Origin: Amycolatopsis endophytica
GTDB taxonomy: Bacteria; Actinomycetota; Actinomycetes; Mycobacteriales; Pseudonocardiaceae
Length of the DNA stretch: 64,000 bases
Reading direction: 5' to 3'
Assembly (NCBI RefSeq): GCF_013410405.1
Contig: NZ_JACCFK010000001.1
Coordinates: forward strand, 4,960,001-5,024,000
Shown here: positions 1-64,000 of the stretch, one piece after another
Layout: each line of letters starts with the position of its first letter
Numbering within the stretch: the stretch's first letter is position 1
Position numbers and translations under genes: made by a program
The notes under the pieces: generated by a model
The model's input: only the letters and a program-made list of their open reading frames with translations
Database searches by the model: none
Told to the model about the DNA's origin: nothing

Positions 1-117
1 GTCGGTGCGGATCTCCACCAGGCAGCTGCCGCGGGAATCCCAGTCCCATTGGGACATCCCGAACGGCACGTCGAGCCGGTGCCCGACGACGTGGGTGGTG
101 ACGGAGTGAATCTTCAT
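1..117 (-). CDS. Mandelate racemase/muconate lactonizing enzyme family protein, N-terminal fragment
   Basis: Only the first 39 codons lie in the window; the gene runs off the left edge. The peptide begins MKIHSVTTHVVGHRLDVPFG, the usual opening beta-strand and substrate loop of the enolase-superfamily N-terminal cap domain, followed by a strand ending LVEIRTD. Family members are Mg-dependent acid-sugar dehydratases or cycloisomerases; the catalytic barrel is outside the window, so the reaction cannot be named. The ATG overlaps the stop of the upstream LacI-type gene by four bases (ATGA), so the two are probably co-transcribed and the regulator likely controls this enzyme's pathway. Confidence 0.7.
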   Translation of the reverse strand, partial: MKIHSVTTHVVGHRLDVPFGMSQWDWDSRGSCLVEIRTD

Positions 118-1136
118 CGCTGTTCCTTCCGCGGCGGCGTGACGGATTCGCGGCGCACCAGGGAGCCGGGCACGACCAGGTGCGGGTTCCGCGCGGGGCG
201 GTCGCCGGCGGCCATCCGCACGATCAGGTCCCCGGCCAGACGACCCATCTCCTCGACCGGCTGGGCCACCGCGGTCACCGAGGGGTGGGCGGCGGCCATC
301 CAGCCGGCGTCGGTGAATCCGACCACCGACAGGTCACCCGGCACGGTCAGGCCCGCTTCCCGTACGGCGACGAGGATCCCTTCGGTGACGGGCACGTTGA
401 AGCCGAGCACGGCGGTCACCCCGGATTCGGTGGTGAGGACTTCGCGCAGGGCGGCGCGGGCGGCGGCCGAGGTGCCTTCGGTGTAGCGGACGAGGGCGTG
501 CCGGTCCGGGTGCCGGCCGGTCGCCTCGTGCAGGCCCGCCTCCCGCAGCCGGGTCGTGGACACGCCCTCCGGACCCATCACGGCGACGATCCGGCGGTGC
601 CCGGCGCTGTAGAGTTCCTCGGCCGCCTGGGCGAACGCCTCCTGCTCATTGGTGACCACGGTCGGCACGTCGATGCCCGGAACCGTCCGGCTGACCAGCA
701 CGACGTTGTCGAACACCCCGGCCTGCCGCGCCGAAAAGCGGGTCCCGGTCGCGGGGGAGAGGACCAGACCGGTCGGCCGGTAGGAGGCGAGCAACTCGAG
801 CTGGGCGGCTTCGAGTCCAGCGTCGTCGTCACAGTTGAGCAGCAGCACGCTCAGACCGGCCGCGCGCAGGGGCGTCTCCAGCGCCCGGTGCAGGCGGGCG
901 TAGAACGGGTTGCCGATGTCGGAGACCGCCAGGCCGACCATCGGGGAACGCGTGGACCGCAGACTCCGCCCGAGTACGTTCGGCGAATACCCCAGCCGCG
1001 CGACAGCGTCCAGCACACGGCGCCGCGCGTCCGCACTGACGTAGCCACTCTGGTTCACCACGCGCGACACCGTCTGCGCACTGACCCCCGCGGCCTCGGC
1101 GACATCCCGCACCGTCGCCCGGTTGCGTCCGGCCAA
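114..1136 (-). CDS. LacI family transcriptional regulator
   Basis: 340 residues, normal LacI/GalR length. The N-terminal helix-turn-helix (about residues 8-55) reads TVRDVAEAAGVSAQTVSRVV, followed by the hinge region ending near LRSTRS. The rest is a type I periplasmic-binding-like sensor domain, with ISNPFY-like IGNPFYARL near residue 75 and the usual GHRRIAV-type motif (GHRRIVAVMG). It is a cytoplasmic repressor sensing a sugar or sugar acid. A perfect inverted repeat typical of the family lies 20 bases upstream of the start (1156-1171), indicating autoregulation. The 4-bp overlap with the downstream enolase-superfamily gene points to the regulated function. Confidence 0.93.
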   Translation of the reverse strand: MAGRNRATVRDVAEAAGVSAQTVSRVVNQSGYVSADARRRVLDAVARLGYSPNVLGRSLRSTRSPMVGLAVSDIGNPFYARLHRALETPLRAAGLSVLLLNCDDDAGLEAAQLELLASYRPTGLVLSPATGTRFSARQAGVFDNVVLVSRTVPGIDVPTVVTNEQEAFAQAAEELYSAGHRRIVAVMGPEGVSTTRLREAGLHEATGRHPDRHALVRYTEGTSAAARAALREVLTTESGVTAVLGFNVPVTEGILVAVREAGLTVPGDLSVVGFTDAGWMAAAHPSVTAVAQPVEEMGRLAGDLIVRMAAGDRPARNPHLVVPGSLVRRESVTPPRKEQR

Positions 1137-1552
1137 GGTACCTCCTCACCTGCTTGTGTTAACGATAACACAGCGGTGGACGGGTGCGCGGACGACGCAG
1201 TGCCGACCTCGCTCAAGGCGGGAGCCACGCCGGCGGCGACTGGCCCACCTGCCACAGCGTGGCCTTCGACGCCTTCGCCGGGCACGGCGACAGCAACCGC
1301 GGGCTCACCAACCGGCTGAACCGGCAGAACCCCCACCGGGGCATCGCCGGCCCGGAAGCGGGGGAATGGTCCGGAAGTGGCTTGCCCGGCGACGTCGGCC
1401 CTGTCCATGGCGCCGCGGGAGAACGCGCTGATGCTCGCAGTGGACGAACGAGCCGGAGGCGCCACCACCAATCCCGCGGTACCGGACGACGCCACCCCGA
1501 GATCGAGGAATGGTTGATCCGCCACCCCCCGGTTCCCTCCGCACGTCCGGCG
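1137..1552. other. Intergenic region upstream of the LacI gene
   Basis: About 415 bases between two minus-strand genes. Apart from the operator at 1156-1171 I see no convincing gene, repeat or RNA. Open frames through it have arginine/proline-rich compositions typical of out-of-frame high-GC DNA and no recognisable motif. Confidence 0.5.
1156..1171. promoter_or_regulatory. LacI-type operator
   Basis: GTGTTA-ACGA-TAACAC is a perfect inverted repeat with 6-bp arms and a 4-bp centre, the general pattern of actinobacterial LacI-family operators (TGTTA..TAACA). It sits 20 bp upstream of the LacI start at 1136, so autorepression of the lacI/enolase-family operon is the simplest reading. Confidence 0.7.
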
Positions 1553-2320
1553 CTAGCGCTCCTCACGGTGCCAGGCCCGGCCACCGCCCACGGCGACCTG
1601 CTCGGCGAGGGCGCGGGCCGCGTCGCGCACCTGCCCGATCATCTGGTCCAGGCGGGCACCGACGCCGTCCTGCGGGGCGACCGAACTGACCGCGCACACG
1701 CACTGCCGGTCGTGCAGCACGGGTGCCGCCACGCCCACGATCCCCGCCGTCAGCTCCCCGTAGGACACCGCGTACCCGTGCCGCCGCACGGTGGCCAGCC
1801 GCTCGCGCAGCTGCGCCACCTCGGGGGTCTTCGCCGTGTAGCGGCGCAGCGGCCGGGCGGTGACACTGTCCACGACGGCCGCCGGGGCGAACGCCAGCAG
1901 CACCTCCGCACTCGCCCCGGCGTGCAGCGACTGCACCTGGCCCGGACGGAACGTCAGCGGACCCCACGACGGGGGTGACACCACGTCGAGGCACAGCAGG
2001 ACACTCTCCACCCGCACGCTGAGCAGCGCCGGGCCGTCGGTGGCGTCCCGCAGCGACGTGAGCACCGGACGGGCGACCGTGACCAGGTGCTGGTCGGAAC
2101 CGGTGCTCTCCACGAGCGACTTGCGGCCCCGGCTGTAGGCGCCGTCGATCCGGTACAGGTAGCCACCCTGCCACAGCTGCCGCACATAGCGGTACACAGT
2201 GGACATCGGCATCCCGAAGTGCCGCGCCACCTCGGCCACGGTGGCCCGCGGGGTGGTGGCGAAGTACTCCAGGATGGCCAGCCCCTGCAGCAGCGGTGTG
2301 CGCGGGGGCTGGTCGGTCAC
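1553..2320 (-). CDS. IclR family transcriptional regulator
   Basis: 255 residues. An N-terminal winged helix (about residues 8-70, with TVAEVARHFGMPMSTVYRYV) is followed by the IclR effector domain (about 75-245). The domain has the SLHAGASAEVLLAF-type segment where the family usually has G(A/S)SAxGKA, and an AAPVLHD strand. It lies 23 bp downstream of hyuB on the same strand, so it is probably the last gene of the hydantoinase-type operon and its local regulator. The effector is unknown. Confidence 0.88.
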   Translation of the reverse strand: MTDQPPRTPLLQGLAILEYFATTPRATVAEVARHFGMPMSTVYRYVRQLWQGGYLYRIDGAYSRGRKSLVESTGSDQHLVTVARPVLTSLRDATDGPALLSVRVESVLLCLDVVSPPSWGPLTFRPGQVQSLHAGASAEVLLAFAPAAVVDSVTARPLRRYTAKTPEVAQLRERLATVRRHGYAVSYGELTAGIVGVAAPVLHDRQCVCAVSSVAPQDGVGARLDQMIGQVRDAARALAEQVAVGGGRAWHREER

Positions 2321-2343
2321 CGGTTCTCTCCTGCCGGTCGTGC

Positions 2344-4320
2344 TCAGGGGGTGCCCGCGACGTTACCTTCCGGTCCCGCCAGCGTGGTGTCCACCTGTTC
2401 CGGCGTCAGCGGGGCATCCTGTTCGCGTGCCAGCCGGTGCAGCTCGCGCTTGAGGACGGGACGCAGTGCGGCCGGGCACGTCAGCAGGCGCCGCGCGACG
2501 AGCGCGGCCGTCTCCTCCGGCCACAGCCGCTCGTGCTCGGTTCGCTCGCGGCCGAGGTCGAAGCCCGGCGTCGCCTTCCGGCGCCGCGCCCGTTCACGCA
2601 CGGTCGCCTCGGCGTCGACCGTCGTGCCGTCGAGCACCACGCCGTAGTCCTCGGTCGCGCGCGCGGGCGCCAGCAGGCCCGTGAGCACGTCCTCCCGCAC
2701 CGCTTCCGGGTCGCGGTCGAGAGGGTCGCCGTACCCGCCGCCTCCGGAAGCCTGGATGCCGACGGTGTCGCCACGGTCCAGGTGCAGCACGCCGATCCGG
2801 CCGAGCCGCCGTTCGCCCGGCGTGCCCTCGTTGACGACGCTGGAGGTCAGCGATGCGGCCTGCCCGCCGTGGGCGCCCCACGGCGCGAACCTGGTGCGCT
2901 CCATACCGCGTGCGGTGACGATGGTGTCCGGGCGGAGCACCTCGAAGTCGAACCGCGCGCCCCAGCCGCCGCGCCGCGCGCCGGCACCCGCGGAGTCCGG
3001 CACCAGCTCGTAGCGGCGGGCCAGCACCGGCACGGTGGTTTCCATACTCTCGATCGGCGTGTTCTTCAGGTATCCCGCACACGAGTCGGCCCCGGCGACG
3101 CCGTCGGTGCGATGGGTGGCGCCGCCGCCGCCGAACATCGGCTGCAACACGGACACCCGTCGCCGGCCGGTCTCGGGATCGGGCACGGACATCGCGACGA
3201 TGGCGGCCTGGCCGGCGCCCGCCGCGGGAACCCGGTCGGGCACCGCCCCCGCGAGCGCGCCGAGCACCACGTTGTAGATCCGGTGCGCGGTGGCGTAGCG
3301 GACGCCCACGGCGGCGGGGAACAACGGGGACACGACGGTGCCCGGCCGGGTCCTGTTGGTCAGCGGCCGCACGACCCCGCCGGTCACGGGCATCGACGGG
3401 TCGTGCGACAGGAAGAAGTTGATCAGACCCTGGCACAGGAAGGGATGCCTCGGCCCGAACGCCGGCACGTTGTAGGCGTTGCCGACCTGCGGATCGGTCC
3501 CGTCGTAGTCGAGCACGATCTCGTCACCGCGAATGCGCAGTGTCACCTGGATGCGCACGGGCAGCCCGTCGGAATCGGAGTCGATGTAGTCGGCGAACGT
3601 GAAGTCGCCGTCGGGCAGTGTCGTGATCTGCTCCCGCACCGACTGCTCCGTCCATGTGAGCACGTCCTCGCTCGCCCGGACGATCACGTCCCGGCCGTAC
3701 TTGGCGACCAGTTCGTGCACCCGCCGCTCGGCGGTGCCGAGGCTGGCGATCATCGCTTTGAAGTCCCCCCAGTTCTCCTCGGGCGTGCGGCAGTTGGCGA
3801 GGAACAGGTCGAGGAACTCGCGGTCGAGCTCACCGGCGCGGTACAGCTTGCGCGGTGGGATGCGCATGCCCTCCTGGCTGATGTCGTACGCGTCCGGCGA
3901 GATGCTGGCCGGCACGAGGCCGCCGACGTCCGAGCAGTGGATGAAGCACCAGGCGACGGCGACGATCTCGCCCTCGGCGAATACGGGCTTGAGCATGTGG
4001 ATGTCGGGCAGGTGGCTGGCCAGGCCGTCGGTGGCGTAGGGGTCGTTGGTGATGACGATGTCGCCGGGTTCGTAGTCGTCGAAGGCGCTCAGCGCGGTGG
4101 CGAGGTTGAGCCCGACGAAGGAGGTGACGCCGAGGTTGCGGGGAAAGGCGAAGATCTCGCCGGCCGGGGTGGCGATGGCGGCCGAGTAGTCGGCCGATTC
4201 CTTGATGAACGTGGAGTGCGCGGTGCGTTCGAGCGTATGGCACATGCTCTCGGCGGCGGCGACGAAATGGCTTTTGAGGATGCCGAGGGTGACCCGGTCG
4301 GTCTCGATGCGGTCGCTCAT
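2344..4320 (-). CDS. hyuB: Hydantoinase B / 5-oxoprolinase C-terminal-type subunit
   Basis: 658 residues starting MSDRIETDRVTLGILKSHF. It has the standard HyuB features: the NDPYATDGLASHLPDIHMLKPVF block near residues 95-115, GWCFIH-type AWCFIHCSDVGG, and a glycine-rich C-terminal ASGGGGYGDPLDRDP. HyuA/HyuB pairs are ATP-dependent enzymes that open cyclic amides (N-methylhydantoin, 5-oxoproline, caprolactam) or carboxylate ketones; the substrate cannot be read from sequence. The ATG at 4320 overlaps the hyuA stop by 4 bp (ATGA), implying translational coupling and a 1:1 complex. Length is normal for the small-protein HyuB form rather than the fused oxoprolinase. Confidence 0.93.
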   Translation of the reverse strand: MSDRIETDRVTLGILKSHFVAAAESMCHTLERTAHSTFIKESADYSAAIATPAGEIFAFPRNLGVTSFVGLNLATALSAFDDYEPGDIVITNDPYATDGLASHLPDIHMLKPVFAEGEIVAVAWCFIHCSDVGGLVPASISPDAYDISQEGMRIPPRKLYRAGELDREFLDLFLANCRTPEENWGDFKAMIASLGTAERRVHELVAKYGRDVIVRASEDVLTWTEQSVREQITTLPDGDFTFADYIDSDSDGLPVRIQVTLRIRGDEIVLDYDGTDPQVGNAYNVPAFGPRHPFLCQGLINFFLSHDPSMPVTGGVVRPLTNRTRPGTVVSPLFPAAVGVRYATAHRIYNVVLGALAGAVPDRVPAAGAGQAAIVAMSVPDPETGRRRVSVLQPMFGGGGATHRTDGVAGADSCAGYLKNTPIESMETTVPVLARRYELVPDSAGAGARRGGWGARFDFEVLRPDTIVTARGMERTRFAPWGAHGGQAASLTSSVVNEGTPGERRLGRIGVLHLDRGDTVGIQASGGGGYGDPLDRDPEAVREDVLTGLLAPARATEDYGVVLDGTTVDAEATVRERARRRKATPGFDLGRERTEHERLWPEETAALVARRLLTCPAALRPVLKRELHRLAREQDAPLTPEQVDTTLAGPEGNVAGTP

Positions 4321-6365
4321 GCGCTGGGCCCTTCGAGGAGGAGGTTGCGGGCGTGGTCGGTGCGTGCCAGCCAGCCGGGCGGGACGAGCACGGTGGTGTC
4401 GCTCTGCTCGACGATCGCGGGCCCGCCGAGCACGTCGCCGTCCCGCAGGTCGGCCCTGCGATAGCAGCGGGCCTCGTGCCGGGTGCCGTCGACGAGGATC
4501 GCACGGGTCGTGAACGCGGTGAGCTCGCCGTCGCGCGGCGAGGGCTCCGGCGTTTCCACCGCGGCCGGCTGGTCGCCCGTCACCCGGGCCCTGATCTCGA
4601 TCAGCTCGACCGGCGCGTCCGGGTCGGCGTGCGAGAACAGCTGCCGGTGCCGGTCGTGGAACGCCTTCGCGAGGTGCGGGGCGCCCTCGGCCGCGAGCCA
4701 CTCCGGTTCGACCGGCAGGTCGATTTCGTGGGCCTGTCCCACGTAGCGGCAGGAGGCGGACCACGTGAGCCGGTGGCCGGCCGAGGCGGGTGCCTGCTCG
4801 GTGATCCACTCCCGCGCCTCCGCGCGCAGCCGGCCCAGCTGCGCGGGGAGGTCCGTGGGCGGCGCCTCGGCCAGGGCCCACGGCACCGACCGCACGAAGT
4901 CGCTCATGACCGGCGCGCCCAGCGCGCCCCGGGCGCACAACGTGCCCGGTGACAGCGGGACCAGCACCCTGGCGAACCGCATCTCCCCGGCCAGCAGGGC
5001 CGCCACAACGGGCCCGGCCCCGCCGAACGCGACGAGCGTGAAATCGCGGGGGTCGATACCGCGTCGTTCGACCACTCCGGACAGTTCGGTGTACATGTTC
5101 GCCACGGCGACCTTGATGACGGCTTCGGCGGTCTGCGCGGTGTCCAGCCCCAGTGGCCCGGCGAGGGTGGCGAGCGCGGTGCGCGCGGCGTCCACGTCGA
5201 GTCTGGCCTTGCCCGCGAACGCGCCGGGGTTGAGGTATCCCGCTTCCAGGAACGCGTCGGACAACGCGGGGCGGGTGCCGCCGAGCCCGTACCCGGCGGG
5301 ACCGGGCACGGCGCCGGCCGAGTCGGGACCGACTCGCAGCACGCCCACGGAGTCGATCCACGCGATCGAGCCCCCGCCCGCGCCGATCGCGCTGATCCCG
5401 ATGGCGGGCACGATGACCGGCAGGTCTTCGATCTCCTCCGCGCGGGACAGCTCGGGCACGCCGTGTTCGACAATGGACACGTCGGCGGACGTGCCGCCCA
5501 TGTCGAGCGTCACGAGGTCGCGCAGGCCCGAGGCCGCGGCGGCCTCGACCGCGCCGGTCACCCCCGAAGCGGGTCCCGACAGCAGGGTGTCGATGGGACG
5601 GTCCTTCGCCGAGCCGACGGTCATGATGCCGCCGTTGGAGCGCGTGATGTAGGGGCGCACGGTGACACCCGCCGCGGCCAGTGCCGACTCCAGTTCGGAC
5701 AGGTAGGCCGAGAGCGTGGGCTGGACGAAGGCGTTCATCACCGCGACCATCGTCCGCTCGTACTCGCGCATCTGGGGCCAGACCTCCGCCGAGGCGAACA
5801 CGGGCAGTCCGGGGAACGCGGTACGCAGGTGCTCCGCGAGCCGCCGTTCGTGCGCGGGATGGGCGTAGGAGTGCAGAAGCGCGATCACGACGGCATCGGG
5901 CTCCAGCGCGCCGATCTGGCCGGCGACCCGACGGCATTCCGTGTCGTCGAGCGGCAGGAGCGGTCCCGCGGGCCCGGTGCGCTCGTGCACGGGCAGTACC
6001 CGTTCGCGTGGTACGAGCGGGACCGTGCGGTGGGCGTAGAAGTCGTACGGGATGGGGATGCGCAGGCGGGCCTGTTCGAGCACATCGCGGAAGCCCTCCG
6101 TGACCAGCAGTGCCACCCGGGCGCCGCGGCGCTGGATGAGCGCGTTGAGCGCGATCGTGGTGCCGTGCACGAAGTAGCCGATGCCGGCGGGCTCGACCCC
6201 GAGGTCGGCCAACTGCCGCAGCCCGTTCTCCACTCCCCGCGCGGGCGCGTCGGGCACTGTCGGGGTCTTGAACTCGATCCGCTCGCCGGTGGTCTCGTCG
6301 AGCACTGACAGGTCGGTGAAGGTGCCCCCGATGTCGATGCCCAGCCGGAAACGTGGTGTGTGCAC
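4317..6365 (-). CDS. hyuA: Hydantoinase A / oxoprolinase N-terminal-type ATPase subunit
   Basis: 682 residues from a GTG start at 6365; the AAAGGA ahead of it and the position of the first phosphate-binding loop decide the start. The N-terminal GIDIGGTFTDLSVLD (residues 9-23) is the actin-like ATPase phosphate loop; a second GGTSADVSIV loop and a GAGGGSIAWID loop follow, as in HyuA. Together with HyuB it should form the ATP-hydrolysing cyclic-amide-opening (or ketone-carboxylating) complex. It is preceded by an MHS transporter (14-bp gap) and a dihydroorotase-like gene, a typical layout for uptake and opening of a heterocyclic substrate. Confidence 0.93.
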   Translation of the reverse strand: MHTPRFRLGIDIGGTFTDLSVLDETTGERIEFKTPTVPDAPARGVENGLRQLADLGVEPAGIGYFVHGTTIALNALIQRRGARVALLVTEGFRDVLEQARLRIPIPYDFYAHRTVPLVPRERVLPVHERTGPAGPLLPLDDTECRRVAGQIGALEPDAVVIALLHSYAHPAHERRLAEHLRTAFPGLPVFASAEVWPQMREYERTMVAVMNAFVQPTLSAYLSELESALAAAGVTVRPYITRSNGGIMTVGSAKDRPIDTLLSGPASGVTGAVEAAAASGLRDLVTLDMGGTSADVSIVEHGVPELSRAEEIEDLPVIVPAIGISAIGAGGGSIAWIDSVGVLRVGPDSAGAVPGPAGYGLGGTRPALSDAFLEAGYLNPGAFAGKARLDVDAARTALATLAGPLGLDTAQTAEAVIKVAVANMYTELSGVVERRGIDPRDFTLVAFGGAGPVVAALLAGEMRFARVLVPLSPGTLCARGALGAPVMSDFVRSVPWALAEAPPTDLPAQLGRLRAEAREWITEQAPASAGHRLTWSASCRYVGQAHEIDLPVEPEWLAAEGAPHLAKAFHDRHRQLFSHADPDAPVELIEIRARVTGDQPAAVETPEPSPRDGELTAFTTRAILVDGTRHEARCYRRADLRDGDVLGGPAIVEQSDTTVLVPPGWLARTDHARNLLLEGPSA

Positions 6366-6379
6366 AGGGTGTCCTTTCG

Positions 6380-7696
6380 TCACAGCGGCCGGTGGGCCGT
6401 CTCGCGCATCGCGAACAGCACGGTCAGCCCGGACACGAGCCCGGCCAGGACCATGTAGAAGGCGGGCGAGATCGAGCTGCCGCTGGCGTCGATGAGGAAC
6501 GTGGAGATGAACGGCGCGGTCCCGCCGAAAGCCGCCACCGCGATGTTGTAGCTGATTCCGAACGAGGTGTAGCGGGTCCCGGTGGGGAACAGCTCGGCCG
6601 TCGCCGCCGGCCCGGCCCCACCGATCATCGCGACCATCACCGCGAGCAGGCACTGCGCGGCGATCACGGTGCCGACCGTGCCCTGCGACAGCAGCAGGAA
6701 CAGCGGGACCGGCACCAGCACGCACAGCGCGCAGAACACGAGCAACACCGGCCGCCTGCCCACCCGGTCCGACAGCAGGCCGAACACCGGCAGCAGGGTC
6801 ATCATGACCGCGATCTGGACGGCGTTGAGGAACAACGCCCCGGTCAGATCGATGTGCGTGGTGCTGCTGACGAACGTCGGCATGTAGGTCAGCGTGATGT
6901 ACACGCACACCGTGTAGGCCATGGTGAAGCCGATCGCCTTGAGCCCCTGCCGCCACTGGTCGGCGAACGCCCCGCGCACCGGTGCCGCGGCCACCGCACC
7001 GGATTCGGCGAGCTTGCGGAACTCCGGGGTGTCCTCCAGTTTCCAGCGCAGGAACAGGCCGAACGCGCCGATCAGTCCACCGAGGATGAAGGGGATGCGC
7101 CACAGTCCGTCGTAGAGCGCCTCCTCCGAGGCCAGCGCGCCGATGAGGGCACCGACGAGAGAGCCGATCAGCGAGCCCGCCGAGGAGCCGAACTGGACGA
7201 AGCTGCCGAAGAACCCGCGCCTGCCCCGCGGGGCGTACTCCACCAGGAACGTCGACGAGCCGGACCACTCGCCGCCGGCGGACAGGCCCTGCAGCACCCG
7301 GCAGAGCACGAGCAGGACCGTCGCGGCCAGGCCCAGTGAATGGTAGGTCGGCAGCACGCCGATGAGGGTGGTGCCCACACCCATCAGCACGACCGTGGCG
7401 GCGAGCGCCCGGCTGCGGCCGTAGCGGTCGCCGTAGTAGCCGAAGACGAACGCCCCCAGCGGCCGTACCCCGAAGGACACCGCGAACACGGCGAACGTCG
7501 CGAGCAGACCGGCCGCCGGGTCCGCCGCGGGGAAGAAGTTCGCCGCGAGCACCTTGGCGAACAGACCGTAGATCGCGAAGTCGTACCACTCGATGACGTT
7601 GCCGAGCGTGGCCGCGGCCACGGCCCGGCGGCGGGCTCGGGCGGGCGCTTCCCGTACGGGCTCGTGGTCCAGCCGCGACAGGTCGGGTCCACTCAT
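6380..7696 (-). CDS. MHS family MFS transporter
   Basis: 438 residues with about twelve hydrophobic segments. The MHS signature NVIEWYDFAIYGLF lies in TM1 and the MFS loop-2 motif YYGDRYGRSRAL after TM2; the family motif GEWSGSSTFLVEYAPRGRRG follows. MHS proteins import carboxylates and related metabolites with H+. It is sandwiched between the dihydroorotase-like gene (17-bp gap) and hyuA (14-bp gap), so it is the likely importer for the hydantoinase substrate. Confidence 0.9.
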   Translation of the reverse strand: MSGPDLSRLDHEPVREAPARARRRAVAAATLGNVIEWYDFAIYGLFAKVLAANFFPAADPAAGLLATFAVFAVSFGVRPLGAFVFGYYGDRYGRSRALAATVVLMGVGTTLIGVLPTYHSLGLAATVLLVLCRVLQGLSAGGEWSGSSTFLVEYAPRGRRGFFGSFVQFGSSAGSLIGSLVGALIGALASEEALYDGLWRIPFILGGLIGAFGLFLRWKLEDTPEFRKLAESGAVAAAPVRGAFADQWRQGLKAIGFTMAYTVCVYITLTYMPTFVSSTTHIDLTGALFLNAVQIAVMMTLLPVFGLLSDRVGRRPVLLVFCALCVLVPVPLFLLLSQGTVGTVIAAQCLLAVMVAMIGGAGPAATAELFPTGTRYTSFGISYNIAVAAFGGTAPFISTFLIDASGSSISPAFYMVLAGLVSGLTVLFAMRETAHRPL

Positions 7697-7713
7697 CAGG
7701 GCCTCCGGAGGAG

Positions 7714-9084
7714 TCAGGGGAGTGGCCGGACGAACCGGCCGGAGGGCTCCCGGGCGGTCAGTTCGCCGTCGCGTGCGACGACGCGGCCTCCCACGATCGT
7801 GCAGGCGACGGCGGCGGTCAGCGGCCACCCGTGCCAGGTGGTGAGCTTGTTCAGCGTGTGCAGCCGCGTCTGGTCCACCCGGCCCGGACGGTCGAGGTCG
7901 ACGATCGTCAGGTCGGCGTCGGCACCGCGGCCGAGGCGCCCCTTCGCCGGGTAGAGCCCCCACGCCCGTGCCGGTTGTTCCGCCTGGCGCGCCACGTATT
8001 CCCGCAACCCGAGCCTGCCTTCGTTCACCGCGCTCAACATCACCGGCACGCTGGTCTCCACGCCGGGCCATCCGGGGGTGGTGGACAGGATCGGCGCGTC
8101 GCGGTGGTGGTAGTTCTTCTCGGCGAAGGTGTGCGGGGAATGGTCGGAGCCGAGCACGTCGATGACGCCCTCGTGCAGCGCCGCGAGCACGCGGCCGGGG
8201 TGCGGGGCGGGCCGGATCGGCGGGTTCATCGCCATCATCGGGCCGAACTCCTCCGCCATCCGGGAGGCCTCCATGAGGGCGTAGTGCGGGCTGGTCTCGG
8301 CGACCACGTCGATGTCCGCGTCCTGGCGGACCCTGGTGAGCAGATCGACCACCTCGCCCGCGGACACGTGGTACAGCGCCAGGTCCACCCCGGCGGCGCG
8401 GGCGAACAGGATCGCCCGCTGCGTCGCCTCCAGCTCGGCCATCGGGGGGCGGGCCGCGGTGAGGGCGAGCGGGGAGGTGTCGCCCGCCTCCCGCAGGGCC
8501 GCGGTGCGACGCCGGACGATACCGGCGTTCTCCGCGTGCACCCCGCACCGCATGCCCAGCGCGGCGATCTCGGTGAAGGCGTCGAGGATCTGCCCGTCGT
8601 CCAGCGGATCGACCACACCGGCCTTGCCCGCCATGGAGAACCGGAACCCGATCGCGCCGAGATCCGCCAGTTCCTTGAGTCTGCCCAGGTTCTCCGGGAC
8701 GACGACGGCTTTGAGCGCGTAGTTGCACCACGCCGCCCGATCGCCGGTCTCGCGCTGGGCGTGCCAGCTTTCCGGGTCGCGCACGGGCGAGCCGGTGTTC
8801 GGCATGACCATGACGGTCGTGAAGCCGCCACAGACGGCGGAGCGTGCCCCGGTCGCCCAGGTTTCCTTGTACTCCAGACCGGGATCACGGAAGTTGACGT
8901 CGGGGTCGACGAGCCCCGGCAGCACGTGCAGTCCCGTGGCGTCGACCACGGTGGCGGCTTCGGGCAGCGTCCCGTCGGTGGGCAGGATGTCGAGGATCTG
9001 TCCGTCGCCGACGATCACGTTTCCGTGTTCTTCGCTCGTCGGCGTGACGATCGTTCCGCCTCGGATCAGCATGTCAACCGGCAT
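7714..9084 (-). CDS. Dihydroorotase/allantoinase-like amidohydrolase with lost metal ligands
   Basis: 456 residues with the cyclic amidohydrolase fold: a short N-terminal beta-sandwich (LIRGGTIVTP), a TIM barrel, and a C-terminal strand (VVGGRVV-like IVGGRVVARDGE). The normally invariant D-x-H-x-H reads GLVDPDVNFRDPG (Asp62 and Asn64 replace both histidines). The carboxylated lysine of hydantoinases/allantoinases is arginine (GAIGFRF, Arg148). The later ligands are kept: His183 (GVHAEN), His239 (LYHVS), Asp314 (GSDHSPH). A binuclear centre therefore cannot form in the usual way. Known comparison: non-catalytic dihydroorotase homologues such as Pseudomonas PyrC'. It is first gene of the hyu operon, so it may be an accessory subunit or a one-metal enzyme. 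Confidence 0.8.
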   Translation of the reverse strand: MPVDMLIRGGTIVTPTSEEHGNVIVGDGQILDILPTDGTLPEAATVVDATGLHVLPGLVDPDVNFRDPGLEYKETWATGARSAVCGGFTTVMVMPNTGSPVRDPESWHAQRETGDRAAWCNYALKAVVVPENLGRLKELADLGAIGFRFSMAGKAGVVDPLDDGQILDAFTEIAALGMRCGVHAENAGIVRRRTAALREAGDTSPLALTAARPPMAELEATQRAILFARAAGVDLALYHVSAGEVVDLLTRVRQDADIDVVAETSPHYALMEASRMAEEFGPMMAMNPPIRPAPHPGRVLAALHEGVIDVLGSDHSPHTFAEKNYHHRDAPILSTTPGWPGVETSVPVMLSAVNEGRLGLREYVARQAEQPARAWGLYPAKGRLGRGADADLTIVDLDRPGRVDQTRLHTLNKLTTWHGWPLTAAVACTIVGGRVVARDGELTAREPSGRFVRPLP

Positions 9085-9126
9085 GCGCGGCAGTATCGGC
9101 AGCCGTGGGCGGCTGGCGGAATCGTG

Positions 9127-9143
9127 TTCTCGGAAATCGAGAA
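9127..9143. promoter_or_regulatory. Candidate operator upstream of the hydantoinase-type operon
   Basis: TTCTCG-GAAAT-CGAGAA is an inverted repeat with perfect 6-bp arms, 43-59 bp upstream of the dihydroorotase-like start. The 298-bp gap 9085-9382 is otherwise unremarkable. It could be bound by the IclR encoded at the end of the operon or by the neighbouring GntR; this is inference from position only. Confidence 0.4.
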
Positions 9144-9382
9144 TCGGACAGCGGCCCGTTCCGCGATCCGCGGCGCACGGTCGCCGCCGGTCGCCGCCGG
9201 CGTCGCCGGCGCGTGGTCCTTCCCCTCTTGCCTGGTGCTCGCCCCCGCGGGCGCATCGTCACCGGACGTCCACCGGGGGGCGTTGCGCACGATCGCTCAC
9301 CGGTCGTCCGGTAGCCGGGTGGCAAGCCGGAAGCCGTCCCGGACCACCGCGGACGCCGGAACCGGCACCGGTGCCGTGGCGT

Positions 9383-10057
9383 TCAGCTTTCCGGGGCACC
9401 GATCGCGCGCAGGTGATCGATGGTGGCCTTCTTGCCCCGTTCGATGTGGTCCAGCATCGCCGCGGCCGCGGCCGTCGGCTGGTGGCCGCAGAGCGCGTCG
9501 GTGACCACCTGGTGGTCGAGCACCGAGCGGTGACGCCGGTGGATGAACCAGATCGCCTGGTACGGCACGCCCGTCCACAGCCGGTCGATGAACTCGTCGA
9601 GGAAGGCCGAATGCGCCGCCTCGTACACCGCGCGGTGCCACAGCGCGTTGAGATCCACGACCACGCCCTGCTCGCCGTCCTCCTTCTCGGCCGCGGCCCG
9701 GAACTCGGCGTGCAGGCCCTGTATCTCCTCCAGTTCCCGGTCGCTGGCCCGCTCCGCGGCCAGCTTGGTGGCCAGCGGTTCGAGGGTCTCGCGGAGCAGG
9801 TAGATCTCTTCGGCGCGGGGGATCGAGTACCGGGTCACGACGTGGCCATGGTGGGGCCGGTACTCGACGAGACCGTGCGCCTGCAGCATGCGGAGCGCCT
9901 CGCGGATGGGCGTCAGGCTCATCTGCAACCCGTCCGAGAGACTCTGCAGCGTCAGCTTGGCCCCACCCGGCAACGTGCCGCGTTCGATCTGCCACCGGAT
10001 CGCGTTGAAAGCCTCCTCGGCCTTCGTCGCCGAGCCACGTTCCCGTTTCGCCGCCAT
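9383..10057 (-). CDS. GntR family (FCD) transcriptional regulator
   Basis: 224 residues. The N-terminal winged helix (about 10-75) has the GntR pattern (LQSLSDGLQMSLTPIREALRMLQAHGLVEY), and an all-helical FCD effector domain (about 85-215) carries the metal-binding type D..H pattern (DLNALWHRAVYEAAH). FCD regulators respond to carboxylates. It sits 20 bp downstream of the 2-hydroxyacid dehydrogenase gene and therefore is probably the last gene of the CaiB-MFS-ADH-ALDH-CitE-dehydrogenase operon, and its regulator. Confidence 0.9.
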   Translation of the reverse strand: MAAKRERGSATKAEEAFNAIRWQIERGTLPGGAKLTLQSLSDGLQMSLTPIREALRMLQAHGLVEYRPHHGHVVTRYSIPRAEEIYLLRETLEPLATKLAAERASDRELEEIQGLHAEFRAAAEKEDGEQGVVVDLNALWHRAVYEAAHSAFLDEFIDRLWTGVPYQAIWFIHRRHRSVLDHQVVTDALCGHQPTAAAAAMLDHIERGKKATIDHLRAIGAPES

Positions 10058-10077
10058 CGAACCCCTTTCCACTGTCC

Positions 10078-11034
10078 TCAGCAGGACAGTACCGAGATCG
10101 GTGTCGGTGCCTGCCCGCCGGAGAGCACGGCGACCACGTTCTCGGCCGCGAGCTGGGCCATCCGGGTGCGTGTCTCGACGGTCGCCGAGCCGAGGTGCGG
10201 GGCCAGCACGACGTTGTCGAGCGTGCGCAGCCGTTCGTGGACCTGCGGTTCGTGCTCGTAGACGTCCAGACCGGCCCCGGCGATGCCGCCTCCGGCAAGG
10301 GCGTCCGCGAGCGCGGCCTCGTCGACGACCGGACCACGCGCGGTGTTGATCAGGAAGGCGCCGCGTTTCATCGCGTGTAGGGCACCGGCGTCGATCAGGT
10401 GCCGGGTATCGGTGGTCAGCGGGCAGTGCAGCGAGACGACGTCCGAGGTGGCCAGAAGCTCGTCGAGGGAGACCGCGTTCGTGCCGGGTGCCCTGCGGCG
10501 TGAATGGTGGACCACCCGCATGCCGAAGGCCGCCGCCCTGGTGGCCACGGCCTTGCCGATGTGGCCGTAGCCGATGATCCCCAGCTGCTTGCCCTGGATT
10601 CCGGTACCCAGCAGGAACGAGATGTCCCACGACCACGCCGTACCGGACCGCACCAGCCGGTCGCCTTCGGCCACCCGCCGCGTGACCGCGAGCAGCAGCG
10701 CCATCGTCAGATCGGCGGTCGCGTCGACCAGCACGCCCGGGGTGTTGGTCGCGACCACGCCGCGGCGGGCGAGGGCAGGCACGTCGACGTTGTCGTACCC
10801 GACGGCGGTGTTCGCGACGATCCGCAAGCGGCTTCCCGCCGCGTCCAGCACGGTGTCGTCGATCCGGTCGGAGAGCATGCTGATGACGGCGTCGGCGTCG
10901 CGCACGGCCTCGCGCAGCTCTTCGGGTGTCAGTGGCCGGTCGTGCGGGGAGACCCAGACCGACCCTGCCGACCGCAGCGGTCGCAGCACCTCCTCCGGGA
11001 GTGCGCGGGTGACGACGATCCGGGGCGCGGTCAT
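10078..11034 (-). CDS. D-2-hydroxyacid dehydrogenase (glyoxylate/hydroxypyruvate reductase-like)
   Basis: 318 residues, normal for the family. The NAD(P)-binding loop is LGIIGYGHIGKAVA (about residues 148-160). The catalytic Arg-Glu-His set is visible as NTARGPVVDE, a following D-Y-E-H segment, and VVLAPHLGSAT. It reduces an alpha-keto acid to the D-hydroxy acid or the reverse. It overlaps the CitE-like gene by 4 bp, so a 2-oxoacid (for instance glyoxylate or pyruvate) released by that lyase is a likely substrate. Confidence 0.9.
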   Translation of the reverse strand: MTAPRIVVTRALPEEVLRPLRSAGSVWVSPHDRPLTPEELREAVRDADAVISMLSDRIDDTVLDAAGSRLRIVANTAVGYDNVDVPALARRGVVATNTPGVLVDATADLTMALLLAVTRRVAEGDRLVRSGTAWSWDISFLLGTGIQGKQLGIIGYGHIGKAVATRAAAFGMRVVHHSRRRAPGTNAVSLDELLATSDVVSLHCPLTTDTRHLIDAGALHAMKRGAFLINTARGPVVDEAALADALAGGGIAGAGLDVYEHEPQVHERLRTLDNVVLAPHLGSATVETRTRMAQLAAENVVAVLSGGQAPTPISVLSC

Positions 11035-11912
11035 GATCGCCCTGCCTCGGCCAGCAGCGCGCGGGCGCGGCGCGCGATCGGGTAGTCGACGAATTCGCCG
11101 TCGTCGAGCTGGATCGACGAGACGCCACCGGCTTCGGCGGCCCGGAATGCCTCGTCGACGCGTCGTGCCCAGAACAGCTCCTGCTCGGTCGGCGCGAAGG
11201 CCGCCGCGACGGCGGCAACCTGGCTGGGGTGCAGCACCTGTTTGCCGCCGAATCCCAGCGAGCGCGCGTGGGCGGCGGAGGCCGCGAGGCCGTCGTCGTC
11301 GGACAGGTCGAGGTGCGGCCCGTCGATCGGCCGCGCCAGTCCCGCCGCCGCGGCGGCGAGAACCAGCTGCGAGCGTGCGACGAACAGTTCCCGCCCGCCG
11401 GCGGTCGGCGTCACGCCGAGCTCGCGGGACAGGTCCGCGGGACCGAACGCGAGCGTCCGCACCCGGTCGGCGAGGGCCAGCTCGCGGACCGCGAAAATGC
11501 CCGCGGCCGTCTCGACGAGCGGCACGATCCCGGTGATGCCCTGTTCCCGGTGCGCGTGCCGCTCGGCGCGATCGAGCAGGGTGGCCACGGTACGCACGTC
11601 GTCGGGGCCGGAGCACATCGGCACGATCACGAGGCCGATGCGTGACAGCACCGGTTCGAGCGCGTCGATGTCGGCCTCCGCGAGCCCCGTGCCCGCACCG
11701 TTGATCCGCACGGTGACGAGCGGGCCGCCGGGTGGCAGCGACCCGATCGCGGTTGCCGCGGTGGACCGCGCGGTGTCCTTGCGGGACGCCGCGACCGCGT
11801 CCTCGAGGTCGATCGCGATCGCGTCCGCGCCCGCCGCCGCGGCCTTGGGAATCCGGTCCGGCCGGTCGCCCGGCACGAACAACAGGGTGCGGGGTGTCCT
11901 CGTGAGTTCCAC
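11031..11912 (-). CDS. CitE-like HpcH/HpaI family CoA-ester lyase
   Basis: 293 residues from a GTG start. It has the citrate-lyase-beta features: LFVPGDRPDRIPKA at the N terminus, DAIAIDLEDAV (metal-site Asp-Glu), the arginine in TVRINGAG, IVPLVETAAGI (Glu), and LAFGPADLSRELG (Asp). The family cleaves malyl-CoA, citramalyl-CoA or related 3-hydroxyacyl-CoA esters to a 2-oxoacid and an acyl-CoA. No CitD or CitF lies nearby, so it is a stand-alone CoA-ester lyase. The family III CoA-transferase at 15996-17270 in the same run would make the CoA substrate. Confidence 0.88.
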   Translation of the reverse strand: MELTRTPRTLLFVPGDRPDRIPKAAAAGADAIAIDLEDAVAASRKDTARSTAATAIGSLPPGGPLVTVRINGAGTGLAEADIDALEPVLSRIGLVIVPMCSGPDDVRTVATLLDRAERHAHREQGITGIVPLVETAAGIFAVRELALADRVRTLAFGPADLSRELGVTPTAGGRELFVARSQLVLAAAAAGLARPIDGPHLDLSDDDGLAASAAHARSLGFGGKQVLHPSQVAAVAAAFAPTEQELFWARRVDEAFRAAEAGGVSSIQLDDGEFVDYPIARRARALLAEAGRS

Positions 11913-11918
11913 CGGCGC

Positions 11919-13460
11919 TCAGTCCTCGTACCAGTTCGGCAGCTCGTCCTGCATGTCCACCCACACCGACTTGACCCTGGTGTAGTGCTCCATCACCTGC
12001 AGCCCGCCTTCCCGGCCGTAACCGGACTGCTTGTAGCCGCCGAAGGGGACGAGGTGGTTGATGGTCCGGGTGGTGTTGACCCAGATCAGCCCCGCTTCGA
12101 TTCCCGCGGCCACCCGGTGCGCCCTGGCGATGTCCCGCGTCCACACCGATCCGGCGAGCCCGTACTCGGTGTCGTTCGCCTTCGCCAGCGCGTCGGCCTC
12201 GTCAGTGAAGGACAGCACACCGGTGACCGGCCCGAAGATCTCCTCCCGCATCATCCGCATCGTGTTGTCCACACCGTCGAGCACGGTCGGCGTGAAGTAG
12301 TAGCCCTCCGCCAGCGCGGGGTCGGCGGGACGGTCACCGCCGCAGACCAGCGTCGCGCCCTCCCGGGTGCCGCTGTCCACGTAACCCGCGATCTTGTCGC
12401 GGTGCTGCGCGGAAATCTGCGCCCCCATCTGCGTCGTCTCCGCCAGCGGGTCGCCGACCCGGATGCGCCGGGCGAGCGCGGTGAAGCGGTCGAGGAACTC
12501 GTCGTGCACGGAGTCCTGGACGAGGATCCGGGACGCGGCCTGGCAGGTCTGGCCCGCGGCGGAGAAGATGCCGTACGCCGTGCGGTGCACCGCCGCGTCG
12601 AGGTCGGCGTCGGCGAAGATCACCGTGGGTGATTTCCCGCCGAGTTCGAACGTCACCAGCTTGAGATCGCTCGCGGCGGTGGCGGCGATCTGCCTGCCCA
12701 CCTCGGTGGAACCGGTGAACGCGATCTTGTCCACCCGCGGGTGGGCCACCAGCGCGGCGCCCGCTGACTCCCCGAACCCGGTCACCACGTTGAAGACCCC
12801 GTCCGGCAGCCCGGCGTCGGCGATCAGGTGGGCGAAGGCGATCGAGGAGACCGATGTCTCCTCGGCGGGTTTGAGCACGATGGTGTTGCCACCGGCGAGC
12901 GCCGGGCTGAGCTTCCAGGCGAGCATGAGCAGGGGCGAGTTCCACGGCACGATCGCGCCGACCACGCCGACCGGCTCCCGCCGCGTGTAGCTGAAGGCCG
13001 AGGCGGCTTGCGGGTGGGTTTCCCCGAGCACTGTCTGGCACACACCCGCGAAGTACTCGAAGTAGCGCACGATCGCGTCGATCTCGGCCCGCACCTCGCG
13101 CAGCGGCTTGCCGTTGTCGCGGGACTCGATGGTGGCGAGCTCGTCACGGTGCTGGTCGACGATCCCGGCGATGCGGATCAGGAAGCGTGCCCGGTCGGCC
13201 GCGCTGACCCGCGACCAGGTTCCGGTCAGTGCCCGGCGAGCGGCCGTCACCGCCCGGTCCACGTCGGCGGCGGACGAGCGGGGCAGCGTGGCCCAGACGC
13301 TGCCGTTGCGCGGTTCACGGGAATCGAACGTGGCGCCGTCGGCGGCGTCGATCCACTGCCCGTCGACGAACATGGGCAACGCCACGGGCGCGCCGTGCCC
13401 GGTGTCGGCGAGCGCACCGACGAGGCCGGTACCGGACGCGACGGGAGCTTGAGCGGTCAT
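11919..13460 (-). CDS. NAD(P)-dependent aldehyde dehydrogenase
   Basis: 513 residues with all standard motifs: PWNSP, LKPAEETSVSS, FTGSTEVG, the general-base glutamate in TFELGGKSP, and the nucleophilic cysteine in SAAGQTCQA. It oxidises an aldehyde to the carboxylate. It lies 34 bp downstream of a zinc alcohol dehydrogenase gene and 6 bp before the CitE-like gene, so it probably oxidises the aldehyde made by that dehydrogenase before CoA activation. Confidence 0.95.
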   Translation of the reverse strand: MTAQAPVASGTGLVGALADTGHGAPVALPMFVDGQWIDAADGATFDSREPRNGSVWATLPRSSAADVDRAVTAARRALTGTWSRVSAADRARFLIRIAGIVDQHRDELATIESRDNGKPLREVRAEIDAIVRYFEYFAGVCQTVLGETHPQAASAFSYTRREPVGVVGAIVPWNSPLLMLAWKLSPALAGGNTIVLKPAEETSVSSIAFAHLIADAGLPDGVFNVVTGFGESAGAALVAHPRVDKIAFTGSTEVGRQIAATAASDLKLVTFELGGKSPTVIFADADLDAAVHRTAYGIFSAAGQTCQAASRILVQDSVHDEFLDRFTALARRIRVGDPLAETTQMGAQISAQHRDKIAGYVDSGTREGATLVCGGDRPADPALAEGYYFTPTVLDGVDNTMRMMREEIFGPVTGVLSFTDEADALAKANDTEYGLAGSVWTRDIARAHRVAAGIEAGLIWVNTTRTINHLVPFGGYKQSGYGREGGLQVMEHYTRVKSVWVDMQDELPNWYED

Positions 13461-13494
13461 CAGGTGTCTTCCTCCGAAAGGTCGGTGTGATCGG

Positions 13495-14613
13495 TCAGGG
13501 CAGCAGGACCGGCTTGATCTCCTGGAACGCCTGCATCCGGGTGATCACCGTGTTGACGTCCTCGAGCGGGTACCGGCCACTGATCAGCCGGTCGAACGGC
13601 AGGTGGCGCGCATAACGGTCCAGGACCGTGAGCGCCTTGTGGTAATGCGACACGTCGCCGGAGAACGAGCCGATCACGCTGAGGTTCTTCTTCGTGATGG
13701 TGCCCGGTGCGATCGCGGTGGTGCCGGCACCGAGCTGGCCGACCACGACGTAGCGCCCGCCCTGTGCGGCCAGGTCGATGCCTTCGGCGAAGGCAGCCGG
13801 GTGCCCGGAGAACTCGGCGACGAGGTCCGCGCCGCGGCCGTCGGTCGCTTCGTGCACCCTGGCCAGCCGCTCGGCGGGATCGGGCGTGTCCTCCAGCGAG
13901 ATCACCTCGTCGGCGCCGAACGCGCCGGCGAGTTCGAGGCGGGCGGCGGGCGCGCCGATCGTGACCACGCGTCCGGCGCCCGCGCGCGCGAACAGCCCGG
14001 TCGCGAGGATGCCCAACGGCCCGGCGCCCTGCACCACCACCGTGTGCTCGGGTCCGACGCGCCCGGCCTGCTCGACGGCGTTGACCACCGAGCGCAGCGC
14101 GCAGCTGGCCATGCTGGCCAGCGCGTCGGGAACCGAGTCGGGGACCCGCACGCGGCCCGCGCCGGGAAGGACGTAGGCGTGCTGGGCGAACCCGCCCATG
14201 AGGTAGGGCCAGTCCTGCAGCGAGACGTGGCCATAGGCCTTCCGGTTGAGGCACATCGCCGGTCGCTTGGCGGTGCACATCCGGCACCGTCCGCAGAACG
14301 CGTGCGTCCAGATCACCCGGTCCCCGACTCGCAGCCGCTGCCCCACGGAGTCGTGGCCGGCGCCCTCGCCGATGGCGACGATCCGGCCGACCATCTCGTG
14401 CCCGAGGATCAGCGGGAGCCGGATGTCCAGCGCCAGCGACCCTTCCCAGCAGTGCACGTCCGTGCCGCACAGCGAGCAGGCCACGACTTCGACGAGCAAG
14501 CCGCCCGCCTCGACGGAAGGCGGTACCGCGACCTCCTCGATCGTGATCGGCTCGCCGAACGCGCGGACGACCGCCGCGCGGGTGTGTTCGGGGATGACGC
14601 CGGTACCGGTCAT
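13495..14613 (-). CDS. Zinc-dependent alcohol dehydrogenase (MDR family)
   Basis: 372 residues. Catalytic zinc ligands are visible in SLCGTDVH and GHEMVG, and the structural zinc site as four cysteines in the FCGRCRMCTAKRPAMC segment. The Rossmann loop is VQGAGPLGILA. The C-terminal half has the usual KNLSVIGSFSGD segment. It oxidises an alcohol to an aldehyde or ketone. It overlaps the MHS transporter gene by 4 bp and precedes an aldehyde dehydrogenase, a two-step alcohol-to-acid route. Confidence 0.94.
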   Translation of the reverse strand: MTGTGVIPEHTRAAVVRAFGEPITIEEVAVPPSVEAGGLLVEVVACSLCGTDVHCWEGSLALDIRLPLILGHEMVGRIVAIGEGAGHDSVGQRLRVGDRVIWTHAFCGRCRMCTAKRPAMCLNRKAYGHVSLQDWPYLMGGFAQHAYVLPGAGRVRVPDSVPDALASMASCALRSVVNAVEQAGRVGPEHTVVVQGAGPLGILATGLFARAGAGRVVTIGAPAARLELAGAFGADEVISLEDTPDPAERLARVHEATDGRGADLVAEFSGHPAAFAEGIDLAAQGGRYVVVGQLGAGTTAIAPGTITKKNLSVIGSFSGDVSHYHKALTVLDRYARHLPFDRLISGRYPLEDVNTVITRMQAFQEIKPVLLP

Positions 14614-15953
14614 GCTCGGATCTCCTTGTCGGAATCGGTGGGGGAGGTACTCGGGGCGGGGGAGGCCGACGCGCGCGTGCGAACCTGGCCCCAGATCCCG
14701 ACCACGAGCAGGGTCAGCAGGCACAGGCCGACGATGTAGACGGCGACCGGCCACGGTTCCCCGTCCGCGCGCAACATGAGCGCGGACGCGATGAGCGGGG
14801 TGAATCCGCCGATCAGCGCGGCGCCGAGCTGGTAGCCGAGTGAGGCGCCGCTGTAGCGGACTCGCGCGTCGAACAGTTCGGAGAAGTAGAGGGTCTGGGC
14901 GCCGTACATGGAGGCGTGGCCGATGGCCAGACCCACGATCAGCGCGAGCCACAGCGCGGCGGTCGAGCCGGTGCCGGCGAGCCAGAAGAACGGGAACGCG
15001 AAGACCGCCATGAACGCCGCGCCGAACGCGTACACCGGCTGCCGCCCCAGCCGGTCGGACAGGACGCCGAACAGGCCGACGGTGACGATCGAGACGAGGC
15101 TGGCGACCAGGACGCCGTTGAGTGCGGCCGTCTCGCCGGGCCCCGAGTCGCGGCTGGCCAGCGTCAGCGCGAAGACGGTGATCAGGTAGAAGGTGCCGGT
15201 CTCGGCGGCCTTGGCGCCGAACGTGACGAAAATACCGCGCCCGTTGGTGCGCAGCGCCTCCACGACCGGCACCCTCGCCGTCTCGCGGCTGCTGACCGTC
15301 TTCTCGAACTCGGGGGATTCGGTGATCGAGCGGCGCAGGTAGATCCCGACGATCACGAGGACGAACCCCAGCAGGAAGGGAACCCGCCAGCCCCACGACT
15401 GGAACTGGGCGTCGGGAAGCAGCATGAACGCGCCGAGGACGAGGTTGGACACGACGATGCCGGCGTAGACCCCCATCTGCGGCCAGGTGCCGTAGAAGGC
15501 GCGGCGGCCACGGGGAGCGTGCTCGACGGTCATGATCGCCGCACCGCCCCACTCACCCCCGTGTGCCAGGCCCTGCAGCACCCGCAGAACGACCAGCAGC
15601 AGCGGGGCACCGGTGCCGATCGAGTCGTAGGTGGGCAGCAGCCCGACCCCGACCGTGGAGGCGCCCATCAGGGCCAGCGTGACGATCAGCACGGACTTGC
15701 GGCCGACGCGGTCGCCGAAGTGCCCGGCGATGATGCCGCCGAGCGGACGGGCGACGAAGCCCACCCCGAACGTCGCCAGTGCCAGCAGCGTGCCGATCGC
15801 CGGATCGCTGCTGTGGAAGAACAGCTTGCCGAAGATCGTCGCGGACAGCGCGCCGTAGAGGTAGAAGTCGTAGTACTCGAGCATCGTGCCGACGCTGCTG
15901 GCCAGGGCGACACGCCGGATCAGCCGTGGATCCGGGGGAGTGGACGTGGACAT
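14610..15953 (-). CDS. MHS family MFS transporter
   Basis: 447 residues, about twelve membrane segments, signature GTMLEYYDFYLYG in TM1, loop motif FGDRVGRKSVL, and GEWGGAAIMTVEHAPRGRR in the middle. GAGAGGA precedes the ATG at 15953. It is placed between the CoA-transferase gene (42-bp gap) and the alcohol dehydrogenase gene (4-bp overlap), so it is the likely importer of this operon's alcohol or acid substrate. Confidence 0.9.
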   Translation of the reverse strand: MSTSTPPDPRLIRRVALASSVGTMLEYYDFYLYGALSATIFGKLFFHSSDPAIGTLLALATFGVGFVARPLGGIIAGHFGDRVGRKSVLIVTLALMGASTVGVGLLPTYDSIGTGAPLLLVVLRVLQGLAHGGEWGGAAIMTVEHAPRGRRAFYGTWPQMGVYAGIVVSNLVLGAFMLLPDAQFQSWGWRVPFLLGFVLVIVGIYLRRSITESPEFEKTVSSRETARVPVVEALRTNGRGIFVTFGAKAAETGTFYLITVFALTLASRDSGPGETAALNGVLVASLVSIVTVGLFGVLSDRLGRQPVYAFGAAFMAVFAFPFFWLAGTGSTAALWLALIVGLAIGHASMYGAQTLYFSELFDARVRYSGASLGYQLGAALIGGFTPLIASALMLRADGEPWPVAVYIVGLCLLTLLVVGIWGQVRTRASASPAPSTSPTDSDKEIRA

Positions 15954-15995
15954 GGTGGCAGGTCCTCTCGTCGTTGAGATGAGTGGGAGCGCGGG

Positions 15996-17270
15996 TCAGC
16001 CCGCGCGCAGGGAGCCGGTGCCGGTGGGGGACTCCGGGTGTGGCCCGGGGTCCGCGGCCCTGCCGACCACGCCGTCGGCCACCAGGCGCTCGAACTCCTC
16101 ACGCGAGCAGCCCAGCTGGTCGAGCAGGATCTCGTCGTTGTGTTCGCCCAGCGCGGGGCCGGTGCCGTGCACACGACCAGGGGTGCGGGTGAGGTTCGCG
16201 ATGAGTCCCTGCATGCGCAACGGTCCCAGACGCGGGTGGTCGACGGTGGTGGTGCTGCCCCGTTCGGCGAAGTGCGGATCCGAGGCGATGTCGGCGATGG
16301 AGTACACCGGGCCGACGGTGGCGCCGAGCGCCTCGAAGGTCGCGAGCACTTCGTCGTTGTCCCGTGCCCCCACCCAGGCCGCGATCGCTTCGTCGATCTC
16401 GTCGCGGTGCGCGAACCTGCCGGTGATGTCGGCGAACCACGGCGCTTCGGCGAGGTCGTCCCGTTGGACGGCACGCAGGATGCGCCGCGCCATGGACGTG
16501 GTGGCGCCGGAGAGCGCGACCCAGCGCCCGTCACGGGTCTGGTAGCAGCCCCGCGGGACGTTGAAGTCGGTGCGGCTGCCCTGACGTCGGGGTACCAGGC
16601 CGAGCTGGTCGTAGGCGGACACCTGCGCGCCGAGGATCCAGAACAACGGCTCGTAGATGGACAGGTCGACGACCTGCCCCTCCCCGGTGCGTTCCGCGTG
16701 GCGCAACGCCGTCATCGCGGCGAACGCACCGGCGAGCGCAGCGACGCCGTCCGCCAGTGGCCACTGCGGGAGCACCGGAGGGCCGTCCTCGGGTCCGTTG
16801 GTGTCGGCGAACCCGGACATGGCTTCGGCGAGGGTGCCGAACCCCGGCCGGGCTCGGTACGGGCCGGTCTGGCCGAAGCCGGACACCCGGACCACGACCA
16901 GGCGCGGGTTGATGCGCAGCAGTTCCTCCGGATCGAGCCCCCACCGTTCGAGCGTGCCCGGCCGGAAGTTCTCGACGAAGACGTCGGTCTCCGACAGCAG
17001 CCGGCGCAGCAGATCCGCCCCGCGCGGATCGGACAGCGCCAGGGTGATGTCCCGCTTGTTGCGCCCGACGAGCGCCCACCACAACGATTCGCCGTCCTTG
17101 TGCCAGGCCCAGGAGCGCAAGCCGTCGCCGCGCGGGTGCTCGACCTTGATCACGTCGGCGCCGAAGTCGCCCAGCAGCGTCGTGATCATCGGTCCCGCGT
17201 AGATCGTGGCGGCATCGACCACGCGCACGCCACTGAGCGGGAGCCGATCGGAAGGGATCGTGTCAAACAT
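15996..17270 (-). CDS. CaiB/BaiF family III CoA-transferase
   Basis: 424 residues from MFDTIPSDR. Family landmarks: GVRVVDAATIYAGPM, GADVIKVEHPRGD, VFVENFRPGTLERWGLD, the catalytic aspartate in QWPLADGVAALAG, and C-terminal LGEHNDEILLDQLG. It transfers CoA between acids (oxalate/formate- or carnitine-type chemistry). The start at 17270 is chosen because no Shine-Dalgarno precedes it while a well-spaced promoter ends exactly so that transcription would begin at the ATG; a 33-residue upstream in-frame extension lacks family similarity. It heads the operon leading to the CitE-like lyase. Confidence 0.9.
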   Translation of the reverse strand: MFDTIPSDRLPLSGVRVVDAATIYAGPMITTLLGDFGADVIKVEHPRGDGLRSWAWHKDGESLWWALVGRNKRDITLALSDPRGADLLRRLLSETDVFVENFRPGTLERWGLDPEELLRINPRLVVVRVSGFGQTGPYRARPGFGTLAEAMSGFADTNGPEDGPPVLPQWPLADGVAALAGAFAAMTALRHAERTGEGQVVDLSIYEPLFWILGAQVSAYDQLGLVPRRQGSRTDFNVPRGCYQTRDGRWVALSGATTSMARRILRAVQRDDLAEAPWFADITGRFAHRDEIDEAIAAWVGARDNDEVLATFEALGATVGPVYSIADIASDPHFAERGSTTTVDHPRLGPLRMQGLIANLTRTPGRVHGTGPALGEHNDEILLDQLGCSREEFERLVADGVVGRAADPGPHPESPTGTGSLRAG

Positions 17271-17274
17271 TTGA
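17263..17274. promoter_or_regulatory. Candidate operator at the CoA-transferase start codon
   Basis: TCAAA-CA-TTTGA is a perfect inverted repeat covering the ATG and predicted start point of transcription. A protein bound here would block initiation; the GntR at the end of this operon is the obvious candidate, by inference. Confidence 0.4.
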
Positions 17275-17277
17275 TAA

Positions 17278-17306
17278 AATGTAGCCGACGGGGGGAACCA
17301 TGGCAA
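17278..17306 (-). promoter_or_regulatory. Predicted leaderless promoter of the CoA-transferase operon
   Basis: Read on the minus strand: -35 TTGCCA (17306-17301), 17-bp spacer, -10 TACATT (17283-17278), then seven bases to the A of the ATG at 17270. No ribosome binding site lies between. This geometry predicts that transcription starts at the initiation codon, as is common in actinobacteria. Confidence 0.6.
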
Positions 17307-17351
17307 CCTCGCCCCGGAGGGCGTTCCCGCGCTCGACCCGGCGGCCGCGTG

Positions 17352-17391
17352 GTCACCGGCGGACGCCACTGGCGCCGCGTCCGCCGGTGAC
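17352..17391 (-). terminator. Stem-loop terminator after the one-carbon operon
   Basis: A perfect 15-bp inverted repeat (arms 17352-17366 and 17377-17391, 10-base loop) lies 26 bases after the folD stop and just before the CoA-transferase promoter. There is no long U-run, which is normal for high-GC actinobacterial terminators. It separates two operons on the same strand. Confidence 0.7.
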
Positions 17392-17416
17392 GACCGTCCG
17401 GTGTGCGCGATGCAGG

Positions 17417-18307
17417 TCAGGCCGGGTGGGACATCTGCCGGTCAACCGCAGCGGAGTGGCTCCGCTCGGCGGCGGTGACGGTGTTCTGCAACAGCATGGT
17501 GACCGTCATGGGGCCCACCCCGCCCGGCACCGGCGTGAGGTACGACGCCTTCCGCCGGACTCCTTCGAAGTCGACGTCGCCGACGATCCGGCGGCTGCCG
17601 GGCTCCCGGTTGATCCCGACGTCGATGACGACCGCGCCCTCGCGCACCATGTCGGCCGTGACGAGACCGGGCACGCCCGCGGCGACGACGAGGATGTCCG
17701 CCAGCCGCGTGAACTGGGCGAGGTCGCGGGTCTTGGCATGGCAGATCGACACGGTGGCGTCGTGGTTGACGAGCATCAGGCTCAGCGGCTTGCCCACGAT
17801 GTTGCTGGCCCCGACGACGACCACGTTCCGCCCGGCGACCTCGATGTCCTCGTGGGCGAGCAGTTCCAGCACCCCGGAGGGCGTGCAGGGCGGGAAGAGC
17901 GGCTCGCCCACCACCACTCCGCCGACGTTGGCGGGGTGGAACCCGTCCACGTCCTTGCCCATGTCGATGGCCTCCAGCACCCGCCGGACCTGCACCTGCG
18001 GGGGCAGGGGGAGCTGAACGAGGATGCCGTGGACATCGTCGCGGTGGTTGAGGTTGCCGATCAGCTCCACCAGCTCGGCCGTGGTGACCGTGGCGGGCAG
18101 GTCGTACCGGACCGAGGAGATCCCGGCCCGCGCGCACGCCCGTTGCTTGTTGCGGACGTAGACGTGCGACGCGGGGTCGTCACCGGCCAGCAGGACCGCG
18201 AGCCCTGGCACCACGCCGGAACGCGCGCGCAGCCGTCGCACGCGGACGGCCAGCTCCTCCCGGATGCGACGGGAGATCGCGTCACCGTCGATGAGGCGGG
18301 CGGTCAC
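17417..18307 (-). CDS. folD: Bifunctional methylenetetrahydrofolate dehydrogenase/methenyltetrahydrofolate cyclohydrolase
   Basis: 296 residues from a GTG start. FolD landmarks: VYVRNKQRAC (catalytic Lys region), GILVQLPLPPQV, DGFHPANVGG, PCTPSGVLELL, VVGASNIVGKPL (NADP loop) and LTPVPGGVGPMTV. It interconverts 5,10-methylene-, methenyl- and 10-formyl-tetrahydrofolate. The start lies one base after the stop of the LigM-like gene. In this operon FolD links the methylene form with 10-formyl-tetrahydrofolate, the substrate of PurU, so one-carbon units from O-demethylation can be oxidised and released. It is probably a second copy beside a housekeeping folD elsewhere. Confidence 0.95.
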   Translation of the reverse strand: MTARLIDGDAISRRIREELAVRVRRLRARSGVVPGLAVLLAGDDPASHVYVRNKQRACARAGISSVRYDLPATVTTAELVELIGNLNHRDDVHGILVQLPLPPQVQVRRVLEAIDMGKDVDGFHPANVGGVVVGEPLFPPCTPSGVLELLAHEDIEVAGRNVVVVGASNIVGKPLSLMLVNHDATVSICHAKTRDLAQFTRLADILVVAAGVPGLVTADMVREGAVVIDVGINREPGSRRIVGDVDFEGVRRKASYLTPVPGGVGPMTVTMLLQNTVTAAERSHSAAVDRQMSHPA

Positions 18308-18308
18308 C

Positions 18309-19721
18309 TCAGCGGCCCAGCGCGTTCGTGCCGCCGGTGGACCACGCGGAGTAGGCGAAGGGAACCGGGGCCACCGTCGCCCGCACCTCCACCTGCCGGT
18401 GCCGCTCCACCCTGGGCTTGCGCGACCCACCACCGGGCTCGCCCCACAGCACGACGACCTCGGTTCCCGGTTCGGCGTGCGCGGGGTCGACCATCGCGAG
18501 GGAGAGCATGCGGCGCTCGTTGGCCGAGTAGCCGCAGAAGGTCGAGAGCCCGGCCGGTTCTCCGTCGGCCAGCACTTGGTCACGTTGCCCGAGCGTCGCG
18601 TAATCGGCGAGCGGGAAGTCGATGAACTTCGCCGGGGTGCCCTCCTCCAGCAGGGAACCGAGGACCGCCAGTACGTCGTCGCGGTTCCAGACGAGCGTGA
18701 CCTTGCGGCGTGCCGCGCCCGGGTCCATGCGCTCGAGTGCTTCCCTGCCGATGAAGTCGTGGTCGAATGTGACGATCTTGCCGTAGCCGAGGTCGAACGG
18801 TGTCGTGTAGTAGTCCGCGATACTGTCGCCGCGGAAGCTGCCCGCCAGCTGCCACCGCCCCTCCCAGCCGTCCGCGGGCAGCCATTCCCGGTACTCGCGC
18901 AGCGCCGCACTGGTGTAGATGGCCGGCACCGGGCCCGCGATCCAGCCCGACTCCTGGGTAGCGCTGTAATAGGCCGTCATACCGCCCTGGACGAGCCCGA
19001 ATTCCTCGCCGGCACGCAGCAGGGCCTCGTGCACGATCTTCTCAGCGGCGTAGGGGCCACTGATCTCGTACGCCTTGTGGCGCCCCGCCATGCCGTGGCG
19101 GAGCACGAGCAGCTCGACGCCCGCGACACTGGTGGTGAAGGTGCGGAAAAGTCCGGGATCGGGGATGGGCGCGCCGGCGGCCTTCTCGAAGATGGCCGCC
19201 GCGTGCGGTCCGTCGAGCTGGTAGCGGAACCGGGTCCGGCGGCCGCTGGTGTTCTCGGCCGTGTTGTTGTCCCTGACGAGGTCGACCTTCCAGCCGCCGA
19301 TACCCGCCTGGTACTCGATCCAGTTCAGCAACGGCATGCTGCTGACGAGTTCGTAGCTGTCGTCACCGTGCGGGTAGAGGATGCAGTCGCCGATCACGTA
19401 GCCCTCCGGCGTGCACCCGACGAACTGCTTGGCCCGTCCCGGTGCGAGGTTGGCGAAACTGTTGACGCCGACCCGGTTCAGCAGCGCGCGGGCGTCCGGC
19501 CCGGTCACGAACAGCTCGGGCATGTGGTGGGTCTGGTTGAACAGCACCGCTGACTCGCGCCACGCGATCTGTTCGTCACGCCAGTTCGAGAACTCGGCGG
19601 GAATCGGGAACCGCCCGGCCTGCGCGCGGGTGTTGAGCCCCGGGCTGTCGTGGTAGAAGTACCCGACGAGGTCGGGGTTGCGGTCGAGCAGATCCTGCAG
19701 GGACTGAACGTGTGCGGGCAT
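18309..19721 (-). CDS. ligM: Tetrahydrofolate-dependent O-demethylase, LigM/DesA family (GcvT-like)
   Basis: 470 residues, matching the length of Sphingobium LigM and DesA. The N-terminal stretch has the family pattern EFSNWRDEQIAWRESAVLFN followed by QTHHM. Further shared segments are LRHGMAG, ESGWI, LPAIYT-like VPAIYTSA, YREWLPA, FDHDFIGREALE and VVLWGEPGGG. These enzymes move the methyl group of vanillate, syringate or methylgallate to tetrahydrofolate. Downstream folD and upstream metF, purU and folP form a complete folate-handling set around it. The exact methoxy-aromatic is not readable from sequence, and glycine-cleavage T-protein activity is unlikely because the other gcv genes are absent. 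Confidence 0.88.
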   Translation of the reverse strand: MPAHVQSLQDLLDRNPDLVGYFYHDSPGLNTRAQAGRFPIPAEFSNWRDEQIAWRESAVLFNQTHHMPELFVTGPDARALLNRVGVNSFANLAPGRAKQFVGCTPEGYVIGDCILYPHGDDSYELVSSMPLLNWIEYQAGIGGWKVDLVRDNNTAENTSGRRTRFRYQLDGPHAAAIFEKAAGAPIPDPGLFRTFTTSVAGVELLVLRHGMAGRHKAYEISGPYAAEKIVHEALLRAGEEFGLVQGGMTAYYSATQESGWIAGPVPAIYTSAALREYREWLPADGWEGRWQLAGSFRGDSIADYYTTPFDLGYGKIVTFDHDFIGREALERMDPGAARRKVTLVWNRDDVLAVLGSLLEEGTPAKFIDFPLADYATLGQRDQVLADGEPAGLSTFCGYSANERRMLSLAMVDPAHAEPGTEVVVLWGEPGGGSRKPRVERHRQVEVRATVAPVPFAYSAWSTGGTNALGR

Positions 19722-19773
19722 GACCGGGCCCTTCCTGTGCGAAAAACGGACAATCGTTGATGTGGTGTGCTGG

Positions 19774-20631
19774 TCACCCGCCGCGCAGGCGTTGTTCGAC
19801 CTCCAGCGCGAGCAGGTTCCCGGCCACGTCGTGCACCCGCAGCAGGTCGACCCCGTTCGCGGCGAGGAGTGCGCTGAGCACGGCGGTCGCGAGGTCGCGG
19901 CGGGCGAGACTCGTGTCCGGCCCGGACACCTCGGTGAGCAGCCGTTTCCGGCTGGCGCCGACCAGAACGGGGAAACCGAGATCGCGGATCGCCTGGATGC
20001 GCCCGAGCAGACGCCACGACTGGCCCGGGTTCTTGGAGAACCCGATGCCGGGGTCCACGATGATCCGCTGCGGTTCGATACCGGCGCCGATCGCGGTGCG
20101 CGCCCGCTCGTGCAGCTCGGCGGCGACGTCCGCGGCCACGTCGGGGTAGGTCTCGCTCCGGTGCTCGGGAACCTGGCTGGATCGCCAGTGCGTCAGGACA
20201 TAGGGGGTGCCGAGCCCGGCGACCGCCGGGAGCATCGCCGGGTCGGCGAGTCCGCCACTGACGTCGTTGACCATGCGGGCGCCCGCGTCGACGGCACGGC
20301 GGGCGACCTCGGCCCGCATCGTGTCGACCGAGACGCGGATACCTCGTCGTGCCAGGCCGCGGACGACGGGCAGCACGCGCGCGAGCTCGGTGGCCATGCT
20401 GGGGCGCCGTGCTCCGGGCCGCGTCGACTCGCCGCCGACGTCGATCCAGTCCGCGCCCTGCGCGGCCATGGTCTCGCCGTGCCGGATGGCCTCGGCCGTG
20501 CCGCGGTGCGCTCCGCCGTCGGAGAAGGAATCGGGGCTCACGTTGAGAATTCCCATGACGCGCGGGCGCCCGGTTCCGGCTCCGGCGAGCGCCGGAGCCG
20601 GAACCGGTGTGCCGTCCAGCCGCGCGGTCAT
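19774..20631 (-). CDS. folP: Dihydropteroate synthase
   Basis: 285 residues. Motifs: VMGILNVSPDSFSDGG, IDVGGESTRPGA, VSVDTMRAEVA, MVNDVSGG, VLTHWR, IVDPGIGFSKN, PVLVGASRKR and LLRVHDVAG. It makes dihydropteroate from p-aminobenzoate and hydroxymethyl-dihydropterin diphosphate for folate synthesis. The ATG at 20631 overlaps the purU stop by 4 bp; an alternative ATG at 20556 would start at MGILN and drop part of the first strand, so I prefer the longer form. No folB, folK or folE is adjacent. This suggests a paralogue that boosts the folate pool when O-demethylation is running. Confidence 0.88.
   Translation of the reverse strand: MTARLDGTPVPAPALAGAGTGRPRVMGILNVSPDSFSDGGAHRGTAEAIRHGETMAAQGADWIDVGGESTRPGARRPSMATELARVLPVVRGLARRGIRVSVDTMRAEVARRAVDAGARMVNDVSGGLADPAMLPAVAGLGTPYVLTHWRSSQVPEHRSETYPDVAADVAAELHERARTAIGAGIEPQRIIVDPGIGFSKNPGQSWRLLGRIQAIRDLGFPVLVGASRKRLLTEVSGPDTSLARRDLATAVLSALLAANGVDLLRVHDVAGNLLALEVEQRLRGG
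20570..20607. repeat. Perfect 18-bp inverted repeat inside the folP 5' coding region
   Basis: Two 18-base arms (20570-20587 and 20590-20607) are exact reverse complements with a 2-base centre, encoding a Pro/Ala/Gly-rich stretch of FolP about residues 9-20. In mRNA it would form a very stable hairpin starting 24 nt after the folP start, capable of attenuating transcription or translation between purU and folP. Confidence 0.75.
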
Positions 20632-21482
20632 TTCAGGACGACCGTCTTGTGCCCGTGCACCAGCACCCGGTTTTCGAGGTGGTAGCGCACCGCGCGAGCC
20701 AGTGCCAGGCATTCGGTGTCGCGGCCGAGCGCGGCGACGGCGGCGGCGTCCATCGCGTGGTCCACCCGCTGCACTTCCTGCTCGATGATCGGTCCCTCGT
20801 CGAGGTCCGCCGTGGCGTAGTGCGCGGTGGCACCGACCAGCTTCACGCCCCGGTCGTATGCCTGGTGGTAGGGGCGGGCCCCCTTGAAGCTGGGCAGCAT
20901 CGAGTGATGGATGTTGATCACCCGGCCCCGCAGGCGTTCGCACAGCTGCGCGGACAGGATTTGCATGTACCGGGCGAGAACCACCAGCTCGACCTGCTGC
21001 TCCTCGACGATCTGCAGCAGCTTGTCCTCGGCGTCGGCCTTGGACGCGGCTTCGACGGGAAGGTGCACGAAGGGGATGCCCGCCACCTCGACGAGGCTTC
21101 GCCAGTCGGGGTGGTTGGACACGACGGCGACGACCTCCGCGTGCAGCTGGCCGGTGCGCACCCGGTACAGCAGGTCGTTGAGGCAGTGCCCGAACTTGCT
21201 GACCATGATCAGCACGCGGGGCCTGCGGCCGGCGTCGTCCATCCGCCAGTCCATGCCGAACGACCGGGCGACGTCCGCGAAACGGGCGCGGAGTGTGTCG
21301 ACGTCCGGCTCCTGGCCGGTCAGGGTTTCGGCGGCGATCCGTAGGTAGAACCGGCCCGCGCCGCGTTCGCAGAACTGGTGGCTTTCGACGATGTTGAGGT
21401 CCTGCCCGGTCACGAAGGTCGACACCGCCCGGACGATCCCGGGACGGTCGGGGCAGGACAGTGTCAGCACGACCGCGCTCAT
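20628..21482 (-). CDS. purU: Formyltetrahydrofolate deformylase
   Basis: 284 residues. The N-terminal ACT domain (about 1-80, LTLSCPDRPGIV) is followed by a formyltransferase-like domain with the catalytic Asn-His-Asp set seen as VINIHHSMLPSFKGA and GATAHYATADLDEGPIIEQ. It hydrolyses 10-formyl-tetrahydrofolate to formate and tetrahydrofolate, regenerating the methyl acceptor for the O-demethylase and releasing excess one-carbon units. It overlaps metF and folP by 4 bp each. Confidence 0.96.
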   Translation of the reverse strand: MSAVVLTLSCPDRPGIVRAVSTFVTGQDLNIVESHQFCERGAGRFYLRIAAETLTGQEPDVDTLRARFADVARSFGMDWRMDDAGRRPRVLIMVSKFGHCLNDLLYRVRTGQLHAEVVAVVSNHPDWRSLVEVAGIPFVHLPVEAASKADAEDKLLQIVEEQQVELVVLARYMQILSAQLCERLRGRVINIHHSMLPSFKGARPYHQAYDRGVKLVGATAHYATADLDEGPIIEQEVQRVDHAMDAAAVAALGRDTECLALARAVRYHLENRVLVHGHKTVVLK

Positions 21483-22339
21483 GCCCGGGCCCCCCGCTGG
21501 GTGTCGAGCCAGTCCTGACAGGCCGCGACCTGGTTGAACGTGAAGACGTGCAGCCCTTCGACGTCATCGCCCCGCCCCGGCTGGCCGGCCAGAACCGCTC
21601 GCAGGAACGGAGCCGGATCGTAGGTCCGTCCCATGAGGACGTTGCCGACCAGGCCGTGCTGCTTGCCGAGGAAGCGCAGCGACTGGCCGACTCCGATGCG
21701 CAGCGACAGTTCGGTGAGCTTGGCGAGCTTCACCGGCCCGGAAACGCCGACGCGGACCGGCAGCGTCACGCCCCGCGCTCGCGCCTGCGTCAGCCACGAC
21801 GTGAACGCCGTGGCGTCGAAGCACATCTGGCTGACCAGATAGGTGGCGTGGCTCTGCTTGCGCAGCAGTGCTTCCCAGAGGCGGTCGTCGTCGATGTGCG
21901 GATGGCCCTCGGGGTAGCACCCGACGCCGATCCGGGTGAACGGGTGCTCCATCGCCGCCAGGTCGTCGAGCAGTTCGGCGGCCTCGTGGTACTTGCCGGC
22001 GGGAGTCTCGGCGTCGCCGCCGATCACGTACAGGTCGGTCACCCCCAGATCGGCGACCTGGCGCACGAAATCCCGCAGCGACGCGTGGTCGCGGACCATG
22101 CGCGCCGCGAGGTGGGGTACGACCCGCCGTCCGGCGTTCGCGGCCACCGTGCAGTGCTCGAGGGTGCGGCTGAGGCCGAACTTGGGGGAACAGGTCACCG
22201 CGACGGTGGCCTTCTCGGACGTGCGCAGGATCTGCTCCTGCGCGCCCTTCAGGGGAATGACCTCCAGCGTGGCTTCGTCCAGCAACTGGAGAAGCCGCTG
22301 GGCGGTACCCGGGGGAGTGGCAGGCTGCTCGGCGGTCAT
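21479..22339 (-). CDS. metF: Methylenetetrahydrofolate reductase
   Basis: 286 residues. The FAD-dependent barrel is recognised from the TCSPKFGLSRTLEHC segment, HLAARMVRD, VTDLYVIGGDAETPAGKYHEA, GVGCYPEGHPHI and YLVSQMCFD, as in the MetF family. It interconverts 5-methyl- and 5,10-methylene-tetrahydrofolate. In an O-demethylation operon it would run in the oxidative direction, turning the 5-methyl product of the LigM-like enzyme into methylene-tetrahydrofolate. It is the first gene of the operon; GAGAGGA precedes the ATG, and the stop overlaps the purU start (ATGA). Confidence 0.92.
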   Translation of the reverse strand: MTAEQPATPPGTAQRLLQLLDEATLEVIPLKGAQEQILRTSEKATVAVTCSPKFGLSRTLEHCTVAANAGRRVVPHLAARMVRDHASLRDFVRQVADLGVTDLYVIGGDAETPAGKYHEAAELLDDLAAMEHPFTRIGVGCYPEGHPHIDDDRLWEALLRKQSHATYLVSQMCFDATAFTSWLTQARARGVTLPVRVGVSGPVKLAKLTELSLRIGVGQSLRFLGKQHGLVGNVLMGRTYDPAPFLRAVLAGQPGRGDDVEGLHVFTFNQVAACQDWLDTQRGARA

Positions 22340-22673
22340 CCGGCGTCCTCTCGGTCGGGTGTGCGATGACCAGCAACGCTAGGGACGCCGGAAGGTGGCG
22401 GCGAGCCACCAGGCGAACGGGTCGGGGCCGACTGGCGAACTCTTCGCGGGCGGGCCCGCGCGGCAGCTCGCCCATTGTGCGCGGGTTCGCTTTCCGGACC
22501 CGTCCACTTCGCTCAGCGGCTCTCCCGCGGGAAGACTCCGCACGGGTGTGGCTCGACCGGGACGCGGCTCGCACCGGCCGCGCGCTCACGAGCGGCCTCT
22601 TCGGTGGCGATCGCCGACGCGGAGGTGACCGTGACGGTGCGAACGGGCGCGGCGGGCTGAGGTGGGCGCGTCC
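22340..22673. other. Intergenic region, promoter side of the metF operon
   Basis: 334 bases between the GntR stop and the metF start, both minus strand. It should contain the promoter of the one-carbon operon, but I cannot pick out a well-spaced -35/-10 pair. A GC-only short palindrome around 22448-22460 might be a weak terminator for the GntR gene. No gene is evident. Confidence 0.45.
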
Positions 22674-23369
22674 TCACCCGGCTGTGGCCTGCTCCGCTCC
22701 GGCGGTGCGCCGCCCCGTACTCTGCAGCAACAGCCGGGTGGTCAGCTCGATGTGCTCGGCGAGCAGGGTGGCCACGGCCTCCCCGTCCCGCGCCACGGCG
22801 GCCTCGCAGATCGCCCGGTGCTCCGCCGCGAGATCGCGGTGGACCCGTTCGGTCTCCCCGGCCGACCAGTAGCGGTAGACCGCGGAGATCCTGCGCAGTC
22901 GTTCGGCGGCATCGAGGAGATGGCTGTTGCCGCAGCCCTGCAGCACCGTGTGGTGAAAGGTTTCGTGGCGGCTGATCCAGTCCTCGCTCACATCGCCGTC
23001 CTCGCCGGTGAGCGGGGCGCGGGCGAGCGCGTGGTGGGCCGCGAGCACGGCGCCCTCGTACTCGACGTCCCCGCGTTCGGTGGCCATGCGGGCCACCAGC
23101 GGCTCGAGCGCGACCCGGGCGTCGGTGAGGTCGCGGAGGCCGGACTCGGAGACGGTCACGACGCGGTAGCCCTGCTGCGCGGTGGCCGTCGCGAGCCCCT
23201 GCTCGGCCAGGCGGGGCAGCACTTCGCGCAGGACGCCGCTGCTGACGTCGTACCGGCTCTGCAGCTCGGCGAGCCGGAGCTTCTGCCCCGGCTCGAACCG
23301 GCCGCGGAGGATGTCATGGCGCAGGACGCGGAACACGGCGTCCGCGCGGGTACTGGCTGTGCCGTTCAC
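22674..23369 (-). CDS. GntR family (FCD) transcriptional regulator
   Basis: 231 residues. Winged helix about 8-75 (LRLAELQSRYDVSSGVLREVLPRL) with the less usual VSSGVLREVL recognition helix, then the FCD helical domain with DARVALEPLVARMA and the HETFHHTVLQGCGN ligand-type pattern. It is divergent from the FAH-dioxygenase-hydrolase-YciI operon across 117 bp that holds a palindrome overlapping a perfect -35. Regulation of that operon is likely; control of the adjacent metF operon is possible too. Confidence 0.9.
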   Translation of the reverse strand: MNGTASTRADAVFRVLRHDILRGRFEPGQKLRLAELQSRYDVSSGVLREVLPRLAEQGLATATAQQGYRVVTVSESGLRDLTDARVALEPLVARMATERGDVEYEGAVLAAHHALARAPLTGEDGDVSEDWISRHETFHHTVLQGCGNSHLLDAAERLRRISAVYRYWSAGETERVHRDLAAEHRAICEAAVARDGEAVATLLAEHIELTTRLLLQSTGRRTAGAEQATAG

Positions 23370-23418
23370 GGGACGATCCTGCCATGGCTCGCAGTCAGGG
23401 TTAAATTGCGAGATTATC

Positions 23419-23447
23419 TTGACATTTCGAAATGGCCGCGGTCTAGT
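23419..23447 (+). promoter_or_regulatory. Promoter with palindromic operator ahead of the FAH gene
   Basis: -35 TTGACA (23419-23424), 17-bp spacer, -10-like TCTAGT (23442-23447), 38 bp before the ATG at 23486. The perfect palindrome CATTTCGAAATG (23423-23434) overlaps the -35, a typical repressor position. The divergent GntR at 22674-23369 is the natural candidate to bind it. Confidence 0.6.
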
Positions 23448-23485
23448 GGTGTCGCGGCGACGCCGTCGCGGAAAGGGGAATCCGA

Positions 23486-24337
23486 ATGCGTCTCGGATCG
23501 ATGGATGGTCGCGCGGTCATGGTCGAGGAGGGCGGGGAGCTCGCCATCGACGTGGCCAAGGCGAGTGAGGGCCGGTTCGGTCCCGGTATCCAGCTGATCT
23601 ACGAGAACTGGCAGGCGTTCACGGAGTGGGCCGCGACCGCCGGACTCGGCCGCGAGCACGCCCGGCCCGTGCGGCGGGACGAGCTCGAGGCCCCGTCGCC
23701 CGCACCGCGGCAGGTGTTTGCCATCGGCCTGAACTACCGCGACCACGCCGACGAGTCCGGTCTGGCCCACCCCGAGGTCCCGCCCACCTTCACCAAGTTC
23801 GTCTCCTCCTTCACCGGCCCGGAGGGCGAACTGGTCCTGCCCGCGGACACCGTGGACTGGGAAGCGGAACTGGTCGTGGTGATCGGACGGACCGCGCGGC
23901 AGGTACCGGCGGCGCGGGCGTGGAGCCACGTCGCCGGGCTGACCGTGGGCCAGGACTACTCCGAGCGCACGCTCCAGCTCGCCGGGCCGGCTCCGCAGTT
24001 CTCGCTCGGCAAGTCCCATCCCGGGTTCGCCCCGCAAGGGCCGTGGCTGGTGACGCCGGACGCGCTGCCGCGCCTCGACGACCTGGAGGTGCGGTGCACG
24101 GTCAACGGTGAGACCGTCCAGCACGGACGTACCGGTGACATGATCTTCGGGGTCCCCGAGCTGATCGAGTTCCTGTCCTCGGTGGTGACCCTGACGCCGG
24201 GCGACGTCATCTTCACCGGAACGCCCGCCGGGGTGGGCGCGGCACGGGAGCCGCGGCGATTCCTCCGGCCCGGTGACATCGTGGAAACCACCATCGCGGG
24301 CCTCGGTGGCCTGCGTCAGATCTGCGTCGCGAAATGA
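23486..24337 (+). CDS. Fumarylacetoacetate hydrolase family protein
   Basis: 283 residues. The FAH fold core is clear: IGLNYRDHADESG, FTKFVSSFTGP, the metal-binding DWEAELVVVIG (Glu-x-Glu), GQDYSER (Asp), FSLGKSHPGFAPQGPW and IFTGTPAGVG. Members hydrolyse C-C bonds of diketones, or hydrate or decarboxylate 2-hydroxydienoates, in aromatic catabolism. It opens a plus-strand operon with an extradiol-type dioxygenase, an alpha/beta hydrolase and a YciI protein, so a late step of ring-cleavage product breakdown is likely. Confidence 0.92.
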   Translation: MRLGSMDGRAVMVEEGGELAIDVAKASEGRFGPGIQLIYENWQAFTEWAATAGLGREHARPVRRDELEAPSPAPRQVFAIGLNYRDHADESGLAHPEVPPTFTKFVSSFTGPEGELVLPADTVDWEAELVVVIGRTARQVPAARAWSHVAGLTVGQDYSERTLQLAGPAPQFSLGKSHPGFAPQGPWLVTPDALPRLDDLEVRCTVNGETVQHGRTGDMIFGVPELIEFLSSVVTLTPGDVIFTGTPAGVGAAREPRRFLRPGDIVETTIAGLGGLRQICVAK

Positions 24338-24344
24338 GAGCGCC

Positions 24345-25262
24345 ATGCCCCTGCACCGATTGACCCGCGTCACCATCGGCGTGCCCAACGTCGAGCAGAC
24401 CCGCGCCTACTACACCGAGTTCGGTCTCACTCCCGCCGGCCACGGCCTGGCCACCACCGACGGTGGCGAGCAGTTGCGGATCGAGCACGCACCGCGCCGC
24501 CGCCTGCTCGGCATCGATGTCGGCGCCGACGACCGCGATGACCTCGACCGGATCCTCAGCCGGCTGCGCGCGCTCGATCTCGACCCGCTCGACGGCGGCG
24601 ACCACGTGACGGCGGTGGAGCCGATCTCGGGGATCCGCACCACCGTCACCATCTCCGGCCGGATCAGCCAGGAGCCGGTTTCGACGCCCTACAACTTCCC
24701 CGGGAACCCGCAACGGCCCGACGTGCGCGCCCCCGGCGTCCTGCGCGAGGAAGCGGTGCGCCCCCGCAAACTCGGCCACGTCGTGCTGGGTTCGACCGAC
24801 GCCGCGGCGACCCAGCGCTTCTTCACCGAAGGAATCGGGTTCAAGGTCTCCGATGTCGTTCCCGGCATGGCGGCTTTCCTGCGGTGTTCCACCGACCACC
24901 ACAACCTGCTGGTGCAGCAGGCGCCGGTCGACTTCCTGCACCACACCTCCTGGCAGGTCGACGACGTCGACGAGGTCGGCAGGGGAGCGAGCGCCATGCT
25001 CGCCGCCGACCCGGGCAGGCACGTGTGGGGGCTGGGCAGGCATCACATCGGTTCGAACTTCTTCTGGTACCTCAAGGATCCGGCGGGCAACTTCTCCGAG
25101 TACTACTCCGACCTCGACTGCATCGTCGACGACGCGCTCTGGAAGCCGGGCACGTTCGAAGGAACACGAGCGCTGTTCTCGTGGGGCCCGCCGCCGCCAC
25201 CGTCGTTCCTCGCGCCCGAGGATCTGGCGGCGGTCATGACCGGGGCGCACGCGCCGCACTGA
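24345..25262 (+). CDS. VOC-family extradiol-type dioxygenase
   Basis: 305 residues in two VOC modules (about 1-125 and 140-265). The C-terminal module keeps the iron-binding triad of type I extradiol dioxygenases: His145 (KLGHVVLGS), His200 (LHHTSWQVDD) and Glu252 (NFSEYYSD). The N-terminal module lacks it, as is normal. The expected reaction is meta-cleavage of a catechol-type ring with O2. It lies 7 bp after the FAH gene. The substrate is unknown; the nearby O-demethylase operon makes a lignin-derived catechol a reasonable guess. Confidence 0.85.
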   Translation: MPLHRLTRVTIGVPNVEQTRAYYTEFGLTPAGHGLATTDGGEQLRIEHAPRRRLLGIDVGADDRDDLDRILSRLRALDLDPLDGGDHVTAVEPISGIRTTVTISGRISQEPVSTPYNFPGNPQRPDVRAPGVLREEAVRPRKLGHVVLGSTDAAATQRFFTEGIGFKVSDVVPGMAAFLRCSTDHHNLLVQQAPVDFLHHTSWQVDDVDEVGRGASAMLAADPGRHVWGLGRHHIGSNFFWYLKDPAGNFSEYYSDLDCIVDDALWKPGTFEGTRALFSWGPPPPPSFLAPEDLAAVMTGAHAPH

Positions 25263-25291
25263 CCTCTCGGCATCGAAAAAGGAGCACGACA

Positions 25292-26392
25292 ATGACGTCC
25301 ACGCCCACCAGCGCCCCCGTACAGGACGGCTGGACCGAGCCACCCGCGCGGGTGGCCGGGCACCTGGCCGCGGTGGCGGCGATGTGGCAGGAGCTACCAC
25401 AACTGCTGCCGAAGATGATCGCCGCCCCGGATGACTTCTTCGACGCGGAGGCCCCGATCGGTGCGATCGCCCGCCGCCTGGCGGCCATCCCGCGAACCAC
25501 CGCGCCCCAGCCCTCCGCCGACGGCGAGGTCGAAGTGCTGGCAGGCACCGCGTTCACCCACCACTTCACCGACGCACCCGGCGACGGGGAGACCGTGCGG
25601 TGGCACTACGTCGAGAGCGGGCCCGCCGACGCCGAGCCGGTGATCTTCCTGCACGGCGTGCCGGACTCCTGGTTCCAGTGGCACCTGGTGATGGCGGCCA
25701 TCTCCGACCGGTACCGCTGCATCGCCGTCGATCTCAAGGGCTACGGCCAGTCCGGCAAGCGCACCGGCGACTACCGGCAGGAAGGTGTCGCCGACCAGCT
25801 CATCGCCTTGCTGGACACGATCGGCGTCGACCGCTTCAGCCTCGTCACCCACGACCGCGGAACGCCGCCCGCGGATCACCTGGTCGCCAAGGTGCCGGAC
25901 CGGGTCGTCCGCTACGGCCGGGGCCAGCAGCACCTGTGGCACCTGCACCCCACCCTGCACCCCCAGGAGCTGATGTTCACCGCGCCCACCGCCCCGTTCG
26001 TGCTGGAGGACGCCCGCACCACCACGATCGTCGCCTACACGGCCCTCGGGGCGAAACCGGTCGACGACGAACTCCTCGTCCGCACCATCGCGGAGTTCTC
26101 CTACCCCGGCATCAACACCGCCGTTCCCCGCTACTTCAACTCCTCGTCCTTCCGGCAGGAGTGGGTGGAGCGCCGCACCCGCCTGATGCCCGCCTGGCGC
26201 TGCCCGGTGCTGCTCCTGCAGGGCAGGGACGACCCCGGCCAGCCGTACGAGTTCTACCGCGACCCCGCCGTGCTGGCGATGCTGCCGGAGGGCAGCGGGC
26301 TGCACCTGCTGGACGCCGGTCACTTCTGGCCGTTCGAGGCTCCGGCGGAGGCGGCGGAGGTCATCCGCGGTTTCCTGGACGGCGAGAACTGA
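25292..26392 (+). CDS. Alpha/beta hydrolase, epoxide-hydrolase-like
   Basis: 366 residues; AAGGAG about nine bases before the ATG supports the start. After an N-terminal helical stretch (about 1-90) comes the hydrolase core: oxyanion-hole region FLHGVPDSWFQW, nucleophile elbow VTHDRGT (Asp nucleophile, as in epoxide hydrolases and dehalogenases), a GRDDPGQP acid region and the histidine in GHFWPFE. It probably hydrolyses a ring-cleavage product, lactone or epoxide. The glycine that usually follows the nucleophile motif (HDWGG) reads HDRGT here, so the substrate pocket is unusual. Confidence 0.82.
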   Translation: MTSTPTSAPVQDGWTEPPARVAGHLAAVAAMWQELPQLLPKMIAAPDDFFDAEAPIGAIARRLAAIPRTTAPQPSADGEVEVLAGTAFTHHFTDAPGDGETVRWHYVESGPADAEPVIFLHGVPDSWFQWHLVMAAISDRYRCIAVDLKGYGQSGKRTGDYRQEGVADQLIALLDTIGVDRFSLVTHDRGTPPADHLVAKVPDRVVRYGRGQQHLWHLHPTLHPQELMFTAPTAPFVLEDARTTTIVAYTALGAKPVDDELLVRTIAEFSYPGINTAVPRYFNSSSFRQEWVERRTRLMPAWRCPVLLLQGRDDPGQPYEFYRDPAVLAMLPEGSGLHLLDAGHFWPFEAPAEAAEVIRGFLDGEN

Positions 26393-26427
26393 CCACCCTG
26401 GCCCACCTTCGCGACGAGGAGTATCCG

Positions 26428-26802
26428 ATGAGCACTGACATCGACGGCATGACCTGGGCGGGGCTGATGGAGCGCTCCCGCGGGCTCGGCCTGCACGCCG
26501 AGCAGCTGTTCCTGGTCCGCTCCACACCCGTCGACGGGTTCGGACCGGTCGAGGCGGCGCTGGCGGAGCACCTGCCCTACCAGAAGCGCCTGGAGGACAG
26601 CGGCGTGATGTTCGCGGCGGGCCCGCTGGCCTCCGCGGACGGGGCCGAGTGGAACGGCGAGGGCGTGTTCGTCTACCGCGCCGCGGACCTCGACGAGGCC
26701 ACCCGGATGGCCGAGGCCGATCCGATGCACGCGCGCGGGGCGCGGCGGTTCGAGATCAGGGCGTGGTGCCTGAACGAGGGCAGCACCACCCGGTCACCGT
26801 AA
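26428..26802 (+). CDS. YciI family protein
   Basis: 124 residues. The ferredoxin-like YciI/muconolactone-isomerase-type fold is suggested by LFLVRSTPVDG, the conserved HLPYQKRLEDSGVMFAAGPLA segment and MAEADPMHARG near the C terminus. YciI proteins act as small lyases, dehydrochlorinases or isomerases in aromatic degradation. It is last gene of the FAH operon, preceded by GAGGAG. A role on a lactone or dienoate intermediate is inferred. Confidence 0.85.
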   Translation: MSTDIDGMTWAGLMERSRGLGLHAEQLFLVRSTPVDGFGPVEAALAEHLPYQKRLEDSGVMFAAGPLASADGAEWNGEGVFVYRAADLDEATRMAEADPMHARGARRFEIRAWCLNEGSTTRSP

Positions 26803-26850
26803 CCTGAATGACGGGACCACGATTCCCGTGACCGACATCCGGGGGCCGGC

Positions 26851-27915
26851 ATGACCGCATCGATCGAGATCGCCCACCAGCCGCGCGTCGAGGACGCCGT
26901 GGGACGCTCACTCGCCGCCTACAAGCGTTACGAGACGCACGATCTCGACATCGCGGAGGTGGAGATCAGGCGGTTCATGGCGCCGGGCAGGCTACGGGCC
27001 TGCCCCGGCGACCGTGACGGCGTCGACGCACGCGCCTTCTACGCCGACACCGGTTCGGTGGGGGTCGGGCGGATGAGTTACGGAGCGGAGGTGACCGTCG
27101 ACCGGCCCGCCGGTTCCCGGTACCTCGGCGTCGCGATCCCGCTGTCGGGCCACCTGCGCCTGTGGCGGGGCCGCGAGGCCGTGGACGCGCGGGCAGGGAA
27201 GTCCCTCGTCGTGATCGCGCCGCAGGGGCGCATCGTCACCGAATGGAGTGCCGACTGCGATGCCCTCATGCTGCGCGTCACGACCTCCGCGCTGGCTCGC
27301 GCGGCGCGCGTGCTGACGGGAGCCCACGAGCCCGACAGCCCGCCGCGATTCGTGCACCAAGTGCTGACGCTGGAGCAGGGGCACGCCGTGTACAGCGCCG
27401 CCAGGCTGCTCGCCGAGGTCTTCGGCCGGTACGACGACGTCACGGCCGTCCCCAACGGAGTACTGCACCAGCTGTCCGAACACGCGCTCAGCGCGGTCCT
27501 GCTCGGACTGGAGCACGACCTGAGCCGGCCCACCAGGCCGCCCTACCGCGCGGCACCGAGTGACGTGGTGCGCTCGGCGATGCGGATGGTCGAGGACGAG
27601 ACCGCCGCGGAGTTCAACGTCAACGAGCTGGCGCGGCGACTGGGGGTCACCGCGCGCGCCCTCCAGCTGGGCTTCCGCCGCGCGCTCGACCGGACCCCGC
27701 GCGAATACATCCGACAGATCCGGCTCGAGCGGGCCCATCGCGAACTGCTGGCGGCCGACGCCACCGACGGCACCACCGTCACCGAGATCGCGACCAGGTG
27801 GGGGTTCTTCCACACCGGACGGTTCGCCACCGCCTATCGGGCCGTCTACGGCGTCACGCCGTCGGTGAGCCTGAAGGGCGGTACCGAGGAGGAGCGCCCG
27901 CCGCGGGTTGTCTGA
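26851..27915 (+). CDS. AraC family transcriptional regulator
   Basis: 354 residues. The N-terminal cupin-like AraC-binding-2 domain (about 30-230) has GSRYLGVAIPLSGHLRLW. The C-terminal double helix-turn-helix (about 245-350) has FNVNELARRLGVTARALQLGFRR and REYIRQIRLERAHRELL, and ends with the WGFFHTGRFATAYRAVYGVTPS segment. It lies 48 bp after the YciI gene and 185 bp before an SDR operon, both on the plus strand. It may activate either; a short inverted repeat ACGGGA/TCCCGT at 26811-26829 precedes it. Confidence 0.92.
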   Translation: MTASIEIAHQPRVEDAVGRSLAAYKRYETHDLDIAEVEIRRFMAPGRLRACPGDRDGVDARAFYADTGSVGVGRMSYGAEVTVDRPAGSRYLGVAIPLSGHLRLWRGREAVDARAGKSLVVIAPQGRIVTEWSADCDALMLRVTTSALARAARVLTGAHEPDSPPRFVHQVLTLEQGHAVYSAARLLAEVFGRYDDVTAVPNGVLHQLSEHALSAVLLGLEHDLSRPTRPPYRAAPSDVVRSAMRMVEDETAAEFNVNELARRLGVTARALQLGFRRALDRTPREYIRQIRLERAHRELLAADATDGTTVTEIATRWGFFHTGRFATAYRAVYGVTPSVSLKGGTEEERPPRVV

Positions 27916-28100
27916 GCCGTTGTGAGCTGCCGCGGATGCGGGAACGCCCCGTCCGGTGGGGTCAGCGGCAGCGGCGCCGGTCGGCGACACCGCCGTACAG
28001 CGCACGGCAACCCGGTACGCCTCGGTCGAATGACCGATGTCCCGTCCGCCATCCGGGCCTACCCTCCTCGCAACCGTCCTCGAGTGGACAGGAGCGGCTC

Positions 28101-28829
28101 GTGACGCTGCGGGACAGGATCACGGTGGTGACCGGCGCCGCCGGCGGGATCGGGGCCGCCGTGGCGGGCCGGCTCGCCGGGCTCGGTGCCACCGTCGTGC
28201 GCGCCGACATCGCCTACGACACCGCGACCCCCGGTCAGGTCCACCTCGACGTCACCGATCCCGCCTCCTGGGAGCGGCTCCGGGACACCGTCCACCGGCA
28301 CCACGGCCCGGTCGGTCTGCTGGTCAACAACGCCGGGGTCAGTGCGCGCGCCGACCTGCTGTCCACCTCCGACGACGAGTTCACCCACGTGTTCGCCGTG
28401 AACGCCTTCGGGCCGTGGCGCGGCATCAAGACCTTCGCCGAGGACCTCGCCGGCACGCGCGGCTCGGTGATCAACGTAGGGTCGATCTACGGCGTCACCA
28501 CTCCACCGGCGGGCGCCGCGACGGTGCCGTCGTCGGTCGCCTACCAGATGAGCAAGGCCGCCGTGCACCAGCTGACGAAGGTCGCGGCCGTCGAACTCGC
28601 GCCCCGTGGCGTGCGCGTCAACGCCGTGCTGCCCGGTGTGTTCCGCACCCCGCTGCTGGCGGACCTCCCGCCGGAGGCGCTGCACGCCCGTGTGCACGGT
28701 GCCCCGCTGGCCCGGCCCGGGGAACTGGACGAGCTGGCCGCGGTGCTCGCCTTCCTCGCCGGTCCGGGCTCCTCGTTCGTCACCGGCACGCTGCTGCCGG
28801 TCGACGGCGGATACCTCGCGGCCTCCTGA
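28101..28829 (+). CDS. Short-chain dehydrogenase/reductase
   Basis: 242 residues from GTG at 28101, preceded by GGAG. Rossmann motif TGAAGGIGAAVAG, NNAG (LLVNNAGVSA), active-site Ser in NVGSIYGV, and YQMSKAAVHQ (Tyr-x3-Lys); C-terminal GTLLPVDGGY. It acts on a hydroxy or keto compound with NAD(P). It is first gene of a five-gene operon with an MHS transporter, a C45 Ntn-hydrolase, a deacetylase-like hydrolase and a second SDR. Confidence 0.92.
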   Translation: MTLRDRITVVTGAAGGIGAAVAGRLAGLGATVVRADIAYDTATPGQVHLDVTDPASWERLRDTVHRHHGPVGLLVNNAGVSARADLLSTSDDEFTHVFAVNAFGPWRGIKTFAEDLAGTRGSVINVGSIYGVTTPPAGAATVPSSVAYQMSKAAVHQLTKVAAVELAPRGVRVNAVLPGVFRTPLLADLPPEALHARVHGAPLARPGELDELAAVLAFLAGPGSSFVTGTLLPVDGGYLAAS

Positions 28830-28857
28830 CCCCGTCCCTCATGTGAGGAGGATCTGC

Positions 28858-30162
28858 ATGACGGCACAGAACACCGGTCCGGCGGTGACCGACGCCGGCC
28901 GCGGGCTCGAACTCCGCGCGCTCGTCTCCGGCAGCGTCGGAAACCTGCTCGAACAGTACGACAACCTCGTCTACGCCTACTCCACCGTCTACCTGTCGGC
29001 GCAGTTCTTCGCCGAGGGCAGTGCGCTGTCGTCGCTGCTGTCCACGTTCGCGGTCTTCGCGGTCGGCTTCCTGGCCCGGCCGGTCGGGACCGTCGTCTTC
29101 GGGCACATCGGCGACAAGCTCGGCCGTCGTCCCGCGTTGCTGGCCAGCGTGGTCCTGATGGGCACCGCGACCGTCCTCATCGGACTGCTGCCCGGGTACG
29201 CCACGATCGGTGTGACCGCGCCCGTGCTCCTGGTGCTGCTGCGGCTGTTCCAGGGCTTCGCGGTCGCCGGTGAGTGGGCGGGCTCCGCGGCGATGCTCGT
29301 CGAGTACGCCACCCCGCGCACCCGCGGTCGCTACGGCAGCCTCAACCAGGTCAGCACCGCGGCCGGGTTCCTCGTGGCCGCCGCGGTCGTCGCCCTGAAC
29401 TCGCTGTTCTGGAGCGAGCAGGGCATGCAGGACTTCGGGTGGCGCGTACCGTTCCTCGTCGGCGCGCTCACCGCGCTCGTCGCGATCCTGCTGCGGTTCG
29501 GGCTGGAGGACACTCCGGCCTTCCGCGAGCAGGCGGCCGCGGGGGAGACGGTCGCCAGCCCGCTGAAGCTGGCCCTGCGCACGCAGAAGTCCGCGATGGC
29601 CCGCGGGTTCTTCTTCACGGTGAGCTGGACGGTCGCGTACTTCTTCTTCCTCACCTACCTGCCCACCCACCTGCGCAGCCAGGTCGGCGTCGAACCCGGC
29701 GTCGTGGAGGCGTCGAACCTCGTGGGCCTGGTCGTGCTCACCGTGGCGATCTTCGGCTTCGGGGTGCTGTCCGACCGCATCGGCCGGAAACCGTTGCTGC
29801 TCGTCGGGTCCGGCGGGTTCGTGGTACTCAGCTTCCCGGTCATGTGGCTGTTCTCCACCGGCGACACCGCCGGCGTCTACCTCGGCCAGGTCCTCATCGC
29901 CCTCGTCCTGGCCGCGTTCTCCGGGCCAGGGCCCGCCGCGCTCGCCGAACTGTTCCCCACCAACGTGCGCTATTCCGCGCTGGGCATCGGCTACAACTTC
30001 TCCGTCATGGCCTTCGGCGGGACCGCCGGGTTCATCGCCACCGCCGTGATCGACGCGACCGGCACCCCGCTCCTCGTGGCCCTCCTCCCGACCACCGCGG
30101 CGGTGATCACCTTCGTCACCGTCTGCCTGATGCCCGAGACCTACCGGACCGAACTGAGGTGA
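28858..30162 (+). CDS. MHS family MFS transporter
   Basis: 434 residues, about twelve membrane segments. The TM1 signature is altered to NLLEQYDNLVYAY (most MHS members have W/Y-D-F-x-x-Y-G). Loop motif HIGDKLGRRPAL and GEWAGSAAMLVEYATPRTRG are present. The substrate of the surrounding operon is probably an amide or N-acyl compound, and this is its likely importer. GAGGTGAG at its end also serves as ribosome binding site for the next gene. Confidence 0.9.
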   Translation: MTAQNTGPAVTDAGRGLELRALVSGSVGNLLEQYDNLVYAYSTVYLSAQFFAEGSALSSLLSTFAVFAVGFLARPVGTVVFGHIGDKLGRRPALLASVVLMGTATVLIGLLPGYATIGVTAPVLLVLLRLFQGFAVAGEWAGSAAMLVEYATPRTRGRYGSLNQVSTAAGFLVAAAVVALNSLFWSEQGMQDFGWRVPFLVGALTALVAILLRFGLEDTPAFREQAAAGETVASPLKLALRTQKSAMARGFFFTVSWTVAYFFFLTYLPTHLRSQVGVEPGVVEASNLVGLVVLTVAIFGFGVLSDRIGRKPLLLVGSGGFVVLSFPVMWLFSTGDTAGVYLGQVLIALVLAAFSGPGPAALAELFPTNVRYSALGIGYNFSVMAFGGTAGFIATAVIDATGTPLLVALLPTTAAVITFVTVCLMPETYRTELR

Positions 30163-30170
30163 GCACCACC

Positions 30171-31313
30171 ATGGACCATCCGCGCATGATCGCGGTGCAG
30201 GGCAGCCATCGCCAGATGGGCGAGCAGCTCGGCGAGCGCACCGCGGACCTGATCGCCCGCAGCCTGGAGACCTACGTGGGCCGGTTCCACGACGACGCCG
30301 GCCTCAGCGACGCCGACATCGACCGCTGGGGACGCGTCTACCTGGACGTGGCGTCGTCCTATTCGCCGGAGATCGCCGGGATGCTGGAGGGGATGGCCGC
30401 CGGATCCGGGCACCCCGCGCACCGGCTCGCGGCGCTCAACGCGCGCACGGAGATGCTCTACGGCACCGGGTACCGCGACGAAGGCTGCACTTCGCTGTCG
30501 GTCCTGCCGCGCTACACCGCGGACGGGCACACCCTGCTCGCTCAGAACTGGGACTGGCATCCGGAGCAGGCGGAGGTCACCTTCCTGCTGGCCACCCGCG
30601 ACGAGAGCGGTTTCAGCGTGCTGTCGCTGACCGAGGCGGGCATGCTCGCCAAAAGCGGGCTCAACTCGGCGGGACTGGGTGTCTGCGCCAACCTGCTGGT
30701 GTCCGATCTGGACCGCGGCGGAGTCGGCGTGCCCTACCACTACCTGCTCCGCGCGGCGCTGCAGGCGAAAACGATGTCGGCCGCGCACCGGCGGTTGCTG
30801 CCCGTGGAACGGATTTCCTCCGGCAACGTCCTGCTCGCCGACGCCGGCGGGGAGTCCGTCGACTTCGAACTCGCGCCCGGGGTGTTCGGCACCCTGTTCC
30901 CCGAAGACGGCCTGATCACCCACTCCAACCACTTCCAGGCCCGGCTGCCGCTGCAGGATCGAAAGGCGGCGACCAGCGCGCTCACCCTGCTCCGCCCGGT
31001 GCGGGCCCGGCACCTGCTGGAGCCCGCGCTCGAACAGCGCCGCGTCGGGGTCGCCGACGTGGTCGCGACACTGCGGGACGAGTGGTCCTTCCCGGACGGC
31101 ATCTGCCGCCACCCCGACCCGGAGATCCCCGTGGCCGACCGCAACGCCACGGTGTACTCACTGGTGATGGACCTGACCGACCGGGTGCTGTGGATCGCGC
31201 CCGGCCCGCCGAGCCGGCACGCCTACGCACGCTGGGACCTGGCCACCCTGTTCGACCGGACGTCGGAGGCGCCGCTGGAGTTCCCCCCGAGTGCCGGGAC
31301 GGTGCTCGCGTGA
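30171..31313 (+). CDS. C45 family Ntn-hydrolase / acyl-CoA:6-APA acyltransferase-like protein
   Basis: 380 residues. The family's self-cleavage site and nucleophile is seen at Gly105-Cys106 (YRDEGCTSLSV), followed by NWDWHPE, and later LTEAGMLAKSGLNSAGLGV and THSNHF, all typical of PF03417 (penicillin acyltransferase, beta-alanyl-dopamine and carcinine hydrolases). It should autoprocess to two subunits and cut an amide bond. The ATG at 30171 is chosen because GAGGTGAG lies seven bases upstream; a GTG at 30159 overlapping the MFS stop is the alternative. No signal peptide, so intracellular. Confidence 0.88.
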   Translation: MDHPRMIAVQGSHRQMGEQLGERTADLIARSLETYVGRFHDDAGLSDADIDRWGRVYLDVASSYSPEIAGMLEGMAAGSGHPAHRLAALNARTEMLYGTGYRDEGCTSLSVLPRYTADGHTLLAQNWDWHPEQAEVTFLLATRDESGFSVLSLTEAGMLAKSGLNSAGLGVCANLLVSDLDRGGVGVPYHYLLRAALQAKTMSAAHRRLLPVERISSGNVLLADAGGESVDFELAPGVFGTLFPEDGLITHSNHFQARLPLQDRKAATSALTLLRPVRARHLLEPALEQRRVGVADVVATLRDEWSFPDGICRHPDPEIPVADRNATVYSLVMDLTDRVLWIAPGPPSRHAYARWDLATLFDRTSEAPLEFPPSAGTVLA

Positions 31314-32146
31314 GCCGCGGGACCGTCTGCCTGACCTTCGACTTCGACGCCATCTCGCTGTGGATCGCGCGCGATCAGACCACACCGGGACCGGTGTCAC
31401 GCGGCGAGTTCGGCGCCTACGCGATCGGCCGCATCCTGACCTTGCTGCGTCGCCACGGCGTTTCCTCGACCTTTTTCGTCCCCGGGCACACCCTGGAGAC
31501 CTACCCGGCGCAGTGCGAAGCGATCGCGGCGGCGGGACACGAGATCGCGCTGCACGGTTATGCCCACGAGCCGGTGTCCACTCTGGACCGCGATGCCGAG
31601 CTGGCGGTCAACCGGCGGTCGGCGGAGCTGATCGAGAAGCTGACCGGGCGCCCGCCGTCCGGCCACCGCACGCCGAGCTGGGATTTCACCGAGAACACGA
31701 TCGCGATCCTGACCGAACTGGGTGTGGAGTACGACTCCTCCCTGATGGGCACCGACTTCGAGCCCTATCTGGCGCGTTCGGGCGACCGTTGCGACCCGGA
31801 CGGACCGTACGCCTTCGGCGCGGCGTCGTCGGTGGTCGAACTGCCGGTGTCCTGGACGCTGGACGACTACCCGCACCTGGAGTTCCTGCGCACAGCGCGG
31901 TACGTGATGCCCGGGTTGCAGGACGCGGGGGAGATGTTCGCCCGGTTCCGCCGCGACGTGGAGTACATGGCAGGCACCGTCGACGACGGGGTCGTGACCG
32001 TGACGTTGCACCCGCAGGTCGTCGGGCGGGGCGCGCGCATGGTGGCGCTGGAGGAGTTCATCACCGGCTGCCTGGACCTCGGTGTGGTCTTCGCGCGGTG
32101 CGCCGATGTCGCGCGGCGGGTCCGTCCCGCTCTCCTGGGGGCATGA
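31310..32146 (+). CDS. Polysaccharide deacetylase family hydrolase
   Basis: 278 residues, GTG start overlapping the previous stop (GTGA). NodB-homology motifs: LTFDFDAISLW (Asp-Phe-Asp), HGYAHE (zinc histidines) and GHRTPSWDFTENT, then VTLHPQ. There is no signal peptide, and the form resembles the cytoplasmic branch containing PuuE-type allantoinases and cyclic-imide hydrolases rather than cell-wall deacetylases. With the C45 hydrolase it suggests stepwise hydrolysis of an amide or cyclic imide. The exact reaction is not known. Confidence 0.88.
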   Translation: MSRGTVCLTFDFDAISLWIARDQTTPGPVSRGEFGAYAIGRILTLLRRHGVSSTFFVPGHTLETYPAQCEAIAAAGHEIALHGYAHEPVSTLDRDAELAVNRRSAELIEKLTGRPPSGHRTPSWDFTENTIAILTELGVEYDSSLMGTDFEPYLARSGDRCDPDGPYAFGAASSVVELPVSWTLDDYPHLEFLRTARYVMPGLQDAGEMFARFRRDVEYMAGTVDDGVVTVTLHPQVVGRGARMVALEEFITGCLDLGVVFARCADVARRVRPALLGA

Positions 32147-32850
32147 CCATGGGCGCGGTCCTGGTGATCGGATCCGGCGGCGGGATCGGACGTGCCGTGG
32201 CCGCCCGCCTCCGGGCCGATGGCTGGTCGGTCACCGGCACCGACCTGCCCGGGATCGACCTCTCCCGCAGCGGCGTCGTCGCGCCGCACGTCGAGCGGCT
32301 GTGGGACGAGCACGGTGGGTTCGACGCACTCGTCCACGCGGCGGGAGTGTTCCCGGCCGTGCCCGTCGCCGAGAGCGACGAGGATCTGTTCGACCGCGTG
32401 TTCGCCGTCAACACGCGGTCTGCCCTGAGCGCGGGAGCGCAGTTCGTCCGCTGCTGCCGCACCGGCAACCGGCCCGGGGCGATGGTGTTCCTCAGCAGCG
32501 GAGCCGCCCTCCGCGCCCGGCCCGGCACCGCCGTCTACGCGGCGTCGAAGGCGGCACTGGACGCGCTCGTGCGCGGCTTCGCACTCGAGCACGGCCGGGA
32601 CGGGATCCGCTGCACCGCTGTGGCGCCCGGATTCGTCGACGTCGGATCGGCGCTCAACCCGGTTCCGGAGTCCTATGTGGACGCGGTGCGGGCGGGTAGC
32701 GTGCAGGGGCGCCTCGGCCGGCCGGACGACGTCGCGGCGGTGGTCGCCTGGTTGCTCGGTGAGGACGCCGGATGGGTCAACGGGCGCACGGTGCCCGTCG
32801 ACGGCGGCGACGGCATCGGCTCGGTGACCGCGCCCAGCTGGCTCAGCTGA
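32143..32850 (+). CDS. Short-chain dehydrogenase/reductase
   Basis: 235 residues, ATG overlapping the deacetylase stop (ATGA). VLVIGSGGGIGRAVA is the cofactor loop, LVHAAGVFP replaces NNAG, Ser in FLSSGAALRA, and YAASKAALDAL carries Tyr-x3-Lys; C-terminal GRTVPVDGGDG. It is the last gene of the amide operon. Its stop codon overlaps the stop of the convergent LuxR-type gene by 8 bp. Confidence 0.92.
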   Translation: MTMGAVLVIGSGGGIGRAVAARLRADGWSVTGTDLPGIDLSRSGVVAPHVERLWDEHGGFDALVHAAGVFPAVPVAESDEDLFDRVFAVNTRSALSAGAQFVRCCRTGNRPGAMVFLSSGAALRARPGTAVYAASKAALDALVRGFALEHGRDGIRCTAVAPGFVDVGSALNPVPESYVDAVRAGSVQGRLGRPDDVAAVVAWLLGEDAGWVNGRTVPVDGGDGIGSVTAPSWLS

Positions 32851-34513
32851 GCACGGGCGGCGCCAGTCTCCGGTGCGTGCCCCCCGTGATGCGGTACACC
32901 AGGTGCGGGTGGCCGCGGGTCGGATCGACGGTGTCGTCGGGGTAGCTGAGCCCACGCTGGCCGCGGCCCTCGAACTGGTGGGCCCCGGTCACGCCGAACG
33001 ACGCCGTCGAGCGCAGCTGTTCCCGCACCGCGGCGAAATCCCAGGGTCTGCTCACCCGGCTCCAGGCGTGCGCGAGGACGTTGACCATGTCGTAGTGCAC
33101 GGCCGCGGCGGCCGGGCCCGGCTCGGCGTGGAAGGCTGCCCGGAATCGCTGCTCGAACCCGGCGCACAGTGGGCTGTCCACGTTGCCGATGACGGTCGAC
33201 CACACCAGTCCTTCGCTCAGTGCGCCGAACCGCTGGGTGAAACCCGGGGCCGCGGGCGACCACGCGGCGTGCAGGAGCGCGTTCTCCCGCAGGTCCCCGG
33301 CCGCGGTCAGGAACGCGCGCAACGTCGGTTCGGGGAAGATCGCCAGCGAGACCGCGTCCGGGTCCGCCCGTTCCAGGCGGCGCACGACGTCGGCGAAGCC
33401 GAGGGTGTCGTCCGGGACGGCCTCCAGGAACACCAGGTCCCAGCCGGCCTCGGCCGTCTGCCGCTGTACCCGGTCGGGCACGCCCGGGCCGAAGGTGCTG
33501 TCCCGGTGCAGCACGGCCAGCCTCCGCCGCCGCGGAGCGAACGCGCCGCGGCGCTCCAGGTGACCGACGGTGCGCAGCAGCCCCGGCACGTACGCGGACT
33601 CGGTCGAGCAGACCTGGAACACGCCGCCCAGAGTGCCGGGGTCGGCGTGCACCGCGTCGGACAGCACCTGGCTGGTCATGCTGTGCAGCACGGGCGCTCC
33701 GGTGGCCGCCGCCGCCGCGATCGCGGGGCGGGCGAACCGCAGCGGGAAGTTCCCGAGCACGAACGCGTCCACCCCGCGGTCGGCCAGTTCGGTCACCGCC
33801 TCGACCAGGCGCTGCGGTGTGCTGGAGACGGTCACGTGTTCCACGGGCCGACCGGCGATCCCGCCACGGAGCTTCAGCTCGTGCACCGCCAGCCGGACTC
33901 CGCCGCGCATCGCCTGCACGACGCCGGCCAGCGGGTCCGCCGGGTAGATCGAGGCGAGCACCGCGGGACGCGGCCGTACGGCGCGGCCCGGCCTTCGCGC
34001 CGTGCCCGGATCGCGCAGCACGGCGAGCAGCGTGCCGGGCAGGGTCAGGTCCGGGCTGGGCAGCGGGGCGACGTAGGCATCCTCGGCGGCGACCAGCGCG
34101 GTCACCAGTGCCCGTGAGGTCGCGCCGGTCTTGGCGAACACGTGTTCGAGGTGCGTGGCGACCGTCCGGCGGGTGCAGCCCAGGACGGTGGCGATCTCCT
34201 GGTTGCTGAGCCCGCCCGCGACGCACGTCGCCACCTGCAGCTCGCGCACGGTGAGCCCGAACGGAGCTGGGGTTTCCACGACATCGAGCCGCGCCACGGG
34301 CCGGTCGACGTCCGGCACGTCGATCGTCACGCGCCGCACCTCGCTCCCGGCGACGTCGAGGTAGCTCACGAACTCGCCGCGCAACACCCGCGCGGCCCGT
34401 TGTGCCACCCGCACGAGGTCGGTCCGGGAGGTGAAGAACCCGCTGCCGCTCCCCGGGCCGGCCGCAGGTTGCAGCCAGCGCCTGCAACCTTCGAAGGAAT
34501 CAGGATCGTCCAC
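32843..34513 (-). CDS. LuxR-type HTH regulator fused to a periplasmic-binding-protein-like sensor
   Basis: 556 residues from GTG at 34513, fixed by AGGAGG eight bases upstream. Residues 1-80 are unassigned. Residues 85-145 are a LuxR HTH (FGLTVRELQVATCVAGGLSN and the following QEIATVLGCTRRTVATHLEH). Residues 183-556 are a type I ABC-substrate-binding/AmiC-like domain (VLASIYPADPLAG, DAFVLGNFPLRF, GAPVLHSMTSQ, LAVLHRDSTFGPG). No signal peptide or membrane segment is visible, so the binding domain should sense a ligand in the cytoplasm and drive the HTH directly. The N-terminal HTH order is unusual for LuxR proteins. It faces the amide operon tail to tail and may control it. Confidence 0.85.
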   Translation of the reverse strand: MDDPDSFEGCRRWLQPAAGPGSGSGFFTSRTDLVRVAQRAARVLRGEFVSYLDVAGSEVRRVTIDVPDVDRPVARLDVVETPAPFGLTVRELQVATCVAGGLSNQEIATVLGCTRRTVATHLEHVFAKTGATSRALVTALVAAEDAYVAPLPSPDLTLPGTLLAVLRDPGTARRPGRAVRPRPAVLASIYPADPLAGVVQAMRGGVRLAVHELKLRGGIAGRPVEHVTVSSTPQRLVEAVTELADRGVDAFVLGNFPLRFARPAIAAAAATGAPVLHSMTSQVLSDAVHADPGTLGGVFQVCSTESAYVPGLLRTVGHLERRGAFAPRRRRLAVLHRDSTFGPGVPDRVQRQTAEAGWDLVFLEAVPDDTLGFADVVRRLERADPDAVSLAIFPEPTLRAFLTAAGDLRENALLHAAWSPAAPGFTQRFGALSEGLVWSTVIGNVDSPLCAGFEQRFRAAFHAEPGPAAAAVHYDMVNVLAHAWSRVSRPWDFAAVREQLRSTASFGVTGAHQFEGRGQRGLSYPDDTVDPTRGHPHLVYRITGGTHRRLAPPVLS

Positions 34514-34842
34514 GTGGTCGCCCTCCTCGACCGCCGATTCTCCCTGACGTCCTCCGGTACCGGCACGGGACGCCCGGCACGGATTTCGACCGCGGCGCGG
34601 ATCTGCCCGGCCGGGAACCTGCCGCGACCGGTACCCGCGGGCCCGCCCGCAGGTGCCGGACGTGGCGACCCGCTCGCCTCGCCTCGGCCCCGGAGGTCGA
34701 TGCGCGTCATCGCGCCCGGCGCTGGGCTCGGCGTCGCTGCCGCACTCAGGCGGCGCCTTCACCGTGGCCGCTGTGCCCGGGCACGACGCGCTGGTGACCG
34801 ATCCGGGTCGGACGTGGATCTCCCGCTCGGTACGGCCTTGCC
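34514..34842. other. Intergenic region upstream of the LuxR-sensor gene
   Basis: 329 bases between the end of uxuB (34843) and the LuxR-sensor start. It must hold that gene's promoter. I see no well-spaced promoter, strong repeat or coding segment; reading frames continuing upstream from the regulator are arginine-rich and lack similarity. Confidence 0.5.
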
Positions 34843-36111
34843 TCAGAACGCGCGGACCTCCCGCAACTCGGCGTCGATGGCGGCGAGGAGTTCCCGGTCG
34901 TCGCCCAGGCCGGGGTCGATCGCGACGAGGACTCGTTGCGCGGGCTTCGCGGTACGCGCCAGGCGGACCAGTTCCGCCGCGCGCGCGTCCCGCACATCAC
35001 GCTCGCGGAGGTAGTCCAGCCAGGCGGCCAGGCCGGCGACCGCGCTGTGCGGTAACCGCCCCCGGGCCCGCTCGCGGTGCAGCACGGGGAGGATCCGGGC
35101 CGGAATCTTGTGCGAACCGTCCGCGGCGATCTGGCTGAGCAGGTGCCGGATCCCCGGTGCGGTGAACCGGTCGCGCAGTCGCCGCCGGTAGCTGGTGATC
35201 TCACCGGGGGGAAGGGGCAGGTACGCGGCCGCGGTGTCCCACCAGGACTCGATCAGGCCGCCGAGCACCGGATCGCCGGCGGCCTGATCGACAGTGGCGT
35301 GCCCGCGGACGAGCCCGGTGTAGGCGAGCAGTGAGTGAGCGGCGTTGAGCAACCACAGTTTGCGCCGCTGGTAGGTGCCGATGTCGCCGACGACCTGCGC
35401 CCCAGCCCGCTCCCACGCCGGCCGGCTGCGGGGAAAGGTGCCGGCGATCTGCCATTCCGCGAAGGGCTCGGTGACCACCGCCGCCGGGTCGTGCCGCCCG
35501 GTGAGCTCCCGAACCATCCGCACGTCGCGCTTCGTGGTAGCCGGCGTGATCCGGTCCACGACCGTACCGGCGACGGCGACGTCGTGTTCCACCCACTCGG
35601 CGAACGCGGGCTCCTGGCACACCTTGCGCAGGAGGGAGCGCAGCACCTCCCCGTTGTCGGCGACGTTGTCGCAGGGCACGAGCGTGATCGGGGCCGCGCC
35701 GGCGTGGAAGCGCTCCCGCAGCCCGGCCGCCAGCCGCGACACGGCGGAGTCGGCACCCGGCTCGGGGACGGTGTAGGCGGCCTCGGTGACCGTGATCGTG
35801 ATCAGCGCGACCTCGGGGGAAGCCACGTCCGCCAGCCACTGCCGGGTGTCCGCACCGGGGTGCGCCCGTACGATCGAGCCCACGGTCTCCACCCGGTCGC
35901 GTGTTTCGTCCCGGACGAGCAAAGAGAACAGCCCGTCCTGCCGGGTGAGCAGCCGTGGGAGTTCGGTGTTGCGGAAGGTGTAGGCGGCGATGCCCCACGC
36001 GGGGTCGGCCGCGGTGTACCAGGCTTGGTGGGCCCGGTGGAACGCGCCCAGTCCGAGGTGGACGGCGCGGACGGGCGGTGGTGCGCTCGCGCGGGTGAGC
36101 CGCGGGGTCAC
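34843..36111 (-). CDS. uxuB: Mannitol dehydrogenase family hexuronate reductase (D-fructuronate reductase)
   Basis: 422 residues from GTG overlapping the uxaC stop (GTGA). Polyol long-chain dehydrogenase motifs: VHLGLGAFHRAHQAWYT (NAD loop), LVPCDNVADNGEVL, DRITPAT, VTEPFAEWQIAGTFP and the catalytic Lys region KLWLLNAAHSLLAY. It reduces D-fructuronate to D-mannonate with NADH. Context (uxaC, uidA, manD) favours UxuB over mannitol or tagaturonate activity. It is shorter than E. coli UxuB (486), mostly by compact loops. Confidence 0.88.
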   Translation of the reverse strand: MTPRLTRASAPPPVRAVHLGLGAFHRAHQAWYTAADPAWGIAAYTFRNTELPRLLTRQDGLFSLLVRDETRDRVETVGSIVRAHPGADTRQWLADVASPEVALITITVTEAAYTVPEPGADSAVSRLAAGLRERFHAGAAPITLVPCDNVADNGEVLRSLLRKVCQEPAFAEWVEHDVAVAGTVVDRITPATTKRDVRMVRELTGRHDPAAVVTEPFAEWQIAGTFPRSRPAWERAGAQVVGDIGTYQRRKLWLLNAAHSLLAYTGLVRGHATVDQAAGDPVLGGLIESWWDTAAAYLPLPPGEITSYRRRLRDRFTAPGIRHLLSQIAADGSHKIPARILPVLHRERARGRLPHSAVAGLAAWLDYLRERDVRDARAAELVRLARTAKPAQRVLVAIDPGLGDDRELLAAIDAELREVRAF

Positions 36112-37535
36112 AGCCGGAACGCCTTGCGCGGTTGACGGTCGGTGAGGTCGCGGAGCACTTCCTGGGCGTCGTCCTCGGTCAGGACGTGCTCGGCGACCAG
36201 GCCGGCGAGATACGCCGCGTCGACCCTGCGGGCGGTGTCGTGGCGCGCCGGGATCGAGCAGAAGCTCCGGGTGTCGTCGATGAACCCGGCGCTGCGGTGG
36301 AACCCGGCGGTTTCGGTGACGGCGTCGCGGAAGCGGCGCATGGCCCGTGGAGCGTCGAGGAACCACCACGGGGCGCCGAGATAGACGGTGGGGTAGAAGC
36401 CGGCGAGCGGGGCCAGCTCGCGGGAGAACACCGTCTCGTCGAGCGTGAACAGCACGGTCTGGAACACCGGATGCGTCCCGAACCGTCGCAGCATGGGTTT
36501 GAGCGCCTGCGTGAACTCGGCGCGCAACGGAATGTCATGGCCGGTGTCGCGCCCGTACCGGCTGAACGTGGGTTCGTGGTGGTTGCGATCGACGCCCGTG
36601 TGCAGGGCGAGCACCATGCCGTCCTCACTGGACATCCGGGCCATTTCGCCGAGCAGGTGCCGCGAGAGGAGCCGCCCGTCCCCGGGGCCGGCTTCTCCGG
36701 ACCGGACCGCGTCGAACAACCGGGATGCCTCCGCCTCCGGCAGGAACTCCATGCGAGCGTCCGGGGCACTGTGGTCGGTCGTGGTGGCGCCGTGCCGGCG
36801 GAAGAACTCCCGGCGCTGCTCCAGTGCGGCGATCGTCCCGCGGTAGCTGCCGGTGTCCACGTCGCTCGCCTCCGCGAGGCGATCCAGCGCGGCGGGCCAG
36901 CCGGGGTGCGTGGCGTCGAGGTAGCGGTCGGGCCGGAAGGTCGGCACCACCCGGCCCCGCCAGGACGGATCGTCGGCCAGCGCCCGATGGTGCCGCAGGT
37001 CGTCGGCCGGGTCGTCGGTCGTGGCGAGCACGGCGATGTTGAACGACTCGTAGAGCTCACGCGGGCGGAAGCCGGGTTTGGCGAGCCGCTCGGTGAGTTC
37101 GTCGAACAACGCGTCGGCCGTCGCCGCGGAAGGGTGGGCCGTCACGCCGAGCACGTCGTGCAGTTCGCCTTCCAGCCACTGGCGCGACGCGGTGCCGAGG
37201 AAGAACCGCCAATGGGAGCAGAAGGCGCGCCACACCTCACGTGGCGCGGCGGTGTGCCCATCCCGGTCGCGCAGACCCAGCTCGTGCAAGGGGACGCCGT
37301 GGGCGTGCAGCAGCCTGGTCACGTAGTGGTCGGGCGTGACCAGGAGCCCGGCCGGGTCGCCGAACGGAGTGTCCTGGGCCAGCAGCGCCGGGTCGACGTG
37401 GCCGTGCGGGCTGATCAACGGCAGGTCGCGCACGCTGTCGTACAACCGGCGGGCGATCGAGCGTTCGGCGGGGTCGCTGGGCAGGAGCCGGTCCGGATGG
37501 GGTTCGAGGGCGATCCCTGTCGAGCCACGGTGCAT
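36108..37535 (-). CDS. uxaC: Glucuronate isomerase
   Basis: 475 residues, normal for UxaC. Metal-site HGHVDP near residue 44, FCSHWRFFLGT, LATTDDPADDLRHH, FRPDRYLDATHPGWPAALDRL, LHTGVDRNHH and GAPWWFLDAPRAMRRFRDAVTETAGFH are family blocks. It converts D-glucuronate to D-fructuronate. A LacI-type operator lies 30-45 bp upstream of the ATG, inside the 3' end of the LacI gene. Confidence 0.96.
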   Translation of the reverse strand: MHRGSTGIALEPHPDRLLPSDPAERSIARRLYDSVRDLPLISPHGHVDPALLAQDTPFGDPAGLLVTPDHYVTRLLHAHGVPLHELGLRDRDGHTAAPREVWRAFCSHWRFFLGTASRQWLEGELHDVLGVTAHPSAATADALFDELTERLAKPGFRPRELYESFNIAVLATTDDPADDLRHHRALADDPSWRGRVVPTFRPDRYLDATHPGWPAALDRLAEASDVDTGSYRGTIAALEQRREFFRRHGATTTDHSAPDARMEFLPEAEASRLFDAVRSGEAGPGDGRLLSRHLLGEMARMSSEDGMVLALHTGVDRNHHEPTFSRYGRDTGHDIPLRAEFTQALKPMLRRFGTHPVFQTVLFTLDETVFSRELAPLAGFYPTVYLGAPWWFLDAPRAMRRFRDAVTETAGFHRSAGFIDDTRSFCSIPARHDTARRVDAAYLAGLVAEHVLTEDDAQEVLRDLTDRQPRKAFRL

Positions 37536-37564
37536 ATCCGCAGACTCCGCCCGCGGCCGGCGTC

Positions 37565-37580
37565 ATGCAACTAGTTGCCA
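37565..37580. promoter_or_regulatory. LacI-type operator upstream of uxaC
   Basis: ATGCAA-CTAG-TTGCCA, containing the perfect palindrome GCAACTAGTTGC (37567-37578). It has the same half-site and 4-bp centre as the site at 38609-38624 upstream of the LacI gene. An additional half-site repeat AGTTGTCACC follows at 37583-37592. It straddles the LacI stop codon and precedes uxaC. Confidence 0.75.
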
Positions 37581-38578
37581 CCAGTTGTCACCGGCGCGGG
37601 GCCGGTCGAGCCGCGCACGACCAGGTGGGCGTCGAAGCGCTGCACGGCCTGCGGCCCGTCGCGTCCGGACAGCTCCTCGCACACCGTGTCCACGGCGCAC
37701 CTGCCCAGTGTGGCGGTGGGGCCCGCGATCGTGGTCAGTGCCGGCACCGCCAGGTCCGCGCCGAAGATGTCGTCGCAGCCGATCAGGCTGATCTCATCCG
37801 GCAGCCGGATGCCGGCCACGTGCAGGCGTTGCAGCGTGCCGAGCGCGATCAGGTCGTTGTAGGCGATCGCCGCGGTCGCGCCGTCGAGGATCAGGGCGTC
37901 GGCTGCCTCGTGTCCGCCCTGCTGGTTGGGCGCGAACGGGCCGAGGAAGCCGGCCCGGATGCCGAGCGAGCTCGCTTCCTCCTGAGCGGCGCGCCAGCGT
38001 TGACTGTTGACCCAGGAGCTGCGCGGCCCGGACAGGTAGGCGATGCGGCGGTGACCGAGTGCGGCGAGGTGGCGCACTGCCTTGCGCATGCCGGCCGCGG
38101 TGTCCACGAACAGGCTCGGCAGGCCGTCGATGTCCCTGTTGACCATGACCAGTGCCCGGTGCTGGGCGAGCTGGCGCACCGCGTCGTCGGACAGCCGCGA
38201 GGTCGCCAGGATCCCGCCGCTGGCCGCGGCGAGCAACTGTCGCAGATTCCGCGCCTCGACCTCGGGTGATTCATCACTGTCGGTGAGCGCCAGGGTGAAA
38301 TTCCGCTCGATGGCCCGCGCCTGGGCCGCCTTGATCAGCGGCGCGTAGTAGGGGTTGGCGATGTCGGTGACCACCAGCATCAGTGTGCGGCTGCGGCCGG
38401 GGGATTCGACCCTGGCCAGGGGCCGCGGCTCGTAGCCGACCTCGCGCGCCGCGGCCCGCACCCGCTCGCGGGTCGCCACGTTGACCCGCGCCGGGTCGGC
38501 GAAGGTCCGCGACACGGTGGAGGCGGCCACTCCGCAGTGCCTCGCCACGTCGTAGATGGTGACCCGTCCCTGGCGCAC
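37571..38578 (-). CDS. LacI family regulator of the glucuronide/hexuronate genes
   Basis: 335 residues from GTG at 38578, chosen because GGAGGG lies at good distance and because VTIYDVARHCGVAASTVSRTF (HTH) then sits at the usual position; a longer TTG-started form is less likely. The sensor domain has VVTDIANPYYAPLIKA, GHRRIAYLSGP, AIAYNDLIALG and LIGCDDIFGADLAVPALTTI. It lies between divergent uidA-GPH-manD and co-directional uxaC-uxuB, each with a matching operator. Its inducer is probably a hexuronate or aldonate intermediate. Confidence 0.93.
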   Translation of the reverse strand: MRQGRVTIYDVARHCGVAASTVSRTFADPARVNVATRERVRAAAREVGYEPRPLARVESPGRSRTLMLVVTDIANPYYAPLIKAAQARAIERNFTLALTDSDESPEVEARNLRQLLAAASGGILATSRLSDDAVRQLAQHRALVMVNRDIDGLPSLFVDTAAGMRKAVRHLAALGHRRIAYLSGPRSSWVNSQRWRAAQEEASSLGIRAGFLGPFAPNQQGGHEAADALILDGATAAIAYNDLIALGTLQRLHVAGIRLPDEISLIGCDDIFGADLAVPALTTIAGPTATLGRCAVDTVCEELSGRDGPQAVQRFDAHLVVRGSTGPAPVTTGGN

Positions 38579-38608
38579 GCCCCGCCCTCCGCCCGTCGTG
38601 GCAACAGC

Positions 38609-38647
38609 TGGCAACAGATTGTCATGCTACTGGCGGCCTCCTACCGT
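38609..38647 (+). promoter_or_regulatory. uidA operon promoter with overlapping LacI operator
   Basis: Operator TGGCAA-CAGA-TTGTCA (38609-38624), 5/6 matching arms and the same spacing as the uxaC site. Its right half doubles as -35 TTGTCA (38619-38624); 17 bases later comes -10 TACCGT (38642-38647), 37 bp before the uidA GTG. A tandem half-site TGGCAACAG (38600-38607) precedes it. The divergent LacI gene would be autoregulated from the same site. Confidence 0.65.
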
Positions 38648-38684
38648 CGGGCGATACCTCTTGTCGCGCAGAAGGGAAGCAACG

Positions 38685-40466
38685 GTGCTTCGACCGATCC
38701 TCAACACCTGGCGGGACCGCCGCACCCTCAACGGGCTCTGGCGTTTCGCCACCGATCCCGGCGGAGCCGGCCGGAACCAGAAGTGGTGGCGGGCGCCGCT
38801 TCCCGGTCGCGTCGAGATGCCGGTTCCGGCCAGTTACAACGATGTCCTCCCGGACCCGGCGATCCGCGATCACGTGGGCGAGGCCTGGTACCAGACCGAC
38901 GTGGTCGTTCCCGCGAGCTGGGCGGGAGAGCGGGTTGTCCTCCGGTTCGACGCGGCGACCCACCGCGCGGTCGTGTGGGTGGACGACGAACAGGTGGCAG
39001 CGCACGAAGGCGGGTACACCCCGTTCGAGGCCGACGTGACGGGTGTCGTGCGGCCGGGACGGGCCAGCCGGATCACGGTGGTCGTCGACAACCGTCTCGC
39101 CTGGGACTCGATTCCGCCCGGATACGTCGAACAGACCCCGGAGGGGTCGCGGCAGCGGTACTACCACGACTTCTTCAACTACGCCGGCCTGCACCGGCCG
39201 GTATGGCTGTACACGACGCCTGTCACGCACGTCAGCGACGTCACCGTCGGTACCGGTCTGGCCGGTACGACGGGCACGGTGGACTACGACGTGGCGATCG
39301 CCGGCATCGCCGACGGCGTGGAGACGCACGTCGTGCTGCGCGACGCGACGGGTACCGAAGTCGCGCGCGCCGCCGGTCCGTCCGGCACACTCACCGTGAG
39401 CGAGGTGCACCCCTGGCGTCCCGGCGAGGGATATCTGTACACATTGGACGTCGAGCTGTGGAACGGCGGGTCACGCGCCGACCGCTATTCGCTGAACGTC
39501 GGCATCCGGACGGTCGCCGTCGACGGCACCCGGTTCCTGATCAACGGCGAGCCCTTCCACTTCACCGGTTTCGGCATGCACGAGGATCACGCGGTTCGGG
39601 GCAAGGGGCATGACGACGTGTCGATGGTCCACGATTTCGCGCTCTTGGACTGGATCGGCGCCAACTCGTTCCGCACCTCGCACTACCCCTACGCGGAGGA
39701 GATCCTCGACTACGCCGACCGCAAGGGTCTCGTCGTCATCGACGAGACCGCGGCGGTGGGGCTCAACCTCGGGCTCGGCGGCGGCATCCTGCAGGGCGCG
39801 AAGCGTCCGACCTTCTCCGAGGAGACGATCTCCGACGCCACCCGGCGCACGCACCTGCAGGCGATCCGCGAACTGGTCGCCAGGGACAAGAACCACCCCA
39901 GTGTCGTGTTGTGGAGCATCGCCAACGAACCCGAGTCGCACACCGAAGAGTCCAAAAAGTACTTCGAACCGCTGTTCGCCGAGGCGCGGCGGCTCGACCC
40001 CGGGCGGCCGGTCGGTTTCGTGAACATGATGCTGTCGCCGTCCGGTGAATGCCTGGTGACCGAACTGGCCGATGTCGTGATGATCAACCGCTACTTCGGC
40101 TGGTACACGCAGACCGGTGACCTGGCGGCGGCCGAGCGCGAACTGGAAGCCGACCTGAGGGCTTGGGCGAGCAGGCACCGCAAGCCGATCCTCGTCACCG
40201 AGTACGGCGCCGACACCGTGGCCGGCCTGCACTCGGTGGTTCCGCAGCCGTGGACGGAGGAGTACCAGGCCGAGCTGCTGGAGATGTATCACCGGGTCTT
40301 CGATCGCGTCGAGGCCGTGGTCGGCGAACACGTGTGGAATTTCGCCGATTTCGCCACTTCGGCAGGTGTCTTCCGGGTGGAGGGCAACAAGAAGGGCGTG
40401 TTCACCCGCGACCGCAAACCCAAGGCGGGCGCGTTCACCCTGAGGCGCCGCTGGAGCCGGGCATGA
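38685..40466 (+). CDS. uidA: Beta-glucuronidase (glycoside hydrolase family 2)
   Basis: 593 residues from GTG at 38685, preceded by AAGGGAAG. The order is a sugar-binding domain (about 10-170), immunoglobulin-like domain (180-275) and TIM barrel (280-590). The acid/base Glu415 is in SIANEPESHTEE and the nucleophile Glu506 in PILVTEYGADT. The Asn568-x-Lys570 motif (VEGNKKGVFTRDRKPK) that contacts the glucuronate carboxylate in E. coli GUS is kept, so glucuronide rather than galactoside specificity is well supported. There is no signal peptide, so it is cytoplasmic, consistent with the co-operonic GPH importer. Confidence 0.95.
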   Translation: MLRPILNTWRDRRTLNGLWRFATDPGGAGRNQKWWRAPLPGRVEMPVPASYNDVLPDPAIRDHVGEAWYQTDVVVPASWAGERVVLRFDAATHRAVVWVDDEQVAAHEGGYTPFEADVTGVVRPGRASRITVVVDNRLAWDSIPPGYVEQTPEGSRQRYYHDFFNYAGLHRPVWLYTTPVTHVSDVTVGTGLAGTTGTVDYDVAIAGIADGVETHVVLRDATGTEVARAAGPSGTLTVSEVHPWRPGEGYLYTLDVELWNGGSRADRYSLNVGIRTVAVDGTRFLINGEPFHFTGFGMHEDHAVRGKGHDDVSMVHDFALLDWIGANSFRTSHYPYAEEILDYADRKGLVVIDETAAVGLNLGLGGGILQGAKRPTFSEETISDATRRTHLQAIRELVARDKNHPSVVLWSIANEPESHTEESKKYFEPLFAEARRLDPGRPVGFVNMMLSPSGECLVTELADVVMINRYFGWYTQTGDLAAAERELEADLRAWASRHRKPILVTEYGADTVAGLHSVVPQPWTEEYQAELLEMYHRVFDRVEAVVGEHVWNFADFATSAGVFRVEGNKKGVFTRDRKPKAGAFTLRRRWSRA

Positions 40467-41803
40467 AACTGCGCGTGCGACAGCTCTTCGGTTACGCGGC
40501 CGGGGACGCGGCCAACAATCTGGCCTTCGCGATGTCGTCGATGTTCCTGCTGGTGTACTACACCGACGTGGCCGGAATTCCGGCCGCCGCGGCCGGCACC
40601 ATCTTCCTGGTGGTGCGGATCTGGGACGGCTTCGCCGATCTGGCGGCGGGCCGGCTCGTCGACAAGACCAGAACGCGGTTCGGGAAGTTCCGTCCCTGGC
40701 TGCTGTACGCCTCCGTTCCCCTGCTCCTGCTGAGCGTGGCCGCCTTCGCCGTGCCGGACTGGCCGGTGCCGGCCAAGATCGGCTACGCCTACCTGACCTA
40801 CGCGGCGATGGGCACCGCCTACAGCCTGGTCAACATTCCCTACGGATCGCTCGCCGCGGCGATGACGCAGGACCCCGTCGAACGCACCAAGCTGGCCGGT
40901 GCACGCGGGATGGGGGCTGCGGCCACGATGCTGATGCTGAGCTTCGCGGTTTCCCCGCAGATCAGGAACTCCGAGAACCTGCAGCGCTCGCTGCTGCTGA
41001 CCACACTGGCCTTCGTGGTCGTGGGCGCGGGTCTGTACCTGTTCACGTTCGCCACGGCCAGGGAGACCGTGCCGCGCGCCGTGACGAAGGTCGGCCTGAA
41101 GGACAGCCTGCGCACGCTGCGGCGGAACAAGCCGCTGGTGATGCTCTCGGTGAGTTCGCTGTTCTTCCTGACCGCGATGGCCTCGATCCAGACGGTCGGC
41201 GTGTACTACGCCCGGGACGTGCTCGGTGATCCGGGCTTCTACATCGCGATCTCCGCACCGCAGCTGGTCCTGATGTTCGTGCTCGCGCCGTTCGTGCCCA
41301 AACTCGTCCGCCGGTTCGGCAAGGTCGCCAGTTACGTCAGTGGTGGTGTGATGATGGTGGCAGGCGGCGTCGGGGTGCTGCTCGCGCCGGCCGCGGTCCC
41401 GTTCCTGTCGCTGGGGTTCTTCCTGCTGATCGGCGCCGGCCTCGGGCTCGTCAACACCCTGATGTGGTCGCTGGAGGCCGACACCGTGGACTATGGCGAG
41501 TGGAAGACCGGGGCCCGCACGGAGGGCACGACCTACGCGGTGTTCTCCTTCGTCCGCAAGATCGGTCAGGCGCTCGGCGGCGCCGCGGCCGCCTACACCA
41601 TGGCCATCGCCGGATACGCCGGCGGCGCCAGGGTGCAGAGCGAGGGGGCGCTGTGGGGCATCCGCGCAGCGGCCGGCCTGGTGCCCGCCGCCTGCACGGT
41701 GATCGCGGTCGTCATCATGATCAGCTACCCGTTGACGGAGAAACGCCTGCGCGAGATCACCGCGGAGGTCGCGCGCCGGCGGCACCAGTTGGTCGAATCA
41801 TGA
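40463..41803 (+). CDS. GPH family cation symporter (glucuronide importer)
   Basis: 446 residues, about twelve membrane segments. GPH landmarks: [78 protein letters not shown] and the late [16 protein letters not shown] segment. It imports glycosides with H+ or Na+, as UidB does in E. coli. It overlaps uidA and manD by 4 bp each, so a glucuronide is the expected cargo. Confidence 0.94.
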
Positions 41804-43053
41804 ACGGAGAACCAGTGCGTATCGATCGCGCCGACGTCATTGTCACCAGCCCGGGGCGGAACTTCGTCACCCTCCGGATCACGACCGGGGACGGCGTGGT
41901 CGGGTACGGCGACGCCACCCTCAACGGCAGGGAGCTCTCGGTCGCCGCATACTTGCGTGACCACGTCGTTCCCTTGCTGATCGGGCGGGACGCCCACCGC
42001 ATCGAGGACACCTGGCAGTACCTCTACCGGGGCGGCTACTGGCGGCGGGGCCCGGTCACCATGGCCGCGATCGCCGCCGTGGACACGGCGCTGTGGGACA
42101 TCAAGGCCAAGGTCGCGGGCCTGCCCCTCTATCAGCTCCTCGGTGGCGCGAGCCGTGACCGCTGCCTCGTCTACGGCCACGCCAGCGGACGCGGGATCCC
42201 CGAACTGACCGACTCGATTCGCGAACACCTCGACCTCGGATTCCGCGCGATACGCGTCCAGACCGGTGTGCCAGGGCTCGACTCCGTGTACGGCGTGGCG
42301 ACCAGCTCGGCCGCCGCGGTCGGCGGCTCCGCCCGGTACGACTACGAGCCGGCCCGGCGTGCCGCGCTACCCGCGGAGGAGACGTGGGACACGCGAGCCT
42401 ACCTTCGCCACGTGCCGTCGGTGTTCGAAGCCGTGCGCCACGAATTCGGCCCCGAGCTGATCCTGCTGCACGACGCGCACCACCGCCTCACGCCCATCCA
42501 GGCGGCCAGGCTCGGCAAGTCCCTGGAACCCTACGACCTGTTCTGGCTCGAGGACGTGACCCCGGCCGAGAACCCGGAAGGTCTGCGCCTGGTCCGCGAG
42601 CACACGACGACCCCGTTGGCGATCGGCGAGGTGTTCAACACCGTCTGGGACTACCAGACCCTGATCCGGGAGCAGCTGATCGACTACGTCCGTTCCCCGG
42701 TGACCCACGCGGGCGGTATCACCGGGGTGCGCCGGATCATCGATTACGCCGCGATGTATCAGGTGAAGTCGGGTATGCACGGCCCGACGGACGTGTCACC
42801 GATCGGACTCGCCGCGGGTGTGCATCTCGGGCTCGCGGTGCACAACTTCGGCATTCAGGAGTACATGCTGCACAGCGCGGAGACGATGGCCGTGTTCGGC
42901 CCGACGTTCATCTTCGACGACGGCGGCTTGCGCCCCGGCGAGGAGCCGGGGCTCGGCATCCACTTCGACGAGGAACTCGCGGCGAGGTACCCCTACGAAC
43001 CGGCCTATCTGCCCACGAACCGGCTGCGCGACGGGACGGTGCACGACTGGTGA
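41800..43053 (+). CDS. manD: D-mannonate dehydratase, ManD type (enolase superfamily)
   Basis: 417 residues, ATG overlapping the symporter stop. Family blocks: [81 protein letters not shown] (metal Asp and catalytic His), [24 protein letters not shown], and [12 protein letters not shown]. It dehydrates D-mannonate to 2-keto-3-deoxygluconate with Mg. It replaces the unrelated UxuA of E. coli. No KDG kinase or aldolase follows in the window. Confidence 0.94.
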
Positions 43054-43071
43054 CTCACGGCGTGGCCCGCG

Positions 43072-43110
43072 ACCGATCCCGCTGGTGGCGTGCGCGGCAC
43101 GGGGATCGGT
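43072..43110. terminator. Bidirectional terminator-like hairpin between convergent genes
   Basis: ACCGATCCC (43072-43080) pairs exactly with GGGATCGGT (43102-43110) across a 21-base loop that itself contains a small GTGC/GCAC hairpin. It lies between the converging manD and dimethylformamidase-like genes. Confidence 0.5.
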
Positions 43111-43137
43111 TACCGCATGCTGGCCTCGGCGACCGGT

Positions 43138-44796
43138 TCAGGTGGGCGCGTCGCCGAGAAGGTGCCGCAGCACGTTGTCGGTGACCGTGGTGATCGCCTG
43201 ATCGCCGGTGCGAAGCCCGTTGACCCACTCACAGGTCCCGGCCGTGAACACCTCGCCGTCGCCTCGGGAGAACGAGACGACCATGCCCGCACCGCGGGCG
43301 AAGCGCCGCCGCGTCTGCTCGGTGTAGTCCTCGCCGGCGATGCTGGCGCGGTAACGGGCGTCACCGTCGCCGAGCATGAAATACGCTGTGTCCTTCTCGC
43401 GCGCGTCTTCGGCCGCGGTGGACCAGTTCATGGCGATGATCTGGAGACCGGCCGGTGCACCGTCGGTACCGGTCGGGTGGGGAAGGCCGTCCCGGAACTC
43501 GTAGTCGAGGCCGTCCACCTCGTAGGAGAACACCGCGGCACCGTCGCCGAACGTGTCGGCGTAACCGAGGCCGGTGTCGCGCAGGGACCAGTGCTCGGGA
43601 CGGAACACGACGTAGCCACGCGACGATCGCGGCGCGAAGGCGCCGAAACCCGCGTACATGCCGCGCAAAGCGTTCACACCGAAGGTCGTGGCGCCGGGAT
43701 TGCCGACCGCCGGATCCTCCCAGGCCCCGGTGAGCAGATGCTGTGCTTCGGTTCCGGCGACCGGATCCAGCCTGCCCGCGTCGTATTTGTAGGTCAGTTG
43801 AGTGTCGCGCTGGAGGTCCAGCCGGATCTGCCACATGAAGTTGCCCGCGAACCGGGCGACCCGTCCGCCCGCGGCGACGTAGTCGTCCACATGGGCGCGC
43901 ATGCGCCCCGTCCAGTATTCGTCGTGGCCGGCGAAGACGGCACAGCGATATGGGGTGAGCGCCGCCGGATCGGCATGGAGGTCCTCTTGCACGAGCAGGT
44001 CCACCTCGTAGCCGCGGGCCTCGGCCCAGCGGAAGAAATGACGTTCGAAGCTCGCCCATCCCGACGCGGCATAGTATTTCGCGTAACCGTTGAGGTAAGC
44101 CCACTCCGCGAACTCGTACCGAGGTGGCTGGGGGCCGGTCGGCCGGTGGGCATTGACCATGCGCGGCGCGTTGCCGGGAAGCCACACCTGCCCGCGTGCC
44201 CAGGGCCGCCGGGCCGACAGCACGGGAGAGCGCCCCCTGGCGGTACCCGGGTGCACGCCGAAGTAGTGGCTGGCGCCGCCCCAGTCGTTGTACGCGGACC
44301 AGGTGCACGTGGCGAGAACCTGGACCAGCGCACCCGGGCGCTGCTCCGGGTTGCGCACGACGAAGAAATGGTGCCCGAGAGGGCGCGCGTCCGGTGGCTG
44401 GTGCGCGTCACGCAGTTCGACGAGGTACGGCCCGGGGCGCAGCGTCGCGGGCAGAATCCAGGACGTGGTGACACGCCAGTCACAGCCCGACTGGTAGGCG
44501 TCGGCGGGCACGGGCTGGAAACCGGCCGAGGCGAGGCGTTCGGTGTGGACGGTGGTTTCGTGCCACCCGTCGCGATAGATCCGCAGCTCCAGCTCCGCGG
44601 CGGTGGTGGAGATGTAGAGGTCGACCTCCTCGCCGGGCAGGTATGAGCGTTTGTCGCTGTAGCACCACGCGGCCGGATGGCCCGCTTCGTGCGGGATTTC
44701 GACCCAGACGCGCTGGGCGCCGGGCGGCAGGCCCGACACCACCTCGGGTGTGATGTCGCCGCCGGGGCGGGATCCGTTCGCGGTGGGCGTGGTCAT
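43138..44796 (-). CDS. N,N-dimethylformamidase beta-subunit-like protein
   Basis: 552 residues. The family is recognised from SYLPGEEVDLYISTTAAELEL, WRVTTSWILPATLRPGPYLVEL, HHFFVVRN, TCTWSAYNDWGGASHYF, YLNGYAKYYAASGWASFERHF, VFAGHDEYWTGRMRAHVDDYVAAGGRVARFAGNFMWQIR, and GTCEWVNGL near the end. The large subunit of dimethylformamidase holds a mononuclear iron and hydrolyses dimethylformamide. No small subunit (about 130 residues in known enzymes) is encoded next to it, so it may act alone on another amide. A long hairpin isolates it from the upstream transporter gene. Confidence 0.8.
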   Translation of the reverse strand: MTTPTANGSRPGGDITPEVVSGLPPGAQRVWVEIPHEAGHPAAWCYSDKRSYLPGEEVDLYISTTAAELELRIYRDGWHETTVHTERLASAGFQPVPADAYQSGCDWRVTTSWILPATLRPGPYLVELRDAHQPPDARPLGHHFFVVRNPEQRPGALVQVLATCTWSAYNDWGGASHYFGVHPGTARGRSPVLSARRPWARGQVWLPGNAPRMVNAHRPTGPQPPRYEFAEWAYLNGYAKYYAASGWASFERHFFRWAEARGYEVDLLVQEDLHADPAALTPYRCAVFAGHDEYWTGRMRAHVDDYVAAGGRVARFAGNFMWQIRLDLQRDTQLTYKYDAGRLDPVAGTEAQHLLTGAWEDPAVGNPGATTFGVNALRGMYAGFGAFAPRSSRGYVVFRPEHWSLRDTGLGYADTFGDGAAVFSYEVDGLDYEFRDGLPHPTGTDGAPAGLQIIAMNWSTAAEDAREKDTAYFMLGDGDARYRASIAGEDYTEQTRRRFARGAGMVVSFSRGDGEVFTAGTCEWVNGLRTGDQAITTVTDNVLRHLLGDAPT

Positions 44797-44904
44797 GTGG
44801 CGTCCTTCCTGACGAGAATCGTGGGCACGGCGGTGGGACCAGCGCGCCGCTTCGACCGGAGGCTGGGTGTATCGGCGTGCGGAGGCCGGGGAAAGCCTGG
44901 TCAT

Positions 44905-44969
44905 GGCGGCGGGTCCGACCGCACCGGGGACGAGGAGCCCCCGTCCCCGGTGCGGTCGGACCCGCCGCC
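44905..44969. terminator. Long perfect stem-loop between the MHS transporter and the dimethylformamidase-like gene
   Basis: Two exact 28-base arms (44905-44932 and 44942-44969) with a 9-base loop, four bases after the transporter stop (minus strand). The stem is very strong and GC-rich without a U-run. It is probably the transporter terminator; the length is well beyond what termination needs. Confidence 0.75.
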
Positions 44970-44972
44970 GCG

Positions 44973-46307
44973 TCACGAGGTGGACGGGCTGCGTTCGTCA
45001 TCACGCTGGTCCGAACCGGCGTCCGTCGTGCGCACGAGGTCCCTTCCGGTCTTCCCTGGAGCGGTCTCGGGCAGGAAGAACAAGGTGGCCAGGGACACGG
45101 CCATGGCGACGACGACGTACCAGGCAGGCATCAGGTCGTTCCCCGTGACCGAGATCAGCCAGGTGAGCACGAACGGCGAGGACACCGAGGCGATGACCGA
45201 GAGGTTGAACCCGAGTGAGACCCCGGTGTAGCGCACGCGTGTCGGGAACAGTTCCACCCAGGTCGAGACGAGCGGCCCGCTGTAACAGCCGAGCGCGAGC
45301 CCGCCGACGGCGAACTGGAGAAGGGCCACGATGCCGACCGCGCTGCCCGGGATGATGAGGAAGGCGGGGATGACCAGGACGAGTACCGCGATGGACGCGC
45401 CGAACAGCAGTGGTTTGCGCCCGATCCGGTCCGAGACCGCTCCGGCGACGGGAATGGTGATCGCGTACGCGGCGATGGCGATCGACGTGGTGAGCAGTGA
45501 CGCGGCCGAGCTGTACCCGTGTTCGGTTTCCAGGAACGTCGGGGTGTAGACGAGCATGACGTAGTAGCAGACGGTCTGGCCCAGCGTGATCGCCGCGACC
45601 TTCAGCACGTTCGCCGGTTGGGTGCGCAGGGTTTCCCGTACCGGTGACCGCGCGACCTGTTCGCGGTTTTCCAGCTCGCGGAACGCTTCGGTCTCTTCGA
45701 GCTTCAGCCGGATGTAGAGCCCGACCACACCGAGTGGCAGCGCCACGAGGAACCCGACGCGCCAGCCCCACGAGGCCAGCTCCTGCGCCGTGAGCGTGCG
45801 GGTCAGGACGAACGAGAACAGCGAGCCCGCGAGGAGGCCGAATCCGGTGCTGGAGGGCATGAGGCTGACCATCAGGCCACGCCGGCGCGCCGGCACGCTT
45901 TCGGCGATGAGAGCGGCGCCGCCGGCGTACTCGCCACCCGCGGAGAAGCCCTGCACGATGCGGGCGACGATGAGCAGAACCGGTGCCGCGACGCCGATCG
46001 TGGCGTAACCGGGGATCGCGCCGAGCGCGGCGGTCGACAACGACATCATGATCAGCACGATGGCGAGAGTGCGTTTGCGCCCTATCCGGTCACCGAAACG
46101 GGCGAACACGACACCGCCCAGCGGGCGGGTGATCACGGGGAGCGCGAAGACGCCGAAGGTCGCCAGCAGTGCCGCGGTCGGATCGCTCGCGGGGAAGAAC
46201 ACGGTCGAGATGGTCACCGCGAGGAAGCCGTAGATCCCGTAGTCGAACCACTCGATGAAGTTGCCGATGCCTCCGGCGACGCTCGTTCTGCGTGCGGTGG
46301 TGCTCAC
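44973..46307 (-). CDS. MHS family MFS transporter
   Basis: 444 residues from GTG at 46307. Signature GNFIEWFDYGIYGFL in TM1, loop FGDRIGRKRTL, GEYAGGAALIAESVPARRRG, and a charged cytoplasmic C-terminal tail. About twelve membrane segments. It is divergent from the LysR gene across 168 bp, so it is probably LysR-controlled and imports a carboxylate handled by the HisD-like enzyme or the dimethylformamidase-like protein. Confidence 0.9.
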   Translation of the reverse strand: MSTTARRTSVAGGIGNFIEWFDYGIYGFLAVTISTVFFPASDPTAALLATFGVFALPVITRPLGGVVFARFGDRIGRKRTLAIVLIMMSLSTAALGAIPGYATIGVAAPVLLIVARIVQGFSAGGEYAGGAALIAESVPARRRGLMVSLMPSSTGFGLLAGSLFSFVLTRTLTAQELASWGWRVGFLVALPLGVVGLYIRLKLEETEAFRELENREQVARSPVRETLRTQPANVLKVAAITLGQTVCYYVMLVYTPTFLETEHGYSSAASLLTTSIAIAAYAITIPVAGAVSDRIGRKPLLFGASIAVLVLVIPAFLIIPGSAVGIVALLQFAVGGLALGCYSGPLVSTWVELFPTRVRYTGVSLGFNLSVIASVSSPFVLTWLISVTGNDLMPAWYVVVAMAVSLATLFFLPETAPGKTGRDLVRTTDAGSDQRDDERSPSTS

Positions 46308-46401
46308 GAATCGTTCCTCTCCTGGGCGCCGCGGCTCGCACGGGCGAGACTCCGGCGCGGTGATCGTTCACCGTTCCCGGCACGCTATGTGCAGGCGCGA
46401 C

Positions 46402-46438
46402 ATAGGGGTAGCCGGTCGACCTTGGGTCAGATATAGGG
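46402..46438. promoter_or_regulatory. Direct repeats in the LysR-transporter intergenic region
   Basis: ATAGGG occurs at 46402-46407 and 46433-46438 in similar surroundings (CATAGGGGTAGCC and TATAGGGTTGCC), 31 bp or three helical turns apart. They lie between the divergent MHS transporter and LysR genes, the normal place for LysR binding sites. This is a positional inference. Confidence 0.35.
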
Positions 46439-46475
46439 TTGCCCTGTGGAAAAAGGGGCGCGTGAAGGCGATCGC

Positions 46476-47399
46476 ATGACGCTGAACCAGCTGCGGGCGT
46501 TCGTGGCGGCTGAACGACTCGGCTCCTTCACGGCCGCCGCGTCCCAGTTGGACATCGCGCAGGCTTCGGTGTCGGAACTGATCCGGAGACTCGAGGAGGA
46601 GCTCGACGCGGTGCTGTTCCACCGTGGTGCCCGGCGGTTGTCCCTGACCGCCGCGGGGCAGGAACTGCTGCCCTACGCCCGTCGCACCGTCGACTCCGCC
46701 GACGAGGGAGTCCGCGCGGTCCATTCGCTCGGGTCGCTGGGCGGCGGCACGGCCACCTTCGGGGTGCTGCGCAACGCCGACTACTACCTGCTGGGCAACC
46801 TGGCCCACACGTTCCACCGGCGCTATCCGTCGGTGAAGGTCCGCCTGGTCGGGCTCAACTCGGCCGAGACGGCCGCGTCGATCGCCGCGGGGGAGATCGA
46901 AGCCGGGTTGATCGTTTTGCCGGTGGACGACGACACCCTGGCCATCACGCCGCTCATGCGCGACGAGGTCCTCTACGTCAGCGCCGATCCCGCCGTCACC
47001 GCGCGTCCGGTGACCATCGACAAGGTGGCGGCCGCGCGGCTCGTCCTCTACGACGCGCACTACGGCTGGGCCGATCCGACGAGGCGGCAGCTGGCCGCGC
47101 GTGCCCAGCTCGCCGGGGTCCACATCGAGCCCATCCTGGAGATCGAGCATGTGGAGGCCGCGTTGAAGCTGGTCGCCGCCGGGGTGGGGGACACCATCGC
47201 GAGTGCGGCCGTGGTCGGCAGCCGGGCCTTCCCGCCCGGGCTGCACACCGCTTCGTTCGACGAGCCGATGTTCGACACGATCGCGCTCGCCCGCAAGCGA
47301 GGGCGCCCGCTGTCCCGCGCAACCCGGGAGTTCGCCCGTCTCGCGGAAGACGCCATCAGCGAGATGCGGGGTGGCGCGACGAGGCCCGACCTGGAGTAA
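46476..47399 (+). CDS. LysR family transcriptional regulator
   Basis: 307 residues. N-terminal winged helix (MTLNQLRAFVAAERLGSFTA, then VSELIRRLEEELDAVLFHR), then the two-lobed substrate-binding domain. ATG at 46476 puts the HTH at the exact family position; an upstream GTG at 46446 would add ten charged residues. It is divergent from the MHS transporter gene and followed by the HisD-like and permease genes. The inducer is unknown. Confidence 0.92.
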   Translation: MTLNQLRAFVAAERLGSFTAAASQLDIAQASVSELIRRLEEELDAVLFHRGARRLSLTAAGQELLPYARRTVDSADEGVRAVHSLGSLGGGTATFGVLRNADYYLLGNLAHTFHRRYPSVKVRLVGLNSAETAASIAAGEIEAGLIVLPVDDDTLAITPLMRDEVLYVSADPAVTARPVTIDKVAAARLVLYDAHYGWADPTRRQLAARAQLAGVHIEPILEIEHVEAALKLVAAGVGDTIASAAVVGSRAFPPGLHTASFDEPMFDTIALARKRGRPLSRATREFARLAEDAISEMRGGATRPDLE

Positions 47400-47473
47400 T
47401 AGGGAAACCCGATGGGTGGCTCAGGAGGTAGTCACCTAGTCCTGTGGTCGAACTGTGCTTAACGTGTGCGGCC

Positions 47474-48829
47474 ATGCAGATCACTCCCGCGGAAGCAGAT
47501 CACCTCGGCCCGCTGACCTGGATCAAGAAGCCGGCCGTCGACGGGCCTCCCGCCCAGCGCCATCCCCAGGTCGTGGAGCGTGTTTCGGAGATCCTGGCCG
47601 ATGTCGAACGGCACGGCCTCGACGCCGTCCGCCGCTACGCCCGCGAGCTGGACGGCTGGACGGGTGAGCTGGAGATCAGCGCCGCCGAGCTGGCTCGCTC
47701 CGGGGACGCTCTCCCCGAGGACGTGCGGTCCTCCCTGGAGACCGGCTGTGACCGGACCCGCCGGTTCGCCCTTGCGCAGCGCGAGCACCTCGTCGACTTC
47801 GAGATCGAACTCGCTCCCTCGGTCGTCGGCGGACAGCGCTACGTTCCGGTCAACCGCGTCGGCGCCTACCTGCCCGCGGGCCGTTTCCCCTTGCTGGCCA
47901 GTGCGTTCATGACCGTGAACGTGGCGAAGGCCGCGGGCGTGCCGACGGTACTGGCCTGCACGCCGCCCACCGGTGAGCACGGCGCACACCCCGCGGTGCT
48001 CTACGGTGCCCACCTTTCCGGCGCGGACCGTGTCTTCGCGGTCGGTGGAGTCCAGGCGCTGGGAGCGCTCGCGTTCGGACTGCTGGGCGAGCAGCCGGTC
48101 GACATGCTCGTGGGCGCCGGCAACGCGTTCGTCACCGAAGCCAAGCGGCAGCTGTTCGGCCAGGTCGGGATCGACCTGCTCGCCGGTCCCTCGGAAGTGG
48201 CCGTGCTCGCGGACGAGACGGCTGATCCGGAGTGGGTGGCGGCCGATCTGCTCGGCCAGGCCGAGCACGGCCCCAACTCGCCGGCGGCTCTGATCACCAC
48301 GTCCGAGTTGCTCGGTCGTGAGGTCGCGGCCGCGATCGAACGGCAGCTGGCGGGCCTGAGCACCCGCGAGGTCGCGGGCCCCGCCTGGCGCGACTTCGGC
48401 TCGATCATCGTGGCGAGCGATCCCGCGCAGGCCGTGGCCGTGAGCGACGTCCTCGGCCCCGAGCACCTGGAAATCCAGACCGCGGACGACGACTACTATC
48501 TCAAGGAACTCACCAACTACGGTTCCCTGTTCCTGGGACGCTGGTCCACGGTGGCCTATTCGGACAAGGGCATCGCCGGGACCAACCACGTGCTGCCGAC
48601 CGGTAAGACAGCACGCTACAACGCCGGCTTGTCGGTGTCGCGATTCCTCAAGCCGCTGACCTACCAGCGCGCCCGGCGCGAGGGCACCGCGTACCTGGCG
48701 CCCGCGGTCGAGCGGATCTCCGCGTTCGAAGGACTGGCTGCCCACGAGGCGACCGCGACGATCCGCATCGAAGAGATCGGCAGGCACTCCGGGGCGTTCG
48801 AAGGCACGCCCGCGGTCGACCGTCACTGA
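47474..48829 (+). CDS. Histidinol-dehydrogenase-family dehydrogenase (HpsN-like)
   Basis: 451 residues. HisD fold: NRVGAYLPAGRFPLLASAFM, VGAGNAFVTEAKRQLFGQ, DLLAGPSEVAVLAD, LLGQAEHGPNSPAALIT (zinc Gln/His), LGPEHLEIQ (catalytic Glu-His), GTNHVLPTG and GLAAHEATATIR. No other his genes are near, and the RVGAYLPAGRFPL segment is closer to HisD paralogues such as sulfopropanediol dehydrogenase HpsN than to true HisD. It probably oxidises a primary alcohol twice to the acid. With a LysR and an amino acid permease, an amino alcohol or sulfonated diol is possible. Confidence 0.85.
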   Translation: MQITPAEADHLGPLTWIKKPAVDGPPAQRHPQVVERVSEILADVERHGLDAVRRYARELDGWTGELEISAAELARSGDALPEDVRSSLETGCDRTRRFALAQREHLVDFEIELAPSVVGGQRYVPVNRVGAYLPAGRFPLLASAFMTVNVAKAAGVPTVLACTPPTGEHGAHPAVLYGAHLSGADRVFAVGGVQALGALAFGLLGEQPVDMLVGAGNAFVTEAKRQLFGQVGIDLLAGPSEVAVLADETADPEWVAADLLGQAEHGPNSPAALITTSELLGREVAAAIERQLAGLSTREVAGPAWRDFGSIIVASDPAQAVAVSDVLGPEHLEIQTADDDYYLKELTNYGSLFLGRWSTVAYSDKGIAGTNHVLPTGKTARYNAGLSVSRFLKPLTYQRARREGTAYLAPAVERISAFEGLAAHEATATIRIEEIGRHSGAFEGTPAVDRH

Positions 48830-48868
48830 CCCCACGTCCCGATCGGTTCCCCACGTCGAGGAGCAACG

Positions 48869-50305
48869 ATGTCCCAGCCCCCGGAACGGGCGAACAGCGC
48901 CGGTAATACGCTGACGACCGGCCTGAAAGGCCGTCAGATCACCATGATCTCCATCGGTGGGGTCATCGGCGCCGGCCTGTTCGTCGGCTCGTCGGCCGCG
49001 ATCAGCGCGGCCGGCCCCGCTGTCCTGATCTCGTTCCTGCTCGCCGGCGCGCTGGTGGTTCTCGTGATGCGCATGCTCGGTGAAATGGCCGTGGCGAACC
49101 CCGACACGGGCTCGTTCTCGACCTACGCCGACCGGGCGCTGGGACGCTGGGCAGGTTTCTCGATCGGCTGGCTGTACTGGTGGTTCTACGTGCTGGTCAT
49201 CCCGATCGAGGCGATCGCGGCAGGCAAGATCCTCGGCGGCGCCCTCGGCCTGCCGACGTGGCTTCCGGCACTGGTGGTCATCCTGTTGCTCGCGGGCAGC
49301 AATCTGCTGGCGGTGCGCAACTACGGAGAATTCGAGTACTGGTTCGCCCTGCTCAAGGTGGTCGCCATCGTCGGATTCCTCATCATCGGAATCCTCGCAC
49401 TGACGGGGGTGCTGCCGGCGTCGGACTCCAGCGGGGTCTCCCACCTCTGGGATCGCGGCGGCTTCGCGCCACAGGGGGCCGTCGCGATCCTCACCGGACT
49501 GTTGACCGCCATGTTCGCCTTCCAGGGCAGCGAGATCGTCACGATCGCGGCCGCGGAGTCCAGCGAGCCGAAACGCAACATCAAGAAGGCCATCCGTGCG
49601 GTGGTGTGGCGGCTGAGCCTGTTCTACCTGGGCTCGGTGTTCTTCGTCGTCTGCCTGGTGCCCTGGGATTCGCCGGACCTGGAGCAGGGGTCCTACCAGG
49701 CGGCGCTCGAACGCGTCGGTATCCCCGGTGCCTCCTGGATCATGGACGTCGTGGTGGTGATCGCGGTGTGCAGCTGTCTCAACTCCGCCATCTACACCGC
49801 TTCCCGGATGGCCTACTCACTGGCCAAGCGCGGCGACGCACCTCATGTGCTCGGCCGGACCTCGGCCAACGGGACTCCGCGCAACGCGGTCGTCGCGTCC
49901 ACCGTCATCGGGATCGCGGCCGTCATCGCGAACTTCGCCGTGCCCGACGTGTTCACCTATCTGATCGCCTCCAGCGGGGCCATCGCGTTGATGATGTACC
50001 TGGTCATCGCCATCACGCAGTACGCCACGCGCAGGGGCTCCCGAGGCATCGCGCCCGAGGCGCCGATGTGGGCGTTCCCGTACCTGACGCTGCTCACGAT
50101 CGCGGGTATCGCGGTGGTCCTCGTGGTCATGGCCATCCTGCCCGGTCATCGACTCGAGTTGTGGCTCTCCCTGGGGCTGGCCCTCGTCCTGGTGGCGGCC
50201 GGGGTGCTTCTTCAGCGGGGAAGTGCCGGAACCAGGACCGCATCGTCACTTCGAACCGGCACGGACGCTGGTCCGGCGGCTCCGCCCGAGCGATCCCGTT
50301 CTTGA
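48869..50305 (+). CDS. APC superfamily amino acid permease
   Basis: 478 residues, about twelve membrane segments. Amino acid transporter family motifs: LKGRQITMISIGGVIGAGLFVGSSAAI in TM1, FQGSEIVTIAAAESSEPKRNIKKAIR in the central loop, and SRMAYSLAKRGDAP. Closest in pattern to GabP/AnsP-type permeases. GAGGAG precedes the ATG. It lies 39 bp after the HisD-like gene, so it probably imports that enzyme's substrate. Confidence 0.93.
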   Translation: MSQPPERANSAGNTLTTGLKGRQITMISIGGVIGAGLFVGSSAAISAAGPAVLISFLLAGALVVLVMRMLGEMAVANPDTGSFSTYADRALGRWAGFSIGWLYWWFYVLVIPIEAIAAGKILGGALGLPTWLPALVVILLLAGSNLLAVRNYGEFEYWFALLKVVAIVGFLIIGILALTGVLPASDSSGVSHLWDRGGFAPQGAVAILTGLLTAMFAFQGSEIVTIAAAESSEPKRNIKKAIRAVVWRLSLFYLGSVFFVVCLVPWDSPDLEQGSYQAALERVGIPGASWIMDVVVVIAVCSCLNSAIYTASRMAYSLAKRGDAPHVLGRTSANGTPRNAVVASTVIGIAAVIANFAVPDVFTYLIASSGAIALMMYLVIAITQYATRRGSRGIAPEAPMWAFPYLTLLTIAGIAVVLVVMAILPGHRLELWLSLGLALVLVAAGVLLQRGSAGTRTASSLRTGTDAGPAAPPERSRS

Positions 50306-50448
50306 CGCGGTCGGCCTCAGCGTCCACAAAGGTCCCGGCCGGACCGTCCCGGTTTCCGGTGCGCGAGCGAACGGCGGCGGATAGTCGCCGTCCGGCACGA
50401 CGGAGGCCGGTCCATCCGGGACATCGCGGGGAGTGATCGGGGACTGGG

Positions 50449-50468
50449 CGCGAGCCGGCCGGCTCGCG
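50449..50468. terminator. Bidirectional terminator-like hairpin
   Basis: A perfect 20-bp palindrome (CGCGAGCC-GGCC-GGCTCGCG) that folds to an 8-bp stem with a 4-base loop. It lies in the 206-bp gap between the convergent permease and IclR genes. Confidence 0.5.
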
Positions 50469-50511
50469 GGCCGGGTGTTCAGGCGCGGACGGGGTCCCTC
50501 CAGGGATTGCG

Positions 50512-51321
50512 TCAGCCCGCGACGCCGAGCTGGTTGTGCGCGCGCAGTTCCTGCGACAGGCCGCCGGCCAGACCGGACAGCTCCGCGGCCGTGGCGAGCA
50601 GGCTGGGTGCCAGTTCTTCCATGCGGGCGTTCGGGAACTGAAGGCTCGGTCCGGCGATGCTGACGACTCCCAGCGGCGCTCCGTTGTCCGGGTCGACCAG
50701 CGGCGCGGCCATCGCCGAAATGCCCTCTTCCACGCTGTCGTGCACGCGGGCCCAGCCGGTGGCCCTGGCCTCCTGGATCCGTTCCTGTACCTCGGTCAGT
50801 GTGCGGGGCGCGTTGTGGCCGGCGGGGTGCCGGTCATCCGGTTTCTGCCGGGCGACCAGGCGGAGCGCCTCGTCGTCGCCGAGCCGCGACAGCCAGGCGA
50901 GTCCGCTCGCCGACGAGCCGAACGGGATCTCCGAACCGTGGTCGGGGTCGTAGCGCAGACCACCCCGGGCGCCCTGCGATTTGGCGACCCACAGCAGTTG
51001 CTCGCCGTCGACCAGGCCCAGCCGCACCAGTTGCCCGGATTCGGCCGCGAGCCGGGCGAGCACCGGCACGGCCAGTTCGAAGATGGTGCTGCTGGCGAGG
51101 TGGCGCAGGCCGAGGCTGACGATCTTCAGCGTCAGCGCGTAGTTCCCGGTGGGCTCCAGCTGGCGCACGAAGCCCTCCTCGACGAGGGTGACGAGGATGC
51201 GGTGCGCGGCGCTCTTCGGCAGATCGACGCTCTCGGCGATCCGGGCCAGCGGCACCCCGTCGGGAGAGCCGATCAGGCACTGCAGAACCCCGAGACCGCG
51301 TGACAACGCTCCTGCCGCCAT
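50512..51321 (-). CDS. IclR family transcriptional regulator
   Basis: 269 residues from ATG at 51321, preceded by GGGAG; an upstream extension of 36 residues is possible but lacks family similarity. Winged helix about 5-65 (VPLARIAESVDLPKSAAHRIL), effector domain with LLWVAKSQG, IPFGSSASGLAWLS, HDSVEEGISAMAAPLVDPD and LGVVSIAGPSLQFP. It is divergent from the nine-gene MaoC-to-aldolase operon, with tandem repeats between, and is its likely regulator. Confidence 0.93.
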   Translation of the reverse strand: MAAGALSRGLGVLQCLIGSPDGVPLARIAESVDLPKSAAHRILVTLVEEGFVRQLEPTGNYALTLKIVSLGLRHLASSTIFELAVPVLARLAAESGQLVRLGLVDGEQLLWVAKSQGARGGLRYDPDHGSEIPFGSSASGLAWLSRLGDDEALRLVARQKPDDRHPAGHNAPRTLTEVQERIQEARATGWARVHDSVEEGISAMAAPLVDPDNGAPLGVVSIAGPSLQFPNARMEELAPSLLATAAELSGLAGGLSQELRAHNQLGVAG

Positions 51322-51415
51322 GACTCCCGCTCTCCGCCGCACCGCAGTCCGGCAAGGGTAGCCGAGCGCCGCCCTCGCGTCGCCCGGGTGTGGTGACCTC
51401 GTGCCCACCTTAGCA

Positions 51416-51445
51416 GAATGGTGTTCCACTTTCGAATGGTGTTCC
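51416..51445. promoter_or_regulatory. Tandem 12-bp repeats between IclR and the nine-gene operon
   Basis: GAATGGTGTTCC occurs twice exactly (51416-51427 and 51434-51445), 18 bp apart. The reverse complement GGAACACCATTC has the GGAAC..ATTC character of many IclR-family sites. Placed about 80-105 bp upstream of both divergent genes. Confidence 0.6.
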
Positions 51446-51521
51446 GATTGTGTAAGGTTCCGATGTCGACGGAGACCGCCCTCGACGACAGCGGTGTCGG
51501 GGCAGAGGAAGGAAGTCAGGT

Positions 51522-52028
51522 ATGGGCAAGGAGATCCCGCGTCAGGGGCTGCTGTACGAAGACCTGTCGGTCGGGCTCTCGTTCCGCAGTCCGGGTCGCA
51601 CGATCACCGACGCGGACGTGATCGGGTTCGCCGGGCTCACCGGGGATTATTCCGAGGTGCACACGAGCGACGTCTATGCGCGGGCGAGCCAGTTCGGGCG
51701 GCGTATCGCTCACGGGATGCTCGGGCTGGCCTACGCCCACGGTCTGATGTGGCCGCGCACCGAACTGCTGCGCGGCACCGCAATCGCGTTCCTCGGCATC
51801 AAGGACTGGCGGTTCGTCGCACCGATCTTCCTCGGGGACACGATCTTCGTGAACTACTCCGTCGCGGACATGCGGGATTCGAAGTCCAAACCGGACCAGG
51901 CCATCGTGACCTTCGACGTCGAGGTGGTGGACCAGGACGGCCGCGTGTGCCAGCGAGGGCAGAAGGTCGAGCTGCTGTCCAAGGTGCCGCTCGACGGCGT
52001 CACCGCGAGCGAGCGGACCGCCGGCTGA
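51522..52028 (+). CDS. MaoC family hydratase
   Basis: 168 residues, hot-dog fold. The hydratase-2 motif is seen as GLTGDYSEVHTSDVYARASQFGRRIAHG (Asp and His catalytic pair), followed by FLGIKDWRFVAPIFLGDTI. It adds water to, or removes it from, an enoyl-CoA or related ester. It is first gene of the nine-gene operon; its TGA overlaps the next ATG by one base. Confidence 0.9.
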   Translation: MGKEIPRQGLLYEDLSVGLSFRSPGRTITDADVIGFAGLTGDYSEVHTSDVYARASQFGRRIAHGMLGLAYAHGLMWPRTELLRGTAIAFLGIKDWRFVAPIFLGDTIFVNYSVADMRDSKSKPDQAIVTFDVEVVDQDGRVCQRGQKVELLSKVPLDGVTASERTAG

Positions 52029-52783
52029 TGGCGGACCGGTTCGCCGGACGGCGAGCACTCGTCACCGGCGCCGGCCGGGGGATCGGAGGCGCGATCGCCG
52101 ACCGGCTCGCCACCGAGGGCGCTGAAGTGGTCGTAGCCGACGTCGACCCGGCGCAGGCGCAGGCGGTCGTGAAAACACTGCAGGACAAGGGGGTACGAGC
52201 TCACGCGTGCACGCTGGACGTCGCCGTGCCGGCGTCGTTCGACGAGCTGGACCAGCCGCTGGACGTCGTCGTCGCGAACGCCGGCATCCAGACCTTCGCC
52301 CCCGCAGCGGAACTGGACGCCGCCGACTGGGACCGCGTGCTCGACATCAACGCGCGAGGTGCCCTGCTCACCCTGCAGCTGGCCGCGAGGCTCTTGCGCG
52401 ACGGGGGTTCCGTCGTCACCGTCTCCTCCATCCAGGCGCTGCTGCCCAACCCGTTCTCGCCCCACTACGCCGCGTCCAAGGCGGCCGTGCTGAGCCTGAC
52501 CAGGTCGTTCGCCGCCGCGCTCGCGCCGCGCGGTATCCGGGTCAACGCCGTGGCGCCGGGCCGGATCGACACCGCCATGTCGGACCTCGGCAGCACCGAA
52601 ACCGGGCGTCTGACCGGCCAGGATCCCGCCGAGACGCTGGCGCGGCGGATCGCGGCCAATCCGCTCGGCCGGATCGGCCGTCCCGATGAGGTCGCCGCCG
52701 CGGTCGCGTTCCTCGCCTCCGACGACGCGTCCTACATCACCGGCGAATGCGTCAACGTGTGCGGTGGGGACGTGATGGTGTGA
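52028..52783 (+). CDS. Short-chain dehydrogenase/reductase
   Basis: 251 residues. TGAGRGIGGAIADRL cofactor loop, VVANAGIQTF, Ser in TVSSIQALLP, HYAASKAAVLSLTRSF (Tyr-x3-Lys), and C-terminal GECVNVCGGDVMV. Probably oxidises the 3-hydroxy product of the MaoC hydratase or a related alcohol. Its stop overlaps the CoA-transferase GTG (GTGA). Confidence 0.93.
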   Translation: MADRFAGRRALVTGAGRGIGGAIADRLATEGAEVVVADVDPAQAQAVVKTLQDKGVRAHACTLDVAVPASFDELDQPLDVVVANAGIQTFAPAAELDAADWDRVLDINARGALLTLQLAARLLRDGGSVVTVSSIQALLPNPFSPHYAASKAAVLSLTRSFAAALAPRGIRVNAVAPGRIDTAMSDLGSTETGRLTGQDPAETLARRIAANPLGRIGRPDEVAAAVAFLASDDASYITGECVNVCGGDVMV

Positions 52784-54399
52784 TCCCGCTCGACGCCGCA
52801 CCCTCCGGACACCGACGCTCGGACCTGCACCTGACGCCCGCCGCGGCCGTGAACCTGATCGCCGATGGCGCGACCGTCGCGGTCGGCGGCACAGGATCCC
52901 TGCTGCAGGTGCCTGAAACGCTGCTCACCGCGCTCGAACAGCGGTGGGAGACCGACCACGGCCCGGCCGGGCTCGACGTCGTGCACGTGATGGGGCTGGG
53001 CGACCACGAAGGCCGCGGCATCGACCACATCGCGATTCCGGGCCTGGTGCGCCGGTTCATCGGATCCCACTTCGTGCTCTCGCCACGGCAACAGGCCCTC
53101 ATCGCGGGCAACGAGGTCGAGGCGATCGGCCTGCCCGCCGGCACGATCTCCCTGCTGTACCGGGAAATCGCCGCGCGCAGGCCGGGCCTGTTCACCGACA
53201 TCGGCCTCGGCACCTTCGTCGACCCGCGACAGCAGTGGGGCCGGATGAACAGCCGTACCCCCGAGGGGCTCAGCGAACTGGTCACCCTCCGCGGCCAGGA
53301 ATGGCTGTTCTACCCGGGCTTCGACCTCGACGTCGCGTTGCTGCGCGCGACCGAGGCGGACGTCGACGGCAACATCGGCATGGACGACGAAGCCGCCATC
53401 GGCGACAACCTCGCCCTCGCCCAGGCTGCCCACAACAGCGGTGGCCTCGTGATCGTCGAAGTCAAACGACTCGTCGACCGCGGGGAGATCCCGGCAGGCC
53501 GGGTGCGCATCCCGGGCCCCCTGGTCGACCACGTCGTGCTCACCGGCTACCCGAAACAGACACCGGTCACCGTCGACGACCCGAGGCGCACCGGAACCGT
53601 GCCCAACCAGCCGACGGAGGTCGAGCCGCTGCCGTTCGACGAGCGCAAGGTCGTCGCCCGCCGCGCCGCGGTCGAACTGTGTGAAGGGGACCTGGCCAAC
53701 CTCGGCGTCGGCATGGCCAACGGCATCAGCTACGTCGCTCTGGAGGAAGGCTTCCTCGACCGGTTCACCCTCACGGTCGAGCAGGGCATCTTCGGCGGCC
53801 TGCCGGGCGTGGGCCTGGACTCGGGCACCGCGATCAACCCCTCGGCCATCGTCGACATGCCCGGCCAGTTCGACCTCTACGATGGCGGCGGGCTCGACTT
53901 CGCGGGGCTCGCGTTCGCCGAGATCGACCGGCGCGGCAACGTCAACGTCGCGGCCGCCGGCGGCAAGCCGATCGGACCCGGCGGCTTCATCGACATCAGC
54001 CAGAAGGCACGCACGATCGTGTTCTGCGGAACCCTGCGTGGCGGCGGCCTCCAAGTCCGCCTTGACGACGGGAAGCTCGCCATCACCACCGACGGCCGCT
54101 ACCCGAAATTCGTTCCCGAGGTCTCCCACATCAGCTTCAATGCCGAACGGGCCTGCAGGCGCGGGCAACGCGTGCTGTACGTGACCGAACGAGCCGTGTT
54201 CCGGCTGACCGGCGAGGGTGTGGAGCTCGTCGAGATCGCGCCCGGAGTGGACCTGCACCGGGACGTGCTCGACCGGATGGGATTCGCGCCCGTCCTGCGA
54301 ACCGAGCCCCGGCTGATGGACCCTCGCCTGTTCCGGGCCGGCCCGGCCGGGCTCAAGCCCCGCCCGCGCCGTGACACAGAAAGGCCGCACCACTCATGA
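52780..54399 (+). CDS. Family I CoA-transferase with fused alpha and beta subunits
   Basis: 539 residues from GTG at 52780. The alpha half has AAVNLIADGATVAVGGTGSLL and HVMGLGDHEGRG; the beta half carries the catalytic glutamate in LTVEQGIFGGLPG, after NLGVGMANGISYV, and later GGGGLDF-like DGGGLDFAGLAFAEID and AARTIVFCG-type motifs (KARTIVFCGTLRGGGL). This is the acetate/acetoacetate (YdiF/SCOT) type forming a glutamyl-CoA intermediate. Having it next to a family III CoA-transferase suggests two different CoA exchange steps in one pathway. Confidence 0.9.
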   Translation: MIPLDAAPSGHRRSDLHLTPAAAVNLIADGATVAVGGTGSLLQVPETLLTALEQRWETDHGPAGLDVVHVMGLGDHEGRGIDHIAIPGLVRRFIGSHFVLSPRQQALIAGNEVEAIGLPAGTISLLYREIAARRPGLFTDIGLGTFVDPRQQWGRMNSRTPEGLSELVTLRGQEWLFYPGFDLDVALLRATEADVDGNIGMDDEAAIGDNLALAQAAHNSGGLVIVEVKRLVDRGEIPAGRVRIPGPLVDHVVLTGYPKQTPVTVDDPRRTGTVPNQPTEVEPLPFDERKVVARRAAVELCEGDLANLGVGMANGISYVALEEGFLDRFTLTVEQGIFGGLPGVGLDSGTAINPSAIVDMPGQFDLYDGGGLDFAGLAFAEIDRRGNVNVAAAGGKPIGPGGFIDISQKARTIVFCGTLRGGGLQVRLDDGKLAITTDGRYPKFVPEVSHISFNAERACRRGQRVLYVTERAVFRLTGEGVELVEIAPGVDLHRDVLDRMGFAPVLRTEPRLMDPRLFRAGPAGLKPRPRRDTERPHHS

Positions 54400-55652
54400 C
54401 CGACGCGTTCGACGGCATCCGCATCCTCGATTTCACCCAGCTCGAACAGGGCCCCTCGGCGACCCAGGTCCTCGCCGACTTCGGCGCCGAGGTGATCAAG
54501 GTGGAGCGGATCGACAAGGGTGAGATCGGCCGGTTCCAGCCGCCGTTCCTCGCCGGCGGCTACAGCCCGCACTGGTCGGCGACCAACCGGAACAAGAAGA
54601 GCATCAGCGTCGACGTCAAATCCACGGCCGGACGGGACCTGATCCACACTCTCGCCAAGGACGCCGACATCGTCGCGAGCAACTTCAGGCCCGGCGTGAT
54701 GGACCGCCTCGGGTTGGGCTGGGAACAGTTGTCGAAGATCAACCCCCGGATCATCGTCGCCTACGCCTCCGGGTACGGGCTGTCCGGTCCCTACACGCAC
54801 CGGCGCGGCCAGGACCTCGCCGCACAGGCGATCAGCGGGCTCATGGCACTGACCGGCAGCCAGGACACCGGACCGGTGCCGACCGGCACCTTCATGATCG
54901 ACTACCTGGCCTCGATGCAGTTCGCCCAGGGCATGATGATCGCGCTGGCCGCCCGCGAGAAGACCGGCCGCGGTCAGGTCGTCGACTCCAACCTGCTCAA
55001 CGCCGCCATCACCAGCCACCTGCAGGAAGGCACCACCTACCTCAACACCGGGCAGCGGTTCGACCGCCCTGGAGCTGGCATCGCGCACGCTCACAACACC
55101 GCCCTATACGGCTACTACGAAGCCGCCGACGGCCTGTGGTTCACCCTCATCGGCGAGTTCTACGTGGACCAGCAGTGGCAACGCGCCGCCCGGGCCTGCG
55201 ACCTCCCGCGGGAGGTCGCCGAGGACCCGCGCTTCCAGACCATCGAAGGCCTGCGCGAACATCCCCGGGAGACACACGGCCTGCTCGCCGACGCCATCGC
55301 GAAGTACCCGCGCGCGGAGATCATGGCCCGCTTCGAAGCCGAGGACGTGCTCGTCGCACCCGTCCACGACTACGACGCCGTGTTCGACGACCCGCAGGTC
55401 CGGCACAACGGACTGGTACTCGAATCCGAAGTGGACGGTGTCGGTCCGGTCAAGTTCGTCGGCATGCCCGTCTCCCTCTCCGACACGCCCGCCCGGCTGC
55501 GCCACGTCCCGCCCACCATCGGAGAGCACAACGACGACGTCCTCACCGCCGCCGGCCTGAGCCCGCAGCGGATCGCCGAACTCAAAGCCGCCGGTGTCGT
55601 CGGCTCCGAACGCGACCGCGAACGCGCCGGCGGCGCCGCCGCCTGGTCCTGA
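54396..55652 (+). CDS. CaiB/BaiF family III CoA-transferase
   Basis: 418 residues, ATG overlapping the previous stop. FDGIRILDFTQLEQGPSATQVLADFG, AEVIKVERIDKGEIG, KSISVDVKS, SNFRPGVMDRLGLGW, the catalytic aspartate in FMIDYLASMQFAQG, and C-terminal PPTIGEHNDDVL. It transfers CoA without a covalent glutamyl enzyme, through an aspartyl anhydride. It differs clearly from the CaiB paralogue at 15996-17270. Confidence 0.93.
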   Translation: MTDAFDGIRILDFTQLEQGPSATQVLADFGAEVIKVERIDKGEIGRFQPPFLAGGYSPHWSATNRNKKSISVDVKSTAGRDLIHTLAKDADIVASNFRPGVMDRLGLGWEQLSKINPRIIVAYASGYGLSGPYTHRRGQDLAAQAISGLMALTGSQDTGPVPTGTFMIDYLASMQFAQGMMIALAAREKTGRGQVVDSNLLNAAITSHLQEGTTYLNTGQRFDRPGAGIAHAHNTALYGYYEAADGLWFTLIGEFYVDQQWQRAARACDLPREVAEDPRFQTIEGLREHPRETHGLLADAIAKYPRAEIMARFEAEDVLVAPVHDYDAVFDDPQVRHNGLVLESEVDGVGPVKFVGMPVSLSDTPARLRHVPPTIGEHNDDVLTAAGLSPQRIAELKAAGVVGSERDRERAGGAAAWS

Positions 55653-55674
55653 ACGCCTCAAGGAGAACCACTTC

Positions 55675-56850
55675 GTGACCACTCTCGCCTCGACCGACCT
55701 CGTGCTGCCCACCGCCGGCGGCGGCACCGTCCGGCACGCCATGCACGAACCGGTCGACTACCCGCGCCATCCCGCACCGTTCACCTCGCGCACCGTGCTC
55801 GCGGCCGCGCACGTCGTCGCCGACGCCCGCGCCGACTACCAGCCCGGTCAGGCGCCGCCGATCGACTGGGAAGCTACGATCGCCTTCCGCAAGCACTTGT
55901 TCAGCTACGGCATCGGCATCGCGGAAGCCATGGACACCACCGAACGCGGCCCTGGCGGGCTGCAGTGGCCGCAGGCGAAGGAACTGATCCGGCTCGGTGT
56001 GGCCGCCGCCCGCGAGGCGGGCGCGGCCTGCGTCGCCGGCGCCGGTACCGACCAGATCACCTCGCCCCGTCCGGCTCTGTCCGAAATCGTCGACGCCTAC
56101 ACCGAACAGCTCGAGTTCGTGCAGGCGCAGGGCAGCGCCGCGGTGATCCGCGCCAGTCACGCGCTGGTTGCCGCCGCGAAGTCGGAGGACGACTACCTCG
56201 GGGTCTACCGGGACGTGCTCGCCAGGACCGACAAACCCGCGATCGTGCACTGGCTGGGCACCGGCTTCGACCCCACACTCGCCGGCTACTGGGGACACAC
56301 CGACGTGCGCCGCGCGATGGATGTCGTCATCGACATGGCGCGGGAGAACGCCGACCGCCTCGAAGGCATCAAGTTCAGCCTGCTCGACGAGGAACTGGAA
56401 AAGGAGTTCCGCCGCCGCCTGCCCACCGGGGTCAAGGTGTTCACTGGCGACGACTACGGCTACACGAACCTGCTGCTGGGCGACGGGGCGCACCACAGCC
56501 ACGGCCTGCTCGGCGTGCTCGACCCCCTCGCGCCCATCGCCTCGGCCGCGTTCACCGCCCTCGACGCCGGGGATGAGCAGGGCTTCGCCGACACCCTGAA
56601 CGCCTCGATCCCCATGGCGGTCAAGATGTTCGAGGCGCCCGCCGACCGGTACAAGGTCGGCACGGTCTTCGTCGCCTGGCTTTCCGGGCACCAGGACCAC
56701 TTCCGGATGGTCACCGGCCGGGAAGGCATGCGGTCACTGCAGCACCTGACCGACCTGTTCGTCCTCACCGACGCACTCGGCCTGTTCCCCGACCCCGAAC
56801 TCGCCGCGAACCGCATGCGGCTGTTGCTCGCCGTCGGAGGGGTGGAGTGA
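55675..56850 (+). CDS. DUF993 / dihydrodipicolinate-synthase-like protein
   Basis: 391 residues from GTG at 55675, supported by AGGAG nine bases upstream; this is the only gene of the operon with a gap (22 bp) and its own clear ribosome binding site. Barrel-like pattern: SYGIGIAEAMDTTERGPGGLQW, CVAGAGTDQI, VHWLGTGFDPTLAGYWG, LEGIKFSLLDEELEKEF, KVFTGDDYGYTNLLLGDGAHHSHGLLG. The KFSLLD lysine and GDDYGYTNLL resemble the Schiff-base lysine and following loop of DHDPS-type aldolases. Members are annotated as DUF993; I know of no assigned reaction. An aldol or retro-aldol step is inferred. Confidence 0.82.
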   Translation: MTTLASTDLVLPTAGGGTVRHAMHEPVDYPRHPAPFTSRTVLAAAHVVADARADYQPGQAPPIDWEATIAFRKHLFSYGIGIAEAMDTTERGPGGLQWPQAKELIRLGVAAAREAGAACVAGAGTDQITSPRPALSEIVDAYTEQLEFVQAQGSAAVIRASHALVAAAKSEDDYLGVYRDVLARTDKPAIVHWLGTGFDPTLAGYWGHTDVRRAMDVVIDMARENADRLEGIKFSLLDEELEKEFRRRLPTGVKVFTGDDYGYTNLLLGDGAHHSHGLLGVLDPLAPIASAAFTALDAGDEQGFADTLNASIPMAVKMFEAPADRYKVGTVFVAWLSGHQDHFRMVTGREGMRSLQHLTDLFVLTDALGLFPDPELAANRMRLLLAVGGVE

Positions 56851-58226
56851 CCACCGCGCCTCTGCCCCCGGTGCGCAGGGTGACCGCCGCCGATGTGCGC
56901 GCGGCACTCGCGGGCGCGCGCCGCGTCGTGTTCCTCGACGACGACCCCACCGGTACCCAGACCGTGCGCGACCTGCCGGTGCTGACGCGGTGGACAGTCG
57001 AGGACGTGCGCTGGGCCCTGCGCCAGGACACCGCCGGATTCTTCGTGCTCACCAACACCCGCAGCCTCGCCCCGGCCGACGCCGCGGCGCGCGACCGGGA
57101 AGTCGTGACAGCCTGTCTGCGAGCCGCCGAAGGAGAAGGCGCCGGGCTGGTCTTCGCCAGCCGCAGCGACTCCACCCTGCGCGGCCACTTCCCGCTGGAA
57201 ACCGACGTCATCGGCGAGGTGCTCGCCCAACACGGGGACACCGTGGACGCCGTCGTGCTCGCGCCCGCCTTCACCGACGCCGGACGGGTGACGCTCGGCG
57301 GGACGCACTACCTGCGCTCCGCCGACGGCCTGACCCCGGTCGCCGACACCGAGTTCGCGAAGGACGCCACGTTCGGCTTCACCTCCTCCCGTCTGGCCGA
57401 CTGGGTGACCGAGAAGAGCGCCGGCCGCATCCCCGCCGCGGATGTCACCGAACTGACCCTCGACGACATCCGGGGCGGCACCACGCAGAGCCTGTGCGAC
57501 CGGCTCAACGGCGTCGTCGTTCTCGACACCGCCGAAGACGACGACCTCCGCGCCGGGGTGCTGGCGATCCTGGCCGCTGAGGAAGCCGGGAAGACACTGG
57601 TCTATCGCGTCGGGCCGTCGTTCGTCCGGGCCCGCACCGGACAGGACGCCACACCACCGATCGAGGACGACACCCTCGCCACGCTCCTCCGGCCGGACGC
57701 GCACGGACTGGTCGTCGTCGGCTCGCACGTCGGGCTCACCAGCAGGCAACTCGCCAGGCTCGGCGAGCGCCGCCACTTCGCCCACGTCGAACTGGACGTC
57801 CCGGCCATCCTCGACGACGCCGAGGACCACATCCACGACGCCGTGGCGCGGGCGGTCGAGGCGCTCGGGAGCGACCTGGTCGTGCTGAGCACGTCCCGCA
57901 AGTTGGTCGCCGGCGCCGACGAGGCCGAAAGCCTGGACATCGCCCGGCGGGTCAGTGCCGCGCTCACCACGACCGCCCGCCGGATCGTCCAGGCGCGACG
58001 GCCCGCGTTCGTGGTCGCCAAGGGCGGGATCACCTCGTCCGACGTCGCCACCGTCTCGCTGGGCATCGACCGCGCGTGGGTCCGCGGGTCGATGCTGCCC
58101 GGGATCGTGTCGCTGTGGGAGCCGGTCTCCGGCCCCGCGCGCGGACTTCCCTACGTCGTGTTCGCCGGCAACGTCGGCGACGAGAACTCACTGGCGGATG
58201 TCATCGACCGGCTGGAGGCACTGTGA
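56847..58226 (+). CDS. Four-carbon acid sugar kinase family protein (DUF1537)
   Basis: 459 residues from GTG (GTGA overlap). N-terminal substrate domain with VVFLDDDPTGTQTVRDLPVLT and the FASRSDSTLRGHFPLETD motif; C-terminal nucleotide domain with VVVGSHVGLTSRQL, FVVAKGGITSSDVA and VVFAGNVGDENSLADVI. Family members phosphorylate 3-oxo-tetronates, D-erythronate/threonate-type acids or branched sugar acids. Its neighbour DenD-like dehydrogenase would make the 3-oxo acid substrate. No OtnC decarboxylase or OtnI isomerase is present, so the downstream fate must differ from the published tetronate pathways. Confidence 0.9.
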   Translation: MTTAPLPPVRRVTAADVRAALAGARRVVFLDDDPTGTQTVRDLPVLTRWTVEDVRWALRQDTAGFFVLTNTRSLAPADAAARDREVVTACLRAAEGEGAGLVFASRSDSTLRGHFPLETDVIGEVLAQHGDTVDAVVLAPAFTDAGRVTLGGTHYLRSADGLTPVADTEFAKDATFGFTSSRLADWVTEKSAGRIPAADVTELTLDDIRGGTTQSLCDRLNGVVVLDTAEDDDLRAGVLAILAAEEAGKTLVYRVGPSFVRARTGQDATPPIEDDTLATLLRPDAHGLVVVGSHVGLTSRQLARLGERRHFAHVELDVPAILDDAEDHIHDAVARAVEALGSDLVVLSTSRKLVAGADEAESLDIARRVSAALTTTARRIVQARRPAFVVAKGGITSSDVATVSLGIDRAWVRGSMLPGIVSLWEPVSGPARGLPYVVFAGNVGDENSLADVIDRLEAL

Positions 58227-59212
58227 CCACACGGATCGTGATCACTGGAGGTTCCGGATTCCTCGGCACGCTCCTCGCCCGGCGGCTGCTGGCCGGCCCC
58301 GTGGCGCTCGGCGGAACGGCTCCCGCCGAGGTCGGCGAGCTGGTCCTCGCCGACCTCGTCCCGCCCCAGGAAGACCTGTCCACCGACCCCCGGGTGCGGC
58401 CGCTCGTCGGCGAACTCGGCGACACCGTGCCGGAACTCGGCGAGGTGGACGCGATCTTCCACCTCGCCGGAGTGGTCAGCGGCGCCGCCGAAGCCGATTT
58501 CGACCTCGGCATGCGCACCAACCTCGACGGCACCCGTGCCCTGCTGGAGTACGCACGCGGCCTGCCGGCCCCACCGGTGCTGGTGTTCTCCAGCTCGCTC
58601 GCGGTGTTCGGCAACGACCCCGCGCTGCCGCCGCTGGACGTAGTGGACGACGATACGGTGCCGCGGCCGCAGTCCAGCTACGGAATCCAGAAGTTCATCG
58701 GGGAGCAGCTGGTGGCCGACTACACCCGCAAGGGTTTCGCGCGCGGCCGGTCGGTGCGGCTGATGACGGTGTCCGTCCGGCCCGGTAAACCGAACGCCGC
58801 CGCGTCGAGCTTCCTGTCCGGCATCATCCGCGAACCACTGGCAGGGGAGCGCGCGGTGTGCCCCGTCCCCGCCGACACGCCGATCGCGCTGTCCTCACCC
58901 CGGCGCACGCTCGAGGGCCTGCTGCGCGCCGCCGAAGTGGACGAGGCCACCTGGGGCAGCCGCACCGCGATGAACCTGCCCGCCCTCACCACCACACCCC
59001 GCGACATGGCCGCCGCGCTCGACCGCGTCGCCGGCGCCGGCACCAGCGACCTCATCGACTGGACCGACGACCCGCTCATCGGCGTGATCGTGCGCAGCTG
59101 GCCCGCCGTGTTCCGCACCCCCCGTGCGCACTCCCTCGGCCTGGAGCCCGAACAGTCCTTCGACGACATCGTCCGCGACTACCTCAATGACAACCCAGGA
59201 GCCCGATCATGA
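58223..59212 (+). CDS. NAD-dependent epimerase-family dehydrogenase, D-erythronate dehydrogenase (DenD)-like
   Basis: 329 residues from GTG (GTGA overlap). Rossmann loop RIVITGGSGFLGTLLA, IFHLAGVVSGAAEADFDLGMRTNLDGT, Ser in VFSSSLAVFG, and SSYGIQKFIGEQLVADYTRKGF (Tyr-x3-Lys). The tail VRPGKPNAAASSFLSGIIREPL is characteristic of DenD, which oxidises D-erythronate at C3. In this operon it probably oxidises a related hydroxy acid for the DUF1537 kinase. The exact substrate is not certain. Confidence 0.85.
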   Translation: MTTRIVITGGSGFLGTLLARRLLAGPVALGGTAPAEVGELVLADLVPPQEDLSTDPRVRPLVGELGDTVPELGEVDAIFHLAGVVSGAAEADFDLGMRTNLDGTRALLEYARGLPAPPVLVFSSSLAVFGNDPALPPLDVVDDDTVPRPQSSYGIQKFIGEQLVADYTRKGFARGRSVRLMTVSVRPGKPNAAASSFLSGIIREPLAGERAVCPVPADTPIALSSPRRTLEGLLRAAEVDEATWGSRTAMNLPALTTTPRDMAAALDRVAGAGTSDLIDWTDDPLIGVIVRSWPAVFRTPRAHSLGLEPEQSFDDIVRDYLNDNPGARS

Positions 59213-60555
59213 CCACCGGCAACGAAGCCGCCGCCCCTGCCGGAAGCGAGGGCCGCCGACCCGCCGGCGATTCCGGAACCGTCCGCACCCCGGCGCAAGT
59301 CCGTCGCGTCGCCCTTGCCGGCGGCATCGGCACCCTCATCGAGTACTACGACTACGCCCTCTACGGCTACGTCTCGACGATCATCGCGCCACTGTTCTTC
59401 CCCGGCAGCGACCCGGTCGCGTCCCTGCTGGCGGTGCTGGCCGTGTTCGCACTGTCCTATGTGGTCCGCCCGCTCGGCGGGATCTTCTTCGGCTGGGTCG
59501 GCGACCGCTACGGGCGCAGGCAGGCGCTGATGGTCACGGTGATCGGCATCGGTGTGGCCAACACCGCGATCGGCGTGCTGCCGACCTACGCCGTGGCCGG
59601 GGTACTGGCACCGGTCCTGCTCGTGCTCGTGCGCGTCGCCCAAGGGTTCTTCGCCGGCGGGGAGGTCGGCGGCGCCGCGACGGTGATCGCCGAAGCAGCG
59701 CCCCGGGGCAAGCGGGCCCGCTACGGCGCCTTCACCCCCATGGGCACCAACGGCGGCTTCGCGATCGCCTCGGCCGCCATCGGCATCGTCTCCGGCGTGC
59801 TGGCCACCCAGCAGCTCAACACCTGGGGCTGGCGCATCCCGTTCCTGATCGGTCTGCCGCTGACCGTCGTCTGCTACTTCGCCCGCCGCATGCTGCCCGA
59901 CATCGACCAGAAGGTCTCGCTCGGCAAGCACGGCTTCCCGCTCGTGACGGCGCTGAAGAGCTACCCCGGTTCGCTGCTGCAGGCCACCGCCCTCGGAGTC
60001 GGCGTCCAGGGCGCGGCCTACATCGGATCGACCTTCATCAGCATCTACCTGGTGTCCAACCTGCACTACCCCAAGTCGCCGGTGTACTGGATCACCGCCG
60101 GCGTAACTCTCTTCGCCGTGGCACTGATGCCCTTCACAGGGCGCCTCGCCGACCGCATCGGCACGTTCAAGGTCGCCACGATCGGGCTCGCCGGGTACGC
60201 GATCGTCACCTACCCCGCGTTCCTGCTGATGGACATCGGCAACCTCGGCCTGGCAGCGCTCGGCTACGTCGCGATCATGGTGAACATGGCGTTCCTGCAG
60301 GTCGCCTCGTTCACCCTGACGCCCCGCCTGTTCCCCGACGAGGTCCGCTACACCGGCACCGCGCTGGCCACCAACATCTCCGTCGTCATCGCCGGCGGCA
60401 CCGCGCCCTACGTGGCCACCTGGCTCGTCCAGCAGACCCACGACCTGCGCTCGCCCTACTACTTCGTCGCCACGACGTGCCTGATCGGCCTGATCGCGAT
60501 CGCCACCATGCGCAAGCGGCTCGCCTCCGACTTCGCCGCGGCGGGCGCGCGGTGA
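59209..60555 (+). CDS. MHS family MFS transporter
   Basis: 448 residues, ATG overlapping the previous stop. Signature IGTLIEYYDYALYGYV in TM1, loop VGDRYGRRQAL, GEVGGAATVIAEAAPRGKRARYG; about twelve membrane segments. It is embedded in the operon with overlaps on both sides, so it is the dedicated importer of the acid-sugar-like substrate. Confidence 0.92.
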   Translation: MTTGNEAAAPAGSEGRRPAGDSGTVRTPAQVRRVALAGGIGTLIEYYDYALYGYVSTIIAPLFFPGSDPVASLLAVLAVFALSYVVRPLGGIFFGWVGDRYGRRQALMVTVIGIGVANTAIGVLPTYAVAGVLAPVLLVLVRVAQGFFAGGEVGGAATVIAEAAPRGKRARYGAFTPMGTNGGFAIASAAIGIVSGVLATQQLNTWGWRIPFLIGLPLTVVCYFARRMLPDIDQKVSLGKHGFPLVTALKSYPGSLLQATALGVGVQGAAYIGSTFISIYLVSNLHYPKSPVYWITAGVTLFAVALMPFTGRLADRIGTFKVATIGLAGYAIVTYPAFLLMDIGNLGLAALGYVAIMVNMAFLQVASFTLTPRLFPDEVRYTGTALATNISVVIAGGTAPYVATWLVQQTHDLRSPYYFVATTCLIGLIAIATMRKRLASDFAAAGAR

Positions 60556-61460
60556 GAGCAGACCTCCGGGAGCTGGTGACGCGGCAGGTGAAGGCGGGAG
60601 CGGCGGTTCCCGCGTTCACCTGCTACGGCGCCGACACCGCGCTGGCCGTCGTCGCCGCGGCCGAGGCTCTGCGGCTTCCGGTCGTCCTTCTCGTCGCGCC
60701 CTCCAGCGCCACCGCCGCCTCCGGTCCGAAGCTGATCGCGACGTTGCGGCACATCGCCGACGACTCGGCCGTGCCGGTCTGCGTCCAGCTCGACCACGCC
60801 AAGGACGAGGCGGTGATCCGGAGAGGAATCGACGCCGGCGCCGACGCTGTGCTCGCCGACGGATCACACCTGCCGCCGGAGGACAACGCCGCCTTCGTCC
60901 GGCGGGTCCGGCAATTCGCCCGACCCGCCGGAGTGGTGGTGGAAGCGGAGCTCGGAAGCGTGCCCGGGGCCGAAGACCAAGCCGGCGCCCACAGCGCCGA
61001 CATGGCGGGGAAAACCGATCCGGCGACGGTCAGCCCGTTCCTGACGGCCTCGGGTGCCCAGCTGCTCGCCTGCGGCGTGGGCAACGTGCACGGCCTCTAC
61101 CGGGGCGAGCCCGCACTCGACTGGCGGCTGCTGGCCGCGATACGCGCGCAGGCGGGCGACGTGCCCCTGGTCCTGCACGGCGCCTCCGGACTGGCCGAGA
61201 CTGATCTGCGCGCCGCGGCTTCCGCGGGAGTCGGCAAAGTCAACGTCAACACCGAGCTGCGGACAGCCATGCTGGATGCGATCGAGCGAAACATCGCCGC
61301 GTGCCGGTCCGCGGGAGAGGACATGCTGACGCTGGCCGGTGCGACGGCCTCGGCCGCGGACGAGGTTGCTCGCCACCTTCTCTCCGTCATGGCCGATGTG
61401 TCCGCTCCTTCCGCAGGCATGGGTGTCGTCCGATCCCCGGAACCCGCACAGAGCGGGTGA
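60552..61460 (+). CDS. Class II (zinc) ketose-bisphosphate aldolase family protein
   Basis: 302 residues from GTG (GTGA overlap). Class II aldolase zinc and catalytic motifs: VCVQLDHAKDEAVIRRGIDAG, VVVEAELGSVPGAED, CGVGNVHGLYRGEP, LVLHGASGLAETDLRAAASAGVGKVNVNTELR. It cleaves a phosphorylated ketose or keto acid. Following a DUF1537 kinase, it probably splits the phosphorylated 3-oxo acid to a triose-phosphate-type product. A 6-bp stem around the stop codon (61442-61458) may end the operon. Confidence 0.9.
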   Translation: MRADLRELVTRQVKAGAAVPAFTCYGADTALAVVAAAEALRLPVVLLVAPSSATAASGPKLIATLRHIADDSAVPVCVQLDHAKDEAVIRRGIDAGADAVLADGSHLPPEDNAAFVRRVRQFARPAGVVVEAELGSVPGAEDQAGAHSADMAGKTDPATVSPFLTASGAQLLACGVGNVHGLYRGEPALDWRLLAAIRAQAGDVPLVLHGASGLAETDLRAAASAGVGKVNVNTELRTAMLDAIERNIAACRSAGEDMLTLAGATASAADEVARHLLSVMADVSAPSAGMGVVRSPEPAQSG

Positions 61461-61974
61461 GTGTGTCGCGGGCGGGACATCTCCGCGACCACGCCGTCCG
61501 TGATCCGAGTAGCGGTGCCGGGGGCCGCGTGCCACAGGGGCCGGTCCTGCCCTCACGACCGGTCTGGTCAGCGTGCCCGGCGTGCCCAAGGTGCTCGGTC
61601 CTCTCCGCGGCCGGCCGCCCCGCGCACGGTTCCCGATGTGCCGGGCCGGACCCGCCGATCGTGAAACAGTCCCCGTCGGGACGCCGCGGGGGAGTGGTCG
61701 TGTCCTCGGTATTCGTCCGGGCCTCCCCGATCGCGGTCCCGCGCGAGGGCGGGTCATCCGCCGGTGCCGTGTGGTTGCGCGGGCAGCGAACTGAAGTACC
61801 ACGCCGCACCGGCGGAACACCCCGGCCTCGTCGTGCGACTGGGCGGCACCAGCGCCTACTTCCCCCAGCTCTCCCCGGGTATGCGGGAGGAACTCCTCGC
61901 GCGCGCGTGCGCGGGGGGCGAGGGCCTGCCGGGTGGAACGCAGCTCCTCGGAACTCGGCAAGGCCACAGCCGGG
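61461..61974. other. Gene-poor stretch after the nine-gene operon
   Basis: About 510 bases with no gene I can support. Frames are open but low in recognisable motifs. It leads into a decayed SDR gene, so this may be degraded coding DNA, perhaps including the lost N-terminal part of that SDR. Confidence 0.4.
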
Positions 61975-62345
61975 CACTTTGGACTCTATCCGGCCCGCTT
62001 CGGCCGGCTCGACCGCGTCGTCAACAACGTCGGCGCCGGCCTGTTCTCCGTCTTCGAGTCCACGCCGGTGGACACCATCCGGGCGCTGTCCGACACCAAC
62101 GTCTTCGGGATGACGCAGGTGAGGCGGTCCGCTCTGCCGATCCTCGCGGCCCACGGCGGCGGGCACCCGATCGCGATCAGTTCCTGCGCCGGGATCGTCC
62201 CTGCGCCACGAGGCAGCCGCACGCGGGGTCTCGGGCAAGCTCGTCGAGCCCGTTCGCGCGGGCGACCAACTTTCCGGCCCGCGCCGCCGAGAGCGCGCCG
62301 GCCGCCCCCGCGAATCAGCGGATCGCCTTGGCGCTCGCCGCATCG
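61975..62345 (+). pseudogene. Decayed short-chain dehydrogenase
   Basis: One frame reads FGRLDRVVNNVGAGLFSVFE and goes on through a DTNVFGMTQV segment to an ISSCAGIV end, a typical SDR middle part (NNAG and Ser regions). Right after SSCAGIV the SDR pattern resumes in another frame as SLRHEAAARGVSGKLVEPV, the post-active-site segment (LRHE..G..V.LVEPG). The Tyr-x3-Lys region between them, about 25-40 residues, is deleted. A third frame then gives ANQRIALALAA, like the SDR C-terminal helix. The cofactor loop at the N terminus is missing. An inactive remnant. Confidence 0.7.
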
Positions 62346-62433
62346 CGCCCGCGCAACGTCGGCGACGGTCGGGTGAATCGAGTCCCCGAACAGCGCGAGC
62401 ACCGCGCCGGCCGGCGAGTCGGGCCTGGGGAGG

Positions 62434-63357
62434 TCAGACGATGGCGACCGGGTCGAGCATCGAGCCGGTCGCTCCCTCGATCTTGATGGGCAAGGCCACG
62501 AACAGGAACTCGTACGCGCGGTCGCGGGCGAGCTCTTCGAGGTAGATCGACTCGAAGAGGTAGATCGCGTTCTCGATGAGCAGCAGCGTGTGCACCGGCT
62601 GGGGGTTGGCCGGGTTGCCGGGATCGGGAGCCGGCTGCACTTCGAAGGTCTCGGTATCGCTCCCCGCGGCGACGACCCCGCTGTCGAGCAGCCATCGGGC
62701 CGCACTGATGTCCGGTCCGGCGGTCGCGTGGCGGGCCAGTGCTTCGCTGTCGGGCCATTTGCCGAGGTAGCCGGTGCGAACGAGTACGACATCGCCAGGC
62801 CGCACCTCGGTGTCCTGGTGCCGTGCGATCGCTTGGAGTTCTTCACCGGTGACCGGGTCCGACTTCGGCAAGGCCGCGACGCCCCGGTAGGCGGGCACGT
62901 CGAGCATGACGCCGCGGGTGATGAACGGGGGCAGTTTCGCGGCGTCGCCGTGGCGGGGACCGCCGTCGCCGAGGTGCTCGCGAGCGTTGCCGCCGCCGTA
63001 CCAGTGGTCGTCCTCGCCGATGGTCATGTGCGCCAGCGCGTCCACATGCGCCCCGCAGTGCGAGGTGGCGCTGACCAGTTCGGCCATGTAGCCGAGGTTG
63101 ACGTCGTTGCGCGGACCCCACGGCTGGCGGCCTTCGGCGCGCAGGCCGGCCGGAGTGCGCGCCATGTGGACCTGAAACGGCGGGTGGGATCCGAACAGCG
63201 GCATACCAGTGAACCGGGGCAGGGACAGCGAGTAGACGTCGCCGCGGTCGGGTAACGCCAGCGCGGCCAGGATCTCCTGCGGCTTCCGGAAGGCCGCGGG
63301 CCCGCGCTCGGGGTCGATGCCGGCCGGTTTGCTCTGGCGGTCGGTGTTGACGCTCAT
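62434..63357 (-). CDS. Cyclase family protein (kynurenine formamidase-like metal hydrolase)
   Basis: 307 residues. The PF04199 metal motif HxGTHxD...H appears as TSHCGAHVDALAH, with Ala for Thr, near residue 100. Further blocks: DVYSLSLPRFTGMPLF, GVMLDVPAY, RPGDVVLVRTGYLGKW, GPDISAARWLLDSGVVAAGSDTETFE, HTLLLIENAIYLFE, EFLFVALPIKIEGATGSMLDPVAIV. Such enzymes hydrolyse N-formylkynurenine, isatin or similar amides and cyclic compounds. It is divergent from the beta-keto acid cleavage enzyme gene, with a decayed segment between. Confidence 0.9.
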   Translation of the reverse strand: MSVNTDRQSKPAGIDPERGPAAFRKPQEILAALALPDRGDVYSLSLPRFTGMPLFGSHPPFQVHMARTPAGLRAEGRQPWGPRNDVNLGYMAELVSATSHCGAHVDALAHMTIGEDDHWYGGGNAREHLGDGGPRHGDAAKLPPFITRGVMLDVPAYRGVAALPKSDPVTGEELQAIARHQDTEVRPGDVVLVRTGYLGKWPDSEALARHATAGPDISAARWLLDSGVVAAGSDTETFEVQPAPDPGNPANPQPVHTLLLIENAIYLFESIYLEELARDRAYEFLFVALPIKIEGATGSMLDPVAIV

Positions 63358-63700
63358 GAGGATTTCTCTCCCTCTGCTGAGAACGGCGCCGTGGCGGCGA
63401 GGTGTCCGGTGGCGAGGCGCTCGCCCAGTCCTTTCAGGAATGGCTCGGCCTCGTCCAGGACCGGCTCACGGCTGGTGCGAAGTCGTCCGGGGCATGGATC
63501 GCGTGCGGGCCCGTGGCCGGCAGCCGCTTGATCGGCGGAGCACACCGGCGCGCCCTTGACGCGCGGGCTCCGCGCCTCGGGGGAACCTGCTCCGGCGATC
63601 GCCAGGCGATTCCGCGGCGAAAACCGGTCTCTCCGGCCGCTCCGGCGTCCGGAGTCGCACCGTCCGCAGCTGCGTCGCGGGTCCTTGGCAACGACATGGA
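63354..63700 (-). pseudogene. Frameshifted remnant, possibly an alpha/beta hydrolase C-terminal end
   Basis: A minus-strand frame ending at 63354 overlaps the cyclase ATG by 4 bp (ATGA) and has a protein-like tail, EPVLDEAEPFLKGLGERLA and on to the stop. Upstream the same frame is not protein-like, but the neighbouring frame contains PPIKRLPATGPHAIHAPDDF, resembling the catalytic-histidine end of alpha/beta hydrolases. A single frameshift near 63450-63470 would join them. The rest of such a gene is absent. Confidence 0.4.
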
Positions 63701-63715
63701 CGCAGGTTATCATCG

Positions 63716-63727
63716 ATTATCGATAAT
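63716..63727. promoter_or_regulatory. Palindromic operator candidate before the BKACE gene
   Basis: ATTATCGATAAT is a perfect 12-bp palindrome, 20 bp before the ATG at 63747, within an AT-rich patch also containing ATCGAT and an outer TTATC/GATAA pair. This is unusual base composition for the window and a likely repressor site. Confidence 0.55.
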
Positions 63728-63746
63728 GAACACGTTGGGAGGGACG

Positions 63747-64000
63747 ATGACGGGCAAGGCGCCGAAGCCGGCGATCATTACCTGCGCTCCGACCGGTGCG
63801 ATCCACACTCCGACGATGTCGCCGGCGCTGCCGGTCACGCCCGAGGAGATCGCGGAGGCGAGCCTGGCGGCGGCCGGAGCGGGCGCGGCGATCGTGCACC
63901 TGCACGTCCGCGACCCGGAGGACGGGCACCCGGTCCAGGACGCCGGCCTGTTCAAGGAGGTCATCGCCGCCGTCAAGGACAAATCCGAGGTGATCATCAA
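63747..64000 (+). CDS. Beta-keto acid cleavage enzyme (BKACE, DUF849), N-terminal fragment
   Basis: About 84 residues before the right edge. KPAIITCAPTGAIHTPTMSP, LPVTPEEIAEASLAAAGAGA and IVHLHVRDPEDGHPV are the standard opening, with the zinc pair His-Leu-His. BKACEs condense a beta-keto acid with acetyl-CoA, giving acetoacetate and an acyl-CoA. The ATG at 63747 is preferred because GGGAGGGA lies just upstream; an in-frame ATG at 63726 sits inside the palindrome. It is divergent from the cyclase gene. Confidence 0.9.
   Translation, partial: MTGKAPKPAIITCAPTGAIHTPTMSPALPVTPEEIAEASLAAAGAGAAIVHLHVRDPEDGHPVQDAGLFKEVIAAVKDKSEVII

Follow-up and report, generated by a model that had tools for sequence, protein, structure and literature searches.

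An IclR-associated operon of Amycolatopsis joins CoA-thioester enzymes and a DUF993 protein to an acid-sugar module

Why are enzymes of CoA-thioester chemistry encoded in a single run with a module that phosphorylates acid sugars? The question is raised by a locus of Amycolatopsis endophytica, situated in a stretch of 64,000 nucleotides of contig NZ_JACCFK010000001.1 that was analysed as a whole and is referred to here as the window. Nine genes follow one another on its forward strand (51522–61460), as an earlier note on this DNA had recorded, and the Pfam families agree with its assignments for all nine (Table 1). Seven of the eight junctions are overlaps, of 1 bp between the MaoC and SDR genes and of 4 bp in the six other cases, and the exception, between the genes for the family III CoA-transferase (CoAT3) and DUF993, is the 22-bp gap already recorded. 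The last gene, described before as a class II aldolase, does code for an aldolase, but for one of the fructose-bisphosphate-aldolase family (PF01116) and not of the Aldolase_II/OtnC family; likewise, the count of nine stands, but it leaves out the divergent IclR gene, which codes for the probable regulator of the operon. The central claim of that note, that one coupled operon joins CoA-thioester enzymes to a DUF1537 acid-sugar module, is supported by the observations below.

Table 1. Genes of the operon, its divergent regulator and the intergenic site, in window positions
Feature	Position	Strand	Family or pattern
Divergent IclR-family regulator	50512 to about 51321	-	PF01614 + PF09339
Conserved tandem GAA-N5-TTCC operator-like site, IclR/MaoC intergenic	51416-51446 (31 bp)	+	sequence pattern
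MaoC-type hydratase	51522-52028	+	PF01575 73 bits; no NCBIfam equivalog above cut-off
Classical SDR dehydrogenase	52028-52783	+	PF13561 194 bits; start read as ATG at 52028
CoAT1, family I, two-domain (YdiF/FadX-type) CoA-transferase	52780-54399	+	PF01144
CoAT3, family III CoA-transferase	54396-55652	+	PF02515 363 bits
DUF993, DHDPS/N-acetylneuraminate-lyase fold	55675-56850	+	
DUF1537 kinase, probably 2-OtnK-like	56847-58226	+	PF07005 + PF17042
DenD, D-erythronate dehydrogenase	58223-59212	+	NF043036 358.2 bits, cut-off 325
MHS-type metabolite:H+ symporter	59209-60555	+	PF07690; TIGR00883 325 bits, below cut-off 443
F_bP_aldolase-family protein, probably 2-OtnC-like	60552-61460	+	PF01116 226 bits

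The IclR gene probably starts at the ATG at 51321; its reading frame opens at a GTG at 51429, inside the operator-like site. This site has a single match in the window as against none in 100 shuffles, and a single match in the whole 7.2-Mb genome. It is present in 7/7 named operon loci that keep IclR, these being the loci from which the pattern was derived, and the operon is flanked by a divergent IclR orthologue in L066, L067, L068, L069, L070, L071 and L074. Taken together, one site in the genome and its presence in seven related loci support a single IclR-controlled unit. General scans, which are uninformative for an actinobacterium, returned one promoter-like site, at 63685 and outside the operon, and six terminator-like sites, where 3.9 +/- 2.0 would be expected by chance.

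The search for the same gene order elsewhere, proposed in the earlier note, found one complete match, in Amycolatopsis acidicola (L066), where all nine genes and the divergent IclR gene keep their order; seven more named loci have most of these genes, namely those from Streptomyces, Micromonospora (two), Mycolicibacterium, Rhodococcoides, Saccharopolyspora and a Microbacteriaceae MAG. Such recurrence in relatives indicates that the arrangement is not due to chance. A gene caller trained on the GC-rich window missed DUF993 in 18/80 loci, and the counts therefore rest on tblastn. The least conserved member is the F_bP_aldolase, which is not found downstream in 6/8 named loci: Rhodococcoides, one of these six, has a 51% homologue beyond its IclR gene, and a search of the other five genomes at E 1e-20 gave either no homologue or only ones of 31–36%. 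In S. sulfonofaciens, the sole homologue is at 41%. In the Micromonospora operons, the MHS gene is missing and there is an ABC system whose binding protein is of NMT1 type. An isomerase-like gene follows IclR in L067 (PF01261) and L068 (44% to the former), with a fragment, judged by eye, in L070.

The acid-sugar half can be compared with routes already in print. DenD lies above the D-erythronate dehydrogenase cut-off (NF043036) in 5/5 loci tested. The kinase is at 51% to a kinase of Arthrobacter StoSoilB13 with an F_bP_aldolase gene nearby; it is barely a match to E. coli YgbK (E 0.011), and the OtnK model NF043035 (cut-off 350) gave no match to it at E 1e-3. The aldolase keeps H82, H180 and H209 invariant in 8/8 sequences and is at 53% to its Arthrobacter homologue. 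OtnC (Aldolase_II) and OtnI domains are absent from the nine proteins at E 1e-3, and the only YgbL-like match elsewhere in this genome is at 35% (E 1e-10); the search with E. coli YgbL, having returned only 27–35% matches in 8/8 genomes, is uninformative on 3-OtnC.

The earlier note had regarded this half as unusual for want of OtnC and OtnI. That view did not survive: the lack of both does not mark the pathway as new, because a three-step tetronate route without them has been published, in which a DUF1537 kinase (2-OtnK) and an F_bP_aldolase (2-OtnC) lead to DHAP (PMC12540250, citing Guo et al. 2024). The excerpt available from this source lays out the route for L-threonate alone, and D-erythronate stands in the title of the cited Guo et al. 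2024. By carbon count, DHAP formed from a four-carbon acid by 2-OtnC would leave only CO2. Moreover, when 1.5-kb flanks were read at 15 loci of related kinases, a beta-hydroxyacid dehydrogenase adjoined in 11 and a PF01116 aldolase in three, and an Arthrobacter plasmid has a related kinase with both, i.e., the gene set of the published route. Judged by sequence, the acid-sugar half thus resembles this route, with D-erythronate as a putative substrate.

The unexplained and undescribed half is MaoC-SDR-CoAT1-CoAT3-DUF993. Among NCBIfam models, those nearest to the SDR are glucose-1-dehydrogenase and FabG, both below cut-off. CoAT1 has YdiF (2ahu, E 9.5e-128) as its closest solved relative and an E334-Q335-G336 motif invariant in 8/8, whereas the closest solved relatives of CoAT3 are succinate-hydroxymethylglutarate and formyl-CoA transferases, with D169 invariant in 7/7; these are candidate catalytic residues. 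An itaconate/mesaconate-type pathway was considered and rejected: MaoC reaches 72.5 bits to RipB/Ich (cut-off 340), CoAT3 reaches 192.4 bits to succinyl-CoA:mesaconate CoA-transferase (cut-off 700) and no citramalyl-CoA lyase family match was found among the nine proteins.

DUF993, for which a solved structure exists (4dnh), has the TIM-barrel fold of the DHDPS/N-acetylneuraminate-lyase superfamily. In an hhalign alignment (probability 60, E 8.5e-5) its K233, invariant in 17/17, falls on DapA K161 and is on this basis a putative Schiff-base-type lysine; the position of DapA Y133, the catalytic tyrosine of DapA/NanA-type enzymes, is taken by an invariant histidine, H192. A literature search covering few subscription journals found no paper naming the family or entry 4DNH and no described function. 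SMc04132 turns up in one paper, the passage shown being a table row on PhaR-related protein changes, and a search on pAO1 and glycerate kinase gave no relevant paper, judged by title.

The usual neighbours of DUF993 are a Gfo/Idh gene and an isomerase gene, and it is also found repeatedly next to CoA enzymes in bacteria that are only distantly related. Of 95 DUF993 loci, 27 have a CoA-transferase gene no more than 8 kb away, as against 0/40 control regions, and this label changes nine times on the DUF993 tree, at least six of the changes being forced by well-supported branches. A hydratase is present in 24/27 rows with the CoA-transferase versus 1/65 without it. Among independent pairs, the hydratase link is borderline (median p 0.0625) and the mutual exclusion of CoA-transferase and Gfo/Idh is not significant (median p 0.25); some clusters with the CoA-transferase hold more distant Gfo/Idh genes. 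These recurrent clusters back the second arm through CoA esters that the earlier note had envisaged, although its place before or after the acid-sugar arm is conjectural. A glycerate kinase occurs in 5/19 of the other DUF993/CoA-transferase loci, making a short sugar acid a plausible product there, and beside DUF993 in just 9/87 other loci. It is found somewhere in 8/8 genomes searched, so that its lack beside the operon is not a genome-wide absence. The DUF993 clade of the window (nine rows, support 100/100) stands separate on the tree, and no Gfo/Idh/MocA partner adjoins DUF993 in any of the eight operon-type loci or occurs among the nine window genes.

In light of this, we tentatively prefer to see the locus as one IclR-controlled operon for the uptake of a polyhydroxylated organic acid and its degradation through two connected stages. 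The MHS symporter would bring in the starting acid. In the first stage, a newly proposed CoA arm, CoAT3 and CoAT1 would add and remove CoA, MaoC would hydrate or dehydrate, the SDR would oxidise the acyl-CoA to a 3-oxo intermediate and DUF993, as a class-I-aldolase-like TIM barrel, would split a C–C bond, the products being a short acid or acyl-CoA and a sugar acid of four carbons, for which D-erythronate is the simplest candidate. In the second stage, which resembles the published pathway, DenD would convert D-erythronate to 2-oxo-tetronate, the DUF1537 kinase would phosphorylate the latter and the F_bP_aldolase-family enzyme would release DHAP (and, from the carbon count, CO2). A published precedent for the CoA arm comes from deoxyribonate, for which the available part of Price et al. 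2019 (PMC6365646) proposes a CoA-linked or beta-keto cleavage to glyceryl-CoA, followed by glycerate kinase. With still more reserve, DUF993 might be an undescribed C–C lyase central to a widespread CoA-dependent, beta-oxidation-like sugar-acid route (CoA-transferase, hydratase, dehydrogenase and DUF993) that came together at least twice across Actinomycetota, Chloroflexota and Pseudomonadota. Here, on this reading, DUF993 would supply the D-erythronate module with a C4 acid, and in some relatives glycerate kinase with a C3 acid. A literature search, with most subscription journals outside its coverage, found no paper describing the whole nine-gene set. To this extent the earlier statement that no described system with this gene set is known holds, but not for the acid-sugar half, given its likeness to the route excerpted in PMC12540250.

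The two halves might instead be independent catabolic modules with a common inducer or source (e.g., root exudate or cell-wall debris) and no common intermediate, with a DUF993/CoA pathway and the three-step D-erythronate route each serving an acid of its own. The halves are indeed separable: the DUF1537-DenD pair stands alone at three loci (two genomes of the same genus and once in S. sulfonofaciens), and Saccharopolyspora soli keeps IclR, MaoC, SDR, CoAT3, DUF993 and MHS, with CoAT1 as a fragment only and without DUF1537, DenD and the aldolase, such that its CoA arm may work without the second stage or the locus may be decaying. Furthermore, neither DUF1537 nor DenD is nearby in 19/19 other DUF993/CoA-transferase loci. 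However, DUF1537 lies downstream of DUF993 in 7/8 related operons (directly in six) from six families, and the 4-bp overlaps in the window and the one operator-like site also speak for linkage, leaving independent modules somewhat unlikely. It is also rather unlikely that DUF993 acts not as a C–C lyase but as a dehydratase or decarboxylase-type member of its superfamily, its substrate being an acid derived from sugar and its step preceding or following CoA transfer; this reading would fit with both ways of connecting the arms. The DHDPS superfamily includes dehydratases as well as aldolases, and the histidine in place of the DapA tyrosine suggests that the chemistry may differ; the fold and the lysine by themselves do not discriminate.

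Under the linear model of the earlier note, import would be followed by DenD oxidation, phosphorylation and aldolase cleavage, and the CoA genes would then process the non-DHAP fragment, placing the CoA arm downstream. Many PF01116 aldolases split ketose bisphosphates into DHAP and an aldehyde; an aldehyde product could need further oxidation, and an SDR is encoded here along with CoA enzymes. Yet an F_bP_aldolase beside such a kinase is described in the PMC12540250 excerpt as 2-OtnC, taking a C4 acid to DHAP, which by carbon count would leave only CO2. Moreover, the 19 other DUF993/CoA-transferase loci have no kinase or F_bP_aldolase, and the aldolase is conserved least of all the members, all of which makes a downstream CoA arm quite improbable.

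If the two-stage scheme is true, a CoA-thioester route is added to sugar-acid catabolism and the fusion of a tetronate module to acyl-CoA enzymes is explained. The regulon may consist of one operon, in soil actinobacteria, and its substrate could be found via induction. The pairing of DUF993 with CoA-transferases and hydratases, changing repeatedly on the tree, gives the family a testable role.

Among known arrangements, the DUF993 triad consists of a Gfo/Idh/MocA oxidoreductase, DUF993 and an AP_endonuc_2-type isomerase, often with LacI; the literature search found no described function for it. The operon shares with it DUF993 and, in L067, L068 and as the L070 fragment, an isomerase-like gene after IclR, but the window clade is separate, has no Gfo/Idh partner in 8/8 loci and adjoins IclR. 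In the four-step tetronate pathway, the E. coli ygbJKLM genes correspond to LtnD, 3-OtnK, 3-OtnC and OtnI. A DUF1537 kinase and a sugar-acid dehydrogenase are common to both, whereas the window operon has no Aldolase_II decarboxylase or OtnI and its kinase is unmatched by the OtnK model. Comparable is the three-step route of the PMC12540250 excerpt, with a DUF1537 kinase, an F_bP_aldolase-family enzyme and a tetronate dehydrogenase, and no OtnI in the window operon; the Arthrobacter StoSoilB13 genes (kinase 51%, aldolase 53%) likewise adjoin a dehydrogenase, of LtnD type. Unlike that route, the window has DenD instead of LtnD, and its module is joined to MaoC, SDR, two CoA-transferases, DUF993 and MHS, with the aldolase not downstream in most related operons. 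Finally, the oxidative deoxyribonate pathways, which in the available text of PMC6365646 use a beta-keto acid cleavage enzyme or thiolase, with DUF993 and DUF1537 unmentioned there, parallel the proposed CoA arm in that a sugar acid is proposed to be oxidised to a keto acid and then cleaved in a CoA-linked step that yields a short sugar acid.

The nine genes all lie on the forward strand, where the earlier note had placed them (see the table), with each of its family names supported by Pfam. Seven of the eight junctions overlap, as it had described: the MaoC and SDR genes share 1 bp (SDR being read from the ATG at 52028), a gap of 22 bp separates the family III CoA-transferase from DUF993, and the remaining six overlaps are of 4 bp, all of these figures using start codons picked at the overlaps. 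Only one of the nine proteins exceeds an NCBIfam equivalog cut-off: DenD, which scores 358.2 bits on the D-erythronate dehydrogenase model (cut-off 325). A divergent IclR gene, likely starting at ATG 51321, stands ahead of them.

Features in and around the operon (window positions)
Feature	Position	Strand	Remarks
Upstream cluster	44973-50305		MHS transporter (-), LysR-like regulator (+; label by eye), HisD-family dehydrogenase (TIGR00069, 435 bits), GABA-permease-like transporter
Tandem GAA-N5-TTCC site	51416-51446		sole match in the window
MaoC hydratase	51522-52028	+	CoA half
SDR	52028-52783	+	CoA half
Family I CoA-transferase (CoAT1)	52780-54399	+	CoA half
Family III CoA-transferase (CoAT3)	54396-55652	+	CoA half
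DUF993	55675-56850	+	CoA half
DUF1537 kinase	56847-58226	+	acid-sugar half
DenD	58223-59212	+	acid-sugar half
MHS transporter	59209-60555	+	
PF01116 aldolase	60552-61460	+	acid-sugar half
Putative cyclase family protein	62434-63357	-	PF04199; convergent to operon end

A scan of genome contigs with DUF993 confirmed 82 relatives, of which 80 were kept, 8 at 75-88% identity and 72 at 50% or less; since the scan uses peptide patterns, there are at least eight close relatives. When the nine-gene order was sought in other genomes, as the earlier note had proposed, all nine were found in order in Amycolatopsis acidicola. Streptomyces sulfonofaciens also has all nine families in order, with an aldolase of only 41% and an extra isomerase-like gene, and Mycolicibacterium P1-18 and Rhodococcoides kyotonense have eight genes in order, Rhodococcoides also having a 51% aldolase on the far side of IclR. 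MHS and aldolase are missing from two Micromonospora operons, which have an ABC system whose binding protein is of the NMT1 type, plus an isomerase-like gene (by match in one, L068; a fragment, by eye, in the other, L070); a Microbacteriaceae MAG has similar ABC genes and a second SDR at the DenD position. Saccharopolyspora soli lacks DUF1537, DenD and aldolase and retains only residues 2-75 of CoAT1. Across the eight close loci, MaoC, SDR, CoAT3 and DUF993 are thus universal, followed by intact CoAT1 and DUF1537 (7/8 each), DenD (6/8), MHS (5/8) and the downstream aldolase (2/8). The single coupled operon of the earlier note is real and conserved, and identities of 75-88% across several orders suggest that it may have spread by horizontal transfer. 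A second, lone DUF1537-DenD pair exists in S. sulfonofaciens (L195 6622-9086).

Closer to the window, DUF1537 is matched (E 1e-40 or better) in 7 of 61 genomes, namely its own and 60 relatives, and in 5 of 19 from the same genus. Two of these five, the window genome and G009, have the full operon; G006 and G011 have only DUF1537-DenD within about 9 kb. In the fifth, G003, MaoC is unmatched, the SDR match begins at residue 92 and only residues 190-305 of IclR are matched, as if a deletion ran from IclR across MaoC into the beginning of the SDR. This genome also has a second aldolase copy (74%) away from the operon (L010 4386-5175 and L197 7742-8509 for the two observations together).

When the stretches between IclR and the operon were compared for the window and seven loci, the tandem GAA-N5-TTCC site emerged, which has no match in 100 shuffles. 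Among 250 loci it marks seven operon loci (10 locus ids, three being repeats of the same places), and it is unmatched in L010, the G003 locus with truncated IclR, and in L072, where no IclR was seen. As the pattern was built from these loci, only its uniqueness in the whole 7.2-Mb genome (one match) counts as independent support for a single regulon.

The CoA half belongs to a recurrent association of DUF993 with CoA chemistry. Within 8 kb on each side of DUF993 (tblastn, E 1e-12, coverage at least half; 80 species and 15 plasmid loci), a CoA-transferase occurs at 27 of 95 loci as against none of 40 control regions, these being fixed-position regions from 20 actinobacterial genomes of one phylum while the DUF993 loci span several, with query proteins drawn partly from the DUF993 clusters themselves. 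A hydratase (MaoC or crotonase) accompanies 24 of the 27 loci with the transferase and 1 of 65 without (92 rows; Fisher 9e-18), with a mean of 5.4 out of 6 independent pairs in agreement (median p 0.0625); over 92 rows neither acyl-CoA dehydrogenase (Fisher 0.69) nor glycerate kinase (0.12) is associated with the transferase. Annotated clusters include that of Rhodococcus USK13 (glycerate kinase, SDR, acyl-CoA dehydrogenase, CoA-transferase, DUF993, isomerase) and further examples in Janthinobacterium, Sagittula, Microvirga and Caballeronia; a Rhizobium NLR16a stretch has DUF993 with acyl-CoA dehydrogenase, SDR and ETF genes, without a CoA-transferase. On the DUF993 tree (93 rows, 3 dropped) the transferase label requires 9 changes, at least 6 of them on starred branches, though two long branches, L127 and the transferase-bearing L194, are possibly falsely joined; the window clade comprises nine rows (support 100/100).

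Many other DUF993 genes sit in a triad between a Gfo/Idh/MocA oxidoreductase and an AP_endonuc_2-type isomerase, and the triad-type oxidoreductase is found at 49 of 68 loci lacking the transferase versus 0 of 27 with it. Distant, sub-threshold Gfo/Idh proteins do occur in transferase clusters (L117 and L129, 27%; L207 and L209, annotated), so this exclusion applies only to the triad's own partner, and as independent pairs run in the other direction in 2.7 of 6 (median p 0.25), it may stem from common ancestry. The triad itself (L047-L064) is widespread in the phylum. Plasmid pAO1 (L198 3759-10376) carries DUF993 among GMC oxidoreductase, aldehyde dehydrogenase, Gfo/Idh and glycerate kinase genes, and DUF993 triads in alphaproteobacterial plasmids (L204, L205) are accompanied by an enolase-superfamily gene and by a tripartite tricarboxylate transporter, company that may point to an acid substrate.

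Residues that we take to be catalytic in their families are invariant in CoAT1 (E334-Q335-G336, 8/8) and CoAT3 (D169, 7/7), and the presumed zinc ligands of the aldolase (H82, H180, H209) are kept in 8/8. Given this conservation, the simplest chain linking both arms would run from CoA transfer through hydration and oxidation to cleavage by DUF993, releasing a C4 acid. DUF1537 lies near DUF993 at 7 of 8 operon-type loci versus 0 of 87 others, and glycerate kinase at 0 of 8 versus 9 of 87, a split expected from a C4 versus a C3 product, albeit in small numbers and weakened by the presence of a glycerate kinase somewhere in all eight genomes checked.

The OtnK model (cut-off 350) is not matched by the kinase of the window operon, whose similarity to E. 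coli YgbK is marginal (E 0.011). When the best four candidates per genome were scored, it was matched (E 1e-60 or better) in 16 of 396 genomes of the phylum, its own included. Of the 15 non-window loci (1.5-kb flanks), 11 have the kinase beside a beta-hydroxyacid dehydrogenase (by eye; Pfam-checked in L146), three have a PF01116 aldolase (56%, 50% and 43% to the window's in L146, L157 and L159), and one, L149, has no gene call. By our own gene calls, an Arthrobacter plasmid has the order kinase, LtnD-like dehydrogenase (NF043037, 245 bits, under the cut-off of 350), membrane protein, aldolase. Kinase and aldolase are also paired on plasmids of Rhodococcus antarcticus and Deinococcus taeanensis. 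Elsewhere in the window genome, another DUF1537 kinase gene is next to PdxA and a DeoR-like gene (G000:C2, L016 7736-9932), a locus presumably of the D-threonate type by gene content.

The earlier note knew of no described system with this gene set. In the literature searched, which covered few subscription journals, DUF993 and its solved structure 4DNH are unnamed, and nothing joins DUF1537 with a CoA-transferase and aldolase, or erythronate with a CoA-transferase operon. Within that scope the recurrent DUF993/CoA association has no description, and the chain suggested above has its nearest precedent, from the part of the source seen, in the proposed deoxyribonate pathways (PMC6365646). The acid-sugar half resembles a published pathway type. 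As far as the accessible text of PMC12540250 goes, which cites Guo et al., a bacterial three-step route has LtnD form 2-oxo-L-threonate, which 2-OtnK and then 2-OtnC, an F_bP_aldolase-domain protein, take to DHAP. DenD, DUF1537 and the aldolase are best read as the D-erythronate version of this three-step route, differing in that the published dehydrogenase, in the text available, is LtnD, for L-threonate, whereas that of the window operon is DenD.
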